A stretch of 64,000 nucleotides of DNA from Closterium sp. NIES-65 (taxonomy: Eukaryota; Streptophyta; Zygnematophyceae; Desmidiales; Closteriaceae). Within the stretch, counting starts at the first letter, position 1. The number at the start of each line of letters is the position of its first letter. Positions 1 through 64,000 of the stretch are shown piece by piece. The position numbers and the translations under genes are program-made. The DNA lies in assembly GCA_948144175.1 (NCBI GenBank), contig CANXME010002579.1:1-64000 (forward strand), read 5' to 3'. The notes beneath the pieces are model-generated. The model did no database searches and was not told where the DNA came from. It saw only the letters and a program-made list of their open reading frames with translations.

Positions 1-1018
1 CCGCCTCCACCGCCACCCCCCCTCTCCACCGCCACATCCCCCACCAGGACCGTCGCTCCCACCTGCTCCCAACGCCTCCTCCGCTACAACCTCCACCGCC
101 ACCACTCCGCCTCCACCGCCGCGGTCAGCCAGTACCTCCACTCCCGCCACCAACCCCACCGCCACCCCACTCCCCCCAGCCACCCCACCCCCACCGCCTC
201 CTCCACCGCCCCCTCTAGTTCCACCCGCTCCCTTGCCCCCTTTGCCCTTGCGCAGTAGCGGCGTCTGCCGCTGTGGGCAGACGCCGCGCGACCGACTCAA
301 AACCAGTGAGGTCGGCCGCAGCGGCAGAGGCGACAGAGGGCAAGCAGGGGGGAAGGACCACACCCCTCAAAGATGGGGGTCGAGGGTTCACCCCGAGAGG
401 CCCCTACAGCGACAATACTCTTCTCAGCCGCTAGCAGGGACTCCTCAAGGAGATCGACAGTGAGAGTGGTGGACAGACAGAGAGAAACTGGTCCCTAACG
501 GCACGAAGGGACTCAGGGAGAACGGGTGACGAGAAAGTAGAGAGTGATGTACATGGGAGAGGGTTCGCAGCGCGGAACTCAGCAGGAAGGCAGCGCGGGA
601 GCGGTGTCACTAGCACGGAGGTGGGTAACGAGGTCAGCAACAGTGGAAAGGAGGCGAGGTCAGGGAAGAGAAACGGTAGCATGAGGCGCTAAGGGTAGCG
701 GAGGAAGGGAGGAGTAGCGTGCAACTACAAAGCGTCGTACAAGGCCTGAGCGGTCTTGCACTGACTAAAGTGGGCACGCTCAGAGGAAGGGAGGTGGCGA
801 CGCACAGCAAGACGTGCAGCAGCATCGCGGGTCGCCCACTTGGAGCGAACGGCAGAGTCAGCATCAGCAGGTGGGGCAGGACAGCGCCAGAGACAAGTCA
901 AAGAGAGAGACCTCATCTATCGCATCACATAGTAAGTACAGCTGCAGGTCTTCAATCCAGACGGCAAAGTCAATGGCCCTCCCCTCAGCGTCAAAAGTAA
1001 GGACATTGGGGTGGCCAT
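1..1018 (-). pseudogene. CopA-1 gag, frameshifted N-terminal part
   Basis: The start codon is at 1018-1016 and the protein opens MATP. It loses frame at once: a one-base shift is needed to recover NVLTFDAEGRAIDF, the N-terminus seen in sister copies. Downstream pieces match the sisters (WATRDAAARLAVRRHLP near 830-780, LPYLFPDLASF near 680-650, LRAVRDQFLSVCPP near 510-470), but the frame is broken by a stop at 725-727 and further shifts. The left end (1-230) encodes the polyglycine tract that precedes the zinc knuckle. Gag would form the intracellular particle; this copy cannot. Confidence 0.8.
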
Positions 1019-1099
1019 GGCAGCAGCTGAAAGTTTCACCAGGCTGGGAGAGTCGGTAGTGCAGCAGCAGAGAACACAGCTCAGGAACAGCGGCACGGC

Positions 1100-1975
1100 T
1101 CGGGCTGCTCGGGTTGCTGGGGCGGCGCGGGCGCTCGGGCGGCTCGGGCGGCTCGGGCGGCTCGGGCGGCTGGGGCGGCTCGGGCGGCTCGCGCGGCTCG
1201 GGCGGCTCGGGCGGCTCGGGCGGCTCGGGTTTGCTGGGGCGGCGCGGGCGGGCTCGGGCGGGCTCGGGCTGCTGGGCTGTACGGGCGGCTCGTGCGGCGC
1301 TGGTGTCGCGACGGGCGGCTCACTAGCGGCTCGCGGGCCGGCCTGCACAGGCGGCTCAGGGACGGCGGCGCGGGCGGCTCAGGGAGCTCACAGGGCGGCT
1401 GCGACGGGCGGCTCGCGGGCGTCGGGCGCTAGGGCGTTGGGGCGACGGCGGGCGGCGCTCAGGCGTTCGGGCGGGCGGCCGTAAGGGCGAAAGGGCGGTC
1501 GTCCGCTCGGGCGATAGGGGGCGGGCGGCCGGCCGTCAGGGGCGCTAGGGCGGGCGGCCGTCCAGTGGCGCTAGGGGCGAGGGGCGCACGGGCGCTAGGT
1601 GCGGGCGGACCGTCAGGGCGCTAGGGCGAGCGGCTGCTCGGGGCGCTAGGGCGGGCGGCCGTCAGGGCTCTAGGGCGGGCGGCGCTCGGGCGCTAGGGGC
1701 GGCGCGGCGCTCGGGCGGGGCGCTAGGGCGGGCGGCGCTCGGGCGCTAGGGAGGGCGGCGCTCGGGCGCTGGGGCGGGCGGCCGTCAGGGCGATAGGGCG
1801 GGCGGCCGTCAGGGCGCTAGGGGCGGTTGGCGCTCGGGGCGCTAGGGCGGGCAAGCCGTCAGGGGCGCTAGGGCGGGCGGCCGTCAGGGCGCTAGGGCGG
1901 GCGGCCGTCAGGGCACTAGGGCGGGCGGCCGTAAGAGGAAGGGAGCGGCGGGAGCGCGACGGTAGGGGCGACACG
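1100..1975 (-). repeat. CopA-1 leader: GC-rich tandem arrays
   Basis: There are two arrays. The first (about 1130-1240) is built on GGCGGCTCGG. The second (about 1480-1930) is built on GGGCGCTAGGGCGGGCGGCC and its variants. Long open frames here on both strands (Gly/Arg-, Ala/Arg- and Pro/Ser-rich) come from base composition and are not genes. The array lies between the primer site and gag, as the leader arrays of the sister elements do. Confidence 0.8.
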
Positions 1976-2065
1976 CAGGGTCGCTAAAAAAAAGAACGCG
2001 CGCCTCGGGGCGCGCTTCGGTGGGCCCTAGGAACAGTCCCTAGGAGGGGACCTGCTCTGATTCCA

Positions 2066-2196
2066 TGAGAAGAATTGAACGAGAATGAAATGAGTATGAA
2101 CGAAGTGAGTACAAATAGGAAACCCTAATTGTGTTGTACCCCCTATGGGATACCCCACTATAGCCTACACAAACAAGTAAGCTATATGTTCTGACA
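2066..2196 (-). repeat. CopA-1 5' LTR (131 bp)
   Basis: On the minus strand it starts TGTCAGAACATA and ends TTCTCA, followed directly by the primer site. It shares the block around GGGTATCCCATAGGGGGTAC with the other CopA LTRs. LTRs of this class carry the promoter and polyadenylation signals. Confidence 0.88.
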
Positions 2197-4392
2197 GCTA
2201 GAGCATAAGATAACATTCTGACACCATCGCCTTGCACGAATCGCCTACGAAATACATACCTTCGCCTTAACTCATCGTCAAGCGAAGGTCCCGTGAAAAG
2301 CTGTACTGAAAAAGACCCCATAGCTGAACGAAGACAACCGTCCTAAAAAATGCCTTCCGCGTTACCTGCGTACACACACAATTTCGTATTAATGAATAAC
2401 AAATAACAATCAGATGCACAGATCAGCTGAAACGGGTCGCATTATAGAATGATATTACAACTTGAACTTAATAAAAAATCATAAAATCTGATAAAAAGAA
2501 GCCAGTGTTTTATTAAAAAATAATATTACTCGTTACAAAATCATACAATTGAATAACGAGAATCAAAACACGGAACAGCTCACTTCAGCGCTCTCCGCAA
2601 TGCTAGAGTAGATCGATGCAATCGACTGTATTGTTGATGGCTCTGCAAGATAATGAACAGAACATGAAACACATTGTTTAAAGAGAAAATATACAACATT
2701 AAACAATAATTACAATATTCAATAATAAACATAGGTAGAAATTTCATTCCATAGTGCAGTGTAACAACGATTATCTAAATATCCACTATGATAATTCACA
2801 CATTCTTTGATTAGCAATGGATCCAACCTTCAGTTTAATGAGCTATAATGAAACGAAAATACAAAATTTGAAGAAAAACGTAAAACTACTAAATAGAAAA
2901 ATGCAGAATCATATGTTCAACACTATTCATACTTGGTATTACGGAACCACATACTTGAATTGCAGAGAGTGGCTCAAAAACAGCTACTCAATGAATTGAG
3001 AACCAGAAATTGTCAGAACATCTGGAAAAACAAAAAACAAGCAGCAAAATATCACATTAGTTGATGCTCTTACATGACAACAGATCGTCATACATGATAC
3101 AAAATTATTACTACATAGTTGCAGTTACAACTCTCACACTTATAACTGCACACTGGAGTTCGTAAAAAATGGAAAAGGATTATAACATCTACATGTGTAA
3201 AATACAATTGTGTAAATAACAATAGCGTCAATGGATGCTATTGGTGAAATTGTTGTGCAACTAGAAGTTAATAAGGAAAGAGAATTGCAATGAAACCATT
3301 CACAAATCATGATGTTCCAAGAGTGCATGTCTATAATAGTAGTTGAAAACATGACAACACAACAAAGATTTCAAGGGGGAAAATGTAGTTAAAAAGGTAA
3401 ACACACACATTGATACACACACACGTTTTTGAATCCAGCGGGGAAGCTTTCTTCTTGAGCGGCTGAAAGACACACACACGGGATTCGACATGGGGAAGCA
3501 ATCAAGATAAGGCAATCAAGATAAAAATAACCATAACAAAGAAACTTTTCAGCAACAGCAACAAAAAAGGGTGAAAGAACAATATTAGAGACACGAAATT
3601 GCTGTTCTGGACAGTTAGAGTATGTAATCTTACCTATGGACGCACGTACTAAGTAGTTGGCTTGAAGATCTAAGGTAGAAGAACAAGAGTTGTAGGAAAC
3701 TTGTGAGAAGAGTTCTCAGGTAATTGTGAGATGAGTTTGAGAAGTTGAGCAAGCTCAAGGTTGTCTAACCTAATGGAAGAAGAATTGCTTGAGCAGGAAG
3801 GGAAAGATGGGGTTGAAGAAGACCAGCTTGAGCAGGAAGGGAAAGATGGGGTTGAAGAAGACCAGCTTGAGCAGGAAGGGAAAGATGGGGTTGAAGAAGA
3901 CCAGCTTGAGCAGGAAGGGAAAGATAGGGTGGAAGGAGACTTGTTTGAGAAAGAATGGAAAGATGGGGTGCTTTCCTAGAAAACGTTTTTTTTTTTTCCC
4001 GTGTGAAAACTGCCCTTGAGGAGTCCATCATAAAATGTATCATGAAATTTGCTCAGATGTTGATGCACATTCCTTAACTTGAACTATTTTAGTTGCCCAA
4101 TTGTCACCTTTCCAAAGAGTTGTTTTCATTGGACAGAATCAAATGGTCCTTCCTGATGTTATTCAGCTACTCAGTGGAGAGGTGAGTACAAAAATCTGCA
4201 CATGGGAATAGCTACAACTCTCAGCCACAATCAATTTCATAACAAGTTGGCCTTTGTAGTTTATGGCACTAGAGATAGCATGGCATATGAAACTGAAACA
4301 GTTGGAATCGGATCTTTCCGCAATCAGATCGGTCCTGATTTTTACAGTTACTACCGTAGAAACTGACACCTTGAAACCGCGTCAACAGTGCC
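2197..4392. other. AT-rich intergenic DNA between CopA-1 and CopA-3
   Basis: Base composition drops sharply from the GC-rich elements to AT-rich sequence. I see no convincing coding region; the 60-76 aa open frames at 2817-2999, 3140-3515 and 4163-4369 have no recognisable motif. The only clear structure is the 39-bp tandem array listed separately. This is probably host DNA between insertions, possibly including old mobile-element remains. Confidence 0.6.
3779..3965 (+). repeat. 39-bp tandem repeat, about 4.5 copies
   Basis: The unit begins CTTGAGCAGGAAGGGAAAGA and recurs at about 39-bp spacing, the last copies diverging. Since 39 is divisible by three, it leaves a 72-codon plus-strand frame (3761-3979) made of a 13-residue acidic repeat (LEQEGKDGVEEDQ). 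There is no upstream gene context and the frame closes right after the array, so I treat it as a minisatellite and not as a gene. Confidence 0.7.
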
Positions 4393-4451
4393 TGTTGGAA
4401 TCACTGAACAGGAATGAATGAACTAGCAGTGAAATGAGTACAAGTACCTAA

Positions 4452-4582
4452 TGTGAACAAGTGAACGAGGATGGATGAACTATGAATGAAGTGGGTACAA
4501 GTACTAACCCTAATTGGGTTGTACCCCCTATGGGATACCCCACTATAGCCTACACAAAAGCATAAGCTATAATGTTCTAACA
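4452..4582 (-). repeat. CopA-2 3' LTR
   Basis: 131 bp, the partner of 11594-11724. On the minus strand it starts TGTTAGAACATT and ends GTTCACA. The 5 bp outside it are CCTAA. Confidence 0.93.
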
Positions 4583-4794
4583 CACCCCCATAGGCAAAGT
4601 GGGGGAGAACAAGGGGTCACAAGACCAGTCAAGCAAAGCAAAGCAAAGCAAGCTCAGGGTGGATCACAACGTCACCACAAAGTCTGAGCACAAGGTCAAG
4701 GCCACAAGGCCAGTTCACATGCAGGAGAAGGCATATATATATAAGTCTAAACAAGCAAGAGTAGGCATATATATATGCAAGAGTACAAGTAAGG

Positions 4795-6899
4795 TCAAAA
4801 GGTGAGCAAGTGAGGCAAGACTGGGACAAGTCCCAGCTGAGTGCAGAAGCGCTGATGATCACAAGGCGGAAGTGCCTTGGTGAAAACATCAGCAGTGTTG
4901 GCCTCAGAGGCCACGTACGCAAGTCGCAACTGACCATGCTGCTGCAGCTCACGAGCAAGAAAGTAGCGGAGAGCAATGTGCTTCGTTCTGTGCTCCAGGC
5001 GCTGCTCTCGACACAAGGCCAGCATGGCCTTGTTGTCTACGTACAGGACTGGAGGAGAACGAGGCGGCTCTCCAAGGTCAGTCAGCAGGTAGGTGAGCCA
5101 GCGAAGCTCCTGAGCAGCCATGGCCCCGGCGTAGATCTCAGCCTCACAACTGGAGCCGAGAACAGAAGACGAGCGAGTAGCCCGCCACGAAACAGAGCCG
5201 GAACCAAGACTGAAGGTGTAACTCTGCGACGACCGCTGAGTAGCCTGGTCGTCAGCCCAAGAAGCGTCCGCGTGCCTAGTGAGAACCACTGGACTTCCGC
5301 CCTCCAAGCACTAGCCCCATGCCCGGCGTACTGCACAAGTAGCGCAACACCCTCTTTGCTGCAGCCATGTGCTCTGGTCGGTGTCTCCCAGGAGCAACAT
5401 AGCGTGCGAGAATGCTAAGAGGGTATGCAAGGTCAGGTCCGTGTGCAGGTCATCAGGTACATGAGGCAGCCAACAAGCTCTGGGTACGGGCCACTCGACT
5501 CTACGGACTCATCCGAAGGCAGAGTTGAGAGCGAGTGGCGAGTAGACAGAGGAGTGGCCTGAGGCGAGGAGTACGTGAAGCGGAAGCGCTGAAGGACCTG
5601 CTGCACCATGTGTGACTGAGTCAAGGTAACGGTGCGGCGTGCTCTGTCCCGAGTGATCTGCAAGCCAAGGTAGCTGCGCAGTTCACCCAGGTCTGTGCAC
5701 GTGTGTCTCTTCTGCAGCTCGGACTTCACGTAGGCGAGTCCAGCAGTGTCCGCTGTGGCAAAGACCAAGTCGTCGACGTACACGAGGATGTAGAACGGCG
5801 GCAGAGAAGTGTCGGCGCACAGAAACAACGACGGGTCAGTAGTAGAGGGAGAAAACCCAAGAGCCGCAAGCGTAGTCCTCAGTGTGTCGTGCCACTCAGG
5901 CGGTGCCTGGCGGAGACCGTAGACTGGCCGTCGGAGGCTCCACTGGGTGCCAGGAGGGAAAGTCCCAGTGAAGCCAGGTGGACGGCGCAGCCAGATCTCC
6001 TCGTGCAGGCTACCCTGCAAGAAAGCAGTGCTGAAGTCAAGAGAGTGAAGCTCGTAGTTGCGCTGAGCGGCTAAGTACAGCAACACCCAAAGAGTGGTCA
6101 TCTACGGGGTGGGAGAGAAGGTCTGAAAGTAGTCAACTCCCTGCCGCTGACTGAAGCCACGAGCCACGTACCGCGCCTTGAAGACAGGTGGAGAGCCCGG
6201 CGGCCGCTTCACCCTGAAGATCCACATCCCACTGACGATGTTCGCCCCAGGAGGGGGAAGCGCGTCAACGTAGGTGCCTGTGGACATCCAGGAAGCCATC
6301 TCTGCATCCATAGCTGCCTGCCACTGAGAGGAGTAGGGACCCTCTACGGCCTCCGCGTAAGAGCGCGGAGTCGGGATGTCTAGTGCCTCCGGGTCTCCCT
6401 CAGGGGCAAGCAGTACAGACGCGAGATGAGGTGAAGCAGCAGCCAGACACTGAAACTCCTTCTGCATGTCCTCAAGGACGTCCGTGCCAAGAGCACACTC
6501 ACCCCCGACGGACGGAGGACAGACAGACGCAGACTCAGCAACAAGACTAGCAGTGTAGTCCAGACGACAGCAAGCAGCAAAGTCGACGAGCTCAGCAACA
6601 AGAGCAGACGCAGCAGTGGACTCAAAAGAGGGGTCAGTGACGACAGTAGCAAGGAGACGAGTGACAGTAGGACTCGCAGCACGAAGGGAGTCCGACGCCG
6701 GGTCGGCAAGCGCAGGAAGAGAGGACTCAGGAGGAGAAGGCAAAGGGTCACGCAGAGGAGCAGTAGAGGGACGCAGAGACATCCGGTGCGTGCCAGCGAC
6801 AGGAGGAGGACGCTGACGAGAACCACGACCACTAGCGCGAGCAGTACGGACAGGCGACGCGGGACGAGACGCAGGGTCACGACGCTCTGTAAGACCTCC
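4795..6899 (-). pseudogene. CopA-2 reverse transcriptase - RNase H region
   Basis: The reverse transcriptase copies the element RNA to DNA and the RNase H removes the template. Visible motifs in order are VFKARYVARGFSQ, LHSLDFSTAFLQG, the catalytic YVDDLVF (5764-5783), LVGCLMYLMTCTR, and RNase H DASWADDQATQRSS and YVDNKAMLALC. The pol frame ends LPHLLTF at TGA 4795-4797. Lesions: an in-frame TAG at 6102-6104 (sisters have Lys just before MTTL) and a frameshift near 5440 in TCTRPDLAYP. All catalytic acidic residues I can see are kept, so decay is by stops and shifts rather than active-site loss. Confidence 0.88.
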
Positions 6900-9099
6900 A
6901 GTAGGACCAGTGTAAGGAGAGGGAGCAGGCAGTGGGGAGGCGGGCTCTAACTGTGACGGAGACTGGACAGGCGGTGGACACTCTACAGGAGGAGAAAGAC
7001 CAAGAACCTGCTGCAGGAGCGGAACGAAGTACGGTCGAGGCCGCGCGGCGGAACCAGACACAGCACGGACAGCACCAGTACCCTCAGCACCTACGGCAGC
7101 ACCAGCGTCAACAACACCTCCAGCGGCAGGACCTCCAGCAGCACCCGCAGCAAGGCCACCACCAGGACGGACAGTAGTAGTCTCAGAACCAACACCCTCA
7201 GCAGCTCCAGCTCCAGGTGGACCCGCAGGTCCAGCAGCTCCGGGACCGGCGGCACCAGCACCATCAGCGGCCGAAGAAGCGCCAGCTCCAGCAGTACGCC
7301 TCCAGCGGCGAGCAAACCACTCACGTAGCTCCTGTGGAGAGAGTGGCTCCCGCCGAGACGAAACACCCGGAGAACCTCCAGGCCCAGCACCGCCAGACGC
7401 CACAAGGGGAGGTCCAGTGGCCGCAGGCTCCACACCTCCAGGCTCACCAGCTCCAGACGCAGCACCCCCAGGCTCAGCACCCCCAGGCTCAGCACCCACG
7501 CGCGCAGCACCCCCAGAGTCAGCACCCCCAGGCTCAGCACCCCCAGGCTCAGAACCCCCAGAGGCAGCACCCCCAGGCTCAGCACCCCCAGGCTCAGCAC
7601 CCCCAGACTCAGCACCCCCAGAGTCAGCACCCCCAGGCTCAGCACCCCCAGGCTCAGCACCCCCAGCAGTACCTGAGTCACCAGCAACCTCGACCGGCTC
7701 GACTGCATCCACCTGGGACACACCTGAAGGGGCAGGACCCTGAGGGGGAAGGGGGTCTACCGGGGGGGGACCTGGCACAAGGAAGTGCGGTGGCGAGGGG
7801 AGGGAAGGAGTGCGGTAGGGGAAGAGGCGGTAGAAGGGGACGGACTCGTCGAACGTGACGTCCTGGGAGGACAGAACACGACGTGAGGAGGGGTGGTAGA
7901 ACTGCCACCCTTGGGCGTCAGGGGGGAAGCCTAGGAAGACACAGGGAGCAGCACGAGGGGGACAGCTTGTCCGCAGACAAGTCGTGGACAAACGCCCGAG
8001 ATCCCCAGACACGGAACACAGACGCATCGCCGACCTTCCCCGTCCACAGCAGAGCTGGGGAGGTCTCCGGCCGGGAGACCCTGGGGTGAAGGTTGAGCTG
8101 ATGCGGCGCGTACCGAACCGCAAACGGCCACAGAAAATGGGGGGCAGCCGCATGCATCATGGACGTACGAGCGACGTCCATGACCATGCCAATGCGGCGC
8201 TCAGCAATCCCATTTTGCTGTGGAGAGTCCGGAAGCGTGAAGGTCTGGCGGATGCCTCCTGCACGACAGTAGGCTCGCAGAAGGCCAGAGGAGAACTCTC
8301 CGCCTCTGTCAGAGTGCAAAAGCAGAACAGGAAAGTCCGAGCCGAAGCTCCTCCTGAGCTGAAGACGAGCCGCGCGGATCCAGTCGATCAACACCTCAGT
8401 GATATCACCCTTGCTGCGCAAGGGGAAGACTGTGGTGTAACGCGAGTAGTCGTCAACCACCAGCAGGAAGTAGCGCTCGTGACCCTATCCACGGACGCGG
8501 GCCGGGCCCCACACGTCCATGTGAAGCGTCTGCAGAGGAGCCTCTGTCGGGGGAAACTGGGAGGAGTGAGGGGCAGCCCGGAGCCGCCCCTCGACACAAG
8601 GAACACAGGAAGGTCCTGGCCCCGAAGGAAGGGGAGGGAGAGACCGGGGGAGACCAGAGACAAGGACACGGGAAGCCATGCCCCGAAGACGAAGCAAGGA
8701 GGGGTGGCCAAGATGGTGGTGCCACAAGAGAGTCTCGTGAGACAGGAGGCGACACGAGCAGGGGGCAGACTCAGGACCAGACCTGGACACAGCAGCAAAC
8801 ACCTGACCCGACGCAGCTACCTGGCCAGACGCAGGGACTGGAGGAGACTCAGTGGTCAGGGTGTAGAGACTCGACCCGGGCCGACGCGAAAACGTGGCTA
8901 GGTGTCGGCCTGTGCGGGCGTCCGAGCAGTGGGTCACCCGCTGACTCGCAAGAGTAAACTGGTGAACCCCCGCATCCTGCAGGTCAGCACCACTCACCAA
9001 GTTCGTCGAGAACAAGGGGAGGTACAGACCCGACAGGGTGCCCGAGGGGGCAGCCGGACACGGGAGGACAGTGGAGAAGTGAGAGAGGACAGGACCCCC
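6900..9099 (-). pseudogene. CopA-2 integrase and AEPGG linker
   Basis: Integrase inserts the cDNA into the genome. The zinc-binding H-H-C-C module is visible (LLWHHHLGHP near 8705-8730, CVPC near 8600), as is the D-D-E core: HMDVWGP (near 8510), LHSDRGGEFSS (near 8300), QQNGIAERR (near 8205). After the core comes a pentapeptide array (GGAEP and variants, about 7430-7680), then a Gly/Ala-rich spacer to the reverse transcriptase. Lesions: TAG at 8485-8487 in VRG-Q-GHER, and a frameshift near 7960 after LSADKLSP. The long plus-strand Gln/Pro-rich frames opposite the array are shadows. Confidence 0.86.
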
Positions 9100-10715
9100 A
9101 GAGGGGTCAGCCAGGGAGACTGCAACCGGCCGACCAAGCGGCGTGAGTGTGGTGCGGTCTCAAAAGAAGGAGCGAGAAGCCCCTGAGTCAAGTGTGAAGG
9201 TGAGGGAGGCCAAAGCCGACGCAGTACCTGAGAGCGCAGCCTCACCAGTACCTGAGAGTGCAGACGCACTGGCACCTAGAGCAGTAGCCTCACAAGCACC
9301 TAGCGCAGCAATACCAATGCTCGGGTCGGGCGGGAAACACCGGTAACAGTCACCCTCATCACTAATAGTCACAGCATACATGGCAGCAAGGATAGCATCA
9401 AAGTCAAGATCAAAGATCGCTACGCCAGCCCTAGACAGCTCTCCCCAACGGGGAATCTCACTAGCCTCGGGGAACTGCTCACGCTAAGCGTCCGTCAGGC
9501 GGCCAAAGCAGCGCTGGGTGGAGTGGGCACCCCCACACTGCTCACCCGCGCGGTCGCCGGAACGAAGAACGTAGGTGCACGGGCCAAGACCCCCACCATG
9601 CTGACGCTGCGTGTACCACTCACGGAGCTGCTGAGGCGGGGGGATGTCCCGAGAACGCTGCTGCTGCTGCTGTTGCTGGCGCTGACCACCACCAGAGCCG
9701 CTCCGCTGCGGGGCAATACCCCGACCGGCTCCACCTCCTCCGCCACCGCCGCCTCCACCTCCGCCACCACCGCCGCCTCCGCTCCCACCGCCGCCGCCGC
9801 CACAGCCGCCGCCTCCGCTGCCGCCACCACCACCACCACCCCCACCACCACTCCCACCGCCACCCCCACTCCCTCCGCCACCGCCACTGCCACCTCCACC
9901 GCCCCCGCCAGCTCCACCCGCGCCCTTGCCCCCCTTGCCCTTGCCAGGGCGGCGTCTCCCGCTAGGGGCAGACGCCGCGCCGACCGATTCAAGACCAAGC
10001 AGGTCGGCAGCAGCAGCAGAGGCAACAGAGGGCAGCAGGGGGGAAGGAGAACACCCCTCAAAGATGGGGGTGCGCGGGTCACCACGAGAGGCTCCTACAG
10101 CGACTATGCTCTTCTCCGCCGCTAGGAGGGCCTTCTCGAGGAGGTCGACAGTGAGGGTGGTGGGACAGACTGAGAGGAAGTGGTCCCTGACTACGCGAAG
10201 GGAGTCAGGGAGGCGAGTGACTATGTAATAGAGAGCGATGTACATGGGGGGGGGTTCCTGGCGCAGAACTCAGCAGGAAGTGCGGTGCGGTAGCGAGTGT
10301 CAGAAGTGCGGAGGTGCGTGATGAGGTCAGCGACTGTAGGAAAGGCAGCAAGGTCAGGAAAGAGGTACGGTAGCATGAGGCGGCTCAGTGCAGCACTGGC
10401 AGAGGAAGAGTAGCGCGCAACTACAGCGTCGTACAAGGTCTGAGCACTCTTGTACTGACTAAAGTGCGCGCGCTCAGTGGTAGGCAGGTGGCGACGCACA
10501 GCAAGACGTGCAGCAGCATCGCGGGTGGCCCACTGAGAGCGAACAGTGGGGTCAGTATCAGCAGCAGGAGCAGGGGAGGCGCCAGAGGTGAGGTCAAAGA
10601 GAGAAAGACCGTCCGCCCTATCGAACTGTAAAAACAGCTGCAGGTCGTCGACTCAGACCTCAAAGTCAATGGCTCGACCCTCAGCGTCAAAAGCGAGGAC
10701 ACTAGGGGTAGCCAT
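9100..10715 (-). pseudogene. CopA-2 gag - protease region
   Basis: Gag starts at ATG 10715-10713 (MATPSVLAFDAEGRAIDFEV). An in-frame TGA replaces Trp at about codon 22 (sisters read FEVWVDD). Capsid-like sequence follows (RRHLPTTERAHFSQYKSAQTLY near 10500-10430), then a frameshift at a run of nine C (10246-10254, written as G on the plus strand), a polyGly tract, an odd zinc knuckle (CGGAHSTQRC) and a TAG at 9484-9486. The aspartic protease signature TLDSGASRSFF (near 9165-9195) is intact but followed at once by TGA at 9160-9162. Confidence 0.85.
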
Positions 10716-10769
10716 GACGACAGACTAGCAGTGCAAGCAGTGGGGGAAGGGCACGCAGTAGCAGTGGGG

Positions 10770-11500
10770 CTGTGCTCACCAGACAGGGCAGGTCGAGCGG
10801 CTCGGCAGTAGTGCGGCTCGGCTGCGGGGCGGCTCGGCGGTACTGCGGCTCGGCGGCTCGGCGGCTGCTGCTGGGCGGCTCGGCTGTACTGCGGCTCGGC
10901 GGCCCGGCGGCTCGGCGGCTGCTGCTGGGCGGCTCGGCTGCTCCGGTACCGGGCGGCGTGGCGGGCGGCTGCTCGGGCGGCTCGGCAGGAGGGGAGACCG
11001 GCGGGGCCGCGAAGGTGTGGGCGGCGGGGCCGCGACGTGAGGGCGGCGGGGCCGCGTAGGAGAAGGCGGCGGGGCCGCGTAGGCATGGGCGGCGAGGCCG
11101 CAAAGGTGAGGGCGGCGGGGCCGCGTTGGTGAGGGCGGCGGGGCCGCGAAGGTGAGGGCGGCGGGGCCGTAAAGGTGAGGGCGGCGGGGCCGCGGAGGTG
11201 AGGGCGGCGAGGCCGCGCAGGTGAGGGCGGCGGCGCCGCGTAGGTAAGGGCGGCGGGGCCGCGTAGGTAAGGGCGGCGGGGCCGCGTAGGTGAGGCGGCG
11301 GGGCCGCGACGTGAGGGCGGCGGGGCTGCGACGTAAGGGCGGCGGGGCCGCGTAGGTAAGGGCGGCGGGGCCGCGACGTGAGGGCGGCGGGGCCGCGACG
11401 TAAGGGCGGCGGGGCCGCGTAGGTAAGGGCGGCGGGGCCGCGACGTAAGGGCGGCCGGGTCGCGTAGGTAAGGGCGGCGTAACGGGCCGCTAGGGGCGAC
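10770..11500 (-). repeat. CopA-2 leader arrays
   Basis: GGCGGCTCGGC-type repeats (about 10795-10985) give way to an array of roughly 24-bp units with the core GGCGGCGGGGCCGCG (about 11000-11490), between the primer site and gag. Open frames of up to 266 codons here are Pro/Arg/Ala low complexity and are not genes. Confidence 0.8.
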
Positions 11501-11525
11501 ACGAAGGGTCGCTAAAAAAAGGAAC

Positions 11526-11543
11526 GCGCGCCTCGGGGCGCGC
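11526..11543 (-). promoter_or_regulatory. Leader hairpin beside the primer site of CopA-2
   Basis: GCGCGCC and GGCGCGC flank a 4-base loop, a perfect 7-bp stem. It is followed toward the primer site by two CCTAGG repeats in GGGCCCTAGGAACAGTCCC. The same stem is at 1998-2015 in CopA-1, and an imperfect version is near 25020-25036 in CopA-4. Position just after the primer site suggests a packaging or dimerisation element; that is inference. Confidence 0.5.
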
Positions 11544-11593
11544 TTCGGTGGGCCCTAGGAACAGTCCCTAGGAGGGGACCTGCTCTGATTCCA

Positions 11594-11724
11594 TGTGAAC
11601 AAGTGAACGAGGATGGATGAACTATGAATGAAGTGGGTACAAGTACTAACCCTAATTGGGTTGTACCCCCTATGGGATACCCCACTATAGCCTACACAAA
11701 AGCATAAGCTATAATGTTCTGACA
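11594..11724 (-). repeat. CopA-2 5' LTR
   Basis: 131 bp, the partner of 4452-4582, flanked outside by CCTAA (11725-11729) and inside by the primer site (11579-11593). Confidence 0.93.
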
Positions 11725-12111
11725 CCTAACCCTAGAATAGTGTACCCCCTATAGGCTAACCCACTGTAGCCTAAACTAACACAACATATATAATGTTTGA
11801 CACACCCCCATAGGCAAAGTGGGGGAGAACTAGGGGTCACAAGACCAGTCAAGGCAAAGCAAGGCAAAACAAGCTCAGGGTGGATCTCAAGGATACCACA
11901 CAAATTCCGAGCACAAGCAAGTGGTCACACCAGTTCACATGCAGGTTTATAATAGAGCAAAAGGTACAATGATCACAACCTAACAAGAGTAAACATGCAG
12001 GTGTATATATAGAGATCACAGTACAAACAGACTCAAGAAGTAAGCAAGTGAGGTCGAGTAGGCACAAGGCCTAGAAGGGTGCAAAAGCGCTGATGGTCAC
12101 AAGGCTGAAGC

Positions 12112-12250
12112 TGTCAGAGGTCCACTGGTGATCCCCGATCGATCCTAGGGAAGGGTTACAGGCATGTTGGCCTGGGGGGGTTATGGGCGCACTGACCCGC
12201 TACTTAACAAGCCCTTTTATCCCAATGGTCTAGTGGTTGGGATTCTGACA
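12112..12250. repeat. TRIM-1 left LTR
   Basis: 139 bp, reading the same as 12317-12455. Its final 30 bases include TGGTCTAGTGGTTGGGATTC, very like a tRNA D-arm. Confidence 0.92.
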
Positions 12251-12316
12251 TGGTATCAGAGCGGTCTCGGGTTCGAATCCCGGTGTATGCACTTCGGGCA
12301 TCCCAGTGCGGGGGGG

Positions 12317-12455
12317 TGTCAGAGGTCCACTGGTGATCCCCGATCGATCCTAGGGAAGGGTTACAGGCATGTTGGCCTGGGGGGGTTATGGGCGCACTGA
12401 CCCGCTACTTAACAAGCCCTTTTATCCCAATGGTCTAGTGGTTGGGATTCTGACA
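12317..12455. repeat. TRIM-1 right LTR
   Basis: 139 bp, the second terminal repeat, followed by the target duplication GAAGC. Confidence 0.92.
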
Positions 12456-15151
12456 GAAGCGCCTTGGTGAACACATCAGCAGTGTTGGCCTCAGAGGCCA
12501 CGTAACGCAGGCGAAGCTGACCATGCTGCTGCAGCTCTCGAGCAAGGAAGTAACGCAGAGCAATGTGCTTCGCTCTGTGCTCCAGTCTGTGCTCCTCACA
12601 CAAGGCAATGGCTGCCTTGTTGTCGACGTACAGCACTGGAGGAGAACGAGGCTGCTCTCCAAGGTCGGTCAGCAAGTAGGTGAGCTAGCGTAGCTCCTGG
12701 GCCGCCATGGCTGTGGCGTAGATCTCAGCCTCACAACTGGAGCTGAGAACAGAAGAAGAGCGAGTAGAACGCCAAGAAACAGAACCAGAGCCAAGACTGA
12801 AGGAGTAACCCTGAGACGACCGCTGAGTAGCCTGGTCGTCTACCCAAGAAGCGTCTGAGTGCCCAGTGAGAACAACTGGGACTCGCCCTCCAAGCACTAG
12901 CCCCATGCCCGACGTACTGCACAAGTAGCGCAACACCCTCTTAGCTGCATCCATGTGCTCCTTCCGGTGACGGCCGAGAGCGACATAGCGTGCAAGAATG
13001 CTTAGAGGGTATGCAAGGTCTGGTCGAGTGCAGGTCATCAGGTACATGAGGCAACCCACAAGCTCTGGATACGGGCCACTCGGCTCTACGGACTCATCCG
13101 AAGGCAGAGCTGAGAGCGAGTGACCGGTAGGCAGAGGAGTGGGCTGAGGCGAGGAGTACGTGAAGCGGAAGCGCTGAAGGACCTGCTGCACCATGTGTGA
13201 CTGAGTCAAGGTGATGGTGCGGCGTGCTCTGTCCCGGGTGATCCGCAAGCCAAGATAGCTTGTCAGTTCACCCAGGTCTGTGCACGTGTGTCTCTTCTGC
13301 AGCTCCGACTTCACGTGGGCGAGTGCCACAGTGTCAGCAGTAGCAAAGACCAAGTCGTCGACGTACACAAGGACGTAGAACGGCGGCAGTGAGGTGTCGG
13401 TGCGTAGAAACAGCGACGGGTCAGCAGTAGAAGGCGCGAACCCAAGAGCCGCGAGCGTAGTCCTCAGTGTGTCGTGCCACTCACGAGGCGCCTGGCGGAG
13501 ACCGTAGACTGGCCGTCGGAGGCTCCACTGGGTACCAGGAGGGAACGACCCAATGAAGCCAGGTGGACGGCGCAGCCAGATCTCCTCGTGCAGGCTGCCC
13601 TGCAGGAAAGCAGTGCTGAAGTCAAGCGAGTGGAGCTCGTAGTCACGCTGAGCGGCGACGTGCAGCAGAACCCGAAGAGTGGTCATCTTCGGGGTCGGGG
13701 AGAAGGTCTGGAAGAAGTCAACTCCCTCTCGCTGACTGAAGCCTCGTGCAACGTAACGCGCCTTGAAGACAGGCGGAGAGCCCGGCGGCCGCTTCACCCT
13801 GAAAATCCACATGCCACTGACGATGTTCGCCCCAGGTGGGGGAACCTCGTTGACGTAGGTGCCTGTGGACTTCCAGGAAGCCATCTCTGTGTCCATGGCT
13901 GACTGCCACTGAGAGGAGTAGGGACCGGCCATCGCCTCTGCGTAAGAGCGTGGGGTCGGGATGTCTGGTGCATCCGGGTCTCCCTCAGGGGCAACAAGCA
14001 TGGACACGAGATGGGGCAATGCGGCAGCAAAGCACTCAAACTCCTCCTGCCTGTCCTCAAGGACGTCAGTGCCAAGAGCACACTCACCCCCGACGGACGG
14101 AGGACAGACAGACTCAGACTCAGCAACTAGGCTAGGAGCGTAGTCTAGACGACAGCGAGCAGCAAAGTCGACAAGCTCAGCAACTAAAGCAGACGCAGCA
14201 GCAGACTCAAAGGAAGGGTCAGTGACAGTAGGACTGGTAGCACGAAGAGAGTCTGACCCAGGGTCAGCAAGAGCAGGAAGAGAGGAAGCAGGAGGAGACG
14301 GCAGTGGGACACGCTGTGGAGCAGTGGACGGACGAAGCGCCATCCGGTGAGTGCCTGGGACAGCAGGAAGATGCTGACGCTGGACTCGACTACTAGAGAG
14401 AGCAGTGCGGACAGGCGACTCAGGACGAGACTCAGGCGACGTAGGACGAGACGCAGGCTCACGGCGCTCAGTAAGACCTCCAGTCGGACTAGTGTAAGGA
14501 GCAGGACCAGGGAGAGAGGAGGCAGACGGTAACGCCGACTGCAGCTTGGACAGGCGGAGGACACGCTAAGGAGGGAGGAGGAAAAGGAGGAGGAAGCTGA
14601 CCAAGAACCTGCTAAAGGAGCGGAACAAAGTACGGCCAAGATCGAGCAGCGACACCAGAGCCAGCAGGGACACCCGCACCGGGGTCCGGAGCACCAGCAG
14701 CAGCTCCAGCGACCACGTCCTCAGCACCAGCGGCAGCTCCAACGCCCGGGTCCTCAGCACCAGTAGCAGCTCCAACGCCCGGGTCCGCAGCACCAGCGGC
14801 AGCTCCAACGCCTGGGTCCTCAGCACCAGCAGCAGCTCCAACGCCCGGGTCCTCAGCACCAGCAGCGGCTCCAACACCCGGGTCCTCAGCACCAGCAGCA
14901 GCTCCAACGCCTGGGTCCTCAGCACCAGCAGCGGCTCCAACGCCCGGGTCCTCAGCACCAGCAGCAGCTCCAACAGCAGCGGGGTCCGTAACACGAGGCA
15001 CGCCACTCCGAAGAGTGCAGCGCCGCTCGTACCACTCACGGATCCGCTCGCGGGAGGGGAGCTCCCGAACGGGAGAAGAAGCACTAGCACGTGTCCCAGT
15101 AGTACGTCCGGCTCGAGCGGTACCTATCCGGAGGCTGCAGTACTCTAAGTA

Positions 15152-16477
15152 CTACGCACGCAGCTGCTCCGAGGAGAGGGCTCCTCCAGGTGCAGGACTC
15201 CCAGGCCTAGTACCTCCAGACTTAGAACCCCCAGACTCCGGACTCCGCAGCTCAGCACCACGAGGCTCCACACCCCCAAGCTCAGTACCCTCAAGCTCCA
15301 CACCCCCAGGCTCCACACCCCGAGGCTCCACACCCCCACGCTCCACACCCCCAGGCTCCACACTCCCAGGCTCAGCACCCCCAGGCTCAGCACCCCCAGC
15401 AGGACGAGAGTCGACAGCTACCTCAACAGGCTCAACCGGGTCTACCTGAGACACACCTGAGGGAGCGGCACCCTGAGGGGGGAGGGGGTCTGCAACAACA
15501 GCACCTGGCGCGAGGAAGAGAGGCAGGGGGGGGAGCGGGGCAGTGAGGTAGGGGAAGAGGCGGTAGTAGGGGACGGACTCGTCAAAAGTGACGTCCTGGG
15601 AGGGCAAGACTCGGCGCGAGGTGGCGTGGTAAAACTGCCAACCAGACGCGTCTGGGACAAAGCCGAGGAAGACGCAGGGAACAGCACGGGAGGAGAGCTT
15701 GTCCGCAGACGAATCGCGGGCAAAAGCTCGAGACCCCCAGACCCGGAAACGCGACGCATCGCCAACCTCCCCCGTCCATAGCAGCGTGGGCGAGGTCTCC
15801 GGCAAGGAGACACGGGGCCAGAGGTTGAGCTGATACGCAGCGTACCGGACCGCAAACGGCCACAAAAAGTGGGGGGCAGCCGCATGGATCAAGGAGGTAC
15901 GGGCGACCTCCATGACCAGGCCAATGCGGCGCTCTGCAACCCAATCCTGCTGTGGAGAAGCCGGAAGCGTGAACGACTGCTCAATGCCGTGCTCAGCACA
16001 GTAGGCTGCCAAGAGGTCGGAGGAGAACTCACCACCTCTGTCAGAGTGCAAGCGCAGGACAGGAAAGTCCGAGTGAAAACGCTCGCTGAGCTGGAGACGA
16101 GCTCTGCGGATCCAAGGGATCAAGACATCAGGGACCTCACCCTTGGTGCGCAAGGGGAAGACCGAGGTGTAGCGCGAGTAGTCGTCAACAACTATCAGGA
16201 AGTACCTCTCCTGACCCTGACCACGGACGCGGGCTGGGCCCCACACGTCCATGTGGAGTGTCTGCAAGGGAGCAGTCGTCGGGGGGAACGAGGAGGAGTG
16301 AGGAGCGGCGCGCTGCCGTCCCTCGACACAGGGGAGACAGGTAGGAGCAGGCGAGGGTGGGAGGGCAGGAAGGAACCTGGGCAGGCCAGAGACAAGGTAC
16401 CGAGAGTGCATGGCACGAAGCCGCTGCACAGACGGGTGGCCAAGGCGGTGGTGCCAGAGGACAGTCTCGTGTGCCAA
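15152..16477 (-). pseudogene. CopA-3 integrase with Glu/Pro/Gly-rich tail
   Basis: An open stretch of 441 codons carries the zinc module (LWHHRLGHP and CLPC) and core motifs DVWGPARVRG, LHSDRGGEFSS and SPQQDWVAERR. In the last, sisters have SPQQNG, so Asn-Gly has become Asp-Trp, while the catalytic Glu is kept. The C-terminal tail is a run of GGVEP-like pentapeptides. It ends at TAG 15152-15154 (after LRA) and is in frame with the gag-protease region upstream, separated from it by TAG 16547-16549. Confidence 0.87.
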
Positions 16478-16546
16478 AGAGCGACACGAGCAGGGGGCGG
16501 ACAGCTGACCTGACGCGGACGCGGACGCGGACGCAGTCGCAGCAAC

Positions 16547-18147
16547 CTAAGGGGACTCACTAGTCAGTGTGTACAGGTCCGACCCCGGCTGCCGAGTGAA
16601 GGTAGCCAAGTGACGGCCCGTACGAGCACACGTGCAGTGTGTCACGCGCTCGTAGGCAGGGGTGAACTGGTGAACACCCCCGTCCTGGAGTGCACATCCT
16701 GCCACCAAGTTTGTAGAGAACGAGGGGAGGTGGAGACCTGACAGTGTGCCCGACGGGACCGCAGGGCAGGGAAGGACAGTGGAAGAGGTCGCAATGACCG
16801 GACCCCCAGAGGGGTCGGCAAGGGAGACAGCAACTGGCCGAGCAAGCGGCTCAAGGGCAGTGTGGTCACGAAAGAAGCAGCGAGAAGCACTTGAGTCCAG
16901 TGTGAAGGTGTGCAGTGCGGCAGTCGACGCAGTACCAAGGGGGGGAGACACACGAGCACCTAGAGCAGCAGCCTCACCAGCACCTGGGGTAGCCGACACG
17001 CGAGTACCTGGAGCGGCAGACGCACTGGCCCTAATGCCCGGGTCGGGCGGCACACACAAGTACTCAGCACCCTCTCCACTAGTAGACATCACATACATGG
17101 CAGATAGAATAGCATCAAAGTCTAGAGCATAGATATCAATCCCCTTCTTCAGGAGATCAAGCCAGCGGGGCAGCTCAGTGGCCTGAGGGAACTGAACACG
17201 CCAAGCGTCGTCGAGACGAGAGAAGCAGCGCTGTGTGGCGTGCGGTCGTCCACACTGCTGACCAGTGCGGTCACCAGTGCGAATGACGTACGTGCAGCTA
17301 AGACCACCCCCACCCCCGTGCTGAGAGTACCACTCACGGACCTCCTGGGGCGAGGGAGTGTGCTGCTGGCCCTGGCCACCGCCAGTGCCTCCACGGCCAC
17401 CACCACCGCTGCCACCTCCTCGACCACCCCAACCCCTGCCGCCACCTCGTCCTCCGCCACCCCAACCGCCGCCTCCACTCCTGCCACCTCCCCCGCCGCT
17501 GCCGCCACCACCCCCACCGCTACCACTCGCCCCTCCAGCCGAGCCACCACCCCCACTGCCTCCACCGCCCCCACCGCCGCCTCCCCCACCGTCACCGCCA
17601 CCACCCTTGCCCCCTTTGCCCTTGCCGCTGCGGCGTCCGCTCGAGGCAGACGCAGCGCCGACCTTCTCAGTACCAAGAAGGTCGACAGCAGCAGCAGAGG
17701 CGACAGAGGGAAGAAGGGGGGAAGGAGAACACCCCTCAAAGAACGGGGTACGGGGGTCGCCACGAGAGGCACCTACAGCGACTATGCTAGTCTCAGCTGC
17801 AAGTAGCTCCTTCTCGAGGAGGGCAATGGTGAGCTCAGTGGGGCAACGAGCTAGGAAGTGGTCCCTGACAGCACGCAGTGTGTCAGGGAGGCGGGTGACT
17901 AGGTGGTAGAGAGTGAGCCAGAGTGGATGGGGGTGCGTGGCAAGGAACTCAGCAGGCATGGCGGCACGAAAGCGGGCCTCACTAGTACGGAGGTGCGTGA
18001 TGAGTTCAGCCACTGTGTAAAAGGAGGCCAGGTCGGGAAATAGGTAGGGGAGGGAGAGACGGCCTAGTGCGGCAGAGGCAGGTGAGGAGTAGCGAGCAAC
18101 TACAGCAGTGTACAGTGCCTGTGCAGTCTTGTGCTGACCAAAGTCAA
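16547..18147 (-). pseudogene. CopA-3 gag - protease, N-terminus deleted
   Basis: Homology to sister gags begins at GQHKTAQALY (about 18145) and runs to the protease. Capsid-like sequence, polyGly tract and knuckle (CTYVIRTGD...CGRPHATQRC) are present in one frame. The protease site reads TLDSSASRCFF, where sisters have DSGAS, so the catalytic-loop Gly is replaced by Ser. Upstream of 18147 the same open frame runs into out-of-frame RNase H sequence of CopA-4, so the apparent 592-codon frame is a chimera of two elements. Confidence 0.88.
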
Positions 18148-20756
18148 GAAGTGAGCAAGTGAGGCAAGACAGGCACAAGACCCAGCTGAGTGCAGAAGCG
18201 CTGATGATCACAAGGCGCAAGTGCCTTGGTGAAAACATCAGCAGTGTTGGCCTCAGAGGCCACGTACGCAAGCCGCAACTGTCCACGCTGCTGTAGCTCA
18301 CGAGCAAGAAAGTAACGGAGAGCAATGTGCTTTGTCCTGTGCTCCAGTCGCTGCTCTCGACACAAGGCCAGCATGGCCTTGTTGTCTACGTACAGGACTG
18401 GAGGAGAACGAGGCGGCTCTCCAAGGTCGGTCAGCAGGTAGGTGAGCCAGCGAAGCTCCTGGGCAGCCATAGCCCCGGCGTAGATCTCAGCCTCACAATT
18501 GGAGCCGAGAACAGAAGACGAGCGGGTAGCCCGCCACGAAACAGAGCCGGAACCAAGACTGAAGGTGTAGCCCTGTGACGACCGATGCGTAGCCTGGTCG
18601 TCAGCCCAAGAAGCGTCCGCGTGCCCAGTGAGGACCACTGGACTCCGCCCTCCAAGCACTAGCCCCATGCCCAACGTACTGCACAAGTAGCGCAACACCC
18701 TCTTCGCTGCAGCCATGTGCTCTGGTCGGTGTCTCTCAGGAGCAACATAGCGTGCAAGAATGCTAAGAGGGTATGCAAGGTCAGGTCGTGTGCAGGTCAT
18801 CAGGTACATGAGGCAGCCAACAAGCTCTGGATACGGGCCACTCGACTCTACGGACTCATCCGAAGGCAGAGCTGAGAGTGAGTGGCGAGTAGGCAGAGGA
18901 GTGGCCTGAGGCGAGGAGTACGTGAAGCCGAAGCGCTGAAGGACCTGCTGCACCATGTGTGACTGAGTCAGGGTAATGGTGCAGCGTGCTCTGTCCCGGG
19001 TGATCTGCAAGCCAAGGTAGCTGCGCAGTTCACCCAGGTCTGTGCACGTGTGTCGCTTCTGCAGCTCGAACTTCACGTAGGCGAGTCCAGCAGTGTCAGC
19101 TGTGGCAAAGACCAAGTTGTCGACGTACACGAGGATGTAGAACGGCGGCAGAGAGGTGTCGGTGTGCAGAAACAGCGACGGGTCGGCAGTAGAAGGAGCA
19201 AACCCAAGAGCCGCAAGCGTAGTCCTCAGTGTGTCGTGCCACTCACGTGGCGCCTGGCGGAGACCGTAGACTGGACGCCAAAGACTCTACTGGGTACCAG
19301 GAGGGAAAGACCTAGTGAAGCCAGGTGGGCGGCGCAACCAGATCTCCTCGTGCAGGCTGCCCTGCAAGAAAGCTGTGCTGAAGTCAAGAGAGTGGAGCTC
19401 GTAGTCACGGTGAGCAGCAATGTGCAGCAGTACCCGAAGAGTGGTCATCTTCGGGGTGGGGGAGAAGGTCTGAAAGTAGTCAACTCCCTTTCCCTGACTG
19501 AAGCCACGAGCCACGTAACGCGCCTTGAAGACAGGCGGAGAACCCGGCGGCCGCTTCACCCTGAAGATCCACATGCCACTGACGATGTTCGCCCCAGGAG
19601 GGGGGACAGCGTCAACGTAGGTGCCTGTGGACTTCCAGGAAGCCATCTCTGCATCCATAGCTGCCTGCCACTGAGAGGAGTAGGGACCCTCTATCGCCTC
19701 CGCGTAAGAGCGCGGAGTCGGGATGTCAAGTGCATCGGGGTCTCCCTCAGGGGTAACCAGTACGGACACGAGATGAGGTGAAGCAGCTGCCAGACACTGG
19801 AACTCCTCCTGCCTGTCCTCAAGGACGTCCGTGCCAAGGGCACACTCACCCCCGACGGACGGAGGACAGACAGACTCAGACTCAGCGACAAGACTAGCAG
19901 CGTAGTCTAAGCGACAGCGAGCAGCAAAGTCGACGAGCTCAGTAACGAGAGCAGACGCAGCAGTAGACTCGAAAGAAGGGTCACGGACAACAGTCGCAAG
20001 GAGACGCGTGACAATAGGACTGGTAGCACGAAGAGAGTCCGACTCAGGGTCGGCAAGTGCAGGAAGAGAGGACTCAGGAGGGGAAGGCAAAGGGGCACGC
20101 AGAGGAGCAGTAGACGGACGCAGAGACATCCGGTGCGTGCCAGGGACAGGAGGAGGACGTAGGCGCGAACTGCGACCACTAGCGCGAGCAGCTCTAACAG
20201 GCGACGCAGGACGTGACGCAGGCTCACGACGCTCAGTAAGACCTCCAGTAGGACCACCGTAGGGAGAAGGAGCAGGCAAAGGGGAGGTAGGCTGTAGCTG
20301 TGACTGTGACGGGACAGGCTGTGGACACTCTAAGGGAGGAGGAGGACCAGTAGAAGGAGGAAGACCAAGAACCTGCTGCAGGAGTGGAACAAAGTACGGA
20401 CGAGGCCGCGTGACGACGCCAGAAGAAGCAGGGACAGCACCAGTACCCTCAGCAGGAGCACCCGCTCCAGTAGCATCTCTAGTAGCACCTGGAGCACCCC
20501 CAGTAGGACCGCCAGCGGTAGTCTCAGCGCCAACACCCTCAGCAGCACCAGCTCTAGTCGAACCCGTAGGCCCAGCAGCTCCAGTACTCCCAGTACGAGC
20601 ACCTTCGGGAACCGCGACCGCAGCACCCTCAGCAGCCGAAGAACCTCCAGCACCAGCAGTACGGCGCCAACGCCGGGCAAACCACTCACGCAGCTCCTTT
20701 GGAGAGAGTGGCTCCCGGCGAGAAGAAGCACCCAGAGAACCTCCAGGCGGAGCACC
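18144..20756 (-). pseudogene. CopA-4 linker, reverse transcriptase and RNase H
   Basis: The frame continues after a TGA at 20757-20759. LREWFARRWRR and FVPLLQQVLGL precede reverse transcriptase motifs VFKARYVARGFSQ, LHSLDFSTAFLQG and LVGCLMYLMTCTRPDLAYP. A TAG at 19290-19292 replaces Trp in GTQWSL. The catalytic box reads YVDNLVF (19110-19129) instead of YVDDLVF, so the second Asp is lost and this enzyme should be dead even if translated through. RNase H (GHADASWADDQATHRSS, YVDNKAMLALC) is complete to TGA. Confidence 0.88.
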
Positions 20757-23590
20757 TCAAACCCCAGCACCCCCAGGCGTAGCACCTCCAGGCTCAGCAC
20801 CCCCAGGCGTAGCACCTCCAGGCTCAGCACCCCCAAGCTCAGCACCCCCAAGCTCAGCACCCCCATGCTCAGTACCCCCAGGCTCAGCACCCCCAGACGC
20901 AGTACCCCCAGGCTCAGCACCCCCAGACTCCGCACCCCCAGGTCCAGCACCCCCAAGCTCAGCACCCCCAGCACCACCAGAGTCACCAGTGACCTCGACA
21001 GGCTCGACTGCGTCTACCTGGGACACACCTGAAGGGGCAGGACCCTGAGGGGGGAGGGAGTCTACCTGGGGGGGACCTGGTACAAGGAAGAGCGGGGGTG
21101 GGGGGAGGGACGGAGTGCGGTAGGGGAAGAGGCGGTAGTAGGGGACCGACTCGTCAAACGTGACGTCCTGGGAGGACAGAACACGTCGAGAGGTGGGGTG
21201 GTAGAACTGCCACCCAGGCGCGTCAAGGGGGAACCCCAGGAAGACGCAAGGAGCAGCACGAGGGGACAGCTTGTCCGTAGACAAGTCGCGGACAAACGCC
21301 CGAGATCCCCAGACCCGGAACGCCGACGCATCGCCAACCTTCCCCGTCCACAGTAAGGCTGGGGAGGTCTCCGGCCTGGAGACCCTGGGGTGGAGGTTGA
21401 TTTGATGCGCCGCATACCTGACCGCAAACGGCCACAGAAAATGGGGGGCAGCCGCATGCATCATAGACGTACGAGCGACGTCCATGACCATGCCAATGCG
21501 GCGCTCAGCAATCCCATTTTGCTGCGGTGAGTCCGGAAGCGTGAAGGTCTGACGGATGCCTCGTGCACGACAGTAGGCTCGCAGTAGGCCAGAGGAAAAC
21601 TCTCCGCCTCTGTCCGAGTGCAGACGCAGAACAGGGAAGTCCGAGCCAAAGCTCCGCCTGAGCTGGAGACGAGCCGCGCGGATCCAGTCGATCAGCACCT
21701 CAGTGACATCACCCTTGCTGCGCAAGGGGAAGACCGTGGTGTAACGCGAGTAGTCGTCAACAACGAGCAGGAAGTAGCGCTCGTGACCCTGTCCACGGAC
21801 GCGGGCCAGGCCCCACACGTCCATGTGAAGCGTCTGCAACGGGGCCTCTGTCGGAGGAAACTGGGAGGAGTGAGGGGCAGCCCGCTGGCGCCCCTTGACA
21901 CAGGGGACACAGGCAGGGCCAGGGCCCTGAGGAAGGGGGGGGAGGGACCGGGGGAGACCAGACACAAGAAGACGGGAGGCCATGCCTCTGAGCCGAAGCA
22001 GAGAGGGGTGACCAAGACGGTGGTGCCAGAGGAGAGTCTCATGACACAAGAGACGACACGAACAGGGGGCAGACTTAGGACCAGACCTAGACGGTGCAGC
22101 AAACACCTGACCGGACGAAGTGACGGGAGGAGACGCAGTGGTCAGTGTGTACAGGCTCGACCCCGGCTGACGGGTAAACGTAGCCAGGTGCCGGCCTGTG
22201 CTAGCCTCTGTACAGTGCGTCACCCGCTGGCGCGCAGGAGTGAACTTGTGTACTCCCTCATCCTGTAGGTTAGCACCACTCACCAGGTTCGTCGAGAACG
22301 AGGGGAGGTAGAGACCAGACAGGGTGCCAGAGGGAGCCGCCGGACACGGGAGGACTGTGGAGAAGCGAGACAGTACAGGACCCCCGGAGGGGTCAGCCAG
22401 AGACACCGCAACCGGCCGACTAAGCGGCGTGAGTGTGGTGCGGTCCCAAAAGAAGGAGCGAGACGCCCCAGAGTCAAGAGTGAAGGTGAGGAAGGCCGAA
22501 GCCGACGTAGTACCTGAGAGCGCAGACTCACCAGTACCTGAGGACGTAGACGCACTAGCACCTAGAGCAGCAGCGTCGCAAGCACCTAGGGCAGCAGCCT
22601 GAATGCTCGGATCGGGCGGGAAACAGTGGTAGCAGTCACCCTCATCACTATGAGACACAGCATACATGGCAGAGAGAATAGCATCAAAGTCAAGATCAAA
22701 GATGGCAACACCCGCCCTAGACAGCTCGCCCCAGCGAGGAATCTCTGAGGCCTCCGGGAACTGGTGACGCCATGCGTTCGTCAGGCGGCCAAAGCAGCGC
22801 TGGGTGGGGTGCGCACCCCCACACTGCTCACCCACACGGTCGCCGGTGCGCATGACGTAGGTGCACGGACCAAAACCCCCACCCCGCTGGCGTGCAGTGT
22901 ACCACTCACGGAGCTGCTGAGGGGACAGGGTCTCACGACCGCGCTGCTGCTGCTGGCGCGCGCCACTACCGGAGCCACTCCTCTGCGAAGGCCCGCGACC
23001 AGCTCCACCGCCACCCCCACCGCCTCCGCCGCCTCCGCTACTGCCGCCGCCTCCACCGCCGCCTCCACCGCCGCCTCCACCGCCGCCTCCTCCGCCACCT
23101 CCGCTCACACCGCCACCGCCGCCGCCTCCGCCTCCACCGCCGCCACCGATCCCCCCACCCGCACCTCCACTCCCACCGCCACCCCCACTACCCCCACCGC
23201 CTCCACCTCCACCTCCACCGCCCGCTCCTCCAGCTCCCTTGCCCCCCTTGCCCTTGCCAGGGCGGCGTCTCCCGCTAGGGGCAGACGCCGCACAGACCGA
23301 CTCAAGACCAAGGAGGTCGGCCGTAGCAGCAGAGGCAACAGAGGGCAGCAGGGGGCAGGGGGAACACCCCTCAAAGATGGGGGTGCGCGGGTCACCTCGA
23401 GAGGCTCCTACAACAACTATACTCTTCTCCGCTGCTAAGAGGGCCTTCTCGAGGAGATCGACAGTGAGTGTGGTGGGAGAGACTGGGAGAAAGTGGTCCC
23501 TGACTACTCGAAGGGAGTCAGGGAGGCGAGTGACAAGGAAGTACAGGGTGATATACATGGGGGGGGGGGGGGGGGGGGTTCGCGGTGCAG
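20757..23590 (-). pseudogene. CopA-4 gag C-half, protease and integrase
   Basis: This is one long open stretch. It contains gag helices (LEKALLAAEKSIVVVGASRG), a polyGly tract of about 90 residues, the knuckle CTYVMRTGD...CGGAHPTQRC, protease TLDSGASRSFFWDR (near 22455-22480), the integrase zinc module (LLWHHRLGHP, CVPC) and core (HMDVWGLARVRG, LHSDRGGEFSS, QQNGIAERR), then the GGAEP pentapeptide tail. It ends at TGA 20757. Gag N-terminal sequence is in another frame because of the C-run at 23559-23578. Confidence 0.88.
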
Positions 23591-24039
23591 AAGTCAGCAG
23601 GAAGTGCAGCGCGGTAGCGAGTGTCACTAGTGCGGAGGTGCGTAATGAGGTCAGCAACGGTGGGAAAGGCAGCAAGGTCAGGGAAGAGGTACGGCAGCAT
23701 GAGACGGCTCAGTGCAGCAGTGGAAGGGGAGGAGTAGCGCGCAAATACAGCGTCGTACAAGGTCTGAGCACTCTTGTACTGACTGAAGTGCGCACGCTCG
23801 GAGGTAGGGAGGTGGCGACGCACAGCAAGACGTGCAGCAGCATCGCGCGTGGCCCACTGGGAGCGAATAGTGGCGTCAGCATCAGCAGCAGGGGCAGGGG
23901 AAGCGCCAGAGGTGAGGTCAAAGAGAGAGAGGCCGTCCGCCCTATCGCACTGTAAGAACAGCTGTAGGTCATCTACCCAGACCTCAAAGTCAATGGCCCG
24001 ACCCTTAGCGTCAAAAGCGAGGACACTAGGGCTAGCCAT
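23520..24039 (-). pseudogene. CopA-4 gag N-terminus
   Basis: It starts at ATG 24039-24037 (MASPSVLAFDAKGRAIDFEV) and reads through WVDDLQLFLQCDRADGLSLF, WATRDAAARLAVRRHLP and LPYLFPDLAAFPTVADLITH to NPPP. There a run of about 20 C shifts the frame, so this start and the rest of gag are out of phase. Matching positions are 9 C in CopA-2 and 10 C (in frame) in CopA-5. Confidence 0.85.
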
Positions 24040-24117
24040 GACAGTAGGAGACCAGCAGTGCAAGCAGTAGGGGAAGGGCACGCAGTAACAGAGGGTCTGT
24101 GCTCACCGGACAGGGCT

Positions 24118-24990
24118 GCTCGGGCGGCTCAGCTGCAGGGCGGCTCGGCAGCTGGGCGGCTCGGCGGTTGGGCGGCTCGGCAGCTGGGCGGCTCGGCGGC
24201 AGGGCGGTCGGCTGCACGGCGGCTCGGCTGGTGGGTGGCCGGGCGGCTCGGCTGCAGCGCGGCTCGGCGGCGGGGCGGCTCGGCTGCTCTGCTGCTGGGC
24301 GGCTCGGCTGCTCTGCTGCTTGGTGGCTCGGCTGGGCCGCTGAAGTAGGGCGGCGGGGCCGCTGCAGAGGAGCGGCAGGGCCGCTGCAGAGAGGGCGGCG
24401 GGGCCGCTGGATAGGACGGCGGGGCCGCTGCAGAGAAGCGGCGGGGCCGCTACAGAAGGACGGCGGGGCCGCTGGGTAGGGCGGCGGGGCCGCTGCAGAG
24501 GAGCGGCGGGGCCGCTGCAGAAGGGCGGCGGGGCCGCTGGGTAGGTCGGCGGGGCCGCGAGATAAGGCGGCAGGGCCGCGTGGTAGAGTGGCGGGGCCGC
24601 GAGGTAGGGCGGCGGGGCCGCGAGGTAGAGTGGCGGGGCCGCGCGATGGGGCGGCGGGGCCGCGAGGAAGGGCGGCGGGGCCGCTAGGTAGGGCGGCGGG
24701 GCCGCGCGATGGGGCGGCGGGGCCGCGAGGAAGGGCGGCGGGGCCGCTAGGTAGGGCGGTGGGGCCGCGCGAAGGGGCGGCGGGGCCGCGATGGGGCGGC
24801 GGGGCCGCGCGATGGGGGGGGGCGGGGCCGCGAATAAGGGCGGCGGGGCCGCTAGGTAGGGCGGCGGGGCCGCGCAATGGGGCGGCGAGGCCGCGAGGTA
24901 GGGCGGCGGGGCCGCTAGGTAGGGCGGCGGGGCCGCTTGGTAGGGCGGCGGGGCCGCTAGGGCGGCTCGACGCGATCGTAAGGGCGGCAC
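24118..24990 (-). repeat. CopA-4 leader arrays
   Basis: GGCGGCTCGGC-type repeats (24118-24330) are followed by an array with the core GGCGGCGGGGCCGC spaced about 20-27 bp (24340-24960). Long Ala/Pro- or Gly/Arg-rich frames on both strands are composition shadows. Confidence 0.8.
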
Positions 24991-25087
24991 GACGGGCCGC
25001 TAGAAAAAAAAAAAGGAGAGCGCGACTCGAGGCGCGCTTCGGTGGGCCCTAGGAACAGTCCCTAGGAGGGGACCTGCTCTGATTCCA

Positions 25088-25221
25088 TGTGAGAATGAGA
25101 ACGAGAGAATGTGTGAACTATGAATGAAGCGAGTACAAATATGAAACCCTAGTTGGGTTGTACCCCCTATGGGATACCCCACTATAGCCTACACAATAGC
25201 ATAAGCTATAATGTTCTGACA
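25088..25221 (-). repeat. CopA-4 5' LTR (134 bp)
   Basis: On the minus strand it begins TGTCAGAACATT and ends TTCTCACA, next to the primer site TGGAATCAGAGCAGG. The next bases outside are CGATT. Confidence 0.9.
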
Positions 25222-25311
25222 CGATTGATAACTGGAAATATAAAAAAAACAGATCTACAACTATTTCTGTTTGTATACTTCCCTTATATCCCAGCCCTAT
25301 CATGTATACAA

Positions 25312-25446
25312 TGTCATATGATTATATTACTGATGCATATATTTAGGCTGTAGTGGGGTAGCCCATAGGGGGTACAACCCAATTAGGGTTGGTACTTGTA
25401 CTTGTTTCATTTCATAGTGCACTCATTCCTCGCCTCTATCTCAACA
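25312..25446 (+). repeat. CopA-5 5' LTR
   Basis: 135 bp, starting TGTCATATGATT and ending CTATCTCAACA, preceded by TACAA. Confidence 0.93.
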
Positions 25447-25689
25447 TGGTATCGAGCAGGTTCCCTAGTGGGAACTGTTCCTAGGGCCCACCTACTATTC
25501 CGTCCTGCCCGGAGCGCGCTCTGCCCTAGCCCGAGTCGCGCTGGGCCTTCTTTTTCCTTTGGCGGCCCGATCGCGTCGAGCCGCCCGCGAATTTCTGACG
25601 CGCCACCTACGCGGCCTCGTCGCGCCGCCCCTAGACGGCCGCGCCACGTCGCGCGTGCCGCCTTCCAGTCGCGCGCCGCCCCCCCTCTG

Positions 25690-26315
25690 ACCCTCGCGAC
25701 GCCGGCGCCGTCGCTGACGGCCCCGCGATCGCCTGCGACGGCCCCGCCGTCCCCTCTCCCGGCCCCTCCGCTGCGCTTGACGGCCCCACCGTCCCCTCTG
25801 CCGGCCCCGCCGTCCCCTCTGCCGGCCCCGCCGCTGCACCCGACGGCCCCGCTGTCCCCTCTGCCGGCCCCGCCGCTGCTTCAGACGGCCCCGCCGCTGC
25901 ACCTGACGGCCCCGCCGTCCCCTCTGACGGCCCCGCCGCTGCACCTAACGGCCCCGCCGTCCCCTCTGACGGCCCCGCCACTGCACCTACCGGCCCCGCC
26001 GCTACCCCTGACGGCCCCGCTGCTGCATCTTCAGGCCCCGCCGTCTCACCTGCCGGCCCCGCTGCTGTACCTGACGGCCCCGCCGCTTCACCTACCGGCC
26101 CCGCCACTACCCCTAACGACCCCGCAGCTGCATCTCCCGGCCCCGCCGCCCCAGCAACTGCGCCGCCCCAGCAGCCGAGCCGCCCCAGCAGCCGAGCCGC
26201 CCCAGCAACCGAGCCGCCCCAGCAGCCGAGCCGCCCCAGCAGCCGAGCCGCCCCAGCAGCTGAGCCGCCCGAGCCGCCCGAGCCGCCCGAGCCGCCCGAG
26301 CCGCCTGCACTGCCC
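25690..26315 (+). repeat. CopA-5 leader arrays
   Basis: An array with the core GACGGCCCCGCCG (about 25700-26130) is followed by CCCCAGCAGCCGAGCCG and GAGCCGCCC repeats (26150-26310), then the gag start. The plus-strand 309-codon Pro/Leu-rich frame across it is low complexity. Confidence 0.75.
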
Positions 26316-26369
26316 TGTCTGGTGAGCACTGAGCTTTACTCTGCGCACTGCCCTTACCCCACTGCTGTC

Positions 26370-27590
26370 ATGGCTACCCCCAGTGTCCTCACCTTCGACG
26401 CTGAGGGCAGAGCCATCGACTTTGACGTGTGGGTAGACGGCCTGCTGCTTTTCCTACAGTGCGACAGAGCTGACGGCCTCTCTCTCTTTGATCTCACTTC
26501 TGGTGCCTCTCCCGCCCCTGCTGCTACTGAGGATGCCACTGTTCGCTCACAGTGGGCCACACGCGATGCTGCTGCACGTCTTGCTGTGCGTCGCCACCTC
26601 CCTCCCTCTGAGCGTGCACACTTTGGGTCGTACAAGAGTGCTCAGACCTTGTACGACGCCGTTATTGCACGCTACTCCACCCCTGCCACTGCTGCACTGA
26701 GCCGCCTCATGCTACCGTACCTCTTTCCCGACATTGCTTCTTTTGCCACAGTCGCCGACCTCATTACCCACCTGCGCACTAGTGATGCTCGCTTCCGCGC
26801 TGCGCTTCCTGCTGAGTTCTGCGCCAAGAACCCCCCCCCCAAGTACTTCACTCTCTACTACATTGTCACCCGCCTCCCTGACTCCCTCCGCGGAGTCAGG
26901 GACGACTTACTCTCAGTCTGTCCCACCAATCTCACAGTTAACCTCCTCGAGAAGTCCCTCCTAGCAGCCGAGAAGAGCATTCTCGCTGTAGGGGCCTCTC
27001 GTGGTGACCCGCGCACCCCCATCTTAGAGGGGTGTTCCCCCTCCCCCCTCCTGCCCTCTGTCGCCTCTGCTGCTACGGCCGACCTAGTTGGTTTTGAGTC
27101 GGTCGGTGCAGCGTCTGCCCCCAGTGGGAGACGTCGCTCTGGCAAGGGGAAAGGGGGCAGGAGCGGTGGTGGAGGCGGCGGGGGCGGTGGGAGCGGCGGT
27201 GGAGGCAGCGGAGGAGGTGGGGGTGGTAGCGGGAGTGGTGTCGGGAGTGGAGGTGTCAGCGGCCGCAGTGGAGGCGGGGGTGGCAGCGGCGGTGGTGGTG
27301 GGAGTGGAGGCGGAGGCGGCGGTGGCGGCAGCGACGGTGGGAGTGGCGGTGGCAGCGGAGGTGGTGGCGGCGGCGGCGGAGGAGGCGGCGGAGGAGGTCG
27401 TGGCTCGTCGCAGAGGAGTGGCTCCGGTGGCGGTCAGCGCCAACAGCAGCGGCAGCAGCGTGGTCAGGAGACCCTCTCCCCGCAGCAGCTCCGTGACTGG
27501 TACGCTGCACGTCAGAGGGGTGGGGGTACTGGTCCATGCACCTACGTCTTGCGCACGGGCGACCGTGCGGGTGAGCCGTGTGTGGTCCAC
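26370..27590 (+). pseudogene. CopA-5 gag
   Basis: ATG 26370 opens MATPSVLTFDAEGRAIDFDV. The frame stays open through WVDGLLLFLQCDRADGLSLF, RRHLPPSERAHF, LPYLFPDIASF, NPPPKYFTLYYIVTRLPDSL and a polyGly tract. It shifts at about 27575-27585, just inside the zinc knuckle (CTYVLRTGDRAGEPC then GPHPAQRC in another frame). In that second frame gag continues RFGRLTDAW-type sequence to a TAG at 27770-27772. The C-run that breaks gag in CopA-2 and CopA-4 has 10 C here and keeps the frame. Confidence 0.88.
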
Positions 27591-27772
27591 ACCCCGCCCA
27601 GCGCTGCTTCGGCCGCCTGACTGACGCTTGGCGCCGCCAGTTTCCTGACGCCTCTGAGATCCCTCGCTGGGACCAGCTGTCTAGGGCAGGAGTAGCTATC
27701 TTTGATCTTGACTTTGATGCTATTCTTGCTGCCATGTATGCTGTGACCATTAGTGAGGAGGGTGACTATTAG

Positions 27773-29338
27773 CGGTGTTTCCCGCCCGACCCGGGCATTG
27801 GTACTGCGGCTCTAGGTGCTGTTGAGGCTGCTGCTCCAGGTGCTGGTGAGGCTGTCGCTCTAGGTGCCAGTGAGTCTGTGTCCTCAGGTGCTGGTGAGTC
27901 TGCTCTCTCAGGTACTGCGTCGGCTCCGCCCTCTCTCACCTTCACTCTTGACTCAGGGGCGTCTCGCTCCTTCTTTCGAGACCGCACCACACTCACGCCG
28001 CTTAGTCGGCCAGTGGCGGTCTCCCTGGCGGACCCCTCTGGGGGTCCTGTTCTGGCTCGCTACTCCACTGTCCTGCCGTGCCCTGCGGTCCCGTCTGGCG
28101 CCCTGTCGGGTCTCTACCTCCCCTCGTTCTCTACGAACTTGGTGGCGGGTGCTGACCTACAGGATGCAGGGGTCGACCAGTTCACCCCTGCACGCCGACG
28201 GGACACCCACTGCACGGACGCGGACACGGGTCGACACTTGACCACGTTCACACGTGGGCCGGGGTCGAGCCTGTACACACTCACTGTTCCGTCTCCTCCT
28301 CCTGCGTCTGGTCAGGTAGCTGCGTCGGGTCAGGTGTTTGCTGCAGCGTCCAGGTCTGGTCCTGAGTCTGCCCCCTGCTCGTGTCGCCTCCTGTCCCACG
28401 AGACCCTCCTGTGGCACCACAGGATGGGTCACCCCTCCCTGCCTCGTCTCCGGGGCATGGCCTCTCGCCTTCTTGTCTCTGGCCTTCCCCGGTCCCTCCC
28501 TCCCCTTCCTCCGGGGCCTGGCCCTCCCTGTGTCCCCTGTGTCGAGGGTCGCCTGCGGGCTACCCCTCACTCCTCCCCGTTTCCTCCGACGGAGGCCCCG
28601 ATGCAGACGCTTCACATGGACGTGTGGGGCCCAGCCCGCGTCCGTGGACAGGGTCACGAGCGCTACTTCCTGCTGGTGGTTGACGACTACTCGCGTTACA
28701 CCACAGTCTTCCCCTTGCGCAGCAAGGGTGAGGTCACTGAGGTGTTGATCGACTGGATCCGCGCAGCTCATCTCCAGCTCAGGCGGAGCTTCGGCTCGGA
28801 CTTTCCTGTTTTGCGTCTGCACTCGGACAGAGGCGGAGAGTTCTCCTCCGGCCTTCTGCGAGCCTACTGTCGGGCACGAGGCATCCGCCAGACCTTCACG
28901 CTTCCGGACTCTCCACAGCAGAATGGGATTGCTGAGCGCCGCATCGGCATTGTCATGGACGTCGCCCGTACGTCCATGGTGCATGCGGCTGCCCCCAATT
29001 TTCTGTGGCCGTTTGCGGTTCGGTACGCCGCACATTAGATCAACCTTCAGCCCAGGGTCTCCAGACCGGAGACCTCCCCAGCTTTGCTGTGGACGGGGAA
29101 GGTTGGCGATGCGTCGGCGTTCCGTGTCTGGGGATCTCGGGCGTTTGTCCGCGACTTGTCTGCGGACAAGCTGTCCCCTCGTGCTGCTCCTTGCGTCTTC
29201 CTGGGTTTCCCCCCTGACGCACCTGGGTGGCAGTTTTACCACCCCACCTCTCGTCGTGTTCTGTCCTCCCAGGACGTCACGTTCGACGAGTCGGTTCCCT
29301 TCTACCGGCTCTTCCCCTACCGCACTCCGTCCCTCCCC
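27773..29338 (+). pseudogene. CopA-5 protease - integrase
   Basis: The protease signature TLDSGASRSFFRDR is at 27946-27985. The integrase zinc module (LLWHHRMGHP 28409-28438; CVPC 28536-28547) and core (HMDVWGPARVRG near 28615, LHSDRGGEFSS near 28820, QQNGIAERR near 28915) are intact. A TAG at 29036-29038 replaces Gln in AAHQINL. The frame then continues (LLWTGKVGDASAFRVWGSR) to a C-run at about 29335-29344, where it shifts to the frame used by the reverse transcriptase. Confidence 0.88.
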
Positions 29339-32300
29339 CCCCCCGCCCCTCTTCCTGGTCCCAGGTCCCCCCCCGGTAGACCCCCTCCCCCCTCAGGGTC
29401 CTGCCCCTTCAGGTGTGTCTCAGGTAGACGCGGTCGAGCCTGTCGAGGTCACTGGTGACTCTGGTGCTGCTGCGGGTGCGGAGCCTCAGGGTGCTGAGAC
29501 TGGGGGTGCTGAGACTGGGGGTGCTGAGCCTGGGGGTGCTGAGACTGGGGGTGCTGAGCCTGGGGGTGCTGAGCCTGGGGGTACTGAGCCTGGGGGTGCT
29601 GAGACTGGGGGTGCTGAGCGTGGGGGTGCTGAGCCTGGGGGTGCTGTGCCTGGGGGTGCTGAGCCTGGGGGTTCTGCGTCTGGGAGTGCTGCGCCTGCTG
29701 CTTCTGTTCCTGGTGGTTCTCCAGACCGTTCTTCGCGCCGCGAGCCGCTCTCTCCTCTTGAGCTGCGTGAGTGGTTTGCCCGGCGCTGGAGGCGAGCTGC
29801 TGGAGCCGGGGGTACTGCGGGTGCTGGAGGTTCCGCTGCTGCCGAGGGAGCTGGTACCACGGGTCCCGGAGGTGCTCGTACTGAGGGTACTGGAGCTGCC
29901 GGGCCCGGGGGTGCCTCTGGAGCTGGAGCTGCTGCGGGTGCTGGCGCTGAGGCTACGACTGTCGGTCCTACTGCGGGTACTTCTGCAGCTGCTGGTGGTG
30001 CTGGAGTTGGAGCTGCTACTGGTGCTGGTGCTGCCTCTGGAGGTGTTGGTGCTGTCCCTGCTGTCTCTGGCGGTGCTGCGCGGCCTCGGCCGTACTTCGT
30101 TCCGCTCCTTCAGCAGGTTCTTGGTCTCCCGCCTTCCACTGGTCCTTCTCCTCCCGTAGAGTGTCCGCAGCCTGTCCCGTCACAGTCACAGTTACAGCCC
30201 ACCTCTCCCCTGCCTTCTCCTTCTCCCTACGCTGGTCCTACTGGAGGTCTTGCTAAGCGTCGTGAGCCTGCGTCCCGCCCTGCGTCGCCAGTCCGAGCTG
30301 CTCGCTCTAGTGGTCGCGGTTCGCGTCAGCGTCCTCCTCCTGTCCCTGGCACACACCAGATGTCTCTGCGTCCGTCCACTGCTCCTCTGCGTGCCCCTTT
30401 GCCTTCTCCTCCTCAGTCTTCTCTTCCTACACTTGCCGACCCGGAGTCGGACTCTCGCCGTGCTGCCAGTCCTACTGTCACGCGTCTTCTTGCTTCTCTT
30501 GTCACTGACCCTTCCTTTGAGTCCGCTGCTGCGTCTGCCCTAGTTGCTGAGCTGGTCGACTTTGCTGCTGCGTGTCATCTGGACTACGCTGCCAGTCTTG
30601 TTGCTGAGTCTGCTGAGTCTGCGTCTGCTGCGTCTGCGTCTGCCTGTCCTACGTCCGTCGGGGGTGACTGTGCTCTTGGCACGGACGTCCTTGAGGACAG
30701 GCAGGAGGAGTTCCAGTGCTTTGCCGCCGCTTTGCCCCATCTCGTGTCCATGCTTGTTGCCCCTGAGGGAGACCCGGATGCTCTAGACATCCCGACCCCA
30801 CGCTCTTACGCAGAGGCGATGGCCGGTCCCTACTCCTCTCAGTGGCAGTCAGCTATGGACGCAGAGATGGCTTCCTGGAAGTCCACAGGCACCTACGTTG
30901 ACGCTGTCCCCCCTCCTGGGGCGAAAATCGTCAGTGGCATGTGGATCTTCAGGGTGAAGCGGCCGCCGGGTTCTCCGCCTGTCTTCAAGGCGCGTTACGT
31001 GGCTCGTGGCTTCAGTCAGCGACAGGGAGTTGACTTCTTTCAGACCTTCTCCCCGACCCCGAAGATGACCACTCTTCGGGTTCTACTGCACGTCGCTGCT
31101 CAGCGTGACTACGAGCTACACTCTCTTGACTTCAGCACTGCTTTCCTGCAGGGCCGCCTGCACGAGGAGATCTGGCTGCGCCGCCCTCCTGGCTTCACTG
31201 GGTCGTTCCCTCCTGGTACCCAGTGGAGCCTCCGGCGGCCAGTCTACGCTCTCCGCCAGGCGCCGCGTGAGTGGCACGACACACTGAGGACTACACTTGC
31301 GGCTCTTGGGTTTGCTCCTTCTACTGCTGACCCGTCGCTGTTTCTGCGCACCGACACCTCGCTGCCGCCGTTCTACATCCTCGTGTACGTTGACGACTTG
31401 GTCTTTGCCACTGCGGACACTGCCGCACTCGCCCACGTGAAGTCGGAGCTGCAGAAGAGACACACGTGCACAGACCTGGGTGAACTGACAAGCTATCTTG
31501 GCTTGCGGATCACCCGGGACAGAGCACGCCGCACCATTACCCTGACTCAGTCACACATGGTGCAGCAGGTCCTTCAGCGCTTCGGCTTCACGTACTCCTC
31601 GCCTCAGTCCACTCCTCTGCCTACGGGACACTCGCTCTCAGCTCTGCCTTCGGATGAGTCCGTAGAGTCGAGTGGTCCGTATCCAGAGCTTGTGGGCTGC
31701 CTCATGTACCTGATGACCTGCACTCGACCTGACCTCGCATACCCTCTCAGCATCTTAGCACGCTATGTTGCTCCCGGCCGTCACCGGAAGGAGCACATGG
31801 ATGCAGCTAAGAGGGTGTTGCGCTACTTGTGCAGTACGTCGGGCATGGGGCTAGTGCTTGGAGGGCGTGAGCGGCCTGTGCTCACTGGGCACTCAGACGC
31901 TTCTTGGGCTGACGACCAGGCTACTCAGAGGTCGTCTCAGGGTTACACCTTCAGTCTTGGCTCTGGCTCTTTCTCTTGGCGCTCTACTCGCTCTTCTTCG
32001 GTTCTCAGCTCCAGCTGTGAGACTGAGATCTACGCCACGGCCATGGCTGCCCAGGAGCTTCGCTGGCTCACCTACTTACTGACTGACCTTGGAGAGCGGC
32101 CTCGTTCTCCTCCAGTGCTGTACGTCGACAACAAGGCAACCATTGCCTTGTGTGAGGAGCACAGACTGGAGCACAGGACGAAGCACATTGCTCTGCGCTA
32201 CTTCCTTGCTCGAGAGCTGCAGCAGCGTGGTCAGCTTCACCTGCGTTTCGTGGCCACTGAGGCCAACACTGCTGATGTGTTCACCAAGGCACTTCCGCCT

Positions 32301-32369
32301 CGTGACCATCAGCGCTTTTGCACTCTGCTAGGCCTTGTGCCCACTGGGCCTCACTTGCTTACCTCTTGA
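29339..32369 (+). pseudogene. CopA-5 linker, reverse transcriptase and RNase H
   Basis: This is a long intact stretch of about 1010 codons ending LTS-TGA at 32367-32369. It starts after the C-run with LFLVPGPPPVDPLPPQGP. A pentapeptide array (GGAEP/GGAET, about 29480-29700) leads to FARRWRR and FVPLLQQVLGL, then reverse transcriptase (LHSLDFSTAFLQG, YVDDLVFATAD at 31386-31418, LVGCLMYLMTCTRPDLAYP) and RNase H (GHSDASWADDQATQRSS at 31889-31938, YVDNKATIALC). Every catalytic residue I can recognise is present. It lacks a start because it is the 3' part of a broken gag-pol polyprotein. Confidence 0.9.
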
Positions 32370-32589
32370 CCTTGCTTGTACTGCTGCATATATATATCCT
32401 TGCTCTTGCTTGTTTAGCACTGTTATATATATATGCTCTGCTGCATGTGAACTGGCCTTGTGGCCTTGACCTTGTGCTCGGAATTTGTGTGGTATCCTTG
32501 AGATCCACCCTGAGCTTGCTTTGCTTTGCTTTGCTTTGCTTGACTGGTCTTGTGACCCCTTGCTCTCCCCCACTTTGCCTATGGGGGTG

Positions 32590-32724
32590 TGTCAGATGAT
32601 TATATTACTGATGCATATATTTAGGTTGTAGTGGGGTAGCCCATAGGGGGTACAACCCAATTAGGGTTGGTACTTGTACTTGTTTCATTTCATAGTGCAC
32701 TCATTCCTCGCCTCTATCTCAACA
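32590..32724 (+). repeat. CopA-5 3' LTR
   Basis: 135 bp, starting TGTCAGATGATT and ending CTATCTCAACA, followed by TACAA. Confidence 0.93.
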
Positions 32725-33250
32725 TACAAACCATCATCATCAATTTGGTTCAAGGTTCAACAAAAAAGGAAAAAAAAATAACATACGAAACCGAGTTTCG
32801 TATCAAAAGATTAAAAAACACGTATTTTTTTTATCCAAATATAACGACAAGATTAAGGTCGTTCAAACTTCAAACGCATGTTACAATTTTTGCTTCGCAG
32901 CCCTAAGACAATTTCGTCGCCTCTTGTTTTTTTTTTTTTGTCAGTTGGTTATTATCAGCTTCCCGATCAGAGATTACACACGACACAGCCCTCCACTCTT
33001 AACAGCTAATATATACTAATTTTTGGTTTTAAGCAACCCTTATCATCAGTCCTGCACCTTTGTAAAACCCTGATAAAAAAGAAAGGGAATGGAGAAAGAA
33101 AGGGAGAAGGAAAATGAAACTCCCAAAAAGAACCCAAATGCAACACACATAAAACCCCCCCTCAAGTTACCCAATCAAAACGCCCAGTCAAGACACCCCA
33201 TCAAGACATCCCATCCCACGCCCCATCCCCCCCCCCCCCCCCCCCTTCAA
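32725..33250. other. AT-rich spacer right of CopA-5
   Basis: No coding region is recognised. The sequence is AT-rich with several A/T runs, then Pro-codon-rich text, ending in a long C run at about 33228-33245 beside the RVT-1 stop codon. Confidence 0.6.
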
Positions 33251-33834
33251 TCACATCAACGTATCGACCATGTACGGGGCCTCCAACCAGAGAGCCCCAC
33301 CTTCCACATCGACATCGTCCCTCTCCCGATCCGCCAAATCTACGTTAATCCCCCCCATGGAAGACGCCGCTCGAAGCAGGATGACACGGGCTTGCGCACG
33401 TTGTAACGCCACCTCGATGAGCGCCTTCAGTGACCCTAAAAGATAAGCCGAAAACACAGAGTCGTCCTCTCGACAAGCCCCCCGCGACACAGCTAGCCCC
33501 ACGTGCGCATCCCCCTGCTGACGAAGCCACCGCTGAAAACGACCGCCGAGACACCCCCACGTCTCAACTATCAAAGGGGTGAACTGCACGCCCCGGTTGC
33601 GTGCAAGCAGAGGCGCGTAATCACTCGTTTTGCGACGCTCTCATTCCCTTGCCGCCACACCTATTTGACGCCCGCACTGTCCCAGCAGTGATGGAGACAG
33701 CGATAGCGGGTCCGCGACGCTGATCTCTAGGGCGTGAGCCTCTCCAGCCATTGGACGTCGCACCGCCACATCAACCCGCTTCCCTTGCAGCACCACACTA
33801 TCCTCCAATGTCACCACCCCCCCCCGACGCCTTA
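33251..33834 (-). pseudogene. RVT-1 C-terminal part, downstream of the LARD-1 insertion
   Basis: On the minus strand this reads RRRGGVVTLEDSVVLQGKR, then VDVAVRR, a TGA (33641-33643), then ERRKTSDYAPLLARNRGVQF and TPLIVETWGCLGGRF to a stop at 33251. It is the same frame on both sides of the TGA. The pattern (Asp-Val strand, a Lys/Tyr-Leu helix, then F-x-PL-x-VETxG) is what I know from the C-terminal nuclease-like region of one class of non-LTR reverse transcriptases. It continues the protein interrupted at 35123, LARD-1 lying between. Confidence 0.7.
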
Positions 33835-34070
33835 TGTCAGAATAATATATAATTCTATATATTGTTTTGTAACTGCCTGTAGTGTAGACTACTGTAGTCA
33901 TCTAACTTTCTGTTTGGTGGTGCACCTTTCTTCATTCTTGCCTATTTGTACTGCTCGCTCTATAGTGAAGCCACTCTTTTGTTGCAATCTTCTCGACTCA
34001 CCCAAACTCACTCGAACTCAACTACTCGACCTACTAGCTATGGCTCCTAAGCCTTCCTAGTACCTCAACA
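33835..34070 (+). repeat. LARD-1 5' LTR (236 bp)
   Basis: TG...CA ends. It is related over much of its length to the LTR at 63195-63459, sharing GGTGGTGCACCTT and CTATAGTGAA blocks. Confidence 0.85.
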
Positions 34071-34129
34071 TGTTATCAGAGTGACCAAGGTCCTCACCTG
34101 TGTGCCTACCCTAAAGCTTCCGCTGCTAA

Positions 34130-34790
34130 TCTGTGTTCGGCACGCCCCGTGACGTGCCCCTGGCCCTACGGCCCCGTCGCCTACCTACGGCCCTACGGCC
34201 TCGTCGCCTACCTGCGGCCCTACGGCCCCGTCGCCTAGCTGCGGCCCCGTCGCCGCTCTCACCTGCGGCCCGTCGCCGCCCTCAGCTGCGGCCCCGTCGC
34301 CGCCCTCACCTGCGGCCTCGCCGCCCACATTTGCGGCTCCTCCGCCCTCCGTTGCGGCCCTGTCGACTACCTTGCGGCCCCGGCCCCGTCTCCTATACCT
34401 GCGGCCCCGCCACCTGAGGCCCCGATGTCACCTGCGGCCCCGCCACCTGAGGCCCCGTCGCCACCTGCGGCCCCGCCCACCCTTGCGGCCCCGTCGCCCA
34501 CTTCGGCCCCGCCCACTTGCGGTCCCGACCCCGCCCCGGCCATGCCTCGTCACCAGCTGCGGCACACCGGGGGCACGTGCACCGCCCCCCCCCCCCTTCT
34601 TCCCGTCACCTGTCGAGGCGACCTGAGGGGGCCGCGCGACCTGAAAGGGGGGGGGCAGGCGTCGCCCCCTCTGCCGCCTGCTTTGGCGCCCGGGGAGGCC
34701 GTGCGTCGCCCCCCCCCCCCCCTTCTCCTCCTCCTTTTGTTCCCTCTGCTGCAGCTGCCGCTGGGGGGGAGGGTGTGAGGGTGTGGGGGA
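34130..34790 (+). repeat. LARD-1 interior GC-rich arrays
   Basis: Repeats built on CTGCGGCCCCGTCGCC (34150-34520), then C-rich and G-rich low complexity. The block near 34755-34795 (CAGCTGCCGCTGGGGGGGAG) reappears at 63955-64000 in LARD-2. No credible coding region. Confidence 0.75.
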
Positions 34791-35092
34791 GCCCGGGGAG
34801 GGACTGGGGGTGGCGGGTGTGGGGGTGATGGGTGATGTGTGGTCTCCCCTTCCCATCCTCCTCCGTTTGCCCCCCTCTGCTGCTCCTGCAGCAGTGTGGG
34901 GGGGAGGGGGAGGGGGAGGGTGAGGGGATGTAGGGGGTGACCAACCAGAACCTACCACCTCCTCTCCTCTCTCTCCCTCTCTCTCTCCTCCTCCTTGCCT
35001 GCCCTCTCCCGTTCTGCTGCGCACTCTGCCTCGTGTACCCCATTATGGGGGCGTTGACTGCACATTCTTCCCTACAGGCACTTATGGGGGCG

Positions 35093-35122
35093 TGTCAGAA
35101 TAATATATAATTCTATATATTG
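35093..35122 (+). repeat. LARD-1 3' LTR remnant (30 bp)
   Basis: It matches the first 30 bp of the 5' LTR (TGTCAGAATAATATATAATT...) and ends at TATATATTG. The following AGATATTCGCC belongs to RVT-1. Confidence 0.85.
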
Positions 35123-37080
35123 AGATATTCGCCACCGCAAACTTCACCTCATCATGCACCCGAGAAGGACCATGCTGGTGCCTGCATCTCAGGGCATGAT
35201 GCGGGTCTGCTGGGTCAACATACGCTGTGCCACAAACACACCTCCCCGCCACCTGCAGCTGCTGAATTGGGAGGCCGAGCCGTATAGCAGCAGCAATGCC
35301 CCACTCAGCCGCAGTGAATGTGAGATCTGAGTGAGCCTGAACCGCCGAAACCCATGCACCTGCCCCCGGGCTCTGAAGGGATGTGAAACGGGCCAAGGTA
35401 GCATCGTCACGAGCCAAGCGGCGCAGTGCCTGGAGCTCCTCTACAGCTAACTGCCGCTGACGCGCCTGGAAAAGCCGAACAGGAGGGGCCGCTACACACA
35501 AAGGTAAGCCCGGTATCTCGTGGCGGATAGTCGCTGGCAGCTGCTCGAGAGCCTTGACAAACCACGGGTCAAGAAACTCTGCCCCTGTCGAAGTGGTGAG
35601 GTACTCAGCAAACATCGCCTCCTCACCCGCCACCCCTAACTGTGCAATGTCCCGCGCGGCCTGCGCCCACCCGCAAACATAGGACAGTGGGCTCAAAGAG
35701 GCCGCCGCCCGGATCCCGAACCCACCGAGAGGCACAGGGAGATGCAGCTGCATGCGTGCGCGCCTAGACCGGTCGGGGTCCTGCTCCCAAGTGCCAGGTG
35801 GGAAAAGCTGCTCAAAGCAATCCTCTAAACAGCTGTCCCAATCCCTAAAAGCCTCAACCACCTCCGGACGCGGCGGCATAGTCCGGGCGAGGTACATCGG
35901 CCGCGCTGAAATTGCAATGGCGAGGAGGTGTGAAGCCATCTGGGGGTGGTCGAGCAAGGGGAGCCATGGCAGTGGCGCCTGCAACTGTCGAAGCCGCTCC
36001 CGTAGTCGGACCACCTCCCAAACCTCCTCTCCAATAGGCACGCCCACCATAGTAAGACCCTCATCCACCCGCTGCATCCCCAATGGCAGTGCCCGCTCCA
36101 CCTCCTTGCCCTCGCGCTCCCAAAACCGGCACTTGTGCGCCTGCACCTCCAGCCCTACCCACTCCAACCGCTCCCGCAGCACCCCAAAAGCCTCCAGAAT
36201 CCTAGCCGCTGGCCCCAAAATATAGGTATCGTCTACATAGCTGAGGAAAAGCAGGTCCTTGAACTCCCTAGTAACCGGCTCCATCACCTGCTGCTGTGTG
36301 AACGCGAAAAGAAAAGGGCCGAGCGGGTCCCCCTGCCTCGATCCCCATGCTGACTCGAGGCTCTGTACGAAAGGGCCCGCTCGGAGGTACAGGTCGCTAG
36401 GTGTCCCATAAAAGACACGCAAGAATGGGATCATCCCTGAGAAAGGCGACTCCCGCAGCCCATCGAACATCACATGACGGTGAAACGAATTGAAGGCGTT
36501 TGCGACGTCTATCTGTAGCGCACACCAGTCGGGGTGAGTGGCCAGCGCTGACCGGAAAGAATGAGTGAGAATCTCCGCCCCGAACCTGGTGCCCGCTCCC
36601 AGCTGGTTGCACGGCAGGAAGTAGGAAACCATCGCAGGGCGGAGCGAGATGCAGAGAGCTCGAGCAAGGATACGAGGAAGCACCTCCCCGATCGCCACCG
36701 GCCGGACGTCGCCGTTAGGCTTGGAAAGTTCGACTAGGTTGGATGCGGCGAGCCACGGCCGAGCCCGCTCGGGACCTGTCCCGCCACCCATTGGTTGAAC
36801 ACTTCCAACAGTTGGGAGAGGCAGGTAGGTTCAGTGAGGAAGGTGTCGCGCAGATGCTCTGTGATCCACCCCGATGGCCCTGGTGCTGAGGCTCGGGCGA
36901 CTGTATGGATAGCTCTGGCCAGGATGTCGGTCGTGAGTGAAGGCCGCTGAGCGGTATAGATGGTGAAATCGCGGGCCCACTGTGGTGCCTCGCCTGCGCT
37001 AGCCGGGTGCTTCTCTCGTAGCGACTGCACCATGACCTCAGACGGTCGAGCCAACTCCCCGGCTGTTAAGGATGTCTTTG
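35123..37080 (-). pseudogene. RVT-1: non-LTR-type reverse transcriptase, N-terminal and catalytic parts
   Basis: The upstream piece (37080-36734) reads ARPSEVMVQSLREKHPASAG and ASAPGPSGWITEHLRD. A frameshift near 36760-36790 joins it to a 569-codon stretch with a full polymerase domain: KPNGDVRPVAIGEV, motif A QIDVANAFNSFHR, motif B SRQGDPLGPFLFAF, motif C FLSYVDDTYILG and motif D GLEVQAHKCRFW. A C-terminal Cys/His cluster follows (C-V-C-G ... HHALRCRHQ, then HDEVKF). The last 13 codons of the open frame (SIYRIIYYSDTPP) are read from the LARD-1 LTR. Motif layout fits LINE-like elements rather than LTR elements; I cannot name the clade. Confidence 0.8.
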
Positions 37081-37365
37081 TTAGTTACCATCCGCTTTTC
37101 CCCCAAAACTCGAGCGGTACATATTCCCCAGTTGCGAACCGCGTCGTACTGGGTTCACCTCCCGCACTTTTCGCCAAACAAGCGTGCGACTGTCGTGAGT
37201 GGTGGTGACAGCGTCACGTAATGCTCCTTGAATCACACCATCCCATCCCATGTCTGGGCGAATGTTACCATACCGAGATCCATGCCGACGAATTCGGCTT
37301 CGACCCGCCAAACTGGACTTACCTGGACCAAGCCAAATCCCCGTCAGGGCCAAATCACCAGTCAA
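37081..37365 (-). other. Open frame upstream of RVT-1, in the same frame
   Basis: 94 codons, separated from the RVT-1 frame only by a TAA at 37081-37083. It might be the decayed N-terminal extension of RVT-1. No motif is recognised, so it could equally be chance. Confidence 0.3.
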
Positions 37366-37875
37366 ATTCTTCCCTTCAATGGCTCAGCCGAACCGAACGA
37401 AGAGAGTTTGTGCCGAGCCGAAGGACGTGCCCAGGCCAGACAAACCTTCAGGATTATCCCTGAGTCCAAACCAGCAGGCAGCCCGAACCAGACTCAAACC
37501 TGGAAAATGCTGGTCGTTGCCAGTGCTATGTGCCGTCGATTACATGGCGAGTGAGCCTTCCCAGTCAGTCCCTACTGGCAATGGCGATTCCAGAATACCA
37601 AGGTCGGCAGCATGAGGCAAATCTCCTAGCTTGCCTTCCTTTCCGGCATTACTGCTGAAACGTGATTCCGTAAGCAGCATCTTTGGAAATCAATGGAACT
37701 GATCGCCTCGCAGCTGTCTAGGATCACCACATCCTGCCAGCTGGCCGGCATCCGTCTTACGAGCTGTACGTTAGCGTGTTATTTATTTTGACTGACAACT
37801 TAATGCGACATTATTTATTATTCCTCCGGGCCACGTTATCGTCCTCGAATCAAGTGCGTCGCTCGATATAATCAC
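37366..37875. other. Intergenic region upstream of the fucosyltransferase-like gene
   Basis: No gene recognised. Near the host start codon there are AT-rich motifs (TTATTTATTTTGAC near 37785 and TATTTATTATTCC near 37812) that could contain a core promoter. CGATATAATCAC directly precedes the ATG. These are guesses from composition only. Confidence 0.35.
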
Positions 37876-40765
37876 ATGGGTCCCGCCGTGGTGGTGAAGG
37901 ACCCGGCGAAGATCCGGCAAGAGCGTCCCACTCGCTTACAGTCACAATCCCTCCCATGCACTCACCTTCGCTCACCCCCAGGCGCTCACTCGCACAGTCT
38001 GTCGCAAATTCCTCCCCAGACTCGTTCGCACACGATTTCGCACGTTCACCCGAGTTCGCACAGCAAGACGAGACATCAGCATCGAGGGTGGATTTCGAGT
38101 CTGTGTGGTAACAATCTCAATATAGTCACATGGTCTGCGATTTTCTTCGCAGCCTTCCTTTTTCATCTGCTCGGGCATACGAAACTCCACGAACCGGGTA
38201 ACTCTATCGCGAAGCTTTCACACCTGACTGTAGACGGCGAAATCCAACCAGGGTCTGAGGATAAGAATAAAGAGACCGATACAGAATCTGCGCCGGAAAG
38301 CGCGCAAAACGAGGTTCACATCAGCTACGGCGGGGATCGGCTTACAGAACCAACGGCTGAGATAAGAAAGAGATGGCTAGCTGCGAATTCCGAGGACGAA
38401 AGGCCCGGAAAATCCGGGAGAGGAAGGACCGAAGGCAGGCACGTGGAGGGAGAAGTTGGAGGGGATAGTTCCGTTCCGATTCCTGGCCGGATTAATAAGG
38501 CGGAGGGGACACAAGCGGATGGCGGGAAAGAGGGGCGCGTGGGGAAACAGGAGGAGGAGCGGAAAGAGGAGGACGAGGAGGGGAGTGGTAGCAGTTCTCT
38601 GGAAGAGCGGGTGAATGCGATTGACGGCAGTGGGGGAGAGCAAGCGGAGGAGCGTGGGGGAGTAAATGGGAGTGAGGACAGAAGGGAGCACGGGGACTGG
38701 GAGGGGGATGGGCGGGAGGAGGATGGGCGGGAGGATGGGCGGGAGGAGCAGCTCGCAATGGTTGGCGCTATGCTGGAGGGTGGGTGGCCGGGGCAGGAGA
38801 TATCTTGGCGGGATGCGGGAGAGCTGTGGCCTAGGCTTGGCAAAAGGGGGAGTGCTGTGCGGAAAGGAGGATTCGAGGGGAAGGGGGGAAATGAGGGGGA
38901 AGGGGAGGTTGAGACGGCAGGGGTAAGTGACCGGGGGAGATTTGACAGTGGCGCTCAGGGGAAGGCGGAAGCGGAAGGGGAGGTTGCGGATGCGGGGGGT
39001 TCAGTTGGGGGGAAGGGGGACGAGGAGAGCGACGAAGTGGAGGAGGGGGAGGCGGAGAAAGGGAAGGGGGAAGGGGAAGGGGAAGGGGAAAGGGAAGGGG
39101 GCATGAAAGTTGAAGGGGATGGGGAGGGGGAAGGGGAAGCGGAGGAAGGGGAAGAAACAAGAATTCAGGGAGTAAGGGGAGAGGTGAGAGTTAGAAGAGT
39201 AGGGGAAGGCCTGGGTAGAGTGAAGGCCGGGGGGGATGTGGAAGGCGGGGAGAGTGGTGAGCGAGAGAGGAGGGATGGGGAGGAGGAGGATGGAGAGGGT
39301 GGGGAGGAGGAGGGAGAGGGCGGGGAGGAGGAGGGAGAGGGCGGGGAGGAGGAGGGAGAGGGCGGGGAGGAGGAGGGAGAGGATGGAGAAGAGAAGGAAG
39401 AGAGTGCAGAGGAGGAGGGTGAGGGTGGGGAGGGCGGGTACGAGGGAGAGGATTACTATGAAAGACGAGGCAAAGAGGACGAGGAGGGCGAGGGGGAAGA
39501 AGGGAAGGAGGATGATGGGAAAGAGCTCACGGAGGGGGCTTTAGGTGATGATGAACGGGAGCGAGCAGGGGAAGGGAAAGGGGGACTGGATGATCATGAT
39601 CTTGGGGAAGAGGTGAAGGGGGAAGAGGAGAAGGGGGAATATGAGAAGGAACTTGTGGAAGGGGGATCAGGGAAAAGGGAAAGAGAAGGCGAAGGGGAAG
39701 GGAAAGGGGGGCTCGATGATTATGATATTGGGGAAGAGGGAGAAGAGGAGGATGGGGAGGAGGAGGAGGAGGAGGAGGAGGAGGAGGAGGAGGAGGAGGA
39801 GGAGGAGGAGGAGGAGGAGGAGGAGGAGGAGGAGGAGGAGGAGGGTGCGGAGGAAGAAGGGGAGGAGGGAAGCGAGGGGGGCGGTGGGGGGTATAGCAGG
39901 AGGAACACTGGGAGGGGTCATGAGGGAGAGTCGGAAGAAGGGGGAGTGGGGGCGAGAAAGAGCAGCAATGTGGGCGCGCAGAGTGTTAAGGAGGCAAAAG
40001 GGGAGGCAGAGGGGGAAGCAGAGGAAGAAGCGAAGTTTGAGATACAGAAAACAGGGGAGGAGGCGGGGGGAGCAGAGGAGGAGGAACTAGAAGACGATTT
40101 GGAAGAAGCGGGGTTTGGGGCGGGACGGGGTGGCAGCCGCAGTGGCAGCCGCAGTATGGGCGACCTGGGCAGTCTCATTGACTTGAAGGGAGTGGGTGCA
40201 GACAAGGAGGCGGGGGAAGCCGAGGAGGAGCAACTAGACGATGATTTGGAGGAAGCCGTGTTCGGGGCGGGACATGGTGGCAGCCGCAGTATGGGCGATT
40301 TTGGCAAGCTTGTTGGGCTGCAGGGAGAGGGTGCAGACAAGGTGCGAAGCAAGCCCAAGGTAAAGCCGGCGAGTGGGAAGGCAAAGAAGAAAAAGAAGGC
40401 AGACCGAGACAAGGAGAAGAAAGAGCGGCTGAAGGCTCTGTGGAGGATGCGACATGCAGCAGCAGGAGGAGGAGGAGGAGGAGGAGGAGGAGTAGGAGGA
40501 GGAGGAGGAGGAGGAGGAGGAGGAGGAGGAGGAGGAGGAGGAGGAGGAGGAGGAGGAGGAGGAGGAGGAGGAGGAGGAGGAGGAGGAGGAGGAGGAGGAG
40601 GAAGAGAAGATGCCTCTGAGCCGCCCTTTGACCCGCCGGAGCCGAGGTGGAGGCCCGACAAGGCGTGTGCCAACGTGGCAGAGATGGGCGAGGCAACAGC
40701 TGGCAGCACCGATGTGGCTAGTCTGAAGCTGCGGCGAATGATTGAGCGACACCTGGTGGTGCACG
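37876..40765 (+). CDS. Fucosyltransferase-like gene, exon 1: anchor and acidic stem
   Basis: It encodes residues 1-963 plus one base. The N-terminal 80 residues are Ser/His/Arg-rich and cytosolic in a type II model. NIVTWSAIFFAAFLFHLLGH is the membrane anchor. The rest is low complexity: Glu/Gly/Lys-rich repeats (EEGEGGE, 39270-39385), an uninterrupted Glu tract from (GAG)n at about 39756-39841, a twice-repeated block with GAGxGGSRSMGD (40080-40340), a Lys-rich patch (AKKKKKADRDKEKKER) and about 46 Gly from (GGA)n at 40464-40602. The donor is CACG|GTGGGT. ATG 37876 is the first in the frame. Long minus-strand Pro/Ser frames here are shadows. Confidence 0.65.
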
Positions 40766-43700
40766 GTGGGTGATGATGCTTCTCGTCCTGCCATGTGCTG
40801 GCGTGGCGTGCTCCTCCTCTCCTCTGCACACATCTCTTTGTAGGTCTGTTAACTTCCTTATCCACTATCCCTGGTTTCACCCCCAACTCCCTCTCCCTTG
40901 CCCCCTGCCCTCATCTCCTCCCTGTTTTTTTCTCTCACCCCATCATCCTGTGCGCAGCGGGGTTTTGTGTTGGGATATGAGCTGGGCCGAGCTCAGCTCA
41001 CCCCATCATCCTGTGCGCAGCGGGGTTTTGTGTTGGGATATGAGCTGGGCCGAGCTCAGCTCACCCCATCATCCTGTGCGCAGCGGGGTTTTGTGTTGGG
41101 ATATGAGCTGGGCCGAGCTCAGCTCACCCCATCATCCTGTGCGCAGCGGGGTTTTGTGTTGGGATATGAGCTGGGCCGAGCTCAGCTCACCCCATCATCC
41201 TGTGCGCAGCGGGGTTTTGTTTTGGGATATGAGCTGGGCCGAGCTCAGCTCACCCCATCATCCTGTGCGCAGCGGGGTTTTGTGTTGGGATATGAGCTGG
41301 GCCGAGCTCAGCTCACCCCATCATCCTGTGCGCAGCGGGGTTTTGTGTTGGGATATGAGCTGGGCCGAGCTCAGCTCACCCCATCATCCTGTGCGCAGCG
41401 GGGTTTTGTTTTGGGATATGAGCTGGGCCGAGCTCAGCTCACCCCATCATCCTGTGCGCAGCAGGGTTTTGTGTTGGGATATGAGCTGGGCCGAGCTCAG
41501 CTCACCCCATCATCCTGTGCGCAGCGGGGTTTTGTGTTGGGATATGAGCTGGGCCGAGCTCAGCTCACCCCATCATCCTGTGCGCAAGCACGAGGAGCTC
41601 CTGTGTTTTCACGAGAAGCTGGGGTACGACCTCTACAAAATCGAGGTGCTGCAGGGTGTTTTTGAGAATTCTCAAAAGCTCCTGTGTTGGGGCACGAGAA
41701 GCTGGGGTACGACCTCCACAAAATCGAATTTTGAGTCGACTCAAAATTCCACTTTTATATGTGCATTTTTCTTTTGAGAATTCCCGAAAGTAAAATCCAC
41801 ATAGCGCAAGCAGGAGAATCTGGGGTACGACATTTACAAAATCCTCACAGGCCCTCCCTCTCTCTGTCTTCCCTCTCTTCTCCTTCCCTCTGTCTTCTCT
41901 CCTCTCTCTTCCTTCCTGTGCCTTCCCCCCGCTGACTTCCCTCCTGTCTCTTCCCCCCCTCCCGACTCCCTGTCCCTGCAGGTGCCTCTGCCCTGCGTGC
42001 GCTGCCGGCTCACGAGTTTTGTCAGAGGAGCTTTGTGTTGGGATATGGCAAGCACGAGGGGCTAGGGTAGGGATCAACCTGTACAAGATCCTCACTGCAC
42101 CACCCACTCGCGTTTCCCCTTGTCTCTCCTCCCTCCTGTCTCTTCCCTTCTTTCTCTTCGCTCCTGTTTCCTCCCCTCTCTCTCTTCCCTCCTCTCTCCC
42201 CCCTCCTCCCTACCAGGCGCCTCTGCCCTGCGTGCGCTGCCGGCTCACGAGTTTTGTCAGAGGAGCTTTGTGTTGGGCTATGGCAAGCACGAGGGCTTAG
42301 GCAACAACCTGTATAAGATCCTCACGGCTCCGGCTCTTGCTCTCATGCTCAACCGCTCCATTATCGTGGGCGAGAACTAGTGAGTTGGTGGGGTGTTGCA
42401 GGGTGGGCTGCGGTGAGGTACGGTGGGGTCTGGTGGGGTGGGCGGTGGTGAATCGCGGTGAGGTGGGGAACACCCTCTACAAGATCCTCACAGGCCTGGC
42501 TCTTGCTCTCATGCTCAACCACTCTATTATCGTGGGCGAGAACTAGTGAGTGATCTGGGTTAGATGTGGTGGGGCGTGGTGGGCTGTGGTCGGGTGTGGT
42601 GGGGTGGACTGCGGTGAAGTGCGGCAGGGTCTGGTGGGGTGTGCAGTGGTGAAGTGTGGTGGGCTGGGAAATAATGTCTACAAGATCTTCACAGCCCCGG
42701 CTCTTCCTCTCATGCTCAACCACTCTATCATCATGGGCGAGAACTAGTGAGTGATGTGGTAAGGTGCGGTGGTGTGGGCTGCGGTGAAGTGTGGCGGGGT
42801 CTGGTGGGGTGGGCAGTGGTTATGTGTGGTGGGCTGGGGAACAACCTCTCTGAGGTCCTCACAGCCCCGGCTCTTGCTCTCATGCTCACCCGCTCTGTTA
42901 TTTTCACCGACAACTGGTGAGTTGGTGGGGTGTTGTAGGGTGGGATGTGGTGAGGTGCAGTGGGGTGCGGTGGGGGAACAATCTCTACAAGATCCTCACG
43001 GCTCCAGCTCTGGCTCTCATGCTCAACTGTTCCATCAATGTGGGAGAGAAAGTGTGAGTCATGATTGCGAGGCGTGGTGGGGTGTGGTGGGGTGTGGTGG
43101 GGTGTGGTGGGCTCACTTGTCCAGCCCGCGTTTTTCCCCTGTGCTTCCCACCGTCCTCCTTTTCCTTACCCCCCCAGTGGCACGCGGCCACTGATAGAGA
43201 GCAACAAGACGGTGGGGCAGCGGCTATGAAAGGACTATCTCGCCTTCTCCCCAGAAGTATTCTCCATGCTCGAGTTGAGGCACCTCTGGCACCACCACAC
43301 GGGCAACTGCTGCTGCCGCTGCTGACCACCGGTCGACACCACTCACCACCCATCTCTGCCTCTCCCCTCTCGTCCCAACCTCCCTCCAATCATTCCTCCA
43401 CCCCCAGTGGCACGCGGCCACTGATGGAGAGCAACAAGACGGTGGGTCAGAGGCTGTGGAAGGACTATCTCGCCTTCTCCCCAGAAGTATTCTCCATGCT
43501 CGAGTTGAGGCACCTCTGGTATCAGCATGACTGCGAGCGGCGCTACAGGCGGCCTCTGGTGGTCAGGACGGACTCTTTTGCCAACCGGGCGAGATCACGC
43601 ACGATGTGTGATGATTGGTCCACGTGGAGGGAACCCATCATCTGGTGCGTGCATGCTAGAGAGCATCTCTTTGAGCAGCACTTTTGAGCAGCACTTTTGA

Positions 43701-46700
43701 GCAGCACTTTTGAGCAGCACTTTTGAGCAGCACTTTTGAGCAGCACTTTTGAGCATCTCTTCTCAAAAGCACCATCATCGTTGCTAGAGAGCATCTCTTT
43801 GAGCGGTGCTACAGGCTGCTTCTAGTTGCCAACCGGGCAAGATCACGCACGCTGTGTGATGATTGGTCCACGTGGAAGGAGCCCATGTGTGATGAGTCGA
43901 TTCTCTAGTCGATTTTCTAGTCGACTCATCACACGTGGATGGAGCCCATTATCTCGCGAGCCACACCAGTGAGTGAGAGCAACCAGTGGAATGAAATTGT
44001 TGCATTCGATTGGTTCACAGGGAAGAAACGTACGGGGAAAGCATGCGTTTCATTCCATGAAAAAAAAGAGCATGATTAAGTACCGCACTAGATCTGGTGA
44101 TTTTCTATTTCTTGGGAAATCATGCGTTTCATTCCATCCTTTCCCCTCTTCTTCTCCCTTCCCCTCACCGCCCTCCCTCTTCTTCCCCTCACCGCCCTCC
44201 CTCTTCTTCCCCTCACCGCCCTCCCTCTTCTTCCCCTCACCGCCCTCCCTCTTCTTCCCCTCACCGCCCTCCCTCTTCTTCCCCTCACCGCCCTCCCTCT
44301 TCTTCCCCACTCCCTTGCACGCTCCCCTCGAGTTTGGCCCTCCGTCCCTCCCCACCTCCCTCCCTCCCTGTGATCTCTCACCCTCCCTCTCACCCTCCCT
44401 CTCACCCTCCCTCTCACCCTCCCTCTCACCCTCCCTCTCGCCCTCCCTCGCACCTTCCTTCCTGCTCCATATCTCCCCCCTCCAGTCTGGACGATGCATT
44501 GGACTCGGTACCCATTCAGGCATTTCTCAAGAACCTCCATCCAGCCATGCGGGAGAGAGCACAGGCCATCATGGGCGTGCCTTGGGACCCCAACTCTCGC
44601 CCCAACGTGTTTGGGAGATTGCCTGTTTCAAACCTCTCACCCTTCCTTCCCTTGAGTTCTCCCCTCCCCCACTCCAGTTTTGATGATGCATTAGACTCAG
44701 TGGGCATCCAAACCTTCCTCAAGAACCTCCATCCCACCATGCGGGAGAGAGCACACGCCATCATGGGCTCCTACTGTCCTTCCCCTGCGTTCCCCCCTCC
44801 CCCACTCCAGTTTCGACGATGCATTAGACTCAGTGGGCATCCAAACCTTCCTCAAGAACCTCCATCCCGCCATGCGGGAGAGACCCCAGGCCATCATGGG
44901 CGTGCCCTGGGACCCCAACTCACGCTGCAATCCCAGTCCCCCTTTGGTTCTTTCCTCCCTCGCTCCTTCCCTCTCCAGTTTCGATGATGCGTTGGATTCA
45001 GTGGGAATTCAAACCTTCCTGAAGAACGTCCACCCATCCATGCGGGAGAGAGCACAGGCCATCATGAGCGTCCGTTGGGACCCCAACTCCCGCCCCAACC
45101 TCTTTGGGGAGATGCGCTCACCCTTCCTTCCCCCGCGTTCTCCCCTCACTCCCACCAGTTTTGATGATGCACTGGACTTAGTGGGCATTCAAACCTTCCT
45201 CAAGAACCTCCATCCGGCGATGCAGGAGAGAGCACAGGCCATCATGGGCGTGCCGTGGGACCCCAACTCGCGCCCCAACCTGTTCGGGGAGATTGCGCGC
45301 GTGCTGCTGCTGCTGCCCACGCCCTATCCCTTCTTGTCTCCTCCCCCCTCCCTCTCACCTTCCTCCCCTTCCTCCCCTTCCTCCTCCAGTTTTGATGATG
45401 CATTGGATTCAGTGGGCATCCAAACCTTCCTCAAGAACCTCCATCCCGCCAAGCGGGAGAGAGCACACGCCATCATGGGCGTGCCGTGGGACCCCAACTC
45501 GCGCCCCAACCTGTTTGAGGAGATGGCGCGCGTGCTGCTGCTGACTTTTGAGAATTCTCAAAAGTCACTCCGATCGCGCGCGTGCTGCTGCTGCTGCCCA
45601 CGCCCTATCCCTTCCCGTGTCCTCCCCCCTCCCTCTCACCTTCCTCCCCCTTGGTTTCCTCCTTCCCTCTCACCCTTCCTCCCCTTCCTCCCCTTCCTCC
45701 TCCAGTTTTGATGATGCATTAGACTCAGTGGGCATTCAAACCTTCCTCAAGAACCTCCATCCGGCGATGCGGGAGAGAGCACAGGCCATAATGGGCGTGC
45801 CGTGGGACCCCAATTCGCGCCCCAACCTGTTTGGGGAGATTGCGCGCGTGCTGCTGCTGCCGACGCCAGCAGTGGCGGAGGCAGTGAGATGGGCGCTGGG
45901 GAGCGGAGGGAGGGACGCTGATGTGGTCATTCACTTTCGGCACGGCGGGTGAGTGGCTTGGATTTGCTTGCTATGTTGTTCCCAAGGTTGGGGTTGCCGT
46001 GGGCTGCTGTGTGTTGGTGTGGGCGCTGGGGAGTGGCAGGAGGGACGCAGATGCGCTCATTCACTTCTGCGCGGCGGGTGAGTGGCTTGGATTCGCTTGC
46101 TACGTTGGTGCCAAGGTTGGGGTTGCCGTCGGCGGATGCAGTGAGGTGGGCGCTGGGCAGTGGAGGGATGCCGACGTGGTAATTCATTACCGCCACGGCG
46201 GGTGAGTGGCTTGGATGTGCTTGCTGTGCTGGTGCCACGTTTGGCTTGGGTTGGCGTGGGTTGGCTTGGGTTGGTGTGGGTTGATATGGGTGGAATGGGA
46301 AAGGGATGGGTGGAATGGGAAAGGGATGGGTGGAATGGGAAAAGGAGAGGAAGTTTGTTTGGCGCTGGCATGGCGGCGGTGAGTTGGGGCGTGGGCTGGT
46401 GCTGTTATTAGTGAACAGGTGGGCTGCGAGTAAACACTTTTAAGAATTCTCAAAAGTGATTTCAATATTAGTGAACAGGTGGGCTGCGAGTAAACACTTT
46501 TGAGAATTCTCAAAAGTGATTTCAATATTAGTGAACAGGTGGGCTGCGAGTAAACAGAAGTGTTTTGAGACGTCTCAGATCGTATCCCCAGCAAGTGTCA
46601 AGAGGGGCTAGTGTCATGACACCAACTCGAAAACACATGGAGGACTATCCCTCCTGGTGTCAGCTAAACCAACCAATGAGATCGCGGGAAATCGTCCAAT

Positions 46701-49700
46701 GTGCCCAACATTGACACCAGGCTGGAGCCGCGCTCACACGCGGCTCCACTTGGTGTCAACCGTAAACAACGCTTGACACCAAGCCTTTCTTGACACTTGC
46801 TGGAGAGACGACCTCAAAACACTTCAGTTTGCCGCTGGCATGGCGGCGGTGAGGTGGGGCGTGGGCTGGTAGATGATGGGTGATGGGGCATGTGTCGGCA
46901 TGGGTTGGGTGTGTTGGTGCGGACTGGCAGGCCAGACTCTTCGTATCGTGCGTGGGATGCCAACAATCATGTGTGGGTGGGACTCGTTTCGTTGCTCCCC
47001 TTTCCACCCACAGGCTCTATAGCGCTGCATGCCCGTTTTCTATGGGTTTTAATGGGGGAGCTTCATTCCTCTCCCCCCTCTTCCTGCAGGCTGGAATCCG
47101 TGGCTTCTGCGGCGGCTCTGTGTCTTAAAAAGGCACTGGAGCACATTCACAGGGTGAAGCAGCAGGACGAGCAGCAGAAGGAGCAAGCAGACGCACTTGA
47201 AAGAATACAAACGGTAGCAGCAACAGAAGCAGCACTGCCAGCACCAACAGCAGCAACGGGTGGAGCGGCATCTGTAATTACTGTAGCGTCTGGAGTAGTA
47301 TTCGCAGGGCCAGCAGGAACAGGAGGAGGTGAAGCAGTTGCAGCGATGAGACCAACAGGTGTTGGTGCAGGCAGCATGGGGAGTAGGTTGCTGGCGTGGG
47401 GGAAGGGGAGAATTCGGTGGGGCGGAGGCAGACGATTGCTGGAGACAGAGGGTAGAGGAGAGGGTGGTGGAGAGATAGAGATGGGTGGAGAAGGGGAGGA
47501 GGTGGGTAGAGAAAGGGGTGGAGGACGGGAGGAGGAGGGCAGAGGAGGAGAGGGGATGGGTGGAGGGGAAGAGGAAGGTCAGTTGGAGCGTGCGAGTGTG
47601 CGTCGTGACTCGGTGGTGGTGCTGCAGAAGCAGAAAGGGGGAGGAGGGAAGGGCAAGGGCAAGACAACGACTTTTGAGGCGCCTCAAAATCTGGAGCGTG
47701 CGAGTGCGCGTCGTGCGAGTGTTTTTGATGCGGTGGTGGTGCAGAAGCAGAAAGGGGGAGGAGGGAAGGGCAAGGGCAAGACAACCAAGGGAAAGACGAA
47801 GAAGGGAAAAACGAAAGTAGGAAAGACGAAAACGGGGAAGACAAAGAAGGGAAAGCCGGGGAAGGCGAAATCGGGGAAGGCAAAGACGGGGAAGAGGGTG
47901 AAGTGGACTCAAGGACAGAAGAAGGCGGCTGGGGATGAGGATGAGAAAGGAGGGAATAAGGAAGGAGGGAGCGAGAACAAGACAGCAGGGAGCAAGAAAG
48001 CGGCGAGCGATAAGGACAAGCTGAGGGTGGTGGTGGTGGCGGATCATCCAAGCGTGTTCCGCAAGATAGGTGCACTGACGTCCGACTTTGCAAAGGTGGG
48101 TCTACTGTGCCGCTCTTTGCAAAGGTGGGTCTACTGTGCCGCTCCTTGCCTTTCCAACCGATAAGAATATTGGCAGGCCTTAGTTTGAGTCGGCACACGA
48201 ATTTGCGGATCACCCAAGCGTGGTGCGCAATATAGGCGCAGGATAGGCGCAAGATAGGCGCAAGATAGGCGCAAGATAGGCGCAAGATAGGCGCAAGATA
48301 GGCGCAAGATAGGCGCAAGATAGGCGCAAGATAGGCGCAAGATAGGCGCAGGATAGGCGCAGGATAGGCGCAAGATAGGCGCGAGATAGGCGCAAGATAG
48401 GCGCAAGATAGGCGCAAGATAGGCGCATGATAGGCGCAAGATGGGCGCAAGATAGGCGCAAGATAGGCGCAAGATAGGCGCATGATAGGCGCAAGATAGG
48501 CGCAAGATAGGCGCAAGATAGGCGCATGATAGGCGTGCTGACTTTGCCAAGGTGGGTGAACCGTGCTGCAAAGGAGGTAGCACTCTCCCCGCACCTCTCA
48601 AATGGCCCGTGTATTAGCTGAAGGGTGGTACAAAGGTTTGAAGCAGACACATGCAAACTAGGCAAACAAGCAGACCTATCAACCATCACCTACTCCCCTC
48701 CCCTCCCCCCGCTGTCCGACCCTAGTGGTCGGACGGGGGCTCGATCAGCTGGTGCAGCTGCCCCTCGTTGAGAGGGGCCCACGGCCCTTGCAGGCTGAGC
48801 TCGTCCGCCTCCAGGGCCTCGTTGGTCTTGGTGCGGAGGGCATTTGCCTGTGCCCTCTGGAGGCACACGCTCCAGCGCTGGCGGTACTCCGTCAGCAGCT
48901 TGGCAGCCTCTCGAGAGGTAGGGGCTGCGTTGTAGCGGAGCTTCGCAGCCAGCTCCGCGCACTGCCGCAGGTAAGCCAGTACCCCCGGCGACGGGTAGCC
49001 GTAGGTCTCCACGGCCAAGGCGTGGAACCCCACCCACGCATTCCGTCCCGCATATTTCTCCTCCTTCCGAGCAGCTGCCGCCCTAGCCGCCCAACCAGGT
49101 GCGCGGTTGCAGTTCTCGTCCTGGAAGGACACTGGGTCGGTCCCTTCACTGGGTGAAGGCACAGAGGGCCCCTTAAATAGGCTCAGAGGGAGTTTCATTT
49201 TTGGCGGAGAGAGAGCGAGAGAGAGAAGGCCTTAGCATCCAGCCCTCTCCCTCTTCCCTCTGCCCTCTCCCTGTGAGCCTATTTAAGGGGCCCTCTGTGC
49301 CTTCCCGGCCTCATTATTTCGTGGGTATTTCGTAGAGGCCGGCCCAGAGCCCTTGGCGAAATCGCAGGAGCCTGTTCATATTTGCGCTCCAGTCAGGCTT
49401 ACGAGCTGACGAGGAGCGAAGAAGTAAGCGAGGGAGGAAGGTGAGTAACATCCAGCCAGGTTCTGACTCGGGGTTGGCTGCCAGGTGGAGTAACGGTGTC
49501 AGCAGGCAAATCGCGAAAGACTCGCAAAGGTCTTTTGGAGGGTGGCGGGCGACTGGGGGTTGGCGACTATCTCGCAGCGGGCCAATGTCCCAGTCGGCAA
49601 CCTGGGCGAACAGGTCAGTATTTTTCGCCAGGTCGTCGGGTTTGAGCATTGGGGGGGTCGGAATTGGGGCTGCTGAATTCTCATTGGCTGTCGCAGAGTC

Positions 49701-52700
49701 AACTCCAGTCTCTGTCGCGGCTCGATTTCCCCTCCTTGCGTGATTTCCCCCCGCGGCTCGGTTCTGAGCTGTGGTTCGGTTGGCAGGTTCGCCTCGGACA
49801 TTTGGGCTGGGGAGCTCCTCTCCTCGAAGCATAAGTTCCAACTCCTCCTCGTCCTCCTCAGCTTCTGCCCCCAACATCCCCTCTCTTTCAGGGTTAAAAG
49901 CAGGGTCACCCTCGTCACTTTCCTCATTCTCCACTTCCCCCTCTGCCTCCTCGCTAAGCGGTTCCTCGCCGCCCTCCGCGCCGTTTCGCATCAGCCTTTC
50001 CGCATTTCTCGCGTAGCCGCTTGCACCTGTGCGGCGCCTGTTTGAACCTCGTGTTCCACCACCTCTTCGTCCTCTCTCGTTACCTCGTCGTCCGCGGCGG
50101 CTGCCGCGTCCTACGCGGATTCCACGCGTTGCTCTTCCAACAGCAGCTCCCTCGCGCCCTGTCTGCGGCGCCGCGACCGTCTCGTTTTCGCTTCGTCGGC
50201 GCGCTGGCGTCGGCTGCGGTACGATCGGGGGTGATGGACCCATCCGCGAGACGGGATCCGGAGCTGGAGGGTTCCGCGGAGAGCGCGCTGCCGCAGCCTG
50301 CGCCTGCCGGGCCTCGTCCGCGTCTCCTTGCGCATCCCTCCGCAAGCGAGCCCGTTCGCCGCTTCGAGCGGGTGCAAACACTTCCCCATCGGCCTGCCGC
50401 GCGCCTCACCTCGCCGGAGTATTCGTGGGCGCCTGCACGTGTTGCGTCGAACCGCCCGGACGGTCAGCCGCGGCATGAGCGCGGGTGCTCGCCTCCGCGT
50501 CAGCCTCCTCGGCCGCCCTCTCCTCGCCGCCCTTCTCCTGAGCATCGCGAGCACTATCAGCGCGGGGAGGGGGGTCAGCGTTCCCCTGCACGTCCTCGCT
50601 CTCCTCGCCGCCCATCCCCTCGTGGTCAGGCAGGCCAGCGCTCACCCCGAGCGCGATCCCCCGCGCAACGCTCTCCGCGGCGATCTCCGGCGACACGGGG
50701 GAGGGGGTCGCCTGGGCGTCGCTGGGATTCGGGTCGCCGCGAGCAGTCCCCCCCGCGTCCACATTCGGCTGGTTCCGGGGGACGGCGGGGCTGGCGGAAA
50801 GGCGGAGGGCGAGGCGGGAATGGCAACCAGCCGGATCCTGCCCTCGATCGCGCTGCGGACACGTTCGTGGAGGTGGTGAGGCAGGCCCGGGCGAGTGGGG
50901 CGCCGACTCACGTCCACATTGAGGTGACCAACGGTCCCCCCTTCGCCGCGGACCCCGGCCAGGTTGCTCCTCTGCGCGCGCCGACGCTGCGCGAATATCA
51001 GCCCGCGCGTGGGGGAAGGGCTCAGTTCCGCACCCCCCGTCAGGTTCCCGGCTTCCCTGCGCCGCGCTTATCTGTTGGCCGGACTCCAGGCTGGCCGGCG
51101 GCGTTTCCGCGCGAAGCGCTGACTGCACCTCCCCCCACTCGCGCGGGGAGAGACCCCATGCTGACGATGTGCCGGATTTTGAATCTGGCGGAGGCGTGCG
51201 AGGTGGTGGCGAACTTGCAGCTGGCGGTGTGTGGGGCCACGCGGAGCTTTCCGAGCAGTTTCGGTCCAGGGTCCCGAGGATCCTGCTTGACTTTGGCAGA
51301 ATCGCTGGAGTCGCCGTTGGCACCCGTGTCGGATGCGCCCGCCGGGGTAGCTCCCTTAGCCCGTACTTTCCCCCGCCACGTGGGGGATCTTGTAGGGGCT
51401 GCTCAAGCCGGGACCCCCTTGGACACGCTCCAGTCGTCGGCGCATCTCCTTCTTGCAGTATCGGCGTGCAAGCGCTCGATGCTTGAGGTGGAGGGGGCGG
51501 AGCCGTACACGATGTAGGCCTCCGCCGCGTGTAGAATTGCATGCCGCGCCTCTTGCTCTTGCCCAGCTCCTTGCCTTTGTGTGTGTGTGTGCCCTTTATA
51601 AGCCGAACCCACGTTTTGTGTCTTGCCACCAGGAACGCGCGGCCGAAGGCCGCCGGCGCGAGCCGCCGAAAATGAAACACCCACGAAATAATGAGGCCGG
51701 GAAGGCACAGAGGGCCCCTTAAATAGGCTCAGAGGGAGAGGGCAGAGGGAAGAGGGAGAGGGCTGGATGCTAAGGCCTTCTCTCTCTCGCTCTCTCTCCG
51801 CCGAAAATGAAACACCCACGAAATAATGAGGCCGGGAAGGCACAGAGGGCCCCTTAAATAGGCTCAGAGGGAGAGGGCAGAGGGAAGAGGGAGAGGGCTG
51901 GATGCTAAGGCCTTCTCTCTCTCGCTCTCTCTCTGCCGAAAATGAAACACCCACGAAATAATGAGGCCGGGAAGGCACAGAGGGCCCCTTAAATAGGCTC
52001 AGAGGGAGAGGGCAGAGGGAAGAGGGAGAGGGCTGGATGCTAAGGCCTTCTCTCTCTCGCTCTCTCTCCACCGAAAATGAAACCACCCACGCATTCCGTC
52101 CCCGCACCTCTCTGTCTCCCTTCACACCATTCTCCCCTCACCGCACCCTCCACCCTCCCTTACTTCGTTTTCCCTTCGCCGCATTCTTGCCTCACCTCAT
52201 TATTCCCTTCACCAGTTTCCCGTCCTTTTTCGGCTACCCCTCTCACCAAACTTGGTCCCTTACCCACTTCATCCCCCCCTCTCCCTCTCTACTCTTCCCC
52301 CCCCCACCCCCCTTTACTCCCCGGCGGTTAGATCATTTGTTTCGATCATGCCAAGTTGTGCGCCCACACCCGGAAAACCCCCTCCCACCAAACTTGGTCC
52401 CTTACCTGCTTCAATTGCCTCCCTCCCTATTCTCCCCCCTTATCCTCCCCCTCCCCCCCCCCCCATCAGATCATTCGTTTCGACAATGCCAAGTTTGTGC
52501 GCCGACACCCAGAGAGCCCCCTCGCACCACTTTCCCATTACCCACTGCATCCCGCTTCCCTCCCTATCGTTCCTCCAGTTTTACTCCCCCGCCCATCAGA
52601 TCATTCGTTTCGACCATGCTAAGTTCATGCGCCGACACCCAGAGAGCCCCCTCGCACCAAACCTCGTCCCTTACCCACGTCATCCCGCTACATCCCTATT

Positions 52701-54609
52701 CTTCCCCCTTATCCTTCCCCCCCCCCGCCCATCAGATCATTCGTTTTGACCATGCTAAGTTCGTGCGCCGACACCCGGAAAGCCCTCTTGCCTCTGCAAA
52801 GAACAAATCAGTAAGCAGCAGCACTACCGAGCTTCAGCATACTTTCACCATCCTATGAGTAGACTTAAAATACACATAGACACCCGGAAAGCCCTCTTGC
52901 CTCTGCAAAGAACAAATCAGTAGGCATCAGCACTACCGAGCTTCAGCATCCTTTCACCATCCTATGAGTAGACTCAAAATACACATAGACACCCGGAAAG
53001 TCACCTGGAAAGGGCATCACCTCTGATGCGTCAATTTGCAACCTCTGAAAGAACACTGCTAAAAATTGTAACAACGTTGTAATAGCCTTTCAACAACTTC
53101 CCAGCAACTCTTTTTTTTTTTCTGTGCTCTCTTCTCTCTCTCTGCATTCTCCTTCCCTTCCCTCGCAGCTCCCATCCTTCCGAGTGCGAGACTGGGGCCC
53201 CCTGCCCCGCTGGGTGGCATTGGTCGACTTCTTCCTTGCCGCCCGGGCGCGCTACGCCTTCATTTCTGCAGGGCGATCAAGGGTCTTCACCACCTTCTCT
53301 CAGCTCGCTGCCTCTCTCGCCGCTGCCAGGAGCCTAGGTGAGTCCCTGGTAGGGTGTGGCTGCTCGGTGATTGTGCAATTGTCGTTCTGTCTTCACCACC
53401 TTCTCTCAGCTCGCCACTTCCCTCGCTGCTGCTGCCAGGAGCCTAGGTGAGCCGCGCTATGAGGTAGAGGATCCCACCACCTGGTCAAAGGGGCGTGGTA
53501 AGGCAGTGCGCTCGTACAATCGCTGCTCGAAAGTCTTCAGCACCTTCTCTCGACTCACTACCTCTTTAGCCTCTTTCAGGGTGACTCATTCTCATGCTCT
53601 CGCTTTCCCCGCCCCGATCCCTCTCCCTGTTCCCCTTCCCCTCCACCTCCCACCACCCCCCTCATCTCCCTGCCAAAGACACCCTCTCCCCTTCGTCATC
53701 CCACTTCCTCCTTCTAAGCGCCTGCTTCTTGCAGCTGCTGGAGAATGAGTTGGCCAAGCAGGGGGGGAGGGGCCACGCCTAGCACATTCTCATTCTCACT
53801 CTCTCCCTTTCCCTGCTTTCTATTCCCCATCCTCCTTTCCAATGTCCTCCCCCTTCCCACTTACCATTCTACTGATGACACCCCCTCCCCTCAAGCATCG
53901 CGCTTCCTCCTGCTAAGCGCCTTCCACTCGCACCTACTGGAAAACGGTTTAGCCAACCAGGGGGGGAGGGGCCACGCCTGGAACACCTTCTCAGGCCGCC
54001 TCTCCTGCCCCGCCCAGCCTCTCCTGCCCCGCCCGACCCCTCCTATGTGCCCTCTCCTCCTCTCACACTGCCGCTTTCTCACCCTCTCGCTTTTCCTGCT
54101 TTCTCTCTCCCCCCATTTTCCCCCCGTTCCCCTCACCAGAGGACACCCCCTCCCCTCAAGCATCGCGCTTCCTCCTGCTAAGCGCCTTCCACTCGCACCT
54201 ACTGGAAAACGGTTTAGCCAACCAGGGGGGTCGCGGCCACGCCTGGCACACCTTCTCTGGCCGCCTCTCCTGCCCCGCCCAGCCCCCCCAGTGCGCCCTC
54301 TCCCCCGCCCTGCCCTATGCCTGGTGGGACGCGCCCTGGCAGTCCCCTGCGCGGGGGGAAGGGGGGAAGCTGAGGCGGTTGGGGCTGCAGGTGGGGGAAA
54401 GGGGGGAGGTGGGGGAGGAGGCTGTGGAGAGGTTTTGTGAGAGGCGGAAGGGGGTGGCTGTGAGAGTGAAGCTAGAGATGGGGCTGATAGGGGGAGGAGA
54501 GGAGGGAAAGGGGGAGAAAAAAGGGAGGGGGGAGGGTGAGAAGGGGAAGGGGGAAAAGGGGAAGGGGAAGAAGGGGGAGAAAGGGACGAAGAAGGCAATT
54601 CAGAGATGA
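37876..54609 (+). CDS. Putative alpha-1,6-fucosyltransferase-like type II membrane protein, 8 exons, about 1743 aa
   Basis: I join 37876-40765, 42217-42379, 43408-43644, 45706-45948, 47090-48095, 52736-52810, 53169-53337 and 54161-54609. Every junction has GT donor and AG acceptor, phases run 1, 2, 2, 2, 0, 0, 1, and there is no internal stop. The product has a signal anchor (about residues 82-100), a long acidic stem, then the catalytic-looking part: GHEGLGNNLYKILTAP-type GxGN loop, VIHFRHGG (H-x-R motif of GDP-fucose enzymes), VVVVADHPSVFRKIG, RVRDWGPLPRWVALVDFFLA, and a C-terminal YAWWDAPWQSP. This combination is what I know from plant proteins annotated alpha-1,6-fucosyltransferase. A Golgi location is inferred. 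Introns hold many partial copies of the exons. Function is untested and family assignment is from memory of motifs. Confidence 0.68.
40936..41585 (+). repeat. 63-bp minisatellite carrying the exon 2 acceptor, about 10 copies
   Basis: The unit reads CACCCCATCATCCTGTGCGC then AGCGGGGTTTTGTGTTGGGA then TATGAGCTGGGCCGAGCTCA. CAG|CGGGGTTTTGTGTTGGGATA mimics the exon 2 segment RSFVLGY. At 63 bp it is frame-neutral, so two overlapping plus frames stay open for over 250 codons (21-residue repeat with GFVLGYE). It lies in intron 1. Confidence 0.88.
41586..42070 (+). repeat. Degenerate exon 2 copies in intron 1
   Basis: At least three short fragments resemble KHEGLGNNLYKI: near 41586-41645, 41692-41728 and 41807-41855 (GAAGCTGGGGTACGACCTCT-type sequence). 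A longer copy from an intact acceptor at 41981 reads ASALRALPAHEFCQRSFVLG then loses frame at GLG. Palindromes at 41660-41677 and 41726-41749 separate the fragments. Confidence 0.75.
42217..42379 (+). CDS. Fucosyltransferase-like gene, exon 2: GxGN loop
   Basis: Acceptor TACCAG|GCGCC, donor AACTA|GTGAGT. It reads ASALRALPAHEFCQRSFVLG then YGKHEGLGNNLYKILTAPAL and ALMLNRSIIVGEN. The GLGNNLYK segment looks like the N-terminal nucleotide-sugar fold start of fucosyltransferases. It is the only copy in the region with both splice sites intact; at least nine partial copies surround it. Confidence 0.65.
42466..43055 (+). repeat. Four partial exon 2 copies in intron 2
   Basis: Copies at about 42466-42545, 42660-42748, 42836-42917 and 42973-43055 read variants of GNNLYKILTAPALALMLN. 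Two or three still end in GAGAACTA|GTGAGT, a usable donor, but have no proper acceptor. They are separated by GGTGGGGTGTGG-like repeats. Confidence 0.8.
43178..43330 (+). pseudogene. Broken exon 3 copy
   Basis: An intact acceptor is followed by GTRPLIESNKTVGQRL, a TGA, then KDYLAFSPEVFSMLELRHLW. It ends before the CERRYRRPL part and has no donor. Confidence 0.78.
43408..43644 (+). CDS. Fucosyltransferase-like gene, exon 3
   Basis: Acceptor CCCCAG|TGGCAC, donor ATCTG|GTGCGT. It encodes GTRPLMESNKTVGQRLWKDY, then LAFSPEVFSMLELRHLWYQH, DCERRYRRPLVVRTDSFANR and a Trp-rich end (DDWSTWREPIIW). The complete copy follows a broken one at 43178, which has TGA in place of the Trp of RLWKDY. Confidence 0.65.
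43665..43945 (+). repeat. 13-bp repeat, exon 3 3'-end copy and hairpin in intron 3
   Basis: CACTTTTGAGCAG is repeated about six times (43677-43752) and closes on an inverted CTCAAAAG (43763-43770). Then comes a degraded copy of exon 3 (GGTGCTACAGGCTGCTTCTA ... GATGATTGGTCCACGTGG, about 43795-43880). Then TGTGATGAGTCGA (43888-43900) pairs with TCGACTCATCACA (43921-43933). Confidence 0.75.
44150..44480 (+). repeat. Pyrimidine-rich minisatellites in intron 3
   Basis: About seven copies of a 23-24-bp CTCACCGCCCTCCCTCTTCT-type unit (44155-44310), then about six copies of a 12-bp CCCTCTCACCCT unit (44375-44450). They extend the pyrimidine tract before the first exon 4 copy. Confidence 0.85.
44486..45600 (+). 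repeat. Six truncated exon 4 copies upstream of the real exon 4
   Basis: Copies start after CAG acceptors at 44486, 44678, 44811, 44979, 45159 and 45390. Each opens (F/L)DDALDSVGIQTFLKNLHP and breaks off at a different point after the acceptor (for example after IMGSY, DPNSRC, LFGEM or ARVLLL). None has the donor. All keep a pyrimidine tract and AG, so each is a potential cryptic acceptor. Confidence 0.88.
45706..45948 (+). CDS. Fucosyltransferase-like gene, exon 4: H-x-R motif
   Basis: Acceptor CTCCAG|TTTTGA, donor CGGCGG|GTGAGT. It encodes FDDALDSVGIQTFLKNLHPA, MRERAQAIMGVPWDPNSRPN, LFGEIARVLLLPTPAVAEAV and RWALGSGGRDADVVIHFRHG. It is the seventh and only full-length member of a tandem series. 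VIHFRHGG resembles the H-x-R signature that binds GDP-fucose in several fucosyltransferase families. Confidence 0.68.
45985..46215 (+). repeat. Two copies of the exon 4 3' end
   Basis: Near 46019-46080 the sequence reads WALGSGRRDADALIHFCAAG followed by GTGAGTGG. Near 46146-46203 it reads WALGSG... VIHYRHGG followed by GTGAGTGG. Both keep the donor of exon 4 but no acceptor. Confidence 0.8.
46405..46557 (+). repeat. 60-bp tandem repeat containing palindromes
   Basis: The unit GTGAACAGGTGGGCTGCGAG plus TAAA, then a 24-bp palindrome (CACTTTTGAGAA and its complement), then ATTTCAATATTA. Palindromes are at 46435-46458 (one mismatch) and 46495-46518 (perfect). A third unit runs into the MITE-like element. 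Confidence 0.88.
46558..46824. mobile_element. MITE-like inverted-repeat element, 267 bp
   Basis: Outer arms AAGTGTTTTGAG (46558-46569) and CTCAAAACACTT (46813-46824) are flanked by CAG on both sides. Inner arms CAGCAAGTGTCAAGA (46589-46603) and its complement (46788-46802) are perfect 15-mers. Between them TGACACC/GGTGTCA recurs several times and GAGCCGCG pairs with CGCGGCTC. No coding. It may be a non-autonomous DNA transposon or a product of the local palindrome process. Confidence 0.65.
47090..48095 (+). CDS. Fucosyltransferase-like gene, exon 5: long low-complexity insert
   Basis: Acceptor CTGCAG|GCTGGA, donor GCAAAG|GTGGGT. It begins LESVASAAALCLKKALEHIH, runs through Gln/Ala, Gly/Glu and Gly/Lys-rich low complexity (TKKGKTK repeats near 47785-47900), and ends in ordered sequence LRVVVVADHPSVFRKIGALT then SDFAKV. 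A roughly 100-bp coding segment (QKQKGGGGKGKGKTT) is duplicated in frame around a palindrome at 47672-47689. The insert is likely a surface loop or alga-specific spacer, by inference. Confidence 0.65.
48096..48560 (+). repeat. Exon 5 3'-end copies and 11-bp minisatellite
   Basis: The donor segment TTTGCAAAGGTGGGTCTACT is repeated (about 48086 and 48115). Then GGATCACCCAAGCGTGGTGC (48207 on) copies the ADHPSVFRKIG coding sequence and runs into about 28 units of AAGATAGGCGC, ending in GTGCTGACTTTGCCAAGG then TGGGTG near 48560. So a second exon 5 end has been expanded internally by an 11-bp repeat. Confidence 0.85.
48722..49198 (-). CDS. Hypothetical 158-aa protein in the retroelement block of intron 5
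   Basis: ATG at 49198-49196 (MKLPLSLFKGPSVPSPSEGT). The body is helical and Ala/Arg/Leu-rich, with NAWVGFHALAVETYGYPSPG then VLAYLRQCAELAAKLRYNAA. It ends EPPSDH at TAG 48722-48724. Its N-terminus falls in the 135-bp repeat, and a second remnant of GRNAWV lies at 52085-52105, so it belongs to the mobile block rather than the host gene. No family recognised. Confidence 0.45.
   Translation of the reverse strand: MKLPLSLFKGPSVPSPSEGTDPVSFQDENCNRAPGWAARAAAARKEEKYAGRNAWVGFHALAVETYGYPSPGVLAYLRQCAELAAKLRYNAAPTSREAAKLLTEYRQRWSVCLQRAQANALRTKTNEALEADELSLQGPWAPLNEGQLHQLIEPPSDH
49157..49312 (-). repeat. Inverted copy of the 135-bp repeat
   Basis: CACAGAGGGCCCCTTAAATA (49159 on, plus) is mirrored by its complement ending near 49302. 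The body between matches, in reverse orientation, the tandem copies at 51661-52080. Confidence 0.75.
49314..50381 (-). pseudogene. Probable RVT-type element, N-terminal region (RVT-2)
   Basis: A 355-codon frame. The first 230 residues are Arg/Gly- and Glu-rich low complexity. The C-terminal 100 are ordered: LFAQVADWDIGPLRDSR, CESFAICLLTPLLHLA, GWMLLTFLPRLLLRSS and RFRQGLWAGLYEI. The FLPRLLLR plus F-x-x-G-x-W arrangement is what I know from the region preceding the polymerase domain in RVT-1-like elements. The frame ends where the 135-bp repeat begins, with no polymerase after it. Assignment is by memory of the pattern. Confidence 0.45.
50234..51517 (+). CDS. Hypothetical Arg/Ser/Pro-rich protein, gag-like
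   Basis: A 428-codon reading from ATG 50234 (MDPSARRDPELEGSAESALP). Residues 80-190 are SPRR/PRSP-rich, then GRRGWRKGGGRGGNGN. An ordered part follows (TFVEVVRQARASGAPTHVHI, MCRILNLAEACEVVANLQLA), ending EGAEPYTM at TAG 51515-51517. Basic linker plus helical domain suggests a retroelement gag-like protein, but GC-rich sequence is open on both strands here and this overlaps RVT-2 antisense, so either frame may be a shadow. Confidence 0.4.
   Translation: MDPSARRDPELEGSAESALPQPAPAGPRPRLLAHPSASEPVRRFERVQTLPHRPAARLTSPEYSWAPARVASNRPDGQPRHERGCSPPRQPPRPPSPRRPSPEHREHYQRGEGGQRSPARPRSPRRPSPRGQAGQRSPRARSPAQRSPRRSPATRGRGSPGRRWDSGRREQSPPRPHSAGSGGRRGWRKGGGRGGNGNQPDPALDRAADTFVEVVRQARASGAPTHVHIEVTNGPPFAADPGQVAPLRAPTLREYQPARGGRAQFRTPRQVPGFPAPRLSVGRTPGWPAAFPREALTAPPPTRAGRDPMLTMCRILNLAEACEVVANLQLAVCGATRSFPSSFGPGSRGSCLTLAESLESPLAPVSDAPAGVAPLARTFPRHVGDLVGAAQAGTPLDTLQSSAHLLLAVSACKRSMLEVEGAEPYTM
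51661..52080 (+). repeat. 135-bp tandem repeat, three copies
   Basis: CACAGAGGGCCCCTTAAATA starts at 51706, 51841 and 51976. Each unit also holds CCGAAAATGAAACACCCACG and CTCTCTCTCGCTCTCTCTCC. TTAAATA could act as a TATA-like site. An inverted copy at 49157-49312 bounds the other side of the block, as terminal repeats of a mobile element might. Confidence 0.88.
52332..52735 (+). repeat. Three exon 6 copies upstream of the real exon 6
   Basis: Starts at 52332, 52470 and 52600 after AG. They read IIRFDHAKFVRRHPESPLA with changes (one gives MPSCAPTPGKPP-type text in shifted frame) and then pass into C-rich intron without the GTAAGC donor. Confidence 0.8.
52736..52810 (+). CDS. Fucosyltransferase-like gene, exon 6 (25 codons)
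   Basis: Acceptor CATCAG|ATCATT, donor AAATCA|GTAAGC, phase 0 at both ends. It encodes IIRFDHAKFVRRHPESPLAS then AKNKS. It is the last of four tandem copies; the others at 52332, 52470 and 52600 have acceptors but lack this donor. Confidence 0.58.
52769..53010 (+). repeat. About 111-bp duplication of exon 6 3' end and intron 6
   Basis: ACACCCGGAAAGCCCTCTTG recurs at 52770 and 52881, and a third start is near 52990 (ACACCCGGAAAGTCACC). The second copy changes the donor to AAATCAGTAGGC. Confidence 0.82.
53169..53337 (+). CDS. Fucosyltransferase-like gene, exon 7
   Basis: Acceptor TCGCAG|CTCCCA, donor GCCTAG|GTGAGT. It encodes LPSFRVRDWGPLPRWVALVD, FFLAARARYAFISAGRSRVF and TTFSQLAASLAAARSLG. 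The pattern (W-x-x-x-PRW, then VDFFLA, then S-x-F/Y-x-QL) is the conserved C-terminal core of the plant family as I know it. Confidence 0.68.
53380..53585 (+). repeat. Two partial exon 7 copies in intron 7
   Basis: Near 53388-53444 it reads VFTTFSQLATSLAAAARSLG with donor GTGAGC. Near 53533-53580 it reads VFSTFSRLTTSLASF. Neither has the 5' part of exon 7. Confidence 0.8.
53713..54040 (+). repeat. Two partial exon 8 copies
   Basis: Copy near 53716-53780 (LLENELAKQGGRGHA, then TAG). Copy from 53896 (ASRFLLLSAFHSHLLENGLA, then GHAWNTFSGRLSCPAQP), ending before QCALSP. Both lack the signature C-terminus. Confidence 0.82.
54161..54609 (+). CDS. Fucosyltransferase-like gene, exon 8 and stop
   Basis: Acceptor CCTCAAG|CATCGC (a weaker AAG site). 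It encodes ASRFLLLSAFHSHLLENGLA, NQGGRGHAWHTFSGRLSCPA and QPPQCALSPALPYAWWDAPW, then QSP. The end is a charged tail rich in Gly/Lys/Glu. TGA is at 54607-54609. The Cys pair around the SC...QCALSP segment and YAWWDAPWQSP are the strongest family signature in the window. CopB-1 begins 103 bp downstream, so the 3' untranslated region may be altered. Confidence 0.68.
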
Positions 54610-54711
54610 TGGATGGGGGGGAGGGGAAGTGTTTAGGGGCAAAAAACGAGAAGAAAATGGAGTGGGGAGCGAGTAAGTAGTCTGATGTGTGCAATCAGAG
54701 TTTCTCAAAAG

Positions 54712-54837
54712 TCTCAAAGTAGCTTAGCGGAATGATTGGATTGGGGTTGTGAAAGCATACAAGTAGGATACCTAACAAAGTGTTGTACTCCCTAAGGAGC
54801 AACTCACTACAGCCTATCACAAATATAACATTTGACA
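54712..54837 (-). repeat. CopB-1 3' LTR
   Basis: 126 bp. On the minus strand it starts TGTCAAATGTTA and ends CTACTTTGAGA, an unusual GA end. Flanked by AAAAG. Confidence 0.94.
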
Positions 54838-55043
54838 CACCCCCATAGGCTAAGTGAGGGGCATCAAATCAAGCAAGGCGAGCACACGGTCACAAGACCA
54901 GTCAATGCAAGAAACAAGGCAAGCTCAGGGTGGATCTCAAGGACACCACACAAATTCCGAGCACATGAAAGTGGCCACAAGGCCAGTTCAAGGGTTCACT
55001 AGATTATAAATAGGAAACACAACAAGCAGAGCAAGAAACAAGA

Positions 55044-57303
55044 CTACAGCAACTTAGGGCCAACCTCAACAAGCCCCAACTGCACACAGAACCTGTGGTG
55101 GTCACCAAGCGCTAAGGCCTTGGTGAAGACGTCTGCAGTGTTGGCCTCTGAGGCCACAAAGTCCAGGCGGGCCTGGCCGCGTCGCTGCAGCTCTCGCAGG
55201 AGGAAGTACCTCACGTCAATGTGCTTCACTCTGCTCTCCAGTCGAGGCTCTCGACACAGGAGGATCATGGCCTTGTTGTCAGCGTACAAGGTCGGTGCAG
55301 AGCGAGGCCGCTCACCAAGGTCGGCGAGCAAGAAGGTCAACCAGCGAAGCTCCTGTGCCGCCATGGCACCAGCGTAGATCTCAGCCTCTGCGCTGGAAGT
55401 AGCCACAGACGACGACCGTGTAGACCTCCACGACACAGCACCAGCTCCCAGACTGAAGCAGTAACCCTGAGTCGAGCGCTGAGTCTCCACGTCGTCAGCG
55501 TAGGAAGAGTCGCAGTGACCAGTCAACGCCACTGGCTGAGTCCCTCCAAGCACAAGCCCCACTCCTGCTGTAGTCGCCAGGTACTTCGCCACCCTCACAG
55601 CTGATGTCCAGTGGACAGGACGGTGTCTCCCAGTCGCAACAAAGCGCGAAAGGATGCTGAGGGGAAAGGCGAGGTCCGGCCGAGTACAGGTCATCAGGTA
55701 CATGAGGCAGCCCACCAGCTCTGCGTAAGGACCACTGGACTCGAAGGGCTCGTCAGGAAAGGGGCCCGTGAGTCTGTGGTCAACAGCAAGAGGAGTGGGC
55801 TGTGCGGTGGAGAACTGGAAGTCGAACCGCCGAAGGACCTGCTGCACCATGTGTGACTGCGTCAGTGTGATGGTGCGAGCGGCTCTGTCCCTGGTGATCT
55901 GCAGGCCAAGGTAGCGCTGCAGTTCACCCAGGTCAGTGCACTTGTGTCTCTTCTGCAGTTCCGACTTCACCTGAGCCAGCGCTGCCCTGTCTGCTGTAGC
56001 AAAGACCAAGTCGTCAACGTAGACAAGTATAAAGAAAGGAGTAGAACCCTCCCGAACAAACAGTGAAGGGTCGGCAGTCGACGGTCTGAAACCAAGGTCA
56101 CGAAGCGTGGAGCGAAGAGTGTCGTGCCACTCTCGGGGCGACTGGCGGAGACCGTAGACTGGTCGGCGCAGGCTCCACTAAGTCCCAGGAGGGAAGGTGT
56201 CAGTGAAGCCAGGCGGACGACGCAGCCACATCTCCTCGTGCAGTCGGCCCTGGAGGAACGCAGTGGAGAAGTCGAGGGAGTGCAGCTCGTAGTCTCGCTG
56301 CGCTGCTATGTGAAGTAACACCCGAAGAGTAGTCATCTTCGGGGTCGGAGCAAAGGTCTGGAAGAAGTCAACTCCCTCACGCTGACTGAAGCCCCTAGCC
56401 ACGTAGCGCGCCTTGAACACCGGAGGTGCTCCAGGCGGCCGCTTCACCTTGAAGAGCCACATGCCATCGACTACGTTCGCCCTAGGAGGGGGAACTGCGT
56501 CGACGTAAGTGCCTGTGGATCTCCAAGACGCCAACTCTGAGTCCATAGCCGCTTTCCACTGAGAGGCCCACTTCCCTGACACAGCCTCGCGGTAAGTGCG
56601 AGGAGTCGGTATGTCCAGGGCGTCGGGGTCTCCCTCAGGGGAGAGCAGCATGGCACAGACAGAAGGAGAAGCGGCTGCCCAGTACTCCAGCTCAGACTCT
56701 CTGTCCTCTAGGACGTCACAGCCAAGGGCAAACTCACCCCCGACGGACAGAGGACGGTAGGGAGGAGCAGGGACCACACGGGTAGCGTAGTCAAGGCGGC
56801 TAGCGGCAGCAAACTCAGCGACAGCGGCAGTGAGAGCGGAGGCAGACGACGGGGGGAAACGAGAGTCGGTGACAAGAGTGGCTAGGACACGGGAGGCAAC
56901 AGGACGAACAGTGCGGTAGTAGTCAGTGATCGGAGTGGGGAGGGTGGGGAGAGAGGACAGAGGAGGAGACGGGAGAACGGACACAGGAGACGGAGAACGG
57001 CGACGAGACGAACACAAGAGGGCAGTGTGGAGGTCAGTAACAGGGGACGAGTGACGAGCACGCGGGGGACAACGGGTGACCAAGTCACGACTGTCTAGGA
57101 CTACAGGAGGAGGAGACTGTGGCGGAGAGAACGACCTGACTGCTGGACTGGCGTCCGGAGGAGGAAACGTAGGACCAAACACAGGAGGAGAGGAGGAAAG
57201 GCCAAGGGCCCGCAGGCCACTCACAGGGGGGAACAACTGCCGCTCCAGAGGGAGCTGTGGCGGCGGCTGCGGCGGCGGCTGCTACTGCAGCTGCTGCGGC
57301 GGC

Positions 57304-57337
<34 letters not shown>

Positions 57338-60300
57338 GCTGCTGCTGCCGCTGCTGCTCCAGGAGGTCCAGTACCCGCAGCTCCTGCCGCTCCCTCTCCA
57401 ACCGCTCCTGCTCCTCACGCTCACGCCGGCGGGCAGCCTGGAGACGTGTGTCGTGGCGGTGGGGAGGCGGAGTGGACTCCGCAGACCCAGGGTCAGACTC
57501 CTCAGACTCAGCACCCCCAGAACCAGCACCTCCAGCTCCAGCACCTCCAGCTCCAGCACCCCCAGAGCTAGCGCCACCTGCGCCAGTACCTCCAGCTCCA
57601 GCACCCCGCGACCGAGTACCCCCAGACCGAGCACCGCCAGCGGCTGCACCTCCAGCTCCAACACCAACCGAGTCCACAGTAACCTGTCGCGGAAGTGCCG
57701 AAGGCTGCTGAGGGGACTGTGAGGAGGACTGTGGGGAGGGAGACGCTACCTGACGCGCGACCAAGGGTAGAGGGGTAACGTGGGACACACCAGACGGGGC
57801 AGGACCAGGGGGGGGCGGGGGTACCGGAGGGGCGGGAGCAGGAGGAGGAGAGGGTGCGAGGAAAAGAGGGGGAGGGGGTACCGGGAGACCTCGACAGGGG
57901 TACCGGGTGTAGTAGGACACGGACTCGTCAAACCGGACGTCACGGGAGTCTAGGAACTGGTGGAGGGGAGGGTGGTAAAAGGTCCAGTCAGCAGAGCCGA
58001 CCGGGAACCCAAGGAAGACACAGTCGATGGCGCGTGCCGAGAGCTTGTCCGCAGAGGTGTCGCGGACTTGCGCAAGGCAGCCCCAGACTCGAAAGGCCGA
58101 CCCAACACCAGGGGAACCAGTCCAAAGACTGGTCGGTGAAGCCTCGGGCCGCGAGACACGCGGCTGGAGGTTCAGCTGGTGTGCGGCGTAGCGAACCGCG
58201 TAGGGCCACAGAAAATGGGGCGCACGGGCGTGAATCATGGACGTGCGAGCAATGTCCATGACCATGCCAATGCGGCGCTCAGCAACCCCATTTTGCTGTG
58301 GGGACTCTGGCAGCGTCCAGGACTGGGTGATGCCCTGTTCGCCGCAGAATCCGGCAAGAATGCCGGAGCGAAACTCGCCCCCTCGGTCGGAGTGGAGACA
58401 ACTGACTCGACGACCACGAGTGCCCTCAGTGGCCAAAAGCCACCTGATCAGCGTAGCAGTCACCTCGGACTTCTTCGCAAGAGGGAACACTGTGGTGTAC
58501 CTGGAGAAGTCGTCGACGACCACCAGAAAGTAGCGCTCCCTCCCGGACCCCTGTGTCGGGGCAGGGCCCCAGACGTCCAGGTGGAGAGTCTCGAAGGGAG
58601 CGGTGGCCGGACGAAGGGAGGAGGAGTGGGGAGTGGCGCGTAAGCGACCGGCGACGCACGGAGAGCAAGGAGGGGCAGGCGAGAGAGGGAGCGACGGGAA
58701 GGTGCGTGGGAGACCTGAGACAAGTCCCTGACTGAGCATGCCACGTAGGCGAGGGAGCGACGGGTGGCCAAGGCGGTGGTGCCACAGGACGGTGCGGTGG
58801 GTGAGAGAGCGACAGGAGCACGACGCAGCGACGGGGCTGGACACAGCGACCGGACCGGACACTACTACCTGGCTAGACACAGCAACTGGACTGGGGACCT
58901 GGGCCGGAGGGGACGCAACGACCTGAGGGGAGGACGCGACCGGGGAGCGCTCGGTGTGGAGGACGTAGAGACCGGAGCGGGGCTCCCGGGTGAACGTGGC
59001 CAGAACAGCACCTGTGGTAGCGTCTGTACAGACTGCAGTCCGCCCACCCCCCACGAAGGTAACCGTGATCCCCCTGTCCTGGAGGTATCCAACACCCACC
59101 AAGTTCCGAGTGAACGAGGGGATGTGGAGGCCGCGCAGGACACCAGAGGGGACCACAGGGCAGGGGAGGGTGGTGGAGCTGCGCGCAACGGCTGGTCCTG
59201 AGGTAGGATCAGCCAGAGCCACCGACACAGGTGTGAGGAGTGGGGTAAGGGTCGTGTGGTCGCGGAAGAAGCACTGAGACGCGCCCGAGTCCAGCGTGAA
59301 CGACAGAGAGGCCTCAGCCGGAGGGTCACCTGACTCAGTCGCTACACAAGCACCTAGAGCAGCAACACAAGCACCTAAGCTAGACAGGCACAAGGCTACA
59401 CTAGCAGGAGGCAAGCAGGCTAACCTACGAACACGCGAGCAAACAGATCCATCAGCACTAAAGTCAGCATCAACAAACAAAGCATGCTGACGCGCATCGT
59501 CCATGGACAGATCAAATACATCAATCTTACGGGCTAACAGACGAGACCAGCGAGGCGTGACCGCCTGAGGGCCCCAGCGAGCCCGGTAGAGGTCGTCGAG
59601 GCGGCGGAAGCACCGCGCGGCAGAGTGGTCGTCGCGACCACAGAGGCAGGGGCTGCCCGGCCCGGTGAGGCACCAATGGGTGCAGGGGCCCCCGTCACGG
59701 CGAGGGGGACGAGGGGCCCAGCTGGAAGTGCTGCTGCTGCGGCCGGTGCTCCCTGGGCCTCCCTGACCCCACTGTGGCGGGGGACCCCAGTGCTGCTGCG
59801 GACCCCACTGCAGCGGAGGGCCCCACTGCTGGAACTGCTGCTGTGCCTGCTGCTGCTGCTGTCCCGGCTGCTGCTGCTGCTGCTGCTGCACCTGCTGTGG
59901 CTGCTGCTGTTGTGGCTGCTGCTGCTGTCCACCCCCACCGGTCGAACCACCACCAGTAGGCGGGCCTGTCTGTCCTGCACCTCCTCCAGGGCCCCCTCCT
60001 CCCGGTGCACCACCACTGCCGCCGCCGCCGCTGCCGCCGCCGCCCCCCCCACCACCGCCACCTCCACCGCCGCCTCCACCGCCTCCACCTCCCCCCCTAC
60101 CGCCCCTCTTGCCGCTCTTGCCCCGTTTCTGCCAGTCTGCGGCAGAAACGGCAGCAGTGTCCTCAGAAACCGACACAGTAGCAGAAGGACGGGTAGCAGT
60201 GAACGTGGGAAGCTGGGGGGCGGCACACCCCGCAAAGAGACGGGGAGCCACCGCGTCAGTGGCGGAGGCAACGGTGAGGAGGCTGCTCTCGATCTTCCCG

Positions 60301-60953
60301 AGAGCGGTCTCAAGGAGATCGATGGTGAGCTTAGTGGGGTGCTGCTGCAGGAGCGCGTCGCGGGCAGTGGCAAGGCGGTCAGGGAGGCGGGTGACTAACC
60401 AGTGCACAGTGAGCCACAAGGGGGGGGGAGCCGCTAGAAGCTGCTCGTCGGTACAGGCCGCACGGAAACTAGCGTCAAGCGAGCGGAGGTGGGTCACAAG
60501 GTCAGACACAGTCGCAAACGAGCCTAGGTCGGGGAACACAAACGGCATCAGGATGCGACTGAGGGAGGCAGAGGAGGGGGTGGAGTAGCGGGCAACAATA
60601 GCATCCCAAACCCCCTTGGCTGTCTCCACCTGGTCAAAGTGGGCGGCCTCAGTCGGCGGGAGAAGCTCCGTCAGTGTGAGGGCGGCGGCAGCGTCACGCG
60701 AGAGCCACACGTCCCTGGCCAGGACCCGACGCTCGTACTCCGCCCGGGCCGTAGGGGTCGGCTCCGAGGTGGTCGGCAGGGCGGCGGGGGACGGGGGCTC
60801 CTGGAGGGCACCAGACGCGTGAGCCCACAGAGTGGCGTTGTCCTGTCGCTGACTGGTGAGGAAGCGCGTGGTCTGACGCCGCCAGGTACCGAACTCAATC
60901 GGGCGTCCCTCTGCGTCGAAACGGAGGCGACGGGACTCCATAGCGGACGTCAT
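55044..60953 (-). pseudogene. CopB-1 gag-pol polyprotein with two in-frame TAG codons
   Basis: ATG 60953 (MTSAMESRRLRFDAEGRPIE). Order: gag (LPPTEAAHFDQVETAKGVWD), polyGly and polyGln tract, knuckle C-L-C-G-R-D-D-H-S-A-A-R-C (near 59615-59660), protease TLDSGASQCFF (near 59270-59300), integrase (LWHHRLGHP, HLDVWGPAPTQG, HSDRGGEFRSG, QQNGVAERR), a Gln-rich linker, reverse transcriptase (LHSLDFSTAFLQG, YVDDLVF near 56003-56025) and RNase H (GHCDSSYADDVETQRST, YADNKAMILLC). It ends at TAG 55044-55046. TAG at 57324-57326 lies in a CAG (Gln) run, and TAG at 56178-56180 replaces Gln of GTQWSL. All catalytic motifs seen are intact; about 1970 codons. Confidence 0.9.
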
Positions 60954-62049
60954 GCTAAAGGCGGCTGGAGCACGGCAGAGTCGGAGCTAGGAACGAGGAG
61001 GATGCTAGAGGCGGAGCTAGGAACGTGGAGGACTGGCACTGTGGGCGAGAGGCGCCAGTTGGAGAGCTAGGGAGAGAAACGGCTGCGAACACTAGGAGCG
61101 AAGGAGGCACTAGTGCGGACCCTACTCTAACCTACGCTACCGGCGGGAGAGAGAGCGGCTACCAGCTGCTGAATGGTAGTCCGATGGCAGTAGGGCTGTG
61201 AAGGGCCCCGCGCACAAGGTAGTGGTGGGGCTAGGGTTTGCAACGAACGGTGTGGGCGGTTTAGGGCGGTTGAGTGCGGTGTATGGCGGTTTGCGGCGGT
61301 TTAGGGCGGTTTAGGGCGGTTTAGTGCGGTTGAAGGGCGGTATAGGGCGGTTTAGGCGAGGGCGGGCGCCTAAGGCCCAAAGTGGCGGGCGCCTAAGGCG
61401 CTGGCTGGCGGGCGCCTAAGGCGCTGGCTGGCGGGCGCCGAAGGCGCTGGGTGACGGGCGCCTAAGGCGCGACGTGGCGGGCGCCTAAGGCGCGACGTGG
61501 CGGGCGCCTAAGGCGCAACGTGGCGGGCGCCTAAGGCGCGACGGGACGGGCGCCTGAGGTGCGACGTGGCGGGCGCCTAAGGCGCGACGGGGCGGGCACC
61601 TAAGGCGCGACGTGGCGGGCGCCTAAGGCGCGACGTGGCGGGCGCCTAAGGCGCGACGTGGCGGGCGCCTAAGGCGCGACGTGGCGGGCGCCTAAGGCGC
61701 GACGTGGCGGGCGCCTACGGCGTGACGTGGCGGGCGCCTGAGGTGCAACGTGGCGGGCGCCTGAGGGGCGGGGTGGTGGGCGCCTAGGACGCGAACGGGC
61801 AGGCGCCTAGGGCGCGGTCGCGAGAGCGCCTAAGGTGCGGGCTGGAGGGCGCTTAGGGGCGCGGGCTGGAGGGCGCTTAAGGGCGCGGGCTGGAGGGCGC
61901 TTAGGGGCGCGGGCTGGAGGGCGCTCAGGGGCGCGGGCTGGAGGGCGCTTAGGGGCGCGGGCTGGAGGGCGCTTAGGGGGCGCGGGCTGGAGGGCGCTTA
62001 GGGGCGCGGGCGAGAGGGCGCTTAGGGGCGCGGAGGTCCTAGAAGGTAA
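60954..62049 (-). repeat. CopB-1 leader and its arrays
   Basis: About 280 bp of non-repetitive leader next to gag is followed by GGCGGTTTAGG repeats (61250-61350), about 20 units of GGGCGCCTAAGGCGCGACGT-type 22-bp repeat (61360-61800), and a 23-bp GGAGGGCGCTTAGGGGCGCG array (61830-62030). No coding. Confidence 0.82.
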
Positions 62050-62064
62050 CCTAGCGTGATACCA

Positions 62065-62190
62065 TCTCAAAGTAGCTTAGCGGAATGATTGGATTGGGGT
62101 TGTGAAAGCATACAAGTAGGATACCTAACAAAGTGTTGTACTCCCTAAGGAGCAACTCACTACAGCCTATCACAAATATAACATTTGACA
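62065..62190 (-). repeat. CopB-1 5' LTR
   Basis: 126 bp, the same as the 3' LTR including the GA end, followed on the minus strand directly by the primer site TGGTATCACG. Confidence 0.94.
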
Positions 62191-62308
62191 AAAAGAGACA
62201 CAGTTGTTATATTATTGAGGCCACTCAAAGACATGGTTTTGAAGCACTGTTTTCTTAGCACAATAGAAGCTTTGCAAAGCTCATGTTTTTCGCTAACAGG
62301 TTGCCCCT

Positions 62309-63070
62309 GTTGGGAACAAATAGTTTAAGCGCCTCTGTCGTGTCGAAATTCAGACACAAGTGAAGCAGCTCAAATCGAAGCATCGCGAGTCAACCCTCGG
62401 AGGTTAATGTAACCGTTGGAGGTTACGAGAAAGTCAAAGGTCAGCGACCTTTGACCTTGTTGGGCTGAAACGCCCTAGGATCTTTGTAGAGTTAAAGTCT
62501 GAGTAGACGTTGTAAGATGAGTACAGAGAATATGAAGAGACATTATAACTAATTTTACTGTTGCGATTCGATACAGTGCGACTCGGGCAACTGCTCAATG
62601 TCGAGTCAGTTGTTTGTCCTTGCTGTCGCGCTGCGTCAAGTCAAAGGTCAGCGACCTTTGACTTTCCCGTAACCTCCGACGGTTACGTTAACCACCTTGA
62701 TTGACTCGCGATGCTTCGACTTGAGCTGCTTCGCTTTGTGTCTTGAGTTCTGACACGACAGAGGCGCTTAACTTATTTGTTCCCAACAGACCTGACGCAG
62801 CGCGACAGCAAGGACACATAACTGACTCGACGTTGAGCAGTTGCCCGAGTCGCACTGTATCGAACCACAACAGTAAAGTAGTTATAATGTCTCTTCATAT
62901 TCTCTGTACTCATATATTTATATTCCTGTATCCTTTTGCCTTAATCAACTTACTTTGCCCTCACATACTAGCGCAAGGTGGTTCAAGGACTTCATTCAAC
63001 GCTTCCGCTATTATATCATTACTCAAGACTTTAACTCTACAAAGATCCTAGGGCGTTTCAGCCCAACAGC
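62309..63070. repeat. Complex fold-back block with several inverted arms
   Basis: Arm P (about 62309-62458, CTGTTGGGAACAAATAGTTT on) is inverted at about 62640-62790. Arm R (62518-62637, GAGTACAGAGAATATGAAGA on) is inverted at 62791-62915. Arm Q (62458-62500, GTTGGGCTGAAACGCCCTAG) is inverted at 63028-63069. An internal palindrome GTCAAAGGTC-AGC-GACCTTTGAC occurs in both P arms. No coding recognised; it may be a fold-back transposon or nested remains. Confidence 0.8.
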
Positions 63071-63194
63071 CCCCCCCCTCCCCATCCCCATTCAGTTCTT
63101 GTTCCAAGATTTGAAGCACTCTGAGCTCTAGGGCAAGTGCATCTCTTATCGTAGCCTGGATGTAATAAAATGGAGAGACCCCTATCATCATATC

Positions 63195-63459
63195 TGTCGA
63201 AATATATTTGTCATGTTTTATAACTGCTTGTAGTTGTAGTTAGTGTAGTTATTTAAACTGTTGTTGGTGGTGCACCTTATTTGGTTCCTATGCTATATGT
63301 ACTTCGAACCCTATAGTGAAACCATCATTCTCCAATTTCTCTTCCAACTCACTCGATACTCACCCTAGGTAAAACCCGCTCGACATCCTACTTGGGCCTA
63401 GGCTACTAAGCCTAGGCCCTACTTTAATCTACTCGTTCGTTCACCTTGATCTCTCGACA
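63195..63459 (+). repeat. LARD-2 5' LTR (265 bp)
   Basis: TG...CA ends, immediately followed by the same type of primer site as LARD-1. Confidence 0.8.
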
Positions 63460-64000
63460 TGTTATCGGAGTGAATTACGTCCTGGCCTGTGGGCCCGCCC
63501 TACACTTCCGCTGCTAAGATTTTCCGGTCGCGCGCCTAGGGCGCGTGACGATTTTTACCTTGTCCCGCCCACGGGCGTGTGACTCCTTCTCTGCCCGTCG
63601 CGCGCCCCGTGGCACGCGACGGTGCCCTTCAACTGCCCATCGTGCGCCCCGTGGCACACGATGGTGCCCTGCTCGTCGTGTGCCCCTAGGCACACGATCG
63701 GGCCCTTTCTCTTATCCTACCCGTCGTGCGCCCCGTGGCACTGGCACGCGACGGGCCTTTCCGCCCCTGCTCTCCCTGAAGCCGCCCCTGACCCATCTGC
63801 ACCGACACCGTTTCGCCGCTCTGCGGCTTTCTTCCCGCCCACCCCCCTCCTCCTTTGTCTCCCTGCAGCCGTGGGGAGGAGGGTATGGGGGTGGCGGGTG
63901 TTGGAGTGTTGGGTCAACTCTCTCCCTTCCCCTCCTTCTTTCAGTCCCACCGCTGCAGCTGCCGCTGGGGGGGGAGGGTGTGAGGATGTGGGGGAGCAGG
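63195..64000 (+). mobile_element. LARD-2: 5' part of a second LARD-type LTR element
   Basis: LTR 63195-63459 (TGTCGAAATATA...CTCTCGACA), primer site TGTTATCGGAGTGAA (63460), then an interior with repeats of CGCGCCCCGTGGCACGCGAC type (63530-63740). The last 50 bases match the LARD-1 interior near 34755-34800. No gag-pol in the visible part. The right end lies outside the window. Confidence 0.8.

Follow-up and report, generated by a model that had tools for sequence, protein, structure and literature searches.

The window analyzed here is a 64-kb stretch of the Closterium sp. NIES-65 genome (bases 1-64000 of contig C2281, in an assembly totaling 874,075,685 bases), for which the assembly paper describes PacBio reads scaffolded with linked reads (PMC10407611). 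Between positions 37876 and 54609 lies a gene of eight exons whose joined coding sequence of 5253 nt is open throughout (1750 codons plus a stop). All seven introns are GT-AG and the phases agree at every join. Joined reading and a protein family match thus confirm the single stop-free path described in an earlier note on this DNA, although its length of about 1743 codons falls slightly below the actual count. The exons are as follows:

37876..40765, + strand: exon 1, mostly low complexity
42217..42379, + strand: exon 2, placed by the joined path, the DUF7810 match and the homologue alignment
43408..43644, + strand: exon 3, placed by the same three lines (joined path, DUF7810 match, homologue alignment)
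45706..45948, + strand: exon 4, likewise placed by joined path, DUF7810 match and homologue alignment
47090..48095, + strand: exon 5, with a low-complexity insert and an in-frame duplication holding a palindrome
52736..52810, + strand: exon 6, placed by joined path and homologue alignment
53169..53337, + strand: exon 7, placed by joined path and homologue alignment
54140..54609, + strand: exon 8 with the stop codon, placed by joined path and homologue alignment

The start codon is unsure because exon 1 is mostly low complexity, and by our reading the last ~45 codons of this exon (ACANVAEMG...) are similar to the beginning of the DUF7810 region in land plants. Exons 2-8, when joined, match Pfam DUF7810 (PF25102) at 499.9 bits (8e-150), far above the gathering cut-off of 27 bits. 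A 446-aa core query, consisting of the protein minus exon 1 and minus the low-complexity part of exon 5, returned 18 proteins at E ≤ 1 when the 8000 candidates sharing most words with it were scored, and all 18 carry DUF7810. The homology extends over the full domain, as named land-plant homologues (Selaginella, mosses, Genlisea) span 99-100% of the core at 40-44% identity. Closer protein matches come from Closterium sp. NIES-54 (96% identity) and Closterium sp. Naga37s-1 (77% identity over 64% of the query part). In a homologue alignment built without the window sequence, from 15 of the 18 core matches and the NIES-54 protein, the land-plant proteins show gaps of at most a few residues where exons 2-8 join, the exon 5 insert aside. 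This long insert is confined in the alignment to Closterium proteins, and the six joins of exons 2-8 are identical in the NIES-54 protein and in the window. No solved structure matches the gene's protein by sequence at E up to 1. Motifs of the protein such as GxGNxxYK and HFRHG may resemble those of fucosyltransferase-like enzymes. It is very probable that the locus is a functional nuclear gene encoding a conserved DUF7810 protein of plants and algae.

The introns of this gene hold partial copies of the exons beside them. Each exon with 25-bp flanks was locally aligned to the adjacent introns, and once 13 of the 40 resulting rows were dropped as the exon's own flank, 27 partial copies remained. 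The partial copies reported earlier beside the downstream exons were thereby located, while none of 140 draws of shuffled introns (20 first-order shuffles of each of 7 upstream introns) reached the score cut-off. The arrays are arranged as follows:

40934..41586, + strand: minisatellite with 10.4 copies of a 63-bp unit, by eye similar to the start of exon 2
41596..42101, + strand: exon 2 5' pieces, with one long copy (41959-42101) that has AG and shorter pieces between ~41596 and 41890
42466..43059, + strand: four exon 2 3' copies, each with GT
43171..43297, + strand: exon 3 5' copy with AG
43826..43886, + strand: exon 3 3' piece, its alignment stopping before the donor
44473..45543, + strand: six exon 4 5' copies, all with AG
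46020..46225, + strand: two exon 4 3' copies, both with GT
48115..48569, + strand: three exon 5 3' pieces, two with GT, around an 11-bp minisatellite
52319..52655, + strand: three exon 6 5' copies with AG
52879..52944, + strand: exon 6 3' copy with GT
53389..53580, + strand: two exon 7 3' copies, one with GT
53678..54060, + strand: two exon 8 5' copies and a fragment, the alignments stopping short of the acceptor

The 11-bp minisatellite (28 copies, 48225-48535) looks by eye to be derived from the end of exon 5. The copies lie head-to-tail on the same strand and adjoin their source exon, which is the arrangement that marks tandem segmental duplication, and no whole-exon copies were seen at the locus. 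Eleven copies include the acceptor AG, 10 the donor GT and none both. The rule of one splice site per copy, as first proposed, therefore holds for 21 of the 27, whereas the alignments of the other six reach neither site (one each for exons 3, 5 and 7, and three for exon 8). For exon 2, where at least nine copies plus a minisatellite had been counted, alignment recovers one 5' and four 3' copies, and the short pieces and the minisatellite bring the total near that number.

Matches to the gene were found at two further places in its own genome, on contigs C761 and C1698. Over window positions 36001-53852, up to the contig end, C761 differs from the window by 13 mismatches in 17,823 bases and by 55 indels, none of them 10 bp or longer. 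It may represent a second assembly of one and the same locus, and so cannot serve as an independent witness for the copies. The C1698 locus stands further apart, with 77 mismatches in 16,764 aligned bases and 15 indels, of which 12 are at least 10 bp long. It has the same eight exons, open and encoding 1700 aa, and differs from the window by 16 synonymous and 9 nonsynonymous changes in 1696 codons. The order of the arrays is that of the window and the copy numbers differ: exon 4 has six 5' copies in the window and four in C1698, and C1698 lacks a 547-bp unit that spans the start of exon 4 and is linked to the window's two additional copies. Copies 1-4 of exon 4 pair one to one between the two loci (support 0.95-1.0 where printed), and the array thus predates the split of the loci. 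Size changes of at least 9 bp within exons are of the duplication type, sit in exons 1 and 5 and measure 21, 126, 9 and 15 nt, all four being multiples of three, compared with one of the eight intron size changes of at least 10 bp. Protein models from other Closterium strains appear to bear similar material. By our reading, parts of the Naga37s-1 model look like copies of exons 2, 3, 4, 7, and 8, with the exon 3 and exon 8 pieces in a shifted frame and the end of exon 1 reading into an exon 2 copy, and the NIES-54 model seems to start with an exon 2 copy.

We consider it probable that the copies were left by frequent small tandem duplications filtered by selection, in a gene that still reads cleanly. 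Duplications of tens to ~550 bp would occur often around the gene. Those falling wholly within an exon would alter the protein and be removed unless in frame, while those crossing one exon edge would deposit a fragment of the exon, bearing a single splice site, in the adjacent intron without damaging the original. The single splice site per copy follows from this geometry, because a one-edge duplication leaves a full exon plus a partial copy. Later gains and losses would shift the copy numbers, and part of the duplications would be linked to a short palindrome between the two copies. To the exon path, the copies, the copy-number differences, the in-frame exon changes and the palindrome association, all directly observed, this reading adds selection, which would act as the filter, and the use of the true splice sites, which are presumably those of the full exons. 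The gene could then be regarded as a natural experiment in how much duplicated splice-site clutter is tolerable while one path is read.

The palindromes, on which the earlier note was silent, form a separate and more unusual lead, tied to a portion of the copies. The gene contains five perfect palindromes of the form TTTTGAG-NNNN-CTCAAAA, and no exact one occurs in the remainder of the 64-kb window:

41660..41677, no strand: palindrome with centre AATT, between exon 2 pieces 41596-41644 and 41677-41727
41726..41749, no strand: palindrome with centre TCGA, between exon 2 pieces
45542..45567, no strand: palindrome with centre AATT and a 22-bp direct repeat, in the exon 4 array
46495..46518, no strand: palindrome with centre AATT, in a 60-bp intron array with a 41-bp direct repeat
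47672..47689, no strand: palindrome with centre GCGC, in exon 5 between copies 47584-47668 and 47692-47785 (gapped alignment)

Genome-wide there are 30,327 such sites, compared with 4 for a reversed-letter control, and the TCGA-centred form accounts for 13,080 sites, compared with 0. Among 63 sites in 297,774 bases (the window and 24 stretches, many picked around known sites and two of them near-duplicates of the window) the centres are TCGA in 24, ACGT in 14, GCGC in 12, AATT in 9, and others in 4. Direct repeats within 120 bp on either side were found at 32 of 35 palindrome sites from 18 loci; random positions drawn from those loci had them in 284 of 1016 cases, and shuffled windows in 18 of 540. 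In these 18 loci, which were chosen for their palindromes, 15.4% of 175 kb lies in arrays of period at least 20, with none in the shuffle. Under a stricter ungapped test, in which the longest repeat length tried was 70, direct repeats of 16-70 bp immediately flank 35 of 58 sites, compared with 23 of 266 randomly chosen positions; setting later array members aside removes 12 of the 35 and gives 23 of 40. Two of the window's five palindromes pass this test (45542..45567 and 46495..46518), and for those at 41660, 41726, and 47672 the copies to either side emerge only if the alignment may be gapped or imperfect.

Comparison between loci adds instances of presence and absence. C1698 has a 41-bp unit twice around a 24-bp palindrome-like linker where the window has the unit once and lacks the linker, and the palindromes at 41660, 41729, and 45546 fall in stretches absent from C1698. 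A portion of exon 5 that spans 33 residues in the NIES-54 protein spans 73 in the window, and this 40-residue difference corresponds to 120 nt made of one extra copy and the palindrome. Two sites elsewhere in the genome gave no empty counterpart: for the site on C9, a paralogue on C1759 has both palindromes, one of them decayed, and for the site on C6, three contigs that are identical where they overlap all carry the palindrome. A stretch of ~300 bp is identical on C6, C347, and C1658, from either recent duplication or redundant assembly.

The palindrome may be a cause of duplication, a companion of it, or the mark of a fragile place. A tentative reading, to which we give rather less than even chances, is that it is a tiny nuclear mobile element. 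Such a palindrome, 18 to ~36 bp long and built around any one of four self-complementary centres (TCGA, ACGT, GCGC, AATT), would arrive with a target duplication of 16 to 70 or more bp and seed tandem duplications genome-wide, including at exon edges and in coding exons, so lengthening introns and proteins. It would be remarkably small for mobile DNA of the nucleus, and the length of the repeats beside it would suggest a break-and-fill mechanism. The stronger proposal, that the palindrome itself inserts with a long target duplication and that most edge copies are such duplications with a decayed palindrome, we regard as unlikely. The excess of sites over the controls, the direct repeats that abut 35 of 58 of them (or 23 of 40), the doubled 41-bp unit of C1698 and the missing palindrome and copy in the NIES-54 exon 5 all speak for mobility. 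However, 23 of the 58 sites have no clean abutting repeat, three of the window's five among them (with gapped copies there), the C9 and C6 sites yielded no empty site, and no palindrome was seen between most of the exon 2 3', exon 4, exon 6 5', exon 7, and exon 8 copies. Neither viral nor prokaryote contigs contain a match to the 20-base form CTTTTGAGTCGACTCAAAAG, so no source is found there.

Miniature inverted-repeat transposable elements (MITEs) have inverted repeats, a high copy number and a short target duplication of fixed length. The palindrome shares the inverted repeats (perfect and at least 18 bp), the high copy number and some presence/absence differences, but it has no interior apart from the palindrome itself, and its flanking repeats are variable rather than short and fixed, at 16-70 bp for 35 of the 58 sites and none clean at 23. 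A second likeness is to the short palindromic repeats of the Volvox carteri organelle genomes (PMC2670323), which as described there are likewise very short, present in many copies, capable of forming hairpins and located in intergenic and intron DNA. The Volvox repeats spread in the DNA of mitochondria and plastids, and that paper describes them as inert in the nucleus (PMC2670323). In contrast, the Closterium palindromes occupy ~30,000 sites in an 874-Mb assembly, often between long direct repeats, and those of the present gene lie in introns and in one coding exon; sites occur on contigs of up to 2.0 Mb. Work on the Closterium psl complex reports copy number variation and duplication-rich genomes (PMC10407611), which agrees with the present locus in algal group and in the abundance of duplication, but as far as that account goes it concerns whole-gene copies and tandem repeat genes, and the stem "palindrom" is absent from its main text. 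In the open-licence literature, no title among the matches listed concerned exon-edge copies or the TTTTGAG-NNNN-CTCAAAA palindrome in Closterium.

A different explanation for the persistence of the copies is that the arrays are retained as splicing regulators, for example to produce poison isoforms. When each of the 21 decoy sites is used singly with its true partner site, none gives an open frame, and 18 shift the frame. Since none reads through, the path is clean in the sense that the full exons alone stay open. Every decoy would accordingly lead to a stop, as a poison switch should, and all 21 copies that reach a splice site keep their AG or GT, compared with 16.7 expected from other positions in the same alignments (naive product 0.007). 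The excess is weak evidence, as the copies of one array have a common origin and an intact site is favored where an alignment ends close to a boundary; the intact decoys lean weakly towards constraint. The near-identical loci moreover differ in copy number, and we judge regulatory retention improbable.

More improbable still is a mechanism that targets exon edges and copies them. Copies do lie at or near 11 of the 14 internal exon edges (only the end of exon 1 and the starts of exons 5 and 7 lack them), as the earlier suggestion of repeated copying around exon edges would have it, and that suggestion also fits the copy numbers that vary between near-identical loci. However, many copies extend 80-155 bp into the exon, so that their breakpoints are distant from the splice site, and size changes internal to exons and to introns are present as well. 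Specificity for edges is also more than the data require. We simulated uniform tandem duplication, purged inside exons, with events that were intron-only or crossed one edge counted as tolerated. With ancestral introns of 120-500 bp, which are our estimates, 67.7% of tolerated events cross one edge; the share is all events for 100-bp introns, 94.5% for 150-bp introns and 47.8% for 500-bp introns. The edge bias thus requires no edge targeting, as the filter model suffices. In the same simulation 11 random one-edge events reach a mean of 7.8 of the 14 edges and ~20 events a mean of 10.8; because the observed 11 edges exceed the mean for 11 events and would take about 20, a mild edge preference is possible. 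The locus suggests that exon material can lengthen introns with no need for machinery that seeks out edges.

That the copies are an assembly artefact is scarcely credible: tandem copies are a classic assembly problem and C761 may be one locus assembled twice, but C1698, 77 substitutions apart, still shows the same array order, the protein model of another Closterium by our reading bears similar copies, and the exon changes keep the reading frame.

For filtered tandem duplication, our preferred reading, two other genes of the genome were also inspected, one with copies and one without. An Arp2-like gene on C1977 (5680200-5680800; the name is our reading of the sequence) has a 3' exon copy with the donor kept (141-column alignment), and C1734 shows the same pair of matches. 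By eye, a second piece of this exon lies further downstream. In an actin gene on C1739, a comparison at E up to 0.01 finds no direct repeat within the gene, and gaps of ~70-95 bp separate its exon matches. The habit is therefore neither confined to one gene nor universal. A PRP8-domain search gave matches on two contigs, in each case to a single large exon, and was uninformative on introns.

Tandem genomic duplication is a reviewed route of intron gain (PMC3443670), in which, as here, duplication of a gene segment adds splice sites within the gene. As set out in that review, duplication of an exonic AGGT gives rise to a new intron. At the Closterium locus, in contrast, existing edges were crossed and existing introns lengthened by partial copies with one site each; the window and C1698 have the same eight exons, and the copies sit in introns that both loci share.

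Several further features lie in or near the gene. A 239-bp insertion (46574-46812), which by our reading is MITE-like with inverted ends CCAGCAAGTGTCAAGA, splits a 30-bp palindrome that is intact in C1698. In intron 5, a stretch at 49030-52102 is bounded by a perfect 20-bp direct repeat, CCACCCACGCATTCCGTCCC, and has internal inverted repeats of ~140-144 bp; of three ORFs compared with Pfam there, none scores above a cut-off. Long ORFs at 4600-32400 and 55000-61000 read to us like Copia-type retrotransposon polyproteins. Just upstream of the gene, on the - strand, lies a reverse transcriptase ORF (RVT_1, 5e-16; 35082-36830), and the end of the NIES-54 protein model looks similar to its sequence.
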